In this document: in pieces, positions 1-33,549 of the stretch | Layout: the number at the start of each line of letters is the position of its first letter | Numbering within the stretch: the stretch's first letter is position 1 | Virus record (IMG/VR): IMGVR_UViG_3300032069_000035 | Coordinates: 1 to 33,549 of that record | Source of the DNA: a virus | Direction: 5' to 3' (one strand) | DNA: 33,549 nucleotides | The notes under the pieces: model-generated | What the model saw: the letters and a program-made list of their open reading frames with translations, nothing else | Told to the model about the DNA's origin: nothing | The model's database searches: none | Made by a program: the position numbers and the translations under genes

Positions 1-96
1 ACGCCCCGCCAGCTCAAAACGAATTTTCGCAACAGAAATAGGGGGTGATACCAGAGCCTCTATAGGGGGTATGGATAAAATAGTTACATTAGTGTA

Positions 97-124
97 TTGA
101 CATTTCACAATAATTGTATATTCT
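97..124 (+). promoter_or_regulatory. Putative sigma-A-type promoter for the packaging operon
   Basis: A consensus TTGACA lies at 97-102, followed by a 16-base spacer and TATTCT at 119-124; an alternative TATACT at 124-129 would give a 21-base spacer. Transcription would begin near 131, just upstream of the first packaging genes. A GGAGG at 147-151 is followed by only a two-codon ORF (ATGAAGTAA at 165-173). The first 96 bases hold no gene; they contain two copies of ATAGGGGGT (38-46 and 62-70) and a very GC-rich first ten bases. The call rests only on match to consensus. Confidence 0.55.
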
Positions 125-208
125 ATACTCAGAGTTGTATATTTTTGGAGGTTATAGATAATAAATGAAGTAACGTCCAGCAAGATTTGGCAAAGTTCTC
201 CGGAGTAT

Positions 209-379
209 ATGAGATCATTTAATCCCATGTGTATAAAATGTTCTCATTGTTATCAATGCTCTTTACCTGGTGAATTTTTCCTTGTTGACTGTAGAGATTT
301 TACACAAAATAAATCTTTACTCTTTGTTTCAGTTCAAATCGATCAGAATAAATATCAACCGGTGCCTTATGCCATTTAG
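209..379 (+). CDS. Small Cys-rich protein, function unknown
   Basis: This 56-residue ORF carries a tight cysteine cluster near its N-terminus (CIKCSHCYQC, about residues 8-17), which looks like a metal-binding knuckle. The frame stays open upstream to about 158 but has no ordinary start there, only ATA codons 6-9 bases behind the GGAGG at 147-151. The ATG at 209 has a CGGAG just 3 bases before it, which is close. The stop at 377-379 overlaps the start of the next gene at 369, an arrangement typical of translational coupling. I do not recognise a family. It could be a real packaging-region zinc protein or a decayed gene that lost its start. Confidence 0.4.
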   Translation: MRSFNPMCIKCSHCYQCSLPGEFFLVDCRDFTQNKSLLFVSVQIDQNKYQPVPYAI

Positions 380-710
380 AGCTCCTCATTTATGCAACTA
401 TCCAGGATGTAAGACTCCTACTCAACATAGATTTTGTGAATTACATCAGAAACTTTATTGGGCTACCGATAATAAAGCTCGCAAAAACGATCATCATTAT
501 GTATCTTCCTGGGGTAAACTTTCACGAATGATACTTTCGGAAGAGCCTTTATGTAGAATGTGCAAAGCAGAAAATATTACCAAGCAAGCTGAATGTGTAG
601 ATCATATAGACGGTGATTCAATGAATAACAATAGAGAAAACCTACAGCCCTTATGCTGGTCTCATCACTCTGCTAAGACGGTACTTGAAAACGGAGGGTT
701 TGGTAGATGA
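369..710 (+). CDS. HNH endonuclease of the terminase module
   Basis: This 113-residue HNH nuclease sits directly before the terminase genes. In this position HNH proteins are known partners of HK97-type terminases and stimulate cos cleavage during DNA packaging. N-terminal Cys/His pairs (about C9, C14, C23, H26) precede the nuclease core: C62-x2-C65, the DH pair at 78-79, N91 and C96-x2-HH at 99-100 form the beta-beta-alpha-metal fold. A longer frame opens at a GTG at 270, but the ATG at 369 gives the usual short N-terminus and overlaps the previous stop; no good ribosome binding site precedes either, so coupling is likely. The stop overlaps the next start (ATGA). A free-standing homing role is possible but less likely here. 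Confidence 0.85.
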   Translation: MPFRAPHLCNYPGCKTPTQHRFCELHQKLYWATDNKARKNDHHYVSSWGKLSRMILSEEPLCRMCKAENITKQAECVDHIDGDSMNNNRENLQPLCWSHHSAKTVLENGGFGR

Positions 711-841
711 CCAAGAGAACATGTCCAAACTGTGGTAGTGATTTGATTACTTTTGATACATATCAATTTGTTTGGATATGTGGTATGTGTGGAACAGAAT
801 TTGAACAACCAGAATTAGAGGATGAAGATGCCGAGCAATAG
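707..841 (+). CDS. 44-residue zinc-ribbon protein
   Basis: This very short gene has two CxxC knuckles, CPNC at residues 6-9 and CGMC at 25-28, spaced as in a small zinc ribbon, followed by an acidic tail. Its ATG overlaps the stop of the HNH gene (ATGA) and its end overlaps the start of the terminase small subunit, so it is embedded in a tightly coupled packaging operon. Proteins of this kind are often overlooked because of size. A role in DNA packaging is only inferred from position; no catalytic residues are visible. Confidence 0.6.
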   Translation: MTKRTCPNCGSDLITFDTYQFVWICGMCGTEFEQPELEDEDAEQ

Positions 842-1310
842 ACCAAAGCCTACTGCTTTAAAAATACTAGAAGGTAATCCTGGGAAGAGACCTTTACCTC
901 AGAATGAACCTAAGCCTCTTATAAAGAAACAATCATGTCCTGCTTTATTGGATCCAATAGGAGCTGCAGAATGGAAGCGTATAGTTCCTGAGCTAGAAAG
1001 ATTAGACCTTTTTACGATAGTAGATCGTTCAGCTATTACTGGTTATTGTGTTGCTTATTCAAAATGGGTAAAAGCTGAAACTGTTTTAAAGAAAGATGGG
1101 TTGGTATATAAGATAACAAAAACAGATCGAAACGGAACTCCGGTCAGTGATTATTGGATGGCAAGACCTGAAGTTTTTATTGCTCATCAAATGGCTTGTT
1201 TGGTTTTGAAATACTGTATAGAGTTTGGTATGACTCCTTCCTCAAGGGTTCGACTAAGTGCTGGCAAGAAAGTAGAAGATGATAAAGAAATGGAGGATTT
1301 ACTAGATTGA
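828..1310 (+). CDS. terS: Terminase small subunit (P27 family)
   Basis: The 160-residue product opens with the conserved motif PKPTALKILEGNPGKRPLP (about residues 6-24), the signature of P27-type small terminases that recognise the phage packaging site and hand DNA to the large subunit. The body is helical and charged, ending in an acidic tail (VEDDKEMEDLLD). I prefer ATG 828 over ATG 822 because TAGAGGA at 816-822 then has a 5-base spacing and the protein starts MPSNRPKPT as in the family. It sits between the packaging HNH gene and the large subunit, the canonical order. Confidence 0.93.
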   Translation: MPSNRPKPTALKILEGNPGKRPLPQNEPKPLIKKQSCPALLDPIGAAEWKRIVPELERLDLFTIVDRSAITGYCVAYSKWVKAETVLKKDGLVYKITKTDRNGTPVSDYWMARPEVFIAHQMACLVLKYCIEFGMTPSSRVRLSAGKKVEDDKEMEDLLD

Positions 1311-1311
1311 A

Positions 1312-2841
1312 GTGTACGATAAACAGAAAGCTGAAAAGGCAGTTAAATTTATTGAAAAGCTCAAACATACCAAAGGAAAATTCTACGGCAAAGACTTCGT
1401 GCTTTTACCTTGGGAGCGTGAGGTCATTGAGAAACTCTTTGGAAGCATCCAAGCTGACGGATATAGACAGTATCGTACGATCTATGTTAGCACGCCTAAG
1501 AAACAGGGCAAAAGCGAGATCGCCGCAGCGTTGGGACTCAAATGTTTATTAGCAGATGGAGAAATGGGTGGAGAAGTATACTGTTGCGCAGTCGACAGGG
1601 ATCAGGCTACTATGGTATTTGATGTAGCTGCTGAAATGGTAAGGCAAAATAAGGTGCTATTGAACCATTGTAAAATTAATGAATCTCGCAAGAGAATAAT
1701 TGTTCATAGTACCAATTCTTTTTTCCAGGTTCTCAGTTCTGAATCTCGTACAAAGCATGGGCTCAACCCTTCGTGTATTATCTTTGATGAGTTACATGCT
1801 CAACCGAATGACAAATTATGGAATGTTATGACGTATGATTCTCAAGTAACTCGTACTCAACCAATTCTTTTTGTTATTACTACTGCTGGAAATGATAAGC
1901 AAAGCATTTGTTATAAACAATATTCTTATGCCAAGAAAGTTCAAAAAGGACTCATAGAGGATCCGCATTACTTGCCGATTATTTATGAAGCTACTGAAGA
2001 AGAGGATTGGAACTCTCAAAAGGTTTGGGAGAAAGCGAATCCTTCTCTAGGACAGACAATTTCGATAGCTTCTATTAGGGCTAGTTATGATAAAGCAGTA
2101 GAGGTTCCCAGTGAAGAGAATCTTTTTAGACAGTATCGACTAAATCAATGGGTATCTCAAGAGACTAGGTGGATACCTATGAGTGTTTGGCTTAGCCAAG
2201 AAGAGCCAGTTTTTGAGGCTCAATTATTAGGTCAGACATGTTGGAGTGGGTTAGACCTTTCGAGTGTGTCAGATATTACTGCTTATTCATTACTCTTTCG
2301 AGATGGAAAAAAGATTAAAACAATTACTCGATGTTTTATACCAGAAGAAACTATGATTCGCAAGGAACGAGAAGATCATGTTCCGTATAGTTCATGGGAA
2401 AAATTAGGTTATATTATAAAGACTCGTGGCAACCGGATAGATTATGACATGGTAAAGAAGTGGATTTTTGATGATGCTAAGAAATTTCATATACAGCGAA
2501 TGGGCTTTGATCCTTGGAACTCTTCTCAAATGGTTCAAGATTTAATGGATGAAGGGATTGAAATGGTAGAAGTAAGACAAGGGTTTAAGTCTTTGAATCC
2601 TCCTACTAAGGAGTTTGAAGTCTTAGTAATGGAAGGAAATTTTATTCATGGGAATAATCCAGTATTGTCGAATCATTTTGATAATGTAACGCTTGAAATA
2701 GATGCGGCTGGTAATATAAAACCTTCTAAGGGTAAGTCTACTCAAAAGATAGATGCTTTGGTGGCTAACATTATTGGACTGGCTGTCATGGATAAAGAAG
2801 AGCGTAGCGTATATGAGGATCGAGGTGTTGCAACATTATGA
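1312..2841 (+). CDS. terL: Terminase large subunit (HK97-type packaging ATPase/nuclease)
   Basis: The 509-residue protein is the motor and nuclease that packs and cuts phage DNA at the portal. The N-terminal ATPase has a Walker A-like STPKKQGKS (residues 60-68) and Walker B CIIFDE (155-160) with the catalytic Glu. A C-terminal RNase H-like nuclease follows, with acidic residues in GLDLSSVSD (about 307-315) and near KIDALVA at the end. Length is typical. The start is uncertain: GTG 1312 is the first usual start in frame, but GGAGG at 1292-1296 lies 15 bases away and would suit an ATT at 1306 better. Its end overlaps the portal gene by four bases (ATGA). Confidence 0.95.
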   Translation: MYDKQKAEKAVKFIEKLKHTKGKFYGKDFVLLPWEREVIEKLFGSIQADGYRQYRTIYVSTPKKQGKSEIAAALGLKCLLADGEMGGEVYCCAVDRDQATMVFDVAAEMVRQNKVLLNHCKINESRKRIIVHSTNSFFQVLSSESRTKHGLNPSCIIFDELHAQPNDKLWNVMTYDSQVTRTQPILFVITTAGNDKQSICYKQYSYAKKVQKGLIEDPHYLPIIYEATEEEDWNSQKVWEKANPSLGQTISIASIRASYDKAVEVPSEENLFRQYRLNQWVSQETRWIPMSVWLSQEEPVFEAQLLGQTCWSGLDLSSVSDITAYSLLFRDGKKIKTITRCFIPEETMIRKEREDHVPYSSWEKLGYIIKTRGNRIDYDMVKKWIFDDAKKFHIQRMGFDPWNSSQMVQDLMDEGIEMVEVRQGFKSLNPPTKEFEVLVMEGNFIHGNNPVLSNHFDNVTLEIDAAGNIKPSKGKSTQKIDALVANIIGLAVMDKEERSVYEDRGVATL

Positions 2842-5800
2842 GATTAGGTAATCTCGAAATAAAACTTACTAAGAGAGAAGAGGCTCCTATCGCTTCTCTT
2901 GCTCAGGCAACTACAGACTTTCTGCAAGGGAATGACACTTCTGGCTTCACTTCCGCCGGTTCTTATATTGATCAGACAACAGCTTTAAATATCAGTGCAG
3001 TGCAAGCGTGTGTAAGAGTTCTAAGTGAAGATATAGGAATGTTGCCCGTAAAGGTATATAAAACTGTTAAAAATGGCAAGGAAGAAGATTCAACTCATCC
3101 GCTTTATTCAATTTTACACAATAAACCGAACGAATGGATGACTTCTTATGTATTTTATCGCCTTTTAATGCAACATTTGCTACTTTTTGGCAATTTTTAC
3201 TGTGAAATCATGTATAAAAAGGGTGAAATTGTAGGGCTTTTACCGATTCATCCCTCATTAGTTACAGTGAAAAGAACTCAAAATGGTAAGTATTTTTACG
3301 AAATTAGCATAGGTAATGTTAAGAAACTACTCCAATGGTACTACGTAATGCATGTTTTAGGTATGTCAGATGATGGAATAAATGGTTTAAACCCTATTGA
3401 AATGGCTCGGAAATCACTAGGTTTGAGCCTTGCTGCGGATACTTTTGGATCCAATTTTTTCGGGCAAGGTACAAATATGGGATTAGTTCTCGAACATCCA
3501 GGGAAACTAAGCACAACTGCACAGGACAATCTTAAAAAATCTATTGAACAAGAAAACGGTGGACTTTCTAATACTCATAAGATTTTAATTCTTGAAGAAG
3601 GCATGAAAGCAAACAAAAATGTGATTAATCCTAACGATTCGCAATTCCTGGAGTGTGTTATTCCTGGAACAAAAATATCAATGGCTGATGGATCGTTATG
3701 TTTTGTTGAAAATTTAAAAAAGGGTGATGAAGTTATTGCATGGGATAATGGTTTTAAGAAAGCATCTGTTGCAGAAGTAGGCGAAGCTAAGATAAAAAAT
3801 CTTGTTAAAATCAAAACTGCTAGAGGGAGAGAATTAACTGCTTCTTTCGACCACCCTTGTTTAGTATTGAAAAAACTTAGAACTGATGGAAACAGGATGA
3901 CTGACAGAATCCCTGAGTGGATACCAATAGGAGAATTAGAAATCGGGAATTATATTCGATCAGAAATAACGGGAAATCCTTTAGTGTTAGATTGTAATAT
4001 TGATAAAGGATGGTTAATTGGAGCTTTAACAGGTGATGGTTATGTAAGATCAATGGGATGCTCCTTCTCTTCTAACGAAAATGGCGTTTCGCTTAAAATG
4101 AAACAAGCGTTAATGGATTTAGGGGGAGACCTGAAAAAGAAATCTGGGGAAAACTGTGATTGGGAAATTGTAACAAAAGGTATAGGGAAAAGCGGTTCAA
4201 AAATAAGAACTTTTTTAAATGAGTCAGGGCTTATCGGAAAACACTCAGATACAAAAAGAGTTTCCAAAGATGTAATGACCAGTGGCTTTGATGTTTGGAG
4301 AGGATTTTTGTCAGGATATTTTGATACCGATGGTTCAATCCGTTCCATATATGGAAAACAAAAACCTTCTGCATATTGGAGTAGTGTTAGTAAAGGATTA
4401 TTGGAAGATTGCCAACACTTACTTTCAATGCTTGGAATCCAAAGTTCTATTTATAAAATGGGTAATGGTGGGAAGAAAACAATAATAGGAATAGAATGTA
4501 ATACATTAGAAGGTTGGGGTTTGTATGTTATAGGAATAGGAGAGTTGAGAAAACTTAGCAAAATTCTTGTTCTTTCTCATCAAGAAAAGAAAAAAAGATT
4601 AGAGGAATATAATAATTCTCTAAAAAGTAGATACACAAAAGAGAATTTTGAATATGACAGAATAATATCAGTAGAAAATATAGGAGAGGGACAAACTATT
4701 GGTATAGAAATAAAAGACTATCATACCTTTGTTACTAATGGCTTAGTGACTCATAATACTAGAAAGTTTCAGAAGGAAGATATTGCTACTTTATTCAGGG
4801 TTCCATTACATTTGATTCAAAGTTTAGACAAAGCTACAAATAATAATATTGAACATCAATCTTTAGATTATGTAACTCACTCGCTTTTACCGTGGATTAA
4901 GAATATTGAGCAAGCTATGATGAATTCCTTGTTTATTTATTACCCTGACACTTTCCCTGAATTTACAGTAGATGCTCTTTTAAGGGGTGATTTTAAAACT
5001 CGTATGGAAGGTTATAACTTAGGTATAGGGAATGGCATGTATTCGATAAACGAATGCCGTGCAAAAGAAAATATGAATCCAATAGAGAATGGTGACGAAC
5101 ATTATATTATGGTGAATAATATGGCTCCCATTAATACAGTAGGGCAAGAACAAACTCCAGTCCAAAAGAATGAAAAGTTAGAACAAGAAATGAAACCAGA
5201 AGAAAAGAAAATGGAAAAGAAGTCAATTGAAGAACCAATAGAACTACGAAATGACAATGGTATGTTACTGAAAGACTTAGCGATTCGCAAATCCGATGGT
5301 TTAAAAAGAAACTCAATTCGTAATAGTTTTATACCTGTTTTTGATGCAATAACGCTTGAAATTGTAAAGCGTGAACGTGCAGATATTATGCGATGTGTTG
5401 AAAAAAGACTTCAAACGAAACGACCAAAAGAAGAAATTATTAAAGGATGTGTAGAGACTTTTTATCTTACTCATCCCGAATACATAAAGAATAAAATGTC
5501 GGCTTTGGTTAAAGGATTAACTAGGGCTATAAATGATGCTGCTTCAGGTGAGATAAACGGTACAGGATTTACAGATGAGAAAATGCAAGGCTTTGTGGAT
5601 GATTTTACCGATAAGTATGCTACGAAATTTAATGAACGTTCCCAAGGTCAGGTTAGACAAATTGTAGAAGATTCTGAATATGGCGATATTAAAGGGAATT
5701 TAACGACTCGCTTTGATGAATGGTCATTGACTAGACCTGGCAAAACATCATTAGAGGTTACCGTACAACTAGCAGAAGCTGTAGCTGCAATGGTATTTTT

Positions 5801-5999
5801 TAGCAATTTATACAAGGTTCAATGGTCAACTACTTCTGAAAAGCCATGTCCTATCTGTGAAGAATTAAACGGAAAGATAATAACGGAGGGTGAAACTTTC
5901 GCTAAATCAGGCGATCAAATATTAGATTTGCAAGTGTATCAGGATAAGACGCATCCGCCTTTACATGAGGCGTGCCAGTGCGTGCTTATACCTGCGTGA
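2838..5999 (+). CDS. Portal protein with an in-frame intein, fused to a MuF-type head protein
   Basis: A single 1053-codon frame encodes three parts. Residues 1-272 and 641 to about 770 are an HK97-family portal, the ring through which DNA enters the head. Residues 273-640 are an intein that splits the conserved portal motif ending SQFLE and resuming TRKFQKEDIA. After a charged linker (about 770-805), residues about 825-1053 match the phage Mu gpF/SPP1 gp7-like head morphogenesis domain, with CPICEELNG (1004-1012) and HPPLHEACQC (1039-1048) as its metal-binding signature. After splicing, a 685-residue portal-MuF fusion would remain. Portal and MuF are usually two adjacent genes, so both the fusion and the intein are unusual, although each is known separately in phages. 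The next gene begins nine bases later. Confidence 0.93.
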   Translation: MRLGNLEIKLTKREEAPIASLAQATTDFLQGNDTSGFTSAGSYIDQTTALNISAVQACVRVLSEDIGMLPVKVYKTVKNGKEEDSTHPLYSILHNKPNEWMTSYVFYRLLMQHLLLFGNFYCEIMYKKGEIVGLLPIHPSLVTVKRTQNGKYFYEISIGNVKKLLQWYYVMHVLGMSDDGINGLNPIEMARKSLGLSLAADTFGSNFFGQGTNMGLVLEHPGKLSTTAQDNLKKSIEQENGGLSNTHKILILEEGMKANKNVINPNDSQFLECVIPGTKISMADGSLCFVENLKKGDEVIAWDNGFKKASVAEVGEAKIKNLVKIKTARGRELTASFDHPCLVLKKLRTDGNRMTDRIPEWIPIGELEIGNYIRSEITGNPLVLDCNIDKGWLIGALTGDGYVRSMGCSFSSNENGVSLKMKQALMDLGGDLKKKSGENCDWEIVTKGIGKSGSKIRTFLNESGLIGKHSDTKRVSKDVMTSGFDVWRGFLSGYFDTDGSIRSIYGKQKPSAYWSSVSKGLLEDCQHLLSMLGIQSSIYKMGNGGKKTIIGIECNTLEGWGLYVIGIGELRKLSKILVLSHQEKKKRLEEYNNSLKSRYTKENFEYDRIISVENIGEGQTIGIEIKDYHTFVTNGLVTHNTRKFQKEDIATLFRVPLHLIQSLDKATNNNIEHQSLDYVTHSLLPWIKNIEQAMMNSLFIYYPDTFPEFTVDALLRGDFKTRMEGYNLGIGNGMYSINECRAKENMNPIENGDEHYIMVNNMAPINTVGQEQTPVQKNEKLEQEMKPEEKKMEKKSIEEPIELRNDNGMLLKDLAIRKSDGLKRNSIRNSFIPVFDAITLEIVKRERADIMRCVEKRLQTKRPKEEIIKGCVETFYLTHPEYIKNKMSALVKGLTRAINDAASGEINGTGFTDEKMQGFVDDFTDKYATKFNERSQGQVRQIVEDSEYGDIKGNLTTRFDEWSLTRPGKTSLEVTVQLAEAVAAMVFFSNLYKVQWSTTSEKPCPICEELNGKIITEGETFAKSGDQILDLQVYQDKTHPPLHEACQCVLIPA
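3654..4757 (+). mobile_element. Intein with LAGLIDADG-type homing endonuclease, inside the portal gene
   Basis: This 368-residue intein runs from Cys273 to Asn640 of the precursor. Splicing blocks are visible: Cys1 followed by VIPGTKI, block B with SFDH (Ser in place of the usual Thr of TxxH), block F DYHTFVTN, and block G VTHN ending in the expected His-Asn, followed by extein Thr641 as the +1 nucleophile. Two dodecapeptide motifs of a homing nuclease lie between them, LIGALTGDG (393-401) and FLSGYFDTDG (490-499), each with an acidic residue at the catalytic place. All motifs look intact, so it should splice and could home into intein-less portal alleles. It interrupts one of the most conserved portal segments, as inteins usually do. 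Confidence 0.93.
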
Positions 6000-6008
6000 G
6001 GAGGTATT

Positions 6009-6587
6009 ATGGAAGAAAGATGTTATAAAACTCAAATAGAACTTAGAGATGGTGAAAAACCCATGATTCGGGCATTGATACCCTACAATTCTTTAAGTGA
6101 GGATCTAGGTGGTTTCCGAGAATTGTTAGTGCCAGGGTGTTTTTCTGAAAGTAATTTAGTAACCGATGTAAGGTCTTTCTGGAATCACAATAAAGACATG
6201 ATTTTAGGAAGAACTTCCGCTGGTACTTTGAGATTAATTGAAGGCGAACAAGGCTTAGATTATGAAATTGATCCAGCTGATACTTCTTGGGGACATGATG
6301 CAGTAGTATCTATTCGCAGGGGCGATGTAAATAATACTTCATTCGGATTCCGTACAGATAAATCAGTTGGGGGAATTGTAGAATGGGATGAAAGTAATCC
6401 AGGATATTTGGTACGCAAAGTTATAAAAGGAAATTTGATTGAGGTAAGTCCAGTCATATTTCCAGCTTATGCAGAATCAAGCATTTCTGTACGCTCTTTA
6501 CTGGATGACTTTCTAAAAGAAAAGTCGTTAAAAGATCATGTGAGTATAGATATTTTAAGACAAAGATTAAGATTATTGGAGGTTTAA
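6009..6587 (+). CDS. Prohead maturation protease (HK97 gp4-like)
   Basis: The 192-residue protein belongs to the HK97-type prohead proteases (herpesvirus-assemblin-like serine proteases), which cleave the capsid N-terminal delta domain after prohead assembly. The catalytic His is in FWNHN (H60) and the nucleophile Ser in NNTSFGF (S111); the context SWGHDAVVSIRRGDV is typical of the family. It starts at an ATG with GAGGAGG 5 bases upstream. It lies between the portal and the major capsid gene, the canonical HK97 order. Confidence 0.93.
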   Translation: MEERCYKTQIELRDGEKPMIRALIPYNSLSEDLGGFRELLVPGCFSESNLVTDVRSFWNHNKDMILGRTSAGTLRLIEGEQGLDYEIDPADTSWGHDAVVSIRRGDVNNTSFGFRTDKSVGGIVEWDESNPGYLVRKVIKGNLIEVSPVIFPAYAESSISVRSLLDDFLKEKSLKDHVSIDILRQRLRLLEV

Positions 6588-6588
6588 A

Positions 6589-7881
6589 TTGAAGAATATT
6601 GAACAATTAAGAAAAGCGAAGCAAGATAAGATAGACCTGGCAAAGGCTATCTTGGATAAATGTGAGGCAGAAACAAGAGGGATTACAGCGGAAGAGAAAA
6701 CTTCTTATGAAACTCTTTTAGCCGATGCAAAAGGGATACAGGATTTGATTGATTTGCGTAGTGCCGAAGATACTGTTGAAATGGCAGGTGGTGTAGAGAT
6801 TCCAGAAGCCCGTACTTTTGTAGAAGTAAAAAAGCCGATGTGGCGATCCTTCGGAGAATTTTTGTTACAGGTAAGGGAGGCTTCAAAAGATGGAGCAACT
6901 CCTGATAATCGACTTTTGCAAACCCGTGCTGTTAGTGGAATGAACGAAAGCGTGGGTGCTGATGGTGGATTTTTAGTACAGCAAGATCAGGCGAAAACAT
7001 TGATTGATAGGGCTTATACTGAGGCTACTTTAGCTCCGTTAGTCACTACAATTAACTTAACCAATCCCAATTCCAATGGCATGAAGTTTCCCTTTATTGA
7101 TGAATCCTCTCGTGCGGATGGTTCTCGCCAAGGTGCTATTTTAGGTTACTGGGAAAATGAAGGGGTAGCTTTAGTTCAATCTGCTATTAAATTAGGTCGA
7201 GTGGATCTTGAATTAAAGAAATTAACTGGACTTTGCTATACTACAAATGAACTTTTACAAGATGGTGGAGCATTAGAAGGTTTTATTTCTGCTGCATTTG
7301 CTCGTGAGTTTGCATTCAAACTGGATGATGCCATTATCGAGGGTACTGGAGTAGGTATGCCTACTGGTATTTTATCTAGTGGAGCCTTAATCACGGTAGC
7401 AAAAGAATCTGCACAGACAGCGGATACGATTGTTTCCCAGAATGTTGTTAAAATGTGGGCTAGATTAATCAATACAGCTCGTGCGAATGCTGTTTGGTTA
7501 ATTAACCAGGAGCTTTTAAGTCAGTTGATTTACATGAAAATGGATGTAGGAACAGGTGGAATACCTCTATATTTGGCTCCCAATGTTTTGAAAGATAATC
7601 CTTTTGGAACACTTTATGGGCGACCTGTTATGGAAATGGAGCAATGTTCTGCTTTAGGAGATAAGGGTGATATTTTCCTATTAGATCCGAAAGAATATTA
7701 CATGATTTCAAAAGGCGGGACGAATGTTGCCTCATCCGTGCATGTGCGTTTCTTGAACGATGAAATGGTTTATCGGTTTATCTATCGTACTGATGGTAAG
7801 ACTTTCTACAATAAAGTTCTTACCCCATTCAAAGGGACTGCTACTGTTTCGCCGTTTATTACATTAGCCGAGAGAGCCTAA
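6589..7881 (+). CDS. Major capsid protein (HK97 fold)
   Basis: The 430-residue protein has the HK97 plan: residues 1 to about 110 are a charged coiled-coil delta domain that replaces a separate scaffold, followed by the shell domain starting near MNESVGADGGFLV. The C-terminal half has family-like segments such as FAREFAFKLDDAIIEGTG. The likely maturation cleavage is in the region LLQTRAVSG (about residues 104-112). The start is TTG 6589, supported by GGAGG at 6578-6582 with a 6-base spacer and only one base between it and the protease stop. It forms the icosahedral shell. Confidence 0.95.
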   Translation: MKNIEQLRKAKQDKIDLAKAILDKCEAETRGITAEEKTSYETLLADAKGIQDLIDLRSAEDTVEMAGGVEIPEARTFVEVKKPMWRSFGEFLLQVREASKDGATPDNRLLQTRAVSGMNESVGADGGFLVQQDQAKTLIDRAYTEATLAPLVTTINLTNPNSNGMKFPFIDESSRADGSRQGAILGYWENEGVALVQSAIKLGRVDLELKKLTGLCYTTNELLQDGGALEGFISAAFAREFAFKLDDAIIEGTGVGMPTGILSSGALITVAKESAQTADTIVSQNVVKMWARLINTARANAVWLINQELLSQLIYMKMDVGTGGIPLYLAPNVLKDNPFGTLYGRPVMEMEQCSALGDKGDIFLLDPKEYYMISKGGTNVASSVHVRFLNDEMVYRFIYRTDGKTFYNKVLTPFKGTATVSPFITLAERA

Positions 7882-7888
7882 GGAGGGC

Positions 7889-8593
7889 ATGATGAATAGA
7901 ATTGAAGAAATTGTAAAACATAGTGTAGCTTTAGCTTCCCAAAGTCTTGCTACCACAAACAAGACTGGAGATTACATTTTAGCAGGCAGGCGTAATTTGT
8001 ATACGATTGTTACCGGTGGTTGTGCTGATGCTGTAACTATTGTAGCTCAGGTTTATCAGGGAACTAGCGTTGTTCCAGCTGCATCAAAGGTAGTAACGAG
8101 TGCTGCTTGCACAATTACCGCTACTACCAATGTTCAAAAGATGAATCTTTTAGTAGATACAGTTACAAATGGCAAAATAGCGACTATCAATGGAATTAGT
8201 TATACCAAAGCCGCCGCCTACTCTTATGCTAATAAAGAGTTTGTAACGGCTGCCGATGTTGTTCTTTTGATTAACGGGTATCAAGGGGATACATTATATG
8301 CAGTAGCAGATGGAACTAGCGTATTAATCTCAGGCAGGAATCCAGGTTTTACAAAGATAAGCTATACAGGAGATACTGAGGGAGCTAAATTGGTTCCTAC
8401 CGTCCTTTATGCCTTGTCTTATATCTCGTTAGATTCCGGAGCTTTAGATTTAGTTGGTGGATATAAATATATTGCTTTGAAGGTAACGACAGTCGGTACT
8501 TGTGTTGTAGGTGCAATTCTTGAACAATCCGCTGTTGATAATGAACCTTTAGATCAGTATGCTGCTGCCTCTAGGGTACAACCGAACTTATAA
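7889..8593 (+). CDS. Putative capsid decoration or auxiliary head protein
   Basis: I do not recognise this 234-residue protein. It is rich in Thr, Ala, Val and Gly, has no obvious transmembrane segment and looks like an all-beta structural protein. It follows the capsid gene by seven bases with AGGAGGG at 7881-7887; ATG 7892 gives a better spacing than ATG 7889. Position between the capsid and head-tail connector genes suggests a head decoration or fibre protein, but this is inference from order alone. Confidence 0.7.
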   Translation: MMNRIEEIVKHSVALASQSLATTNKTGDYILAGRRNLYTIVTGGCADAVTIVAQVYQGTSVVPAASKVVTSAACTITATTNVQKMNLLVDTVTNGKIATINGISYTKAAAYSYANKEFVTAADVVLLINGYQGDTLYAVADGTSVLISGRNPGFTKISYTGDTEGAKLVPTVLYALSYISLDSGALDLVGGYKYIALKVTTVGTCVVGAILEQSAVDNEPLDQYAAASRVQPNL

Positions 8594-8606
8594 GGATAAA
8601 CTCAAA

Positions 8607-8635
8607 GGGAGGGGACTTCAACCCTCCCCTAGGGG
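8607..8635 (+). promoter_or_regulatory. GC-rich hairpin(s) before a ribosome binding site
   Basis: GGGAGGG (8607-8613) pairs with CCCTCCC (8622-8628) around an 8-base loop, and the competing palindrome CCCCTAGGGG spans 8626-8635. No T run follows, so it is not a standard terminator. The structure lies directly upstream of AAGGAG and ATG 8647. It may reduce read-through, protect mRNA ends or tune translation of the next gene after the abundant capsid transcript. Confidence 0.45.
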
Positions 8636-8646
8636 AAGGAGATAAA

Positions 8647-8946
8647 ATGCCTAATTTTGAAGTTGTGAAGAATTATAAAAATGATGTAGGAGAATACATA
8701 GTGGCAAAAGTATTTCGTGATGGCGGGACTACTAAACTTTGGGAAGTTGGAACTATTTTGAACGTCCCAGATGAAGTATCTCAGTATAAAGCCGATGAGT
8801 TTGTCGCTAGTGGAAATGTAAAATTTACCGGTAAAAAGAAAATGGAAGTAGCGGAGATAGCTCCAAAATATGATATTCCTGAGGATGAAGAATTTCCTAT
8901 TCGCAAAGAAAAAACTCCGAAAGAAATTGATGTGAAAAAGAAATGA
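8647..8946 (+). CDS. Small hypothetical protein of the head-tail region
   Basis: This 99-residue protein has a compact N-terminal half and a highly charged Lys/Glu-rich tail (about 65-99). I recognise no catalytic or metal site. ATG 8647 has AAGGAG 5 bases upstream, and its stop overlaps the next gene (ATGA). Proteins of this size between capsid and connector genes are common in Bacillota phages and often have no assigned role. Confidence 0.75.
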   Translation: MPNFEVVKNYKNDVGEYIVAKVFRDGGTTKLWEVGTILNVPDEVSQYKADEFVASGNVKFTGKKKMEVAEIAPKYDIPEDEEFPIRKEKTPKEIDVKKK

Positions 8947-9521
8947 GATTAGTTTTAACGACTGCTCCAGCGGATGTGATGTTGACTACAACGGAAGCTA
9001 AATTGCATTTAAAGGTAGACGATGCTACGGATGATGTTTTGATTGCTTCTTTGGTAAAAGCTGCTACTTCACATATTGAAAACGCTGTATTGCACAGGTC
9101 GTTAATTAATCGTACCTATGATTTATATCAGGATAACTTTCCATCTTCTTACTATATGGAACTTCCTATGCCTCCTCTATCAAGCGTTACTACAGTTAAA
9201 TATACTGATTTGAATAATGTAGAGCAGACATGGGCTGCTACCAATTATAAAGTGATTACAACGGATGATCCTGGTAAGATATTTGCCAAGACGTTTGTAT
9301 TCCCTACTGATTTGTACTATGTAAATGCGGTACATATTACTTTTATTGCTGGTTATGGGGCAGCTTATTCTAATGTACCCTTTTACGATGAGGTACAAAC
9401 AGCGATTAAGCTGATCATAGGAGAATGGTATGAATATCGTGAGAACATCAACGAGAAGTTGTTAAGGACTATCCCGAATGGTGCTATGAATGTTTTAATG
9501 CCTTGGAGGTATTTTCGGTGA
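8943..9521 (+). CDS. Head-tail connector protein (HK97 gp6-like adaptor)
   Basis: The 192-residue protein resembles the gp6/gp15-type adaptor that forms a ring under the portal. The N-terminal alpha-helical part has the family-like segment TTTEAKLHLKVDDATDDVLI (about residues 15-34), then HIENAVLHRSLINRTYDL, followed by a beta region with PMPPLSSVTTVKY and FIAGYG, and a C-terminal helix IKLIIGEWYEYREN. Its start overlaps the previous stop and its end overlaps the next start. Confidence 0.85.
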   Translation: MRLVLTTAPADVMLTTTEAKLHLKVDDATDDVLIASLVKAATSHIENAVLHRSLINRTYDLYQDNFPSSYYMELPMPPLSSVTTVKYTDLNNVEQTWAATNYKVITTDDPGKIFAKTFVFPTDLYYVNAVHITFIAGYGAAYSNVPFYDEVQTAIKLIIGEWYEYRENINEKLLRTIPNGAMNVLMPWRYFR

Positions 9522-9868
9522 TTAATGGTATTGGTAAAATGACAAACCGAATTACGTATCAAATACTTACTCAAACTCTTAGTACCAGCGGTAATCCTAT
9601 TGAAACATTTACAGATTACTATACTTGCTGGTGTCAAATGATACCCTTTTGTTCAGCAAGATATATAGGAATTTCTTTGGCAGTTTTAGCAGGTGAGATC
9701 AGACCTGAAACAACGGGTGTGTTAAAACAACGGTATCATGCAGGGCTGGATCCTTCTATGAAGATTCGGTTTGGAACTCGGTATTTAAAGATAATGAAAA
9801 TAGTTGACATAGAAGAGAATACTAAACAGCAGGAAGTACAATTTAAAGAATGGGTGGATGTGCCATAA
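9518..9868 (+). CDS. Head closure / head-tail joining protein
   Basis: The 116-residue product looks like the SPP1 gp16-type stopper that closes the connector: an N-terminal NRITYQILTQTLSTSGNPIE, a CWCQM-like strand, and a later GTRYLKIMKIVDIEE. The frame extends to TTG 9503, but GTG 9518 is preferred because GGAGG at 9505-9509 then has an 8-base spacing and the start overlaps the preceding stop (GTGA). Position after the gp6-like adaptor supports the role. Confidence 0.8.
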   Translation: MINGIGKMTNRITYQILTQTLSTSGNPIETFTDYYTCWCQMIPFCSARYIGISLAVLAGEIRPETTGVLKQRYHAGLDPSMKIRFGTRYLKIMKIVDIEENTKQQEVQFKEWVDVP

Positions 9869-10410
9869 TGCCTCAATACAATTTTGAAATCACTATATCA
9901 GGACTTAATGAAGTATTGCAGGCTTTGGATGATTTTGGTGAGGATGCTATTCAGGAGATTGATGATGCTATGGAAGAAGTAGGAACTGCTATGGTAAACG
10001 AGGTGCGTAGAAATATTGCTGATCAAGGGCTTATTGATACTCAAGCTGGATATTTTGGTATTTGGCAAAAACATGGCGTTAATATGAAGAGTAGAGCACA
10101 TCATAACCCATGGCTTTTAATTTCTACGAGTGTACCAACTTACTATATGTCGATGTATGAAACAGCCAAAGGAGTATTTGGATATGGCAGGGTTACGGTA
10201 GATATGGGAGCTGGTAGTGACTATAGCGGAATCTATGTTTCACTTGATATGAACGCTGCTATGGATGAATATGGAACCTCTAAACGAAGAGCTAGACCTT
10301 TTTTAAGACCAGCTTTAGATACAATGGCTAGTTTTGGATACATCAAAATAGAGGATGCTATGCGTAGGTCGATCGTTAAATGTAATCAATGGAATAGAGG
10401 AGTTTTTTAG
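9868..10410 (+). CDS. HK97 gp10-like neck/tail completion protein
   Basis: The 180-residue protein matches the HK97-gp10-type family: an N-terminal helix with ISGLNEVLQALDDFGEDAIQ, the segment VRRNIADQGLIDTQAGYF and a C-terminal GTSKRRARPFLRPALD, a well-conserved feature of the family. The start at ATG 9868 overlaps the previous stop (TAATG); an ATG at 9850 is in frame but less likely. These proteins act where the tail tube joins the connector. Confidence 0.85.
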   Translation: MPQYNFEITISGLNEVLQALDDFGEDAIQEIDDAMEEVGTAMVNEVRRNIADQGLIDTQAGYFGIWQKHGVNMKSRAHHNPWLLISTSVPTYYMSMYETAKGVFGYGRVTVDMGAGSDYSGIYVSLDMNAAMDEYGTSKRRARPFLRPALDTMASFGYIKIEDAMRRSIVKCNQWNRGVF

Positions 10411-11252
10411 TGAACATTTCCGCTGTAGTAAGAACCAAGATTTTAACTTTAGGATTAGGAGTGTTTGAGATTAATCCTATTGCGATAACTCTTGCAGGTT
10501 CTGGATATGTCGCCGGTGCTTTAGTGGTTGATAATACAGGAACTAGTGGTACTGGATTGGCTGGAACTTATACAGTATCTAGCGGCTCAGGAGCTGTTAC
10601 CAGTGTAAATTCAACTCCTGTAGCAGAAGGAACTGGCTATTCTGTCGATGATATTTTAACGCTAGCAGGCGGTATCGGATGTACGTTAAAGGTGCTTACT
10701 GTAGATGCAGGCAAAGTAAAGACTTACCAATTTTTAACCGGTGGCTCAGGCTACACGATAGGGACAAAAACAACAACCGTAGCCCCTGCCGGTGGTTCAG
10801 GATGCCAAATCTCAGTAACAGGTCTTAATAGTGGAGCAGTGACAGGAATCTCTATAACCAATAAAGGTTCCGGTTATGTTTCCGTACCGGCAGTAACGCC
10901 TCAAGCAGGTGGTGCAGGGGCATCATTAACTCCTAGTTTGTGGGGTTTCTTTCCTTGGTTAGCTCCAATGGGAACTCATACGCCTTTTTTGACGTATGCA
11001 TGGATAAATGATTCTAGGGATCCGCTAATTAATGTAGCGAGACCTTATATTCAAATTAATCTATACCATACAGATTACGATGCTGGCTTAGTTTTAAAAG
11101 AAGCTCTATTGAGATTAGACAAAACGAAAGCCGTAATTGGTGGAACAAATGTAATATATATCACATATTTGAATACTCGTGAAGGTCAAGAACCGGATAC
11201 AAAATTGTGGTATTGGAATATTGATTTTAAGTTAGCTTATAAGGAGGCTTAA
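10410..11252 (+). CDS. Probable tail terminator with an inserted Gly-rich repeat domain
   Basis: At 280 residues this is about twice the usual length of a tail terminator. Residues 1 to about 22 and about 177-280 look like a small terminator protein (helical start, then TYAWINDSRDPLINV, RPYIQINLYH and a final WYWNIDFKLAYKEA). Between them lies a Gly/Ser/Thr-rich segment with four GSGY/GTGY turns (30-33, 74-77, 112-115, 153-156), like repeat domains seen in phage surface proteins. GTG 10410 has GAGGAG 7 bases upstream and overlaps the previous stop. Position before the tail tube gene supports the call; the fold is not proven. Confidence 0.65.
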   Translation: MNISAVVRTKILTLGLGVFEINPIAITLAGSGYVAGALVVDNTGTSGTGLAGTYTVSSGSGAVTSVNSTPVAEGTGYSVDDILTLAGGIGCTLKVLTVDAGKVKTYQFLTGGSGYTIGTKTTTVAPAGGSGCQISVTGLNSGAVTGISITNKGSGYVSVPAVTPQAGGAGASLTPSLWGFFPWLAPMGTHTPFLTYAWINDSRDPLINVARPYIQINLYHTDYDAGLVLKEALLRLDKTKAVIGGTNVIYITYLNTREGQEPDTKLWYWNIDFKLAYKEA

Positions 11253-11253
11253 A

Positions 11254-12042
11254 TTGAGACAAACAACGATTCAGCAAAGTTCAAAGATAGGTTTCGGCAG
11301 TGTCAAGTTTGAAGTAGGGGCTACTGTAGGAACCTTAGTTGATTATGGTGCTATGAAGAATATTTCTTTTAAAGAAACCTGGGATGAAGTAAGGGTTATG
11401 AGTGAAAATGCTGGTGAAATTCGAACTGGTATTCGAAACCATAAAGCTCTTCTGGAAGGCGATCTATTAGAGACTTATTTAACAAACCTGTATGCTTTCC
11501 GAGGGGGAGTAGACATTTTAACTCCTATCGCCGGTGCTCCTGTAGCAGTCGTGGACGAATTGCAGACTTTAAACGATACCATAATCGTTGATTTGAATTA
11601 TGCAAATGGTGATGGTACTGAAGTTACTGCAATTACAGTAAAAACAGCCGTCGGTGGTGCTACGGTTCGAAACACAGATTATGTAATGTCAGTAGATGCC
11701 AATGGGAAAACTGGAATTGCTCGTATTCCTGGTGGTTTATTTGGAGATGGTGATGTTGCAAAGGTTTCTTATACCTATACGCCCAATGTTTCTGCTACTT
11801 TAACTTCTGGAGGTAAATATATGATTGCTGCAAAGGTAGTTCGTTTAACGAATACTTCTGAAGCTGGGAAGAAATTCCGTATTACGGTATATGCAGCCAA
11901 AAATAAAGAAGGAATCGAGATTAAGTTTCCATCGGACGAATCCTTGGATCCACAATCTATGAAGATTTCTATGGAAGGCAATCTTGACGAAACCCGTACC
12001 GCTGGCGATCAGTTATTCGAAATCTACGACGAGAGAGTATAA
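11254..12042 (+). CDS. Major tail tube protein
   Basis: The 262-residue protein lies between the terminator and the tail chaperone genes, the standard place for the tube subunit. The first half contains GFGSVKFEVGATVGTLVDYG and the strand KNISFKETWDEV, typical of tube proteins; residues about 90-190 are a Thr/Val-rich stretch that looks like an added Ig-like or inserted beta domain. It starts at TTG 11254 with AAGGAGG at 11241-11247. Confidence 0.85.
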   Translation: MRQTTIQQSSKIGFGSVKFEVGATVGTLVDYGAMKNISFKETWDEVRVMSENAGEIRTGIRNHKALLEGDLLETYLTNLYAFRGGVDILTPIAGAPVAVVDELQTLNDTIIVDLNYANGDGTEVTAITVKTAVGGATVRNTDYVMSVDANGKTGIARIPGGLFGDGDVAKVSYTYTPNVSATLTSGGKYMIAAKVVRLTNTSEAGKKFRITVYAAKNKEGIEIKFPSDESLDPQSMKISMEGNLDETRTAGDQLFEIYDERV

Positions 12043-12062
12043 AAAATTAAAAGGGGGAATGT

Positions 12063-12407
12063 ATGATATTGATGAAGAACTTTGACATGATAATACCGGA
12101 GGGCAGGACAGCGGTATTAAACGGAATGGAATACACGATTAAAAAAGTACCTGCCAGAGTAACCTTAGAATTGTTGAAAGCATTGGATAACAAGACAAAT
12201 GAGAGCAATTCGTTATGGTTTGAATTTCTGTTGGAAAAAACAGTCATTGTACTGAATTCCAATGGGTATCATTTAGTGACGAAAGAATCTATGCTGGATT
12301 CTGCGGAATTGGAACAATTAACAGAATTCTGTCGGTTTATCGTAATGCCTGAAACAATCAAGGATACAAAAAAAAACGAAGAGGTTCCGGAGGTTCCGAA
12401 CCCTTAA
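12063..12407 (+). CDS. Tail assembly chaperone, short form (gpG-like)
   Basis: The 114-residue protein precedes the tape measure gene and ends through an A-rich slippery site, as tail chaperones do. It should coat the tape measure during tail assembly. AGGGGGA at 12052-12058 lies close before ATG 12063; an in-frame ATG follows at 12072. A -1 frameshift at 12371-12377 fuses its first 105 residues to the downstream frame. No membrane segment is visible. Confidence 0.88.
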   Translation: MILMKNFDMIIPEGRTAVLNGMEYTIKKVPARVTLELLKALDNKTNESNSLWFEFLLEKTVIVLNSNGYHLVTKESMLDSAELEQLTEFCRFIVMPETIKDTKKNEEVPEVPNP

Positions 12408-12622
12408 ATGTGGGAAAATTATTTGCAGCCTTTAGTAGCACATTTGCTTGGGCAACTCCTGAGTATATGCTGGACGAAATGTCCTTGGATGAAATTCTGA
12501 CCTTGTTAGAAGAGTACGCCAAACTAAAGGCTCCAGATAAATTAGATGAAGAGGAGCAAAATGAACAAGGTCGCAGGAGAGCTAGAATACTAATGAAAGA
12601 CCATATAAGGACGGAAGAATGA
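12063..12622 (+). CDS. Tail assembly chaperone, long frameshift product (gpGT-like)
   Basis: The downstream frame (GTG 12410 onward, 70 residues if started alone) is open back to 12377 in the -1 frame relative to the short chaperone. A slip on A_AAA_AAC at 12371-12377 yields a 186-residue fusion: 105 residues from the first frame, then RRGSGGSEP and the T-like domain with a helical, acidic C-terminus. The second frame has no ribosome binding site of its own worth noting, which favours frameshifting. As in lambda G/GT, only a fraction of ribosomes should make it. Its end overlaps the tape measure start (ATGA). Confidence 0.85.
12371..12402 (+). promoter_or_regulatory. -1 programmed ribosomal frameshift signal
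   Basis: The heptamer A_AAA_AAC (12371-12377) is in exact register with the upstream frame. Five bases later a hairpin can form: GGTTC (12383-12387) pairs with GAACC (12398-12402), with GGA/TCC stacked inside after a one-base bulge. The hairpin is built from a perfect tandem 9-base repeat, GAGGTTCCG at 12381-12389 and 12390-12398. Slippery site, spacing and stem all agree with a canonical -1 signal. Confidence 0.85.
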
Positions 12623-15600
12623 GCGGAGGAGTAATTGCTAATGTCTTAGTAGGATTCATGGCTCAAATGGATCAATTTAAAAAAGACATTGCAGATATGA
12701 AAAAAGAAGTTGGTAACTTTGCCAATTCTTTTAGTTCATTGGGAGTCAAAATTGCCGCTATCTGGGCTTCCCTCCACTTACTTAAACAAGGGTTTGATTT
12801 TGTCAAGGCTTCTATACAGGCGTTTGCAGAAAGAGAAACGGTAATTGCGAAGCTAAATGCCAGTTTGGTCTCTACTGGTAATACTGTAGGTATGACTACT
12901 AAACAATTAGTAGATTTAGGCTATACTTTAATGAACAATTCTAAATACTCAGTTAATACAATATTACAAGCAGAACAAATAGGACTTATGTATAGTCGTC
13001 TTACTAAAGATACTTTTCCTAAGTTTATGCAATTAGTAGTAGATGCTGGAACTAAACTATCTCAAACATCTGGCAATACTCAAGATTTATCTCAAATATC
13101 CAAATCTCTAGGCAAAGCTCTCGAAGAACCTTACTCAGGATTAGGCAGGCTTTCTCGTATGGGTATTACTGTAACAAATACCTTTAAAGAGCAAATTAAG
13201 ACTTTAATGGAACATGGGAAAGTTCTTGAAGCACAAAAAGTTTTATTTGATGAATTGCAAAAGAAGTTTGGTGGGCAAGCCTTAGCTGCTCTTAATACTT
13301 ATTCTGGTGCTGTTGCTCATTTAAAGAATATGTGGGAAGAAAATAAGATCAGATTAGGAGCTGAATTGGTACCTGTTCTTAAGGCTTTTATTAAAATATT
13401 AGAAGATGGACTTTCAACGTCTGGAAACTTCTTAAAACATGTTTTTGCTGCTCTTGCTGGCATAGGTGCAGGGATTGTTACTTTTGTAAATAATTATAAA
13501 AAAGCTCAAGGAGAAATAAGAAAAGATACTACAGGAACAGCTAAAGGATTTATTGAAACTTTCAAAATTGTTGGAGCATTTACTTATAATCTTATAGCAG
13601 AAATAGCTAATTTTGCCAATTTTATTATTAATACAATCAATGAAGTAAGGTATAATACTAATAAAAATCTTAGAGATTCACTTGGAGATCAATTGGCTGA
13701 ATTAGAAAAACAATGGGCAATAAATGTTAAATCACTTACAGATTTAAAAAATGGTGCTTATGTAGAATACGAAATGATAAACGGAAAATGGGTTTCAACT
13801 AAAAACAAAGAAATGGCTAAATTTGAAAATAATCTTAAAAAGACTAGAGATCAAATTTATGACTTAGAAGAACAACTAGCAAAAATTCCTGATACAAATT
13901 ATAAAATAAAAAAATATATGTCAATGATAACCAAAGAAGAATTTGGCTTAATGGTTCCTGATCTTATAAAATTATTAGAATCTCTTGGTAAGATTGAATT
14001 CATTACTCCTGAAACGAGTATGGCAAACCTAGGAGGTGCAATTGACAAGACTAAAAACCTAGGAGATGCAATTGACAAGACTAAAGATAAAGCAGAAAGT
14101 TTAAACAAAGCTATCTCTAAATTTAAAGACTTTTTTAATTCGATTGCAGATGTTATCAAAGAAGCTCTTATAAAACAAATAGAATATAATTTTTCTGTTT
14201 GGGAAGGTACTTATAAAAACCTAACGGAAATGCTTGATAAACAATTAGAAGAAGATTTACGATTAATGAATGTATTTTTTGAAGAGAAGATGCGTAAATT
14301 AGATGAAGAGAAAAAACGATTTGAATTAGTTCACGATCAAAAGATGGCATTAGCGGAACAAGAATATAATGAGAGTATTGTTTTAATAGACAAAAACTAC
14401 GCTCACATAAAAGACCTTCAATCTGATGCAAAAAGACAACAGGAGCTAGATCATCAAGGACGATTAGATCAGATTAGTAAAGAAGCTGATGCTAAGATGA
14501 AAGATTTTGATGCTCAGATTAAAGCGATTGATGACTTAACAGCAGCAGAAGAGAAGGCTCAAAGAAGTGCTGATAGAGATGAAAGACTTACGGAACTTTG
14601 GGATCAGATGAAAGCAACTACTGATCCAAAAGAATATGCCAAACTCCTGAAGGAATACAACAAAGAAGTAAAAGATGCTAAACGAGAAGAATTACTTGAA
14701 TTTCGTGAAAGTGAAAAAGATAAAATCCGTGCTAGCAAAGATACCATTCAACTGATTAAAGATAACTTGGTAGCTGATGAAAACTATAAGTATCAGATTG
14801 TTCAAGACCGACTCTTGAAAGAAGAAAAAGCACAGGAAGAATCCTATCAGAGACAGAAAGATGATGCTAAGGCTTATTTAGATTATCTGAAAGTTATTTA
14901 TGACGAACAACTCAAATATGAACTAGATGCTTTAGAGAAAAAGATTGAAGAAGAAAACTTTATGCATCAAGCACAGATAAACGAAATGAATGCTCAACAT
15001 GAAGCTAATCAGAAAAAACTAGATGATGAGAATAAAGCAAAAGAAAAAGAAAGAGATACTGCTTTAGAGGATCCGAACCTTAACAAGACTATTTCTGGAA
15101 TCATTAAAAGCGGAAATGCTAAAAAATGGCTAGATGCTAATTATCCTGGTTGGGATACTGTTTTAAAACCAGTAGGGGAAATGTTATATGATTCTTTGAT
15201 TGTGGGTCTTTCTGATCCTGCAAAGGTACTAGCTGGTTTGCAGAAGTTCTTTAATGAGTTTATGAAGTCTTTTAGGACTGTTTTTGATGCTCATTCACCC
15301 TCTAAAAAGATATATGATTTTTCTATTCAGAGTATTGGTGGTGCTATTGAAGAAGGTCTTAATGACTCGATTATCGGAATAGTAAATGCAGCGGATAATA
15401 TTGCTACGGCTATTAAGAGTCCATTTGATGGCGTAGGTCAACAGATAGCGACAGATTTAAACAATGGGTTTAAATCCAAACTTAACTTTGCTATGGCTCC
15501 AGAGTTTGGCGGTATGTTAGCAGGCGGTGGCAGTGGACCAAGACAAAGTTCTGATGGCAAATATATCATAACTCGTGAGGGAAAAGATATTGTGTTTGAT

Positions 15601-15966
15601 TCCTGGAATGACTATCTAATCTGGGGCAGACAACAGCAGGATAAAGCTATTAAGAAAGATCAGGAACGACTTACGGCTTTAAGAACTAAAAATTCTATGG
15701 CTTATGAAAGACATCAATCAGAATTGTTTGGTTCTGAGTATGATCCTTCTCGATATAACTACACTCTAAGCGATGACGAATATAATGCCTTATATCCACA
15801 AAGTTCTTTAAGTGGGGCTGGAGGTAATAGAGTTGGTGGGGAAAATAGTACTCCAGGATATTATGCAGTTGGTACTCTTAATATTAATTCTCCTAACCCT
15901 TTGGATCCTTATGAAACTGCACGGCAGGTAACATTGGCAATGCAGAAAGCTGGGGCAGAGCTATGA
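12619..15966 (+). CDS. Tape measure protein
   Basis: At 1115 residues this sets tail length; with about 0.15 nm per residue, a tail near 165 nm would be expected. The N-terminal part resembles siphovirus tape measures (SQISKSLGKALEEPYSGLGR, about 153-172, and AYSG-type contacts before NMWEENKIRLG). A hydrophobic stretch near 273-290 may cross the membrane during DNA ejection. Residues about 540-800 are long, highly charged coiled coil. An exact-length 30-base tandem repeat at 14026-14085 encodes NLGGAIDKTK/NLGDAIDKTK. ATG 12619 overlaps the chaperone stop. Confidence 0.95.
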   Translation: MSGGVIANVLVGFMAQMDQFKKDIADMKKEVGNFANSFSSLGVKIAAIWASLHLLKQGFDFVKASIQAFAERETVIAKLNASLVSTGNTVGMTTKQLVDLGYTLMNNSKYSVNTILQAEQIGLMYSRLTKDTFPKFMQLVVDAGTKLSQTSGNTQDLSQISKSLGKALEEPYSGLGRLSRMGITVTNTFKEQIKTLMEHGKVLEAQKVLFDELQKKFGGQALAALNTYSGAVAHLKNMWEENKIRLGAELVPVLKAFIKILEDGLSTSGNFLKHVFAALAGIGAGIVTFVNNYKKAQGEIRKDTTGTAKGFIETFKIVGAFTYNLIAEIANFANFIINTINEVRYNTNKNLRDSLGDQLAELEKQWAINVKSLTDLKNGAYVEYEMINGKWVSTKNKEMAKFENNLKKTRDQIYDLEEQLAKIPDTNYKIKKYMSMITKEEFGLMVPDLIKLLESLGKIEFITPETSMANLGGAIDKTKNLGDAIDKTKDKAESLNKAISKFKDFFNSIADVIKEALIKQIEYNFSVWEGTYKNLTEMLDKQLEEDLRLMNVFFEEKMRKLDEEKKRFELVHDQKMALAEQEYNESIVLIDKNYAHIKDLQSDAKRQQELDHQGRLDQISKEADAKMKDFDAQIKAIDDLTAAEEKAQRSADRDERLTELWDQMKATTDPKEYAKLLKEYNKEVKDAKREELLEFRESEKDKIRASKDTIQLIKDNLVADENYKYQIVQDRLLKEEKAQEESYQRQKDDAKAYLDYLKVIYDEQLKYELDALEKKIEEENFMHQAQINEMNAQHEANQKKLDDENKAKEKERDTALEDPNLNKTISGIIKSGNAKKWLDANYPGWDTVLKPVGEMLYDSLIVGLSDPAKVLAGLQKFFNEFMKSFRTVFDAHSPSKKIYDFSIQSIGGAIEEGLNDSIIGIVNAADNIATAIKSPFDGVGQQIATDLNNGFKSKLNFAMAPEFGGMLAGGGSGPRQSSDGKYIITREGKDIVFDSWNDYLIWGRQQQDKAIKKDQERLTALRTKNSMAYERHQSELFGSEYDPSRYNYTLSDDEYNALYPQSSLSGAGGNRVGGENSTPGYYAVGTLNINSPNPLDPYETARQVTLAMQKAGAEL
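14026..14085 (+). repeat. 30-bp tandem duplication in the tape measure gene
   Basis: Two adjacent 30-base units (14026-14055 and 14056-14085) differ at one base (G14036 versus A14066), giving Gly versus Asp in the repeated decapeptide. The near identity shows a recent duplication that lengthens the protein by ten residues without breaking frame. Confidence 0.9.
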
Positions 15967-16805
15967 TAGACTTAACCTACAACACAACTATTGGCGGTTC
16001 TTTATCTTTAGCTTTACCTACTTATATTTTATGGGATCAGCATGATGGGTTTGGACATCCGAATGTTCAAATGTATACCGAAAGTACAGCTTATCAAGAT
16101 GGCAGTTCGTTCTTAGGTCTTAACTTTCAAGATCGTAAGTTAGATTTTAACTTTACTGTCAGGGGTTCGAGTGCAAATGATTTAACAACCAAGAAAGAAT
16201 TGGTTCAGAAGATTTTCAATTCCCATAACGGGCAGGGACTTTTAACAATTGTTAGAGATTCAACAACTTATTATTGTGATGTTTACTCTTTAGGAATTAA
16301 ACCTTTAGGGGGTGAAGGACATGGGTCTTGGTGGCAAAGTTATCAACTGGCTTTTACGGGGCTTGACTGTACTTTTTATCGTACTTTACATACTTACAAT
16401 TTAACTGAATCTACTGGTGGATTTTCCTTTCCATTCTCGTTTCCATTTTCTCTTGGTACAGTTGGATGGTCTCAAACTGCAACCAATGCCGGTGATGCTG
16501 AATCTCCTTTAATAATTACGATTGTAGGGGAAGTTACTCATCCAAAGATTTCAAACATAACAACCGGAAAATGGATGGAACTTTATTCAGTAGCGGCAAA
16601 TGAAACGGTAGTAATTGATTGTGGATTAGGTACGATTACTTCTACGATTGGTAGTTACTCCGCCAATGCAATGCATTACATGACGAATGATTCTGATTTT
16701 TTATTTGCCCAATCAGGAGCTAATGCTTTAACGTATACAGCAACTTCGGATATTACAGCTACAACGGTTACGGTAACATTTTATGACAGGTACAGTGGAA
16801 TCTAA
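15963..16805 (+). CDS. Distal tail protein (Dit-like)
   Basis: The 280-residue protein follows the tape measure and precedes the hub, the usual Dit place. It has the siphovirus tail-component pattern: early GFGHPNVQMYTE, DGSSFLGLNFQDRKLDFNF (about 47-65), VRGSS, then KKELVQKIFNSHNGQGLL and a C-terminal galectin-like beta domain. Dit forms the ring that joins tube and adsorption apparatus. ATG 15963 overlaps the tape measure stop; its end overlaps the next start. Confidence 0.9.
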   Translation: MIDLTYNTTIGGSLSLALPTYILWDQHDGFGHPNVQMYTESTAYQDGSSFLGLNFQDRKLDFNFTVRGSSANDLTTKKELVQKIFNSHNGQGLLTIVRDSTTYYCDVYSLGIKPLGGEGHGSWWQSYQLAFTGLDCTFYRTLHTYNLTESTGGFSFPFSFPFSLGTVGWSQTATNAGDAESPLIITIVGEVTHPKISNITTGKWMELYSVAANETVVIDCGLGTITSTIGSYSANAMHYMTNDSDFLFAQSGANALTYTATSDITATTVTVTFYDRYSGI

Positions 16806-17980
16806 TGGAAAAGATTAAGCTAAGAATCTTAAGTTCAGCCTTTCAACTTTTATGTGAAATTAAGCCTTCATACTTTTTATATTCACGTCATTGGTTCCTT
16901 CCAAATACATTTACCTTAAAGACTTCCTATTCCCTATCAAAATCTCAATATTTACAAAAAAATAATATTATACTTTATTATTCTAACGATGTATGGAGAA
17001 CTGGAGTTATCCGCAAGAGACAGAAAACTTATGAAAAAGGTCTTAAGATGATTGAAGTTAGCGGATCGTGTTATGGAAATTGGGAAAAGAAACAGCTCTA
17101 CGATGCTACCTACGAACTTACCGGTAAGGACTCTCAGTATGATTATGCTGAAACAGTAATGAAAAACTATGTTGATCGAAACCTAGTTACAGATGCAGGG
17201 TCACGAACGATTCCGAATTTAACGGTAGAGGGCAATTGTCATAGAGGACTTTCCGTTAGATACGATGCCAGATTCCAAGAGTTTACTTCCATGTTTCAGG
17301 AAATATATTGGAAATCTGGGCTTGGATGGGATGTAATTTTTGATACAGTAACGAATTTATTTCAATTTACGGTTTATCAAGGGCATAATTATAGCTCTTC
17401 TCAAGTGAGGCATGTGATTTTTGCTGAGAAGTTCAAAAATGTAGACAGTATTGAGGTTTTGGATGATGATACTAATTCTTACGATACTGCTTTTGTGTAC
17501 GGCACAGGCGTAGATTCGGTACGTCAGGGAGGGATTTCTGTAGTACTTAATTCTGCAGAAACAGGCGGCTGGGGATGTACTTTAGTTCAAATGCCTGACT
17601 ATGAAACTTTCAGAACTCATGCTGTATTAGGTGGCAATTTATCAGAAGGACGTTCTGAAATATTTATAGATGCTGCTGATTTGGATAGTCTTGACAAACT
17701 TTACAATAAAGGTTACGAAGTCTTAAACCAGCATTATTCCAATTTATCTATGTCGTTTATGTATAAACAAAGCGGGTCATGGCAGTATGGTACTGATTTT
17801 GATTTGGGGGATATTGTAACAGTTATGGACGACGAGTATGAGGAAGATTTACGAATCATTAAAATTGATGAAATATGGACTGACCGTTTACGAATCAACA
17901 TAACCTGCGGAAATGAACCGGAAGATTTGATGTCAAAAGTAAAAAAGCGTTTTAATATGAACGCTGAAATGAGGGTATAA
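16805..17980 (+). CDS. Tail hub protein (ReqiPepy6 gp37-like / Tal)
   Basis: The 391-residue protein resembles the gp37-like tail-associated hub family found after Dit in many Gram-positive phages: an N-terminal strand-rich domain with FVLP-type sequence (here SRHWFLPNTFTLKT), a central RWD/YDARFQEFTSMFQEIYWKSG segment and the conserved FDLGDIVTVMDDEYEEDLRI near the C-terminus (about 348-368). It would form the trimer that caps the tube. No protease or peptidoglycan hydrolase domain is visible. Start and stop overlap its neighbours. Confidence 0.85.
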   Translation: MEKIKLRILSSAFQLLCEIKPSYFLYSRHWFLPNTFTLKTSYSLSKSQYLQKNNIILYYSNDVWRTGVIRKRQKTYEKGLKMIEVSGSCYGNWEKKQLYDATYELTGKDSQYDYAETVMKNYVDRNLVTDAGSRTIPNLTVEGNCHRGLSVRYDARFQEFTSMFQEIYWKSGLGWDVIFDTVTNLFQFTVYQGHNYSSSQVRHVIFAEKFKNVDSIEVLDDDTNSYDTAFVYGTGVDSVRQGGISVVLNSAETGGWGCTLVQMPDYETFRTHAVLGGNLSEGRSEIFIDAADLDSLDKLYNKGYEVLNQHYSNLSMSFMYKQSGSWQYGTDFDLGDIVTVMDDEYEEDLRIIKIDEIWTDRLRINITCGNEPEDLMSKVKKRFNMNAEMRV

Positions 17981-19542
17981 TGGCAGAAATAAGCAATTTA
18001 TATAGTCATGCTCCCAACTCACATTCTCAAGCTACTCTAGCGAAAAGTTTTTCTGTAGTTGGAAGTACAGGAATCATCAAAGGTTGGGGAAATGAATTAG
18101 CTGTTACGCAAAGTACTCCAGCAGGTATGTCAATAGATGTTGACACTGGCAGTGCCTGGATTGAAGGATATTACTATGAGAATACTGCAAAAGCAACTTG
18201 GGTGATTGATGCTTTGGCTGATCCTCTTTTAAATCGAATTGATAGGGTATGCATTGAAAGCGATCCTTTGACAGACTTAGAAAGTAAGGTTGTGATTGTA
18301 AAAGGTGCTGAGGCTGCTGTACCTGTAGCTCCAGTTTTAACTCAAGTAACAGGGGGGATTTGGCAAATTTCAAAAGCCCAAGTATATGTGGCTACAGGTG
18401 CAGGATCAATAATAAACGCCGCCATAACAGATGAAACGGATACACCCGTTATTTGCGGATATGCTCAAGGACTTCAAGTTGGAAAAGCGGTCTCAATCTC
18501 AAATTTGACTCTACCTAAACTTAATGGTTCATGGACAGGTTTTGCACAGAATCATGGTTCGAATTTTGGAGTAACATCTGATGGTACGAATGTTTATGTA
18601 ATCGGCGGGTCAACAACTCCTTATAATTGTGTATCAAAATATTCTGCTGGTGCTTGGGCAACCAAAGCAGTCAAAACTACCGCCGGATATTATTTTACAG
18701 CTACTTATTACAATGGAAACATTTATTGTATCGGTGGAATTAATGGTGCTGGCGATACAGCTTTAACAGCTACAGATATTTATAATATTGCTGGTAATTC
18801 TTGGAGTGCCGGAGTAGTTAAACCGACTGCTAGCTATAAACATGCTCAGGTTTACCATTATGACGCTACATTAGGACATCAAATCTATTGTTTTGGTGGT
18901 TTAAAAACTGCTGGCGGAATAACGTACATTACCACGCTTGATATTTATTCCATAACAGGCAATTCCTGGACTTCGGGTTCAGTTTTACTTTCTCTACCTA
19001 CATTCGGTGATGTTGTTGGTGTTAGTAATGGAACGGATATTTATGTTTTGTATCAAGATGCTGGTGGAATAAAGTTCTATAAATACGCTGTCATAGCAGA
19101 TGCTTATACTGTATTAACGGCTCCAGCAGTTCTGTTAACAAATTTTTTCTATCAAGATGACTATATTTATGGATTTTACTCTAACACAATGTATCGATAT
19201 AAAATATCAACGGATACATGGACTCAAGTTTGTGCTGCTACCGGAACTACTCTATTCTCCAATAATAGACAGGTTTGCCAATTTACGGACAAGAGATTTG
19301 TTTCACCTCAATCTGGAGGTACGACTAGCTGGTATTATACCTACTATTATTATATAGGAGTGGCTGGAGCAAAATCTCAATATTCTTTCCGCATTCGAAG
19401 TGATACAAATTTGAAACTTTTCAATATTACCAATCAATATGCTTCGGAAAGTATAGGAGTTTATGATACCGATCTTTATGGAATTTATTGCAATCTTGCT
19501 ACCGTTACTACTGTTGGAATTTTAATAGAGATAATGGGTTAG
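17980..19542 (+). CDS. Tail/baseplate protein with a Kelch-like beta-propeller
   Basis: The 520-residue protein has two or three parts. Residues 1 to about 160 look like a baseplate attachment domain (AEISNLYSHAPNSHSQ, NRIDRVCIESDP). Residues about 195-420 hold at least four Kelch-like blades, each with an IYxxGG-type strand followed by D/IYxxxxNSW: NVYVIGG (204-210), NIYCIGG (247-253) with TDIYNIAGNSW, QIYCFGG (301-307) with LDIYSITGNSW, and later YIYGFYS with KISTDTWTQ. A C-terminal beta domain follows (about 455-520). Kelch propellers bind proteins or sugars, so a receptor-binding role is reasonable but inferred. It lies between the hub and the fibre genes. Confidence 0.8.
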   Translation: MAEISNLYSHAPNSHSQATLAKSFSVVGSTGIIKGWGNELAVTQSTPAGMSIDVDTGSAWIEGYYYENTAKATWVIDALADPLLNRIDRVCIESDPLTDLESKVVIVKGAEAAVPVAPVLTQVTGGIWQISKAQVYVATGAGSIINAAITDETDTPVICGYAQGLQVGKAVSISNLTLPKLNGSWTGFAQNHGSNFGVTSDGTNVYVIGGSTTPYNCVSKYSAGAWATKAVKTTAGYYFTATYYNGNIYCIGGINGAGDTALTATDIYNIAGNSWSAGVVKPTASYKHAQVYHYDATLGHQIYCFGGLKTAGGITYITTLDIYSITGNSWTSGSVLLSLPTFGDVVGVSNGTDIYVLYQDAGGIKFYKYAVIADAYTVLTAPAVLLTNFFYQDDYIYGFYSNTMYRYKISTDTWTQVCAATGTTLFSNNRQVCQFTDKRFVSPQSGGTTSWYYTYYYYIGVAGAKSQYSFRIRSDTNLKLFNITNQYASESIGVYDTDLYGIYCNLATVTTVGILIEIMG

Positions 19543-19550
19543 GAGATAAC

Positions 19551-19973
19551 ATGCCAGACCCAATGGAATTTTTAACAACCGAAGAAGAGTTGAGATACTA
19601 TTTAACGATTGCTCAAGCAGATGTAATTACCGCTCAAGGCGATGCTACAACTGCGATTGGTGATGCAGGGGCAGTAGATGGCAGGGTAGATGCTGCAAGT
19701 ACCGCTTTGAACGCTAATGGGGTAGGCTATGTTTCCGCTTATTTGGAATCTATTGAGACTGGCAATGGGATTATCACTGTATTTAATTTTACAATTCCAG
19801 GTGGATTAATGGTTGTCAATAGTGAGACCGTTTTTTCATTAGGAGTACAACAAAAACGAACCTCACAATATTCTGTTACTGGACCTATGCAGATTACTTT
19901 TACAGGTGGAAATGAACCTGCCAGTGAACATGTATATTTAGATTGTTTAGTACCCGTAACATGGGCATTTTAA
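19551..19973 (+). CDS. Small tail protein, possible fibre accessory
   Basis: The 140-residue product starts at ATG 19551 behind AGGAG at 19541-19545; a longer open frame upstream overlaps the Kelch gene and is unlikely. The N-terminal half is Ala/Asp/Thr-rich with a heptad-like pattern (about 18-55), likely a trimeric coiled coil, and the C-terminal half (TVFNFTIPGG to PVTWAF) is beta-rich. I do not recognise the family; position suggests a baseplate or fibre connector. Confidence 0.75.
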   Translation: MPDPMEFLTTEEELRYYLTIAQADVITAQGDATTAIGDAGAVDGRVDAASTALNANGVGYVSAYLESIETGNGIITVFNFTIPGGLMVVNSETVFSLGVQQKRTSQYSVTGPMQITFTGGNEPASEHVYLDCLVPVTWAF

Positions 19974-19982
19974 GGAGGATTT

Positions 19983-20333
19983 ATGAATACGAAGATTTTT
20001 AATTATTCTTCAGATGGTACAGGTAAAGGTATCTATATATTGATTTTACGAGAAGTAGATAACAGGTGGTACGATCATACGGATGGGAAGTTTCGAGAAA
20101 CGCCGGCGATACCTTCGGTAGTATTATCAGAGGTAACTTTAGCTGGTGTGGCTACTCAAATATATTTATTATCTATTGCTTCTCAAACTTGGGAAGATGG
20201 ATACTATTGTGTATTTTGCTACGAAGAAGTAGCTGCCGGCTCTGTAGATACTGCAAATGATTCCATAGTAGCAGAATGCAGAGTTCGTATAGTAGGTGAT
20301 GTAATTGTTGAAAGAGGTTGGACACATAGTTAA
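19983..20333 (+). CDS. Small tail-region hypothetical protein
   Basis: This 116-residue protein follows the previous gene by nine bases with AAGGAGG just before its ATG. It is predicted to be mostly beta, with YILILREVDNRWYDH and a later GYYCVFCYEEV that recall carbohydrate-binding or Ig-like folds, but no family is recognised. It sits between baseplate and fibre genes. Confidence 0.75.
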   Translation: MNTKIFNYSSDGTGKGIYILILREVDNRWYDHTDGKFRETPAIPSVVLSEVTLAGVATQIYLLSIASQTWEDGYYCVFCYEEVAAGSVDTANDSIVAECRVRIVGDVIVERGWTHS

Positions 20334-20372
20334 TGAATTTAAAAAGGGGAAAAATTCATTGGGGCGAAAGCC
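20332..20372 (+). promoter_or_regulatory. Two hairpins in the gap before the tail fibre gene
   Basis: AATGAATTT (20332-20340) and AAATTCATT (20352-20360) form a perfect 9-base inverted repeat with an 11-base loop, partly covering the stop codon of the preceding gene. It is followed at once by GGC-GAAA-GCC (20363-20372), a short stem with a GNRA-type tetraloop. The ribosome binding site AAAGGAGG (20378-20385) of the fibre gene follows. No T run, so mRNA stability or translation control is more likely than termination. Confidence 0.4.
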
Positions 20373-20390
20373 GAACCAAAGGAGGTTTCC

Positions 20391-23300
20391 ATGAATTTGT
20401 TTAAAAAGTTTATTCCGATTGTGCAAAAAGGTCATATTAATGGCGTAGCTACGTTAGACCCTGCTGGGTATTTAACATGGGATCAATTACCGCCTGGTCT
20501 TTCTGGTGGTATGGAGTATCAAGGACTTTTAGATGCTTCGACTTTTTATCCTACCGTTCCTATCTCTCATGCGGCTCCTATTAGAAATGGTGATTATTGG
20601 AAAATCAGCGTAGGTGGTAATTTAGTGGGACCATTTGGAATTAAAAAAGTAATTTCAAAAGCTGAAACTTCTGGAGGTGGAGCAGATACAAAATTTACTG
20701 CTACCTCACATGGATACCACAATGCAGATGTAATCTTTATTTCAGGTACAACTTCTTACAATGGTTTAAGAACAGTTTCAAGCGTTACAGCAAATACTTT
20801 TGTAGTTACTGGTTTAGCATTTGTAGCTAACGAAACTGGTTATGCTCAGGAAACAGAAACGATTGCTTGGAATATAGGGGATTTGTGTATTTGGAACTCA
20901 CTTTCATGGGATAAATTTGAATCAGGTGATATTCCTGTTATTGTTCCTTTTACGAATACTTTTTGGGTAGATGGAGGGAGAGTCGATCCGTATACCGAGG
21001 ATGGTTCGATTTCACGACCTTACAGGAAAGTATCTACTTGTGTAACGGCTTGCGAGGCTCTATATACAGCCGCTGCCGATAAACAAACAACAAGATATAA
21101 AGTAATTATAGCTTCTGGGACATATTCAGATGCTTTTACTCTTACCACTCTAAAACATATTCGATTTGAAGGAATAGGGGTCATTCTGGCGGGTAATATT
21201 ACTTTAACACAAAGTCCTATCGGTGGAGCTGGGCAAGAACCTTATACAAGAATAGAATTTGTCGGGCATGATGGAATACGAGCAGAAAAAGGCTCAGGAA
21301 TGACAGTCTTAGGTAATATCGCAGGGACTCGTACCAATGACTCACTTACTTATATTAATTTTAAAGGGACTTGGGTTAGAGGGACACAAACTTACTCTGG
21401 TGATGGTACATGGGTGACTCAATACGAAAATTGTAGAACCGATGGAGCTATCTCAACGGGTGTATTTGCTGACCCCGATTCTGCCGTTTTAATCGAATGT
21501 ACTGGATGGAATGAATTTGCTGGAGCTATCTCTGGCAAGGTTTCATTTTACAACGTAACGAATACCGATTTTTACTCAGCAATCAATGTAACTCCAATAT
21601 TTGAATGTCGATTTACCAATACTCAATTTTTAAATCCTTCTACGGTTTCGATTATTGCAGTTAAGAATCTTTATATGGATGCTTATTCGTATAATTCATT
21701 ATTAGGACGTACTCCGACTTTAACAGGGATGACGTTTGTACCTTTAGACAAAATGTATAATACAAATTTTGGAACTGGTTTGAATCAATACAAAGTTCCC
21801 GTTGCTAATGCAAGTACCTTGGTCGATGGTTTCTGGTACAAAAACGGCATGATTGGAATAGGATTAGACCCATCCCAAAAGTTAGATATGCTAGCAGGTG
21901 GAATAAGGTTTTCGTATCAAGTACCTAATGCGTGTGTAGGGACTCTTCAGGTTGCCAATCCTGGAAACGTAGATGATGGAGCTCACTCTTATAAGATTGT
22001 TTTTGTTAATCCTTTGGGTGATTCTATCGGAGGGGCTGCTTCAAATGTAGTCACCGTGATAGACAAGACTGTTTCAGGACAAATTGATTTAACTGGGATT
22101 CCTGTAGGGGAACCATCTGTTACTTCTCGAAAGATTTATAGAACTAAGGCAGGTGAAGTCGCTTACTTCCTAGTTGATACCTTAATGGATAATTCAATCA
22201 CAATCTACACCGATAATACCGCTGATGTTGTTCTTGTTACTCCTTTACCTACTATTGGAGCGGATGCTGGGGTAGTTTTTTGTGATGGTACAGAGGCTAT
22301 GCGATTTCATTCTATTGGACAACTAACCTTCTCATTATTCCCTTATACACCTTCCGCAGCTCCTACTACAGACTATCAAGTTGCAAATAAAAAGTACGTA
22401 GATGATAGTGCTGGTGGTGGTTATTGGGATCGATCGGGAATTGGATTAATCCCTCACACCTCTGGAGATACAATCGGATTAACAGGAACACGAATATTTA
22501 AAGGATGGTTTACTGATTTAGAAGTAACCAATGCTATAGTAGGATCGATAACAGGTAATTCTGCTACCTCTACTACAGCTCCAACGACAGCTATTTTAGT
22601 TTCTCAAGCAATAGGGCAAACAATAGGGGACACTACAAATAGATTAACTAAATTATGGGCAACTGATATAACTTGTACAAACGCAATTACAGGCTCAATA
22701 ACTGGAACTGCTGCCAAAGCTACTGATTTAGTGGGTGGCAATGGTACAACTTTAAAAGGTTCAATCCCTTATCAAGACAATACAGATGATACGGTTATGC
22801 TTTCTCCTAATATAACCGTAACCAAGAAGTTTTTACGAATGACAGGGGATGGTACAAATGGAGTAGCTCCATCGTGGGATACTGTAACCTCAACTGATGT
22901 GGGTTTAGGTAGTGTAGAAAATACCGCTTTATCTACTTGGGCTGGTACTGCAAATATAACGACCTTAGGTACTATTGGTACAGGCTCATGGAATGCTTCT
23001 ATTATATCTGCTACTAAAATAGGTGGGGGTTTAACGCAATACCAAGTGCCTGTTATGAATGCTACTTATTTAGCTAACTCTTCTATCTATGAAGTCGCTA
23101 CTGGTTATGGATTTGGAGGTTCACCTGCTACTAATATCGCCTTCTCATTAACTAAAGCAATTACCGCTGTTACTGGTTATGCCTATGGAGCTAACTTCTC
23201 ACAAACATTAACCGCAGTCGCTAATAACGATATGTTGTTTGGATTATTTGTTAAAAACTCTTATGTAGATGGAGCTTTCACTGGAGTTAAACATCATGGG

Positions 23301-24212
23301 TTAGGCTTATCTTATCAAGCAACCAATACTTTTAGTTGTTCGATGGCATTTCTTAAAGCTAGGGATAACACAGGCAATCCAGTGGTGATAGTGTCGGGTG
23401 ATTACTTAGGGGAAATAGCAGCCTATGGATACGATGGAACTAATTTTATTAGGTCAGGCTCAATAAAATTTAGAAGTTCAAGCGTTGTAGCGGGAAAAAT
23501 AGGTACTAAGTTAGAGTTTTACTTAATGGGAGATGGAGCAACATCAGAATCATTGGTTATGTCACTTTCTCAGTGGGGTGCATTGTCGTTAACTAATAAT
23601 ATTAGCGTATCCATGTCAGGTACGAATGCTTCTTTTACTGGATCGCAAGTAGGATTAGCAACAACTCCCGCTGATTGTATTGTTATTTTAAATGCAACCG
23701 CCTCTCTCGTCGGTACTCCTGTTCAAATGTCAGGACGTTTACGCCTTTTAGGTTCTGCTTTCAATTCTGGATCTTCTCTCTCAGAAAATCACTCTTGGAC
23801 TCTTGAATGTTTACCCGCCGCCGCCGCAGGAAGTACAACGTCACAATTCAGAATCAGAATATCAAAGAATGGTGGAGCATATACAGACGGTTTATTAATT
23901 TCTGATACTGGTAATTTATTGATAACAGAAGCTGGAAATCTAGTTTTAGGAACAACCACAGGTACTAAGTTTGGAACAGCAACAGCTCAAAAACTAGGCT
24001 TTTGGAACGCCACTCCTATAGTTCAACCTATAACGAATGCTTATACCTCAGACCCAGAATCGGAAGCTTATTTGGGTATTGATAATACTCAGGGAGGTTC
24101 AGTTTATGCACAAGTAACAGACCTTAATATTTTACGGGTTGCTTATGATACCCTAAGAGCTAGTTATGATAATTTATTGGCTAATTTAAAAACAACAGGA
24201 ATTGTTGCATAA
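20391..24212 (+). CDS. Long tail fibre protein
   Basis: The 1273-residue protein is the largest surface protein here and the likely host-contact fibre. The start carries FKKFIPIVQKGHINGVATLD, an attachment-like segment. Residues about 190-430 look like a right-handed beta-helix (WVDGGRVDPYTEDGSISRPY, then strand-rich turns), residues about 515-590 like an Ig/FN3-type module, and about 690-880 contain phage-fibre repeats such as TTNRLTKLWATDI, TGSITGTAAKATDL and LGTIGTGSWNASIIS. Near the end TTTGTKFGTATAQKLGFWN is a motif common in phage fibres, followed by a short helix. No intramolecular chaperone domain is seen. No separate assembly chaperone gene follows. Confidence 0.88.
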   Translation: MNLFKKFIPIVQKGHINGVATLDPAGYLTWDQLPPGLSGGMEYQGLLDASTFYPTVPISHAAPIRNGDYWKISVGGNLVGPFGIKKVISKAETSGGGADTKFTATSHGYHNADVIFISGTTSYNGLRTVSSVTANTFVVTGLAFVANETGYAQETETIAWNIGDLCIWNSLSWDKFESGDIPVIVPFTNTFWVDGGRVDPYTEDGSISRPYRKVSTCVTACEALYTAAADKQTTRYKVIIASGTYSDAFTLTTLKHIRFEGIGVILAGNITLTQSPIGGAGQEPYTRIEFVGHDGIRAEKGSGMTVLGNIAGTRTNDSLTYINFKGTWVRGTQTYSGDGTWVTQYENCRTDGAISTGVFADPDSAVLIECTGWNEFAGAISGKVSFYNVTNTDFYSAINVTPIFECRFTNTQFLNPSTVSIIAVKNLYMDAYSYNSLLGRTPTLTGMTFVPLDKMYNTNFGTGLNQYKVPVANASTLVDGFWYKNGMIGIGLDPSQKLDMLAGGIRFSYQVPNACVGTLQVANPGNVDDGAHSYKIVFVNPLGDSIGGAASNVVTVIDKTVSGQIDLTGIPVGEPSVTSRKIYRTKAGEVAYFLVDTLMDNSITIYTDNTADVVLVTPLPTIGADAGVVFCDGTEAMRFHSIGQLTFSLFPYTPSAAPTTDYQVANKKYVDDSAGGGYWDRSGIGLIPHTSGDTIGLTGTRIFKGWFTDLEVTNAIVGSITGNSATSTTAPTTAILVSQAIGQTIGDTTNRLTKLWATDITCTNAITGSITGTAAKATDLVGGNGTTLKGSIPYQDNTDDTVMLSPNITVTKKFLRMTGDGTNGVAPSWDTVTSTDVGLGSVENTALSTWAGTANITTLGTIGTGSWNASIISATKIGGGLTQYQVPVMNATYLANSSIYEVATGYGFGGSPATNIAFSLTKAITAVTGYAYGANFSQTLTAVANNDMLFGLFVKNSYVDGAFTGVKHHGLGLSYQATNTFSCSMAFLKARDNTGNPVVIVSGDYLGEIAAYGYDGTNFIRSGSIKFRSSSVVAGKIGTKLEFYLMGDGATSESLVMSLSQWGALSLTNNISVSMSGTNASFTGSQVGLATTPADCIVILNATASLVGTPVQMSGRLRLLGSAFNSGSSLSENHSWTLECLPAAAAGSTTSQFRIRISKNGGAYTDGLLISDTGNLLITEAGNLVLGTTTGTKFGTATAQKLGFWNATPIVQPITNAYTSDPESEAYLGIDNTQGGSVYAQVTDLNILRVAYDTLRASYDNLLANLKTTGIVA

Positions 24213-24215
24213 TGA

Positions 24216-24243
24216 TTGATTTAATCGGGAATTATAGTAGAAT
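24216..24243 (+). promoter_or_regulatory. Promoter of leader copy 1
   Basis: TTGATT (24216-24221), a 16-base spacer and TAGAAT (24238-24243) lie right after the fibre stop codon. The 11 bases TTGATTTAATC are identical to those at the promoter of leader copy 3 (29932-29942). Transcription would start near A24250, the first base of the structured leader. Confidence 0.6.
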
Positions 24244-24249
24244 ATATCC

Positions 24250-24301
24250 ATGGAGTCTTGCCGTAATCAGAACTCCTAACTTATTACGGAGGTTAGAAAT
24301 G
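24250..24301 (+). ncRNA. SD-sequestering pseudoknot-type leader, copy 1 (orphan)
   Basis: GGAGTCTTG (24252-24260) pairs with CAGAACTCC (24268-24276), with one mismatch and one G-T pair; the whole loop CCGTAAT (24261-24267) is complementary to ATTACGG (24283-24289) after the linker TAACTT. That strand overlaps GGAGG (24288-24292), 6 bases before ATG 24299. The layout is the same as copies 2 and 3, but the downstream frame (24299-24337) is only 12 codons, so the HNH gene has been lost or never was here. No other gene lies between 24213 and 24435. Confidence 0.75.
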
Positions 24302-24337
24302 GAAAGAAGAAGCGTTTACAAGAAAGACTCAGGTTAG
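24299..24337 (+). pseudogene. 12-codon ORF left behind an orphan HNH-type leader
   Basis: The frame begins with the same ATGGAAAG as the two HNH genes that carry this leader, then diverges and stops after 12 codons. Another frame here reads to a stop at about 24362. It may be what remains after deletion of an HNH gene; a real leader peptide or sRNA role cannot be excluded. Confidence 0.4.
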
Positions 24338-24390
24338 AGCTGTGGCTAGTGCAAATAGTTAGTAATATTTAAAAATAGTTGTAAAATATT

Positions 24391-24416
24391 CTCAGGGGTC
24401 AGAAATGGCTCCTGAG
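24391..24416 (+). promoter_or_regulatory. 10-bp hairpin upstream of the 24436 gene
   Basis: CTCAGGGGTC (24391-24400) pairs with GGCTCCTGAG (24407-24416), including two G-T pairs, around the 6-base loop AGAAAT. The following bases are ATTTAAAAAAGG, with no T run, so termination is doubtful. It lies 8 bases before AAGGAGG of the next gene and may affect its translation or mark a processed 5' end. Confidence 0.45.
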
Positions 24417-24435
24417 ATTTAAAAAAGGAGGATGA

Positions 24436-24666
24436 ATGGAAAAAATAGTAACAATCGTAGATGGGGTAAAAGTTGTCAGCTTTAAGGAATCGGTTTTAAT
24501 TCCGCAAGAATCCAATGTAAATTTTAGCGAATTAATCCAAGATGTAGTCAATGCCAAAAACACTTTAAAAGCTAAACGGGTTGAATTGAATCGATTTCTA
24601 AAAGAATTGACAGCGGATGAAAAGTTAGTGTATCAAACAAGATTGGATGATATTTTCAAAGATTAA
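24436..24666 (+). CDS. Small hypothetical protein before the lysis genes
   Basis: This 76-residue protein has a short beta N-terminus and a charged helical C-terminus (about 40-76, DVVNAKNTLKAKRVELNRFL), likely coiled coil. AAGGAGG at 24425-24431 precedes ATG 24436 by 4 bases. I do not recognise a family. Small genes of this kind are usual between tail fibres and holins in Bacillota phages. Confidence 0.75.
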   Translation: MEKIVTIVDGVKVVSFKESVLIPQESNVNFSELIQDVVNAKNTLKAKRVELNRFLKELTADEKLVYQTRLDDIFKD

Positions 24667-24684
24667 GAAAGGAAAAGGGGAAAA

Positions 24685-25065
24685 ATGACTGAGTTAAAGT
24701 TAAAAATGAGTGAAGTGTTGGAATCAAACGCTGCTTGTGATGAATTATTAAAGTTGAAAATGCCGATCAATGTTTCGGTTGGTATTTTAGGTTTACAGGA
24801 TTCATTCGAAAGTAAGGTTCTTCTGGCACAAAAAACGATTAAGAAACTAATGGATGAAAACTGTGAGAAAAACGAAAATGGTTACGTACCAGTTGACCCT
24901 ACAAAACCAGAATTAGGATATAAACTAGTCAAACCTGCAGAATATCACAAAGGATTCCAAGAATTAATGGATTCAGAAGTACCGATTCTATTTGATCCGA
25001 TTGAACTAGGGAATTTAGAACCAGAAGGAACGATTATCAAAATACTTAGAAAGTTCTTAAAATGA
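24685..25065 (+). CDS. Small hypothetical protein, possibly DUF1617-like
   Basis: The 126-residue protein starts behind an AGGGGA-type site and ends eight bases before the holin-like gene. It is mixed alpha/beta, with a helical N-terminus (ELKLKMSEVLESNAACDELL) and a segment YVPVDPTKPELGYKLVKPAE. Genes of this size and place in Gram-positive phages often carry DUF1617-type proteins of unknown role, but the match is only an impression. Confidence 0.7.
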   Translation: MTELKLKMSEVLESNAACDELLKLKMPINVSVGILGLQDSFESKVLLAQKTIKKLMDENCEKNENGYVPVDPTKPELGYKLVKPAEYHKGFQELMDSEVPILFDPIELGNLEPEGTIIKILRKFLK

Positions 25066-25072
25066 GGTTATA

Positions 25073-25327
25073 ATGGAGGCAGAAATTGTTAAAATATTAG
25101 CCAGTTATGGAGCATTAGGGGCGTTCTCAATTTTAGCGGTGATACTTTTAGTGTATGTTCTCAAAACAAACGAAAAAAGAGAGGCTTCATTTCAGGCGTT
25201 TTTAATCAAGATGTCCGAAAGTATGCCGGCACTAGAAAGTATATGTAAACGAATTGAAGAAAAGCAAGATGCTCATATCTCCTCCGTGAACTCTTCGCTT
25301 ACAACAATCAAAGAGCATTTAAAATGA
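25073..25327 (+). CDS. Holin-like protein (UviB/BhlA type)
   Basis: The 84-residue protein has one transmembrane segment (about 12-31, YGALGAFSILAVILLVYVL), then KTNEKREASFQAF and a charged helical cytoplasmic tail. The pattern of short N-terminus, single membrane helix, LKTNEKRE and coiled coil is that of BhlA/UviB-type holins. It overlaps the endolysin start by four bases, which strongly supports a lysis role: the holin opens the membrane for the endolysin. Confidence 0.8.
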   Translation: MEAEIVKILASYGALGAFSILAVILLVYVLKTNEKREASFQAFLIKMSESMPALESICKRIEEKQDAHISSVNSSLTTIKEHLK

Positions 25328-25956
25328 AACTCTACTGCAATCCAGTTAAGGCGATAGTTTTACACCATTCTGGTTCACAACCTGGCGATTTAGCCGTATG
25401 GAACGCTATAATAGAATACTCAAAAAGACAATGGGCAGATAAATGGTATCCCTACACTTGTGACTATCATTGGGGGGTAGGGGTCTCTGGAAAGATTTAC
25501 AAAGGACAACCAGAGATTTACTTTGCGGTACATTGCGGAATTGATGAATGGGACTCTTATCAAGACGAATCCGGCGTTAATAATCAAAACAGTATCGCTA
25601 TAGCTGCGATAGGCAACTTTGAGACCTCAATACTCCCAGAGGTTCAATTACAGGGGATAGTTGATTGTATTAAAGACGTAAAAAGTAGATACCCAAAAGC
25701 ATTTCTTAAAATACACAGAGAATTAGTTTCGACTGATTGTCCTGGATACAAATATAACTATCCTGAGATATTTAGGAGGCTAGGATTGAAATTTAAAGAT
25801 GTAGACGAAAAACGATGGTCATTCCCTGCGATTGACTGGGCAAGTAATGAAAAAATAATGAAGGGCGATGAGTACGGCTTTCGTCCAAAAGAAAGTTTAA
25901 CTCGTGAAGAAATGGCACAGATACTTTTCAATTTACACAAAACAGGGAAAATATAA
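25324..25956 (+). CDS. Endolysin: N-acetylmuramoyl-L-alanine amidase with SLH-like domain
   Basis: The 210-residue protein has an Amidase_2-type catalytic domain (1 to about 150) that cuts the bond between muramic acid and the stem peptide. Zinc ligands are likely H14 or H15 in VLHHSG, H131 in KIHREL and C139 in TDCPG; HWGVGVSGKIYKG and AVHCGI are further family features. Residues about 157-206 (FKDVDEKRWSFPAIDWASNE and GFRPKESLTREEMAQIL) match one S-layer-homology domain, which binds pyruvylated or similar secondary wall polymers. No signal peptide is visible, so release needs the holin. The start overlaps the holin gene. Confidence 0.92.
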   Translation: MKLYCNPVKAIVLHHSGSQPGDLAVWNAIIEYSKRQWADKWYPYTCDYHWGVGVSGKIYKGQPEIYFAVHCGIDEWDSYQDESGVNNQNSIAIAAIGNFETSILPEVQLQGIVDCIKDVKSRYPKAFLKIHRELVSTDCPGYKYNYPEIFRRLGLKFKDVDEKRWSFPAIDWASNEKIMKGDEYGFRPKESLTREEMAQILFNLHKTGKI

Positions 25957-25981
25957 ACTTATCAAATTAAAGGGGTATTTG

Positions 25982-26041
25982 ATGGGTCTTAAGGTAAATG
26001 TATTAAAGAGTATGAAACTAGTTGAAATTTTAACGATTTAG
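25982..26041 (+). CDS. Possible 19-codon ORF between lysis genes
   Basis: An ATG at 25982 has AAAGGGG 6-7 bases upstream and reads 19 codons, Lys/Val/Leu-rich, to TAG at 26039. It lies in the 116-base gap between the endolysin and the next membrane-protein gene. There is no family evidence, and chance is quite possible in AT-rich DNA. Confidence 0.2.
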   Translation: MGLKVNVLKSMKLVEILTI

Positions 26042-26072
26042 GGGGTTTGTAATATAAAATGAGGAGGTATTT

Positions 26073-26366
26073 ATGGATTTTAGTTTTATCGTAGGAATAA
26101 GTGCGTTTGTGGGACCAATTCTCTCATTTTTTTATGAGAAGTTTTTTGGGGGATGGAAATGGTCAGGTAAGTTTTGGGTATTTTCATTTCTTTGTATTTT
26201 ATTTGGTGGACTTTTAGCTTTTGCGAATCGAGAAATTACGTTTAATCCGCTTCACTGGGATACGATAGAATTGATATTTGTCAGTTTAGGATCGATTTTA
26301 AAATGGGCAGGTATGTTTTTAATTGCGGGGGAAACTTACTTTTTCAAGGTAATAAAAAAACAATAA
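26073..26366 (+). CDS. Small membrane protein, possible second holin
   Basis: The 97-residue protein has three likely transmembrane segments (about 4-20, 33-49 and 66-90) separated by short charged turns such as EKFFGGWKWSG. AGGAGG at 26061-26066 precedes the ATG. Its place after the endolysin and before the late terminator suggests a holin, antiholin or other lysis helper. I do not recognise the family. Confidence 0.7.
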   Translation: MDFSFIVGISAFVGPILSFFYEKFFGGWKWSGKFWVFSFLCILFGGLLAFANREITFNPLHWDTIELIFVSLGSILKWAGMFLIAGETYFFKVIKKQ

Positions 26367-26395
26367 TACATCTTATGCCACATGCTTGATGGCGG

Positions 26396-26421
26396 TTTAA
26401 ATCGTTCCGCTAAAAACGATT
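26396..26421 (+). repeat. Inverted repeat next to the late terminator
   Basis: AATCGTT (26400-26406) and AACGATT (26415-26421) form a hairpin with loop CCGCTAAA; with one bulged A the stem extends to TTTAA/TTAAA on both sides. It stands immediately before the terminator stem and may strengthen it or protect the 3' end. Confidence 0.5.
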
Positions 26422-26424
26422 AAA

Positions 26425-26461
26425 CTCCCAGATTTTGTTTCCCTTTATTCTGGGGGTTTTT
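26425..26461 (+). terminator. Rho-independent terminator of the late operon
   Basis: CTCCCAGA (26425-26432) pairs with TCTGGGGG (26449-26456), one G-T pair, with a 16-base loop, followed by five T (26457-26461). It closes the tail-lysis transcription unit. The T run also lies in the -35 region of the next HNH cassette promoter. Confidence 0.75.
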
Positions 26462-26484
26462 AATTGGTATTTTTATGGTATAAT
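26457..26484 (+). promoter_or_regulatory. Extended -10 promoter of leader copy 2
   Basis: TGG directly before TATAAT (26479-26484) gives an extended -10 (TGnTATAAT). The -35 place at 26457-26462 (TTTTTA) is poor, which extended -10 promoters tolerate. Transcription would start near A26491, at the foot of the leader hairpin. Confidence 0.65.
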
Positions 26485-26490
26485 TAATCC

Positions 26491-26542
26491 ATGGAGCCAT
26501 GCCGTAATCATGGCTCCTAACTTATTACGGAGGTTGAAGATG
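26491..26542 (+). ncRNA. SD-sequestering pseudoknot-type leader, copy 2
   Basis: GGAGCCATG (26493-26501) and CATGGCTCC (26509-26517) form a perfect 9-base stem. The entire 7-base loop CCGTAAT (26502-26508) is complementary to ATTACGG (26524-26530) after the linker TAACTT. The last two G of that strand are the first two of GGAGG (26529-26533), 6 bases before ATG 26540. The hairpin plus loop pairing would form an H-type pseudoknot or two exclusive states; both bear on access to the ribosome binding site of the HNH gene. Confidence 0.85.
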
Positions 26543-27277
26543 GAAAGTTTATTTAAAGCAAAAAAGTGTTCTAAGTGCGGTCAAGAAAAAACCTTAGATC
26601 AGTTTTACAAAAATAAAAAATCACAGGATGGTTTTAAAGCTAGATGTAAAAAATGTGATCGTGATAATTTAAAATCAAATAAGAGGATTATTTTAACACC
26701 CAAGATTGGTTTTAAATATTGTTCAAAATGTAAACAAGAAAAATCGGTAGATCAATTTTCTATTCTTAAAACAACAAAAGATGAACTAAATTCCTGGTGC
26801 AGGGGATGCGTAAATAAGGGCGGAAGAGAAAGATACCAGAGAAACAAACAAAGAAAAAGAAAAGGAAAGAAAATATATGATAAAAGATACTATGAGAAAA
26901 ATAAAGAAAAGGTTCGGTATAAAGCAAAAAAATATTATCTCAAGAATAAGAGTAAAATGATAGCAAAAAATAAAGAATGGCGTAAAACAGAAAAAGGAAA
27001 AGCCCTTGGAATTAGAAACAATCATAAAAGAAAGGATTTGTTTAAAAATGCAATTTGTGACCTTACTGCCAAACAGTGGGAAGAAATCAAGAAAGCTCAG
27101 AATTATAAATGTGCTTATTGCGGAGAGACAAAACATCTTTACAGAGATCATATTGTACCAGTTTCTAAGGGCGGCGATTTAACTAAATCAAACATACAGG
27201 GTTTGTGCATTTCGTGTAATTCTAAAAAATCAAACAAAATTGATTCAACTGCTTTTACTCTGATCTTAAAATCTTAA
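26540..27277 (+). CDS. HNH endonuclease with two N-terminal zinc fingers
   Basis: The 245-residue protein has two zinc-finger-like repeats, KCSKCGQEKTLDQF...CKKC (about 9-39) and YCSKCKQEKSVDQF...CRGC (60-90), a long Lys-rich helix region (about 95-165) and a C-terminal HNH core: C191-x2-C194, D203-H204, N218 and C223-x2-C226. It is most likely a free-standing homing-type nuclease. It has its own promoter, structured leader and terminator, separate from the late operon. The frame is open upstream to 26435, but the ATG at 26540 has GGAGG at the right distance. The base composition is even more AA-rich than its neighbours, fitting a mobile gene. Confidence 0.88.
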   Translation: MESLFKAKKCSKCGQEKTLDQFYKNKKSQDGFKARCKKCDRDNLKSNKRIILTPKIGFKYCSKCKQEKSVDQFSILKTTKDELNSWCRGCVNKGGRERYQRNKQRKRKGKKIYDKRYYEKNKEKVRYKAKKYYLKNKSKMIAKNKEWRKTEKGKALGIRNNHKRKDLFKNAICDLTAKQWEEIKKAQNYKCAYCGETKHLYRDHIVPVSKGGDLTKSNIQGLCISCNSKKSNKIDSTAFTLILKS

Positions 27278-27332
27278 ATTTGTTTTTTCTTTTTTTTCAC
27301 GATTTCGGTATAATAATAGTACTTTTCTTTTG

Positions 27333-27361
27333 CTGGGGGATTTCGGTCTCCCAGTTTTTTT
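27333..27361 (+). terminator. Strong Rho-independent terminator
   Basis: CTGGGGGA (27333-27340) pairs with TCTCCCAG (27347-27354), one G-T pair, loop TTTCGG, followed by seven T (27355-27361). It ends the HNH cassette. A TATAAT at 27309-27314 lies only about 20 bases upstream; see findings. Confidence 0.88.
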
Positions 27362-27384
27362 ATTGATTTTTTTCATTTTATCTA

Positions 27385-27412
27385 TTGACATTGATTATTA
27401 ATTGCTTATACT
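27385..27412 (+). promoter_or_regulatory. Strong sigma-A promoter of the replication/accessory operon
   Basis: A perfect TTGACA (27385-27390), 16-base spacer and TATACT (27407-27412) lie between the terminator and the first gene of this operon. Transcription would begin near 27419, giving a short leader before AGGGGGA and ATG 27443. This is the best consensus promoter in the window. Confidence 0.8.
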
Positions 27413-27442
27413 TTGATTATGTTTTTAAAGAAAGGGGGAACG

Positions 27443-27604
27443 ATGAAAAGAGGCAAGTTTATAACAGTAGAGCTGACTCCGGAAGATCATAAAGAATTTA
27501 AAGCCTATTGTAAAAATCACCGGATGCCAGTAGCAACTTTTGTCAGGCAAATGATTCTGAAGTTATTGAAAGAAAGGGGGAAAAATGGCAAACTACTTAA
27601 CTGA
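27443..27604 (+). CDS. Ribbon-helix-helix DNA-binding protein
   Basis: The 53-residue protein reads as a short beta strand (KFITVELT) followed by two helices (PEDHKEFKAYCKNHR and VATFVRQMILKLLKE), the Arc/CopG ribbon-helix-helix plan. As the first gene behind the strongest promoter it may regulate this operon. A longer frame starts at 27413, but ATG 27443 has GGGGGAA 4-5 bases upstream. Its end overlaps the next gene by 20 bases. Confidence 0.75.
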   Translation: MKRGKFITVELTPEDHKEFKAYCKNHRMPVATFVRQMILKLLKERGKNGKLLN

Positions 27605-27785
27605 TCGTATTGCTGAGCTAGAGTTACAGATTTTGCATCTAGAAAATCGTTATGCAGGGTTGAAAAAATCCTTGTTGGAAGGTGCAGAATTTGATCGAAT
27701 GGATAAGGAGATTTGGAATGAGATTACAGCATATGAGAATGAATTAATTGATCTAAAAAATAGACAAAGAAAGGGTGAAAAATGA
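27585..27785 (+). CDS. Small coiled-coil protein
   Basis: The 66-residue protein is almost wholly helical and charged with heptad spacing (RIAELELQILHLENRYAGL, then IWNEITAYENELIDLKNRQ). It starts behind AAAGGGGG and ends overlapping the next start by four bases. No family is recognised; it may be a small partner of the adjacent DNA-related proteins. Confidence 0.75.
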   Translation: MANYLTDRIAELELQILHLENRYAGLKKSLLEGAEFDRMDKEIWNEITAYENELIDLKNRQRKGEK

Positions 27786-28678
27786 ACGAATTAGCGAAGT
27801 TTGAAGTACGTGAAAGTGATTTTGCAGACGATTTAGAGGGGATTACTCCTCGGTTGCAGAAAATTAAAATGCCACAAGGGACAGGTACTAGTTTCGAAAT
27901 GCCGAATGAAAATGGAGAATTTGACAGTATAAAAGAAGTTAAAGGAATAGTAATTGACAACCATCCATTTAACCTGTTTTTTTTGAAGCCCATGGGGTCA
28001 GGTGATCCTCCAGAATGTTGGTCGAACGATGGCAAGAAAGGCAAACTGGGAGAATGTAAAACTTGTAAGTATAATTTTGTAGATGCTGATCCGAGATGTT
28101 CCAACAAAAGAGCTTTATTTTTCATGTTGGAAGGGCGAGAATTTCCAATCGAACTAGATTTACCGCCTACTTCTTTAGGTTCTTGGGCGTGGTTTATCTC
28201 AAATTTATTGGCGACGAAATTAAATACTAAAATGATTGAGATTTCGGTAAAGCTGGAAACGGGAAAATCTAACGAGGGATTTCCTCATCCCAAATGTATA
28301 TTCACGATTTCAAAACATTTGAACCAAAGCGAGTACTTGGTCGCAATTACTTTATCAGATAAATTCCGGAATATTACCCGTGGATATGCGGAAGTTATTG
28401 AAAATGAGTTTGTACCTGAAATGGAAGAAAATCCAATCGGTAAACCTGATTTTAAACTATGCCAAGCAATCCTCTCAAAAACGGGCTACGACTCCAAAAA
28501 TCCAAATCGGCATCTTTTAAATCAGACAATCACGGGTATTCCGGAAAGTTCCAAATGGACAGAGAAAGAATGCAAGACGTTCCTGGATTATTGTGCATCC
28601 TTTTGTAATGGAGAAAAATATACCACAGAGGATTACAAAAATCTCAAAGATACATTTGACAAGTTGTGCGCGCAATGA
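27782..28678 (+). CDS. Phage replication-region protein with a Cys4 zinc site
   Basis: The 298-residue protein resembles a group of conserved phage proteins found near replication or recombination genes. It has a central cysteine set C79, C92, C95 and C106 (ECKTCKYNF then RCSNKR), followed by ALFFMLEGREFPIELDLPP and a helical segment SLGSWAWFISNLLATKL, a pattern I associate with that group. A single-strand DNA or replication-related function is possible but not shown. The C-terminal third (about 225-298) is helical. Start and stop overlap both neighbours. Confidence 0.75.
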   Translation: MNELAKFEVRESDFADDLEGITPRLQKIKMPQGTGTSFEMPNENGEFDSIKEVKGIVIDNHPFNLFFLKPMGSGDPPECWSNDGKKGKLGECKTCKYNFVDADPRCSNKRALFFMLEGREFPIELDLPPTSLGSWAWFISNLLATKLNTKMIEISVKLETGKSNEGFPHPKCIFTISKHLNQSEYLVAITLSDKFRNITRGYAEVIENEFVPEMEENPIGKPDFKLCQAILSKTGYDSKNPNRHLLNQTITGIPESSKWTEKECKTFLDYCASFCNGEKYTTEDYKNLKDTFDKLCAQ

Positions 28679-28887
28679 GCGATATAAGACTAACCGACAA
28701 AAAAGCAATCGTTGATGATCTCGAAACACAATGTATGTTGAAAGTTTCTATCCCGATGAAATTTACCAAAGAAGAATTGATTGATATAAGGACTGCATTT
28801 AAGCATTACATGGTCGATTATCAGGATACAAATACTGATTTATACAATAAAATTTGTGCAATGATCATAAAGGAGGAACAGAAGTGA
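28675..28887 (+). CDS. Small hypothetical protein
   Basis: The 70-residue protein starts at ATG 28675 in an ATGA overlap with the previous stop; no clear ribosome binding site precedes it, so translational coupling is likely. An in-frame GTG at 28666 is less likely. It is mixed helical with KFTKEELIDIRTAFKHYMVDY in its middle. Function unknown. Confidence 0.7.
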   Translation: MSDIRLTDKKAIVDDLETQCMLKVSIPMKFTKEELIDIRTAFKHYMVDYQDTNTDLYNKICAMIIKEEQK

Positions 28888-29366
28888 TCGACACCCTAGA
28901 AGATATTAAAGCTATTCAATCGGCTTATTTACCTTTGATCGAGGAATCCAGAATTAGAATGGCGTATGAAACCGGGAAAGTATGTTTTGAATTAATGCAA
29001 TCTATCAACAAAAATGGACTCATGGGGATAGAGGAACTACTTGAGCTTTGTGTAGATGAAACGGGACTCTCCAGAAATACCATAAATAATACTGCATTGC
29101 TTTATTCAAAATTAAAAGATTGGGAGATTAAGGGAGAGTTTAATTTCGATTTATTCGTTACTGAGTGGTATGCTGGTACTGGAAATCAACCAACAGTAGC
29201 TAAAATCTATCGAGTTATCCTACCCAAACCGCAAAAGTCAGATCGTGAATCTAAAAGGACCAACATTAAAAAGCAAATCGGGAAAGCTATGGAACAAGCA
29301 AATTATATTCACGTTCATTTAATGACGGACAATACCACTGTTCTAACACTGGACGAAGCAATATGA
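28884..29366 (+). CDS. Hypothetical helical protein of the replication operon
   Basis: The 160-residue protein starts at GTG 28884 with AGGAGG at 28871-28876. It is mostly helical; LSRNTINNTALLYSKLKDW (about 75-93) could be a helix-turn-helix-like part, and the C-terminus (HVHLMTDNTTVLTLDEAI) ends in strands. I do not recognise a family. Its stop overlaps the next small ORF. Confidence 0.72.
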   Translation: MIDTLEDIKAIQSAYLPLIEESRIRMAYETGKVCFELMQSINKNGLMGIEELLELCVDETGLSRNTINNTALLYSKLKDWEIKGEFNFDLFVTEWYAGTGNQPTVAKIYRVILPKPQKSDRESKRTNIKKQIGKAMEQANYIHVHLMTDNTTVLTLDEAI

Positions 29367-29503
29367 ACCTTGAAGATGAGATCGACTCCCTATTAATCCC
29401 TTTACGCTTAAAAGTAGCTAGAGAAGAGTATTGGCAACGAGAGAGAGACAAATTCATTGAATGTGAGGAAGAAAGGAAGGCGTTAAATGAATTGGGAATT
29501 TAG
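29363..29503 (+). CDS. 46-residue charged protein
   Basis: A short gene begins in an ATGA overlap with the previous stop and encodes 46 residues, mainly one charged helix (about 16-42, rich in Arg and Glu). It overlaps the start of the YopX-like frame at 29487. It is probably real because of the coupled overlap and even codon use, but no function can be assigned. Confidence 0.5.
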   Translation: MNLEDEIDSLLIPLRLKVAREEYWQRERDKFIECEEERKALNELGI

Positions 29504-29935
29504 GGGAAAAGCGTTAGAAGATGCTGTATTTTGCGGAGAATATATAGCTAAAAAAGATTCATGGGTTTATGGTTTTTTAATTGGTAGATATGACCCTTGC
29601 CAAAAAAAATAATTAAAAATGCTTTTATTGATAATGGAACATGTCTTGGTAATCCAATAAAGGTCAATCCTGCTACTGTTGGTCTCTGGACAGGTTTAAA
29701 CGATAAAAATGGATTAAAGATATTTGAAGGGGACAGAGTTGAATCTATTTGGAGAGTTTTAGAAGGTACTGTAAAGTTTGGTACATTTCATGAAATGTAT
29801 GAGAATATCTATACTGATTTACAACATGGTTTTTACGTTGAGGACGATAATGGAGATACGGGAAGCATTTATGGAGCTAATGGAGTAATATGGTTTGAAA
29901 TTATCGATTCTATCCATGATGAGCATTATGTTTGA
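29487..29935 (+). pseudogene. YopX-like protein, frameshifted at a poly-A run
   Basis: The first frame (29487-29612, 41 residues: MNWEFRGKALEDAV... SWVYGFLIGRYDP) and the second frame (read from about 29603 to 29935) together give one YopX-type protein; the second half has NPATVGLWTGLNDKNGLKI and FEGDRVE, the family core. The break is in eight A at 29602-29609: one lost A (nine expected) or a -1 slip on A_AAA_AAA would join them into ...DPCQKK-IIKNAFIDNG. AAGGAAGG precedes ATG 29487; the second frame has only a TTG at 29597 and no good site. It is a broken gene, a homopolymer sequencing error, or a programmed frameshift. YopX-type proteins are common in phages and of unknown function. Confidence 0.8.
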
Positions 29936-29959
29936 TTTAATCACAAAAAATAGTATAAT
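29932..29959 (+). promoter_or_regulatory. Promoter of leader copy 3
   Basis: TTGATT (29932-29937), a 16-base spacer and TATAAT (29954-29959) lie across and after the stop codon of the YopX-like frame. The -35 block TTGATTTAATC equals that of copy 1. Transcription would start near A29967, at the foot of the leader hairpin. Confidence 0.7.
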
Positions 29960-29966
29960 ATCTTAC

Positions 29967-30020
29967 ATGGGAACAGTGCCAGTACCATTGTTCCCTAACC
30001 TGTACTGGAGGTGTAAGATG
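29967..30020 (+). ncRNA. SD-sequestering pseudoknot-type leader, copy 3
   Basis: GGGAACAGTG (29969-29978) pairs with CATTGTTCCC (29986-29995), ten pairs with one G-T. The 7-base loop is now CCAGTAC (29979-29985), and the downstream strand is GTACTGG (30002-30008), again perfectly complementary, after the 6-base linker TAACCT. GGAGG at 30007-30011 overlaps it and lies 6 bases before ATG 30018. Stem and loop both differ from copies 1 and 2 with compensating changes, which is direct evidence for both helices. Confidence 0.87.
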
Positions 30021-30581
30021 GAAAGTTTATTTGAGATAACAAAAAAATGTTCTAAGTGTGGTCAAGAAAAACCATTAGATCAATTTTATAAATACAAAAA
30101 AGCCAAAGATAGGTTGAACTATTGGTGTAAAGAATGTTCGAATGCACAGCAAATAGAATGGAGAAAAGCAAACAGAAAAAAACGTTGTGAATATTCTTCC
30201 AGATGGAGAAGCAAAAACTATCAAAAAAACAAAAGGTACAATATCAAATATATAGAAACATGGAGAATTTCTCCACAAGGAATTATATCAATAGCAAAAA
30301 CTAGAATCAAAAGGGAAAAGGCATATAAAAACATTATTAATGATTTAACTTTAAATGATTGGCTAAAGATAAAAAAAGCACAGGACTACAAATGTGCATA
30401 TTGTGGGGAAAAAGAACCAGAAATAAAACTTACCATGGATCATATTATACCGTTATCAAAAAAGGGACATCATACAAAAAACAATATTCAGGGTTTATGT
30501 TGTTCTTGTAATAGCAAAAAGAACAACCGTATAGATTCTACTGCTATGGAATTAATTTTAAATCAGGAGGTGAACCCATGA
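30018..30581 (+). CDS. HNH endonuclease with one N-terminal zinc finger
   Basis: The 187-residue protein is a relative of the 26540 gene: both start MESLF and share KCSKCGQEKxLDQFYK. Here only one finger is present (C11, C14, C37, C40), then a basic linker and the HNH core: C126-x2-C129, D141-H142, N156 and C161-x2-C164, followed by NSKKNNRIDSTA, also shared. It is inserted within the replication operon behind its own promoter and leader. Its stop overlaps the next gene (ATGA). The ATG at 30018 is chosen because of GGAGG and the match to copy 2; in this copy the leader also reads in frame, which is probably accidental. Confidence 0.88.
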   Translation: MESLFEITKKCSKCGQEKPLDQFYKYKKAKDRLNYWCKECSNAQQIEWRKANRKKRCEYSSRWRSKNYQKNKRYNIKYIETWRISPQGIISIAKTRIKREKAYKNIINDLTLNDWLKIKKAQDYKCAYCGEKEPEIKLTMDHIIPLSKKGHHTKNNIQGLCCSCNSKKNNRIDSTAMELILNQEVNP

Positions 30582-30775
30582 TTGTTCAAGAGCTTATTGA
30601 ATGGCTTACTCTCGGTTATCATAATGAAGAAAAAACAGTTGTAATTGAAGTAGAGGGGTATGGCAAGACAGAATCAGACTACTGTTACTGTGTTAATTTT
30701 GACAAAGAAAAGGTGATAATTAGTATAGCTAAACCTACTAAGGAAGATTACAAGGAGGGGGAATGGGTGAAATGA
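30578..30775 (+). CDS. Small hypothetical protein
   Basis: The 65-residue acidic protein starts in an overlap with the HNH stop behind AGGAGG. It looks like a small alpha/beta fold (MIVQELIEWLTLG, TVVIEVEGYG, KVIISIAK). No family is recognised. It overlaps the next gene. Confidence 0.7.
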   Translation: MIVQELIEWLTLGYHNEEKTVVIEVEGYGKTESDYCYCVNFDKEKVIISIAKPTKEDYKEGEWVK

Positions 30776-31053
30776 AAGAGAAAAAAGAAAGAAAAGATTT
30801 ACTGACTGACTTATCAACAAGTTATCCACAGGCATTGAATAAGGTTGCATTTGGAATTATCCACACTTTCAACACCTTTATTACTATCTTAGAACTAAAA
30901 AGAAAGAAAAAAGAAAAAGCATATATAAATGCTAGAATTTACGAACTGATAGAGCAAGGACTTAACGGGAATAGATCGTACTACAGTATTGCTGGCGATA
31001 TAATGCCGTTAATGGAGAGACTCAGTAGGATAGAGATTCCAACTCTCAAGTAA
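30763..31053 (+). CDS. Small basic helical protein
   Basis: The 96-residue protein is helical, with a Lys-rich first part and YINARIYELIEQGLNGNRSYY in the second. AAGGAGG at 30752-30758 precedes ATG 30763 by 4 bases; ATG 30772 overlapping the previous stop is an alternative. No family is recognised. It is the last gene before the 290-base regulatory gap. Confidence 0.65.
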   Translation: MGEMKEKKERKDLLTDLSTSYPQALNKVAFGIIHTFNTFITILELKRKKKEKAYINARIYELIEQGLNGNRSYYSIAGDIMPLMERLSRIEIPTLK

Positions 31054-31096
31054 CAGTTAAGCCAGAGAGACTACCAATCTTCCGGTTTTTTTATGG

Positions 31097-31125
31097 TTGA
31101 CGATGTAAAAAATAAATGATAGAAT
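31097..31125 (+). promoter_or_regulatory. Promoter for the primase gene
   Basis: TTGACG (31097-31102), a 17-base spacer and TAGAAT (31120-31125) with TGA just before it (extended -10, TGnTAGAAT). Transcription would start near 31132, at the foot of the GGATGGT hairpin. Confidence 0.7.
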
Positions 31126-31133
31126 AAAGCCAA

Positions 31134-31218
31134 GGATGGTGGGGTTTATCACTCTATCTTCTCTACCATCCGCTTAATTTTAAGATAGAATGGAAGGATA
31201 GGGTAATGGAAGATAGAG
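31134..31218 (+). promoter_or_regulatory. Structured leader with loop-downstream complementarity
   Basis: GGATGGT (31134-31140) pairs with ACCATCC (31165-31171); AAGC/GCTT adds a lower stem across a CAA bulge. In the large loop, CTCTATCTTC (31152-31161) is exactly complementary to GAAGATAGAG (31209-31218), and eight bases of it to AAGATAGA (31182-31189). The far target lies just behind an ATG at 31206. This would allow a pseudoknot or switching structures before the primase gene. Confidence 0.55.
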
Positions 31219-31346
31219 AATGTTCCGTTAATGTTCATCACGATAAACAATTTCACTATTTTTTTATTCGGTATGTTACGACCTGTTACGCTTTGTTACA
31301 ATATGTTACGGTTATGTTACGCCAATGTTACAGGGAAATATTATGA
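31206..31346 (+). CDS. Possible 46-residue ORF spanning the iteron array
   Basis: ATG 31206 has GGAAGGA about 8 bases upstream and reads 46 codons to a TGA that overlaps the primase ATG (ATGA), as in a coupled pair. The second half is encoded by the TGTTAC repeats, so its sequence (YVTTCYALLQYVTV) reflects the DNA motif. It may be a leader ORF or chance. Confidence 0.3.
   Translation: MEDRECSVNVHHDKQFHYFFIRYVTTCYALLQYVTVMLRQCYREIL
31274..31331 (+). repeat. Array of six TGTTAC iterons, candidate origin
   Basis: TGTTAC occurs at 31274, 31284, 31294, 31304, 31315 and 31326, spaced 10, 10, 10, 11 and 11 bases, so every copy faces the same side of the helix; four are followed by G. The array ends 12 bases before the primase start. 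Together with clusters inside the gene this looks like the binding array of a replication initiator, or an operator. Confidence 0.8.
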
Positions 31347-32929
31347 CCGGTTTTTTAGAGCAAGCACTAGAATACAAGGTTAAATATGGTTTTAATGTGT
31401 TCCCATGCGGTAAAGACAAAAAACCATTGGTCGAAACTTGGTTACCATATCAAACAGAAAAGGTTGAAGATCGCCAAATCATTGAATGGTGGGAGAAGAA
31501 CCCGGAAGCTAATATTGCAGTAGTCACAGGCAACATTTCGAATTTAGCAGTAATAGATATTGATTCGAAAGAAGGCGAGACCTGTTTATTAGAGAAATTC
31601 CCTGAGATAGATTTAGTCAACAATCCAGTAGTAGACACTCCTAGAGGTGGCAAGCATATTTATTTTCAATGCCAGGATGAGGAATTAAGAAACGGAGTCA
31701 ATACGATCAAAGGGTGTGATTTCAGGGCAAATGGCGGTTATGTTGTAGCACCCCCCAGCATTAGCGGGACAGGAAAGCAGTACGTTTGGAAAAATCCTTT
31801 GACAGCAAATCGCAATATTCTTCCTTCTTCTTATGCATTATATATTAAGAGCTCTAACTCTTATAAGCAAAATGTTACGCAAAATGTTACGCTCTTCCAA
31901 AAGGGTACAAGAGACAATGACGTTTTTCACACTGGTCATCAACTTAAGAAGGCTGGCTCGTCAAATGAAGAAATAAGACAGACTATGTATTTAATTGGAA
32001 GAAGCTGTAACCCTCCATTACAAGATGCTGAGATAGAGATAAAATATCAATCCGTCATAAAATTCAATGAGCGTAAAGATATGAATATCACTGAGTTTGT
32101 GGAAAATTGGATTTCGCAAACCGATGGAGCCTTTACAATCGTCGAGTGTAACAAAAGCGTAACACAGTGTAACATTGCGTCACAAAATACAAATCTAAGA
32201 ATGATATTTAAAAGATTGAAAGAAAAAGGCTTTATATCTAAGTTTGGAGAAAAAGACGGATATTATGTAAGGGTAGACGACAAGGCAGACGATATTGATT
32301 GGTTGACAGCTCCTACAGACCCGATCAACGTAGTTTATCCTCTAGGTATTGAGCTTTTATTTCAAACCTATCCTAAAAACATTATTGTTATTGCTGGTGT
32401 ACCTGATGCTGGAAAAACCGCTTTTCTTTTAAATTTTGTTCGGATGAATATGGATCTTTTTGATATTCATTATTTCAGTTCAGAAATGGGAGCGATGGAA
32501 TTTAAAAACCGATTAAGTAAATTTCGAGGGATTAATTTAGAAGACTGGAAGTTTAAAGCAAAAGAACGATGCATTGATTTTCATAATGTAATTCAACCCA
32601 ATGCGATTAATATCATTGATTTTTTGGAAATGTCCGATAATTTTTATAAAATATCTGGATATTTTCAAGAGATCCACAATAAACTCCAAAAAGGTATTGC
32701 TATTATTGCTATCCAGAAGAATCCTGGTACTGAGGTTGGACTTGGTGGATATAGAGGAATGGAGAAGCCTAGATTGTATTTAAACATGGACAGGGGGAAA
32801 ATAAAAATAACAAAAGCGAAAAACTGGAGAACTGATATATGCCCTAGCGGTTTATGCTTAGATTTTAAAATTGTTCAGGGCTGTGAATTTATAGTATCAA
32901 ATGATTGGTACAAGGAAGGTGGCAAATGA
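31343..32929 (+). CDS. Primase-polymerase/RecA-like ATPase replication protein
   Basis: The 528-residue protein joins three parts. Residues 1 to about 165 are a primase-polymerase (bifunctional DNA primase/polymerase) domain with VIDIDS (D72, D74), RGGKHIYF (H105) and CDFRANGGYVVAPPS. Residues about 188-245 are a PriCT-like helical part. After a winged-helix-like segment (about 250-312), a RecA-type ATPase has Walker A GVPDAGKT (352-359) and a likely Walker B at INIIDF. It should prime, and perhaps unwind, phage DNA. ATG 31343 is preferred over ATG 31325 because of AGGGA at 31332-31336; the earlier ATG is inside an iteron. Its own linkers contain further iterons. Confidence 0.88.
   Translation: MTGFLEQALEYKVKYGFNVFPCGKDKKPLVETWLPYQTEKVEDRQIIEWWEKNPEANIAVVTGNISNLAVIDIDSKEGETCLLEKFPEIDLVNNPVVDTPRGGKHIYFQCQDEELRNGVNTIKGCDFRANGGYVVAPPSISGTGKQYVWKNPLTANRNILPSSYALYIKSSNSYKQNVTQNVTLFQKGTRDNDVFHTGHQLKKAGSSNEEIRQTMYLIGRSCNPPLQDAEIEIKYQSVIKFNERKDMNITEFVENWISQTDGAFTIVECNKSVTQCNIASQNTNLRMIFKRLKEKGFISKFGEKDGYYVRVDDKADDIDWLTAPTDPINVVYPLGIELLFQTYPKNIIVIAGVPDAGKTAFLLNFVRMNMDLFDIHYFSSEMGAMEFKNRLSKFRGINLEDWKFKAKERCIDFHNVIQPNAINIIDFLEMSDNFYKISGYFQEIHNKLQKGIAIIAIQKNPGTEVGLGGYRGMEKPRLYLNMDRGKIKITKAKNWRTDICPSGLCLDFKIVQGCEFIVSNDWYKEGGK
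31873..31890 (+). repeat. Two TGTTACG iterons inside the primase gene
   Basis: TGTTACG starts at 31873 and 31885, 12 bases apart and in the same direction as the main array. They encode NVTQNVT in the linker between the primase-polymerase and PriCT-like parts, where protein sequence is probably free to vary. Confidence 0.65.
32148..32174 (-). repeat. Three inverted iterons inside the primase gene
   Basis: GTAACA, the reverse complement of TGTTAC, occurs at 32148, 32159 and 32169, spaced 11 and 10 bases. The cluster lies in the second interdomain region (residues about 269-278) and has the same helical phasing as the main array, in opposite direction. Confidence 0.65.
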
Positions 32930-33306
32930 GCGATAAATATTATTGTAACCATTGTGGAGATGAAACAGAAGGATTAATCATAGAATCTAAACCGCCGCAC
33001 GATAAGCAAATAGTTTGTAGTGTTTGCAACCGGTGGATTAAATACCTGCCAAAAGAAAAGAACCTAGACAGAAGAGTCAAAAATAGATATAAACCGGTTG
33101 ATTTGGGCGTAGATCATTGCGAGTTATGTTTGCGAAAAAAAGAAATGCTGGGAAAGTACGAATGTCTAATCATTCATCATAAAATACCTATCGAAGAAGG
33201 CGGCTTGGATGTTAAAGAGAATTGTTTGGTTGTATGCTCCAAATGTCATTCTGAAATACATCACAATATTACTTATTTGAGAGATCATTTTACAAAGGAG
33301 AAATGA
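32926..33306 (+). CDS. HNH endonuclease with N-terminal zinc ribbon
   Basis: The 126-residue protein starts in an ATGA overlap with the primase stop. An N-terminal CNHC...CSVC ribbon (about 8-41) is followed by CELCLRKK (about 66-73), the HH pair in LIIHHKIPIEEGG, N in KENCLVV and CSKCHSEIHH, the HNH core. Unlike the 26540 and 30018 genes it has no private leader and is part of the operon. It may serve packaging, recombination or homing. Confidence 0.85.
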   Translation: MSDKYYCNHCGDETEGLIIESKPPHDKQIVCSVCNRWIKYLPKEKNLDRRVKNRYKPVDLGVDHCELCLRKKEMLGKYECLIIHHKIPIEEGGLDVKENCLVVCSKCHSEIHHNITYLRDHFTKEK

Positions 33307-33307
33307 G

Positions 33308-33549
33308 ATGAATTTTATGGGTTTATTCAAAAAACTAACAATAGCACAAGAAGCAGAAAAGAAAGCTAAAAGAATCTTTCAAATTGAACAAGACAGGGAG
33401 AGAAAAAGAAAGTTGGGTGAATTGACTAATCAAAAACTTTATGAACTGAGAGATAAAGAGTTGAGAAATGAAGCGTTGAAAGTTTGTCAAAAATGCGATA
33501 AACATTTTAAATGTGAATTGACTAATCAAAAACTTTATGAACTGAGAGA
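33308..33549 (+). CDS. Repeat-bearing charged protein, cut by the window end
   Basis: The frame opens at ATG 33308 behind AAAGGAG and is still open at the last base. The first 80 residues are a highly charged helix (KKLTIAQEAEKKAKRIFQIE, then Arg/Lys/Glu-rich) with CQKC in the middle. The segment GELTNQKLYELRD recurs, as CELTNQKLYELR, 32 residues later because of a 37-base direct repeat. No function is recognised. If repeats continue it could be a longer coiled-coil repeat protein. Confidence 0.65.
   Translation, partial: MNFMGLFKKLTIAQEAEKKAKRIFQIEQDRERKRKLGELTNQKLYELRDKELRNEALKVCQKCDKHFKCELTNQKLYELR
33417..33549 (+). repeat. 37-bp direct repeat at the window end
   Basis: Bases 33417-33453 are repeated exactly at 33513-33549, an offset of 96 bases (32 codons), so the protein repeats in frame. 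The second copy ends with the window, so its true length is unknown. The repeat might continue or mark where an assembly stopped. Confidence 0.85.

Follow-up and report, generated by a model that had tools for sequence, protein, structure and literature searches.

A probably mobile LAGLIDADG intein in a phage gene that fuses an HK97-type portal to MuF

In the 33,549-nt stretch of DNA analysed here (the window), we consider it very probable that a mobile LAGLIDADG intein has inserted itself into what is otherwise an ordinary gene of an HK97-type siphophage, a fusion of portal and MuF. The intein is predicted both to splice and to home. In the proposed pathway, the precursor would be translated as one chain of 1053 residues, and the intein would excise from it by the standard route, using Cys1 and Thr+1 as nucleophiles together with its His-Asn end. 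Joining QFLE to TRKFQ would restore a portal stem helix and yield a portal-linker-MuF chain of 685 residues. The portal ring would be built of twelve of these chains, with the MuF domains reaching on flexible linkers presumably into the head. The endonuclease of the intein probably cuts the intein-free portal genes of co-infecting phages at the conserved insertion site, whereupon repair would copy the intein into them.

The reading frame and its intein-free counterpart

The single open frame at 2838-5999 comprises 1053 codons and encodes an HK97-type portal with a LAGLIDADG intein inside it at QFLE/T (the slash marks the insertion site), followed by a flexible linker and a MuF domain (Table 1). 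In Pfam, the portal match (PF04860, 1.7e-96) is divided into two stretches; LAGLIDADG_3 (PF14528, 3.5e-17) lies between them, and Intein_splicing (PF14890, 4.3e-10) exceeds its cut-off. The NCBIfam model portal_HK97 (TIGR01537) matches the frame at 2.9e-74, and the intein N-terminal and C-terminal models of the same collection start at residue 273 and end at about residue 641, respectively. The intein corresponds to residues 273-640 (368 aa), and the exteins sum to 685 aa once joined. The open run of 368 codons is not due to chance, because the longest open run in 1000 base-shuffled copies of the intein segment averaged 54 codons and never exceeded 132. The order of portal, intein and MuF within one frame, which the first-pass annotation had read from the letters of the sequence, is confirmed. 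For annotation, a portal and a MuF domain seemingly parted by a LAGLIDADG domain should be read as one spliced product.

Table 1. Features of the portal-intein-MuF frame and the following gene (window coordinates)
Feature	Coordinates	Strand	Evidence
Portal N-extein, residues 1-272: wing, first stem helix, clip, start of second stem helix; HK97-type	2838..3653	+	PF04860 match 53-272; TIGR01537; L002 model vs 8cez, 8fql
Intein, 368 aa, CVIPGTK...TNGLVTHN, with LAGLIDADG homing endonuclease	3654..4757	+	PF14890, PF14528; empty site in L002; same-site family in other portals
Cys1, predicted splicing nucleophile, N-terminal junction QFLE/C	3654..3656	+	Invariant in alignments A6 and A8
First LAGLIDADG motif LIGALTGDGYVR, acidic residue D128	4008..4043	+	Alignment A8
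Second LAGLIDADG motif FLSGYFDTDGSI, acidic residue D226	4305..4340	+	Alignment A8; D226 and G227 invariant
C-terminal splice junction HN/T: His367, Asn368, Thr+1	4752..4760	+	H367 and N368 invariant in A8; flanking sequences
Portal C-extein: remainder of second stem helix, tunnel-loop region, long wing helix, crown side	4758..5147	+	Second PF04860 stretch; 94% identity to L002 over first 139 residues
Charged flexible linker, portal to MuF	5148..5258	+	L002 model residues 407-438, pLDDT <50
MuF-type minor head domain, 246 aa, helical, C-terminal CPxC...HPPLHxxCxC motif	5259..5996	+	phrog_24918, phrog_2662; model pLDDT 96.8; BFVD matches; invariant Cys/His columns
Prohead protease, family S78, next gene	6009..6587	+	PF04586 6.1e-34; TIGR01543

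The strongest evidence for the predicted boundaries of the intein, and for the putative spliced product as a working type of protein, comes from an empty site in the IMG/VR locus L002. This 14.6-kb contig has the same gene order as the window (HNH, small and large terminase, portal, protease, capsid). Its portal-MuF protein lacks the intein, is exactly 685 residues long and is 77% identical to the joined exteins of the window. L002 reads NDSQFLETRKYQ where the window has NDSQFLE-intein-TRKFQ, which puts the junction at QFLE/TRK, and when the entire L002 record was searched with the window intein, no copy turned up. Because L002 encodes a 685-aa version without the intein, the protein predicted to result from splicing occurs naturally, which upholds the 685-residue portal-MuF fusion foreseen by the first-pass annotation. 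A co-conversion footprint, seen as raised identity in the flanks beside the intein, was not found between the window and L002, since these flanks are 72-84% identical, within the range of the neighbourhood.

The class 1 splicing residues C1, H367, N368 and T+1 are all present in the window intein and conserved in the alignments, and its two LAGLIDADG motifs have kept both acidic residues (D128 and D226). Block B retains His67 with Ser in place of Thr (ASFDHP), and block F has Gly in place of Asp (TIGIEI). These two substitutions might indicate a defective intein that cleaves only one junction or stays in the chain, leaving the portal and MuF as separate pieces or the gene dead. We regard such a defect as very unlikely, because the same Ser and Gly forms are common to many family members with open frames that keep every other splicing residue; Cys1, His, Asn and Thr or Ser at +1 are retained throughout, no aligned intein contains an internal stop, and the phage could not survive with a dead portal gene. 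The intein of the window is apparently intact and is predicted to splice, as judged from its boundaries and conserved catalytic residues, which also bear out the earlier description of a 368-residue, apparently intact element with two LAGLIDADG motifs. We infer that this copy splices and that its endonuclease cuts DNA.

The insertion site within the portal fold

The AlphaFold model of the L002 protein, made with 70 relatives (mean pLDDT 86.7), consists of a portal domain (residues ~36-405), a disordered linker of 32 residues (407-438, pLDDT <50) and a helical C-terminal domain. Its top matches in the PDB are HK97 portal structures, 8cez (Z 29.0, rmsd 3.9, 346 residues aligned) and 8fql (Z 27.0). 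Residues 273 and 274 of this model flank the insertion site, which is thus within the helix 266-286. In the SPP1 portal protein gp6, the clip comes between stem helices alpha3 and alpha5, and alpha5 is followed by the tunnel loop and helix alpha6 (PMC9701221). The motion of alpha5 is linked to packaging. Because the model follows the same order of elements (helix, clip elements, helix, loop, long helix), the helix split by the intein would be the equivalent of alpha5. With the intein placed in a stem helix, the unspliced precursor would presumably be unable to assemble.

The sequence around the site is nearly invariant as QFLE/TRKFQ across 104 site contexts from relatives, with Q and E before the junction and TRKFQ after it. 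As judged from these contexts, the intein site falls in the most conserved stretch of the HK97-type portals related to the window. Such portals are among the most widespread phage head proteins, and they now appear to have a recurring intein site at that stretch. Intein sites are known in terminase as well.

Same-site inteins and their mobility

Relatives of the intein in IMG/VR were reached only by means of the intein alignment (A6); no relative was recovered there with the single window intein as the query, nor any intein relative with patterns spanning the HNTRK junction. Fourteen other HK97-type portals have an intein at the same site with both of its junctions visible (L251-L261 and L270-L272), and three more same-site contigs break off within the intein and show one junction (L268, L269 and L294). 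All are uncultivated and share the insertion site and the intein family with the window; most of their portals, unlike that of the window, have no MuF tail. The residue at +1 is Thr or Ser in these carriers, and their inteins are mostly 40-53% identical to the window intein. Cys1, the final His-Asn and the Asp of the second LAGLIDADG motif occur in all complete inteins of the family (A8). Patterns for the QFLE junction led to 79 further portals, 78 of which have both halves joined without an intein. In a GenBank-derived phage collection, no record covers 80% of the ORF 2838-5999, and none of the matches listed has an intein at QFLE/T. In the open-licence papers that the searches covered, we did not find this same-site family of HK97-type portals described; an HK97-portal intein published elsewhere may have been missed. 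The existence of such a family is not surprising. The family offers a new natural set of inteins, and the window and L002 make a clean filled and empty pair for splicing and homing tests.

Kelley et al. 2016 (PMC5050341) listed portal (PORT) inteins in mycobacteriophages of subcluster C1. The LAGLIDADG portal inteins of the C1 phages Blubba, Cane17, Gizmo and ET08, with 356-357 aa, are near the 368 aa of the window intein in length, and they are the closest portal inteins in annotated phage records and rank among the best full-length matches there (28-31% identity to the window intein over the full length). However, their insertion site is FS/TLN instead of QFLE/TR, and their portal belongs to another family without a profile match to HK97-type portals. 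Structural equivalence of the FS/TLN and QFLE/T sites received no support from this profile comparison.

Related inteins in L262-L267 occupy a second site in HK97-type portals, DTKE/TTAWG, about 22 residues downstream, and leave the first site empty. The portal lineage of L262-L267 is related to the portal of L259, in which the first site is filled. By sequence, these are two alternative putative homing sites within one portal lineage.

Inteins and portals were compared pairwise for 14 carriers with the same site filled, the window among them. In 88 of the 91 pairs, identity is higher between the two inteins than between the two portals. The exception is the close trio L253/L254/L258, in which the portals are 67-71% and the inteins 55-67% identical, as under vertical descent; because this trio shows the reverse relation, the inteins are not simply slower-evolving. 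In AU tests, the portals rejected the tree of the inteins (p 0.0018), and the inteins rejected that of the portals (p 1.7e-6). Although several nodes in both trees have low support, congruence is still rejected. The tree conflict, the identities of inteins and portals, and the empty site in L002 together make the pattern that of a homing element. These sequence comparisons show that the intein family moves horizontally between distant portals, a result that applies to the family and not to the donor or date of the window copy itself.

The first-pass annotation had also suggested that the need for splicing could time head assembly. The intein would then be a regulatory switch, whose slow or conditional splicing delays the portal-MuF protein. 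Such a role might be favoured by an insertion that splits the portal stem helix and would thereby keep the precursor from building a normal ring, and environmentally triggered splicing has been discussed for other inteins (PMC7156551). Against it, the nearest relative, L002, does without the intein, none of the portals and fusions fetched independently of the intein has one at QFLE/T, the history of the intein is that of a mobile element, and no conditional feature was identified in it. A switch is therefore highly improbable in our view. Very doubtful, too, is a broader version in which splicing of the interrupted portal-MuF fusions gates a ring of twelve tethered MuF domains and portal splicing is a possible control point of head assembly. 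In this version, the recurrent intein family that has hopped between distant portal lineages is dedicated to HK97-type portals, at a stem-helix site coupling the terminase to the tunnel loop.

Among the carriers tested, a full MuF tail occurs only in L268 and a partial one only in L252. Since most carriers lack MuF and most MuF fusions lack the intein, splicing and MuF dosage are unlinked. A role of splicing in timing head assembly has no support: the intein is absent from L002, occurs mostly in portals without MuF and has a horizontal history. Because the intein and the fusion are independent of each other among the relatives, the intein most likely rides along as a selfish element and does not serve to time head assembly. 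The partial case, L252, has 281 residues after its same-site intein without the CPxC end, and possibly represents a truncated or frameshifted portal-MuF fusion.

The MuF-type tail and the portal-MuF fusion

We assign the tail to the MuF type on its relatives and fold, not as a curated member of PF04233, and for the window protein alone the label is weak. PF04233 scored 18.2 bits on the window protein, below the cut-off of 29.6, and reached E<=0.01 in 22 of 71 fused relatives. The isolated tail matches head-morphogenesis families of PHROG; phrog_24918 matches the window tail (3.7e-7), and phrog_2468 was found in 26 of 53 relatives of the tail. A third family, phrog_2662, matches 52 of the 53 tails; it is a portal family whose profile extends into the MuF tail, and the portal-MuF architecture is thus already represented in PHROG. 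The isolated tail was modelled with a pLDDT of 96.8 and a pTM of 0.91. A PDB fold search with this model returned no significant match, and the predicted viral models of BFVD matched it with TMq 0.4-0.75, many of them named minor capsid or head morphogenesis protein and some portal. The motif CPxC...HPPLHxxCxC is conserved among the relatives of the tail.

The fusion was at first thought to set this phage apart from phages with separate genes, an expectation that the relatives do not bear out. Among the loci fetched with portal queries, we counted 89 closed portal-MuF fusion frames, including the window. The other 88 are full-length (639-750 aa), have no intein and come from viruses and prophages, with hosts, according to the genome records, in Bacillota, Actinomycetota, Chloroflexota, Spirochaetota, Planctomycetota and others. 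Fused portal/MuF genes have been published for the Microbacterium phages EA3, EA5, EA8 and EB (PMC7302621), in which, by the published description, portal and MuF form one chain as in the window. The 670-aa portal of Streptomyces phage Chymera also carries MuF in one chain without an intein, and it aligns end to end with the fusion of the window at 32% identity. On account of the 88 further fusions, the Microbacterium cases and Chymera, the portal-MuF fusion is a known and widespread, if little-discussed, variant.

In SPP1, the MuF protein gp7 enters the head by binding the portal gp6 (PMC6316719). The two are encoded by separate genes there, whereas the window has a single chain. Gp7 is present in few copies per head and is dispensable for assembly; without it, about 25% of the virions are infectious. 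In the window phage, the MuF domains would presumably lie within the head, at the portal. A dose of one MuF for each portal subunit, however, follows from the fusion only if the 32-residue disordered linker stays uncut. A prohead or host protease might cut the linker after the fusion has been made, freeing MuF so that its copy number would not be tied to the ring. The predicted disorder would suit such a cut, and the S78 prohead protease, encoded directly downstream, could in principle make it. Yet no cleavage site is known, and the linker is so poorly conserved between the window and L002 that no conserved cleavage motif is evident, and we think cleavage rather unlikely. The portal-MuF fusion offers a simple system for comparing the action of twelve tethered MuF domains with that of the few free copies in SPP1.

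Elsewhere in the 33,549-nt window, no RNA families or tRNAs were found. Two adjacent small ORFs in different frames upstream of the tape measure gene (12063-12407 and 12410-12622) resemble a pair of tail assembly chaperone genes that a programmed frameshift could join. The amidase-type endolysin at 25324-25956 carries an S-layer homology repeat (PF00395) at its C-terminus. This repeat points to a host whose cell wall binds SLH domains, perhaps one of the Bacillota. Two paralogous HNH endonuclease genes (26435-27277 and 29895-30581) have zinc-ribbon-like N-termini and are 47% identical over 188 residues. Further HNH-like ORFs lie at 270-710 and 32905-33306, and it is possible that the phage carries several free-standing homing endonucleases besides the intein.

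Follow-up and report, generated by a model that had tools for sequence, protein, structure and literature searches.

Free-standing homing endonuclease genes of phages appear to carry with them a cis-acting RNA leader that limits their translation, a reading to which we assign a probability of roughly three in four. The leader represents a previously uncatalogued RNA family present in dozens of phages that are unrelated to one another and mostly uncultured, with three copies in the viral sequence analysed here (33,549 nucleotides; hereafter the window). At least 70 leaders carrying 42 different loops were collected from 51 sequence stretches, a pooled set in which the stretches are not all independent contigs. 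Covariation establishes the pairing on which the leader is built, and its most likely function is that of a portable cis-acting brake on translation.

The first-pass annotation of the window had described three leaders of identical geometry at the head of HNH nuclease genes, each a 9-10 bp stem whose loop pairs with a strand overlapping the Shine-Dalgarno (SD) sequence. The shared geometry is real: the leaders were located at positions 24252, 26493 and 29969, each with a 7-nt loop and a 6-nt linker (TAACTT, TAACTT and TAACCT in copies 1, 2 and 3, respectively), and in all three a 7-nt strand complementary to the entire loop runs into GGAGG, which is followed by a 6-nt spacer and then by ATGGAAAG. 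In copy 1 (+ strand, as for all features given below), the hairpin stem S1 (24252..24276) is formed by GGAGTCTTG and CAGAACTCC around loop 1, CCGTAAT (24261-24267); it holds one C-A mismatch and thus eight of nine pairs. The strand ATTACGG (24283..24289), which can pair with every base of loop 1, is also the loop of another helix, S3 (24276-24282 with 24290-24296). The S1 hairpin of copy 2 (26493..26517), formed by GGAGCCATG and CATGGCTCC, encloses the same loop sequence, CCGTAAT (26502-26508); the linker TAACTT (26518..26523) is the 5' strand of S3, with its partner at 26531-26536, while the strand ATTACGG (26524-26530) and the AGG after it (together 26524..26533) make up loop 2 and the SD sequence GGAGG (26529-26533). 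In copy 3, GGGAACAGTG and CATTGTTCCC form S1 (29969..29995) around loop 1, CCAGTAC (29979-29985); ACCT of the linker TAACCT (29996..30001) pairs with AGGT at 30009-30012 as S3, and the strand GTACTGG (30002-30008) plus AGG (30002..30011) provides loop 2 and GGAGG (30007-30011).

Complementarity is kept where the copies diverge, as had been proposed: between copies 2 and 3, both bases have changed in four of the seven pairs that join loop and strand, and likewise in two pairs of S1. A strict descriptor (S1 of at least 8, loop pairing of 7) found 0 matches across 40 Markov-shuffled windows. The description as a simple pseudoknot captured the loop-SD pairing but overlooked the third helix, in which CCU pairs with AGG; in the window, the 3' end of the linker pairs with AGG and the bases past it over 7, 6 and 4 bp in copies 1, 2 and 3. 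When pseudoknots are left out of the in silico folding, S1 is the only strong helix, copy 1 folds differently, and the z-scores are modest (-1.7, -1.0 and -0.7).

Copies 2 and 3 do head HNH endonuclease genes, encoding proteins of 245 aa (26540..27277; HNH_5, HNH) and 187 aa (30018..30581) that share 68% identity in the first 40 residues and 47% when a longer, overlapping stretch is compared. Copy 1, by contrast, is followed by an ORF of only 12 codons, MERRSVYKKDSG (24299..24337), a possible remnant, and by no intact HNH gene; interpretation of this ORF as a decayed HNH gene was rejected because its similarity to HNH genes is not significant.

As the annotation had supposed, no known RNA family matches the leader: a search of the window and eight family loci against Rfam 15 gave no leader match at the gathering score, and elsewhere weak chance matches only. 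Nor was a description of it found in the open-access literature searched. In IMG/VR, an exact pattern with fixed linker and ATGGAAAG found nothing, and the 12 stretches retrieved by a looser version were all unrelated. The patterns that recovered the family fixed a few S1 and SD bases and were silent on loop pairing, which was tested afterwards; they favour loops starting with CC and the inner stem GTG/CAC, and the family size is accordingly a lower bound. The first loop-silent pattern yielded 101 stretches, two of them (L144 and L086) with perfect pairing; the L144 leader precedes an HNH gene on a GC-rich contig. A pattern with loop CCGTAAT retrieved L144, L171, L161, L181 and L163, all with a nuclease-like gene next. 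With a general IMG/VR pattern, the free 5-mers were fully Watson-Crick complementary in 32 of at least 86 distinct matches (shuffled mean 0.7), and with a stricter one complementarity was complete in 34 of 45 matches with 25 different loops, against a mean of 1.3 and a maximum of 6 in shuffles; the remaining 11 had at most three matching pairs, none having four. A covariance model in which loop pairing was not encoded (R2), whose E-values rest on a shortened calibration, added further copies. Some of these have 6-nt loops, and four such pairs are again fully complementary (CCGATT/AATCGG, CTGCAA/TTGCAG, CTCGTA/TACGAG and CTCCAA/TTGGAG).

Other searches were less productive. HNH protein searches of IMG/VR and GTDB genomes returned distant nucleases only, all without the leader. 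No cultured phage with the leader emerged from direct DNA searches of phage isolates, which gave nothing useful, or from a model scan of fifteen isolate records, where the sole match, in RHph_TM3_3_14B, was marginal (E 0.009) and had no convincing loop pair; the leader is absent from the Lactococcus PMBT69 match. The cellular genomes scanned in two phyla (289 and 194), under stricter filters and with no positive control, contained no leader.

The proposal that loop-SD pairing is a selected RNA feature covering the SD had been staked on covarying homologues existing elsewhere; these were found, and covariation strongly supports it. In an alignment of 45 sequences, partly selected for S1 and loop pairing, both-sided changes occur in 19 of 22 pairs, and the covariation score is 0.567, compared with 0.145 when shuffled and at most 0.121 when slid. 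For S1 and the loop-strand helix, more than 98% of cells are paired and 14 of 15 pairs show both-sided changes; as S1 and loop pairing served to choose the alignment members, the unbiased evidence is that of the pattern statistics and the R2 copies. Loop pairing in the stricter-pattern set is devoid of wobbles and mismatches. The loop is usually CCNNNNN and its partner NNNNNGG, which overlaps or directly abuts the SD, and the start codon usually lies 7-10 nt after the strand. The 6-nt linker, exact in the three window copies, is not a family trait: the loop-to-strand distance ranges from 13 to 21 nt and S1 also varies in length. The 6-nt loops, too, are matched base for base by their partner strands, so the lengths of the two loops covary (6/6 and 7/7). 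Comparison of the sequences thus shows that S1 forms in the mRNA and that its 6-7-nt loop pairs over its full length with a strand running into the SD; pairing of a loop with a strand outside its hairpin, with both helices supported, is the arrangement of an H-type pseudoknot.

S1 positions left free by the pattern hold 18 G-U against 0 A-C pairs, which identifies the mRNA strand as the pairing strand. This asymmetry bears on the idea that the leader acts at the DNA level, with nested inverted repeats serving as a repressor site or as the cleavage target of the nuclease. The sequences are indeed inverted repeats in DNA, and some stems lie just downstream of -10 elements, but both the wobble bias and the coincidence with the SD at a fixed distance (6-13 nt) from start codons point to mRNA. 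Given also that loop sequences are free (42 different loops) and that unrelated nuclease folds have the leader in common, we regard a DNA-level role as very improbable.

Immediately upstream of the strand stands an almost invariant CCU triplet, which pairs with AGG on the other side of the strand, and the third pair of S3 changes from C-G to U-A in 8 members. Because one pattern family fixed CYT and GGAGG, the first three S3 pairs count only in members found otherwise, e.g. L144, L161, L171, L181, some L284 copies and the window copies. By covariation, pairing of CCU (sometimes UCU) with AGG (AGA) is shown across the strand. S3 reaches 5-8 bp in several members recovered without this helix being imposed (L144, L171, L181, L220 and L251); beyond three pairs it is not enriched in the pattern sets. 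Since the strand is also the loop of this second hairpin, and loop 2 equals loop 1 in length, the design as read from sequence can be described equally well as a simple pseudoknot or as a pair of neighbouring hairpins whose 6-7-nt loops match in length and are complementary to each other. With S3 around loop 2, both complementary strands are hairpin loops, as in kissing complexes.

The linkers between S1 and S3 are often 0-3 nt, and the two helices often fill the entire inter-loop distance. With such short joints, S1, the loop pairing and a full-length S3 could hardly coexist in one molecule, and simultaneous formation in cis of two hairpins and the loop-loop helix is doubtful. Alternation is probable between a pseudoknot (S1 plus loop pairing) and a pair of adjacent hairpins (S1 plus S3), and seems likelier than a kissing dimer. 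In the latter, loop 1 of one mRNA would pair with loop 2 of another and repression would rise with mRNA concentration; the exact 6 or 7-nt loops, complementary over their full length, do resemble known kissing complexes, and the short linkers disfavour the cis version, but the far higher effective concentration of intramolecular pairing makes this trans arrangement unlikely.

An alternating RNA could also be a regulated switch, the pseudoknot and S3 exchanging in response to temperature, to passage of a ribosome or to a factor from host or phage, so that the SD opens at a set time of infection. That both helices competing for one SD strand are conserved, and that the 0-3 nt linkers make joint formation hard, would fit such exchange, which we consider possible though less probable than a translation brake. 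Part of the SD is covered in either state, and no competing copy of either loop lies within about 80 nt on each side, which disfavours a simple cis switch; a search for a competitor strand (anti-anti-SD) found none, the instance at L290:8180 being a single coincidence. A ligand is likewise disfavoured, since no unpaired bases are conserved that a ligand or protein could recognize. Opening by ribosome transit at an adjacent upstream stop is not general, as the gaps are mostly 31-36 nt or more.

All three window stems are preceded at 8-9 nt by a sigma-70-type -10 element (TAGAAT, TATAAT and TATAAT) overlooked in the first pass. The putative sigma-70 promoter of copy 1 is TTGATT-16-TAGAAT (24216..24243), 8 nt upstream of the stem, and that of copy 3 TTGATT-16-TATAAT (29932..29959), 9 nt upstream; TTGATTTAATC is common to these two promoter regions. 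In copy 2, the sequence 8 nt upstream of the stem offers TATAAT (26479..26484), extended as TGG-TATAAT. At this spacing transcription would probably start at the hairpin, and each window leader thus probably forms the 5' end of its own transcript, made from its own sigma-70 promoter. Among 49 family members, 10 have a -10 box 4-13 nt before S1, where 1.6 would be expected. Such a position, at the predicted extreme 5' end, could mean that the leader is mainly an mRNA end protector or a processing signal that overlaps the SD only incidentally. This, however, would require S1 alone and leaves the conserved full loop-SD pairing and the CCU clamp unexplained; moreover, in many members 31-36 nt separate the hairpin from the stop codon upstream, and this interval holds no evident promoter. 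We therefore consider a protective or processing role improbable.

What follows the leader is mostly a homing-type endonuclease gene, drawn from several families. The leader is not special to HNH genes, as the annotation had implied, but also precedes endonuclease VII, GIY-YIG and NUMOD3-type genes. Pfam domains among 44 downstream proteins were Endonuclease_7, HNH, HNH_5, NUMOD3, GIY-YIG and MUG113, the PHROGs labels were homing endonuclease, HNH endonuclease and endonuclease VII, and 22 additional downstream proteins gave the same picture. By a motif rule of our own, 43 of 57 ORFs (≥80 aa) after a leader encode nucleases, whereas among the remaining ORFs preceded by an SD on those contigs the figure is 8 of 214 (Fisher 1e-29); inspection of the sequences puts the number of leaders that precede nucleases or pieces of them at about 58-60 of 70. 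Two leaders are cut by a contig end and two others precede very short ORFs. In a small GC-rich group of six members (L086, L224, L235, L267/L289, L355 and L361), replication-type genes or no clear ORF come next, no nuclease gene follows, and start codons are odd or absent. Because unrelated nucleases share the leader, recognition of it by the nuclease is disfavoured, and the earlier idea of the HNH protein itself targeting it is unlikely.

Several known RNAs resemble the leader in part. H-type pseudoknots at ribosome-binding sites, e.g. in the T4 gene 32 and rpsO leaders, are protein-specific autoregulatory sites; there too the loop of a hairpin is paired with a strand further downstream, close to the ribosome-binding site, but the present design is common to many unrelated genes and shows no conserved unpaired bases. 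Among kissing complexes, which include TAR/TAR*, ColE1 RNAI/RNAII likewise has two hairpins whose 7-nt (here also 6-nt) loops are complementary over their whole length; in the leader, both loops lie nearly adjacent on one mRNA, and the SD lies within loop 2 or directly next to it. PreQ1-I and SAM-II riboswitches are pseudoknots that hide the SD, and here too the SD strand lies within a pseudoknot helix; conserved unpaired aptamer bases and an Rfam match are both lacking, the linker being variable except for the paired CCU. HEARO (OMEGA/IscB) RNA, the guide RNA of RNA-guided IscB, is also a structured RNA beside a gene for an HNH-containing protein, but is far larger than the leader, which has no Rfam match.

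A close parallel is offered by the RNA structures that sequester the SD in homing endonuclease genes of the T4 type (I-TevI, I-TevII, I-TevIII and segB, and Aeh1 mobE), in which the SD is covered and translation limited (PMC2988022). The leader would work like these hairpins but is a different RNA. Covariation indicates that here as well base pairing in the mRNA engages the SD of a homing endonuclease gene, and an effect on translation would follow by analogy; one loop and the CCU clamp cover it, in a conserved architecture of its own. In the T4-type cases the SD lies in a stable secondary structure, part of which is missing from a late promoter transcript (PMC2988022); such late transcripts, without the 5' half, are translated. 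In the window, by contrast, the -10 boxes are upstream of the whole stem (likewise in 10 of 49 family members), and the promoter would make the full leader.

Taken as a translation brake, the loop would cover GG and CCU would cover AGG, hiding most or all of GGAGG, and the SD would be at least partly covered in both the pseudoknot and the two-hairpin states. Binding of the 30S subunit would be hindered, and the nuclease level would be kept low and set by the leader instead of by the insertion site. Limited translation through SD-covering RNA structures in T4 I-TevI and Aeh1 mobE makes such an effect reasonable here (PMC2988022). The GC-rich group lacking a nuclease gene and the modest folding z-scores are points against it. 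More tentatively, the leader might be a modular regulatory RNA that has spread horizontally and come into the service of mobile nucleases with no relation to one another (HNH, endonuclease VII and GIY-YIG), the freely evolving, always fully complementary 6-7-nt loops of its two neighbouring hairpins locking the SD twice, and opened by a specific infection signal or acting as a dose-dependent brake between mRNAs.

The novelty lies in a leader that covers the SD of homing endonuclease genes and has an architecture and breadth of its own. Because the loop is nearly free in sequence provided that its partner follows, the pairing is easily tested by compensatory mutation, and the leader is attractive as an orthogonal part for translation control; its sequence also provides a way to locate homing genes in viromes that lack annotation. 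Few selfish genes of phages are as common as those for homing endonucleases, and to our knowledge how their expression stays tolerable is understood mainly for T4-like phages. That several nuclease families with no relation to one another have this leader in common, in phages of both low and high GC content, points to a portable solution that they share. Were the modular, doubly locked RNA to prove true, it would constitute a natural, sequence-orthogonal translation valve common to selfish genes across phages.

Single phage contigs carry from two to five leaders, as seen in four of the compared stretches (L284, L255, L214 and L290), and the loop sequences mostly differ among the leaders of one contig. 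On L214, 19 tRNA genes are clustered at positions 4964-9784, adjoining nuclease genes that are predicted to be leader-controlled.

Around 25 leaders possess an additional hairpin, H0, positioned between the upstream stop codon and the first hairpin of the leader (S1), no more than about 50 nt upstream of the latter; among its carriers are L163, L204, L209, L227, L236, L255, L262, L284 and L290. The stems of H0 vary, and a few loops recur, namely TTGC, TAGC, CTTATAA, CCTCGAA and CTTGATCA. A hairpin whose core is similar to H0, as found upstream of many related leaders, is also present in the window at 24390-24417 (TCTCAGGGGTCA-GAAA-TGGCTCCTGAGA), 3' of the 12-codon ORF headed by copy 1 (the leader at 24252) and 5' of the SD of the next gene.

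A GC-rich leader subtype has no nuclease downstream (L086, L224, L235, L267/L289, L355 and L361). The L224 leader is followed by an HTH replication-type gene starting with TTG, and that of L361 by a DUF1376-like frame devoid of an ATG, GTG or TTG start, for which ACG is perhaps the start codon. A conserved stretch without a clear ORF is common to L235 and L267 downstream of their leaders.

Using a GIY-YIG protein as the tblastn query, GIY-YIG-like nuclease genes were matched in Synechococcus phage S-SRM01 (L308, 2983-3741) and phage B23 (L309, 2995-3618); both are annotated as 'translation initiation factor 2'. Within the window, the leader scan detected no leader at two further HNH-like ORFs, one at 32905-33306 and a weak one, below the Pfam cut-off, at 270-710. 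The portal gene of the window (2838-5999) contains an intein, its domain order being Phage_portal followed by Intein_splicing and LAGLIDADG_3. This intein is another homing element of the leader-bearing phage.
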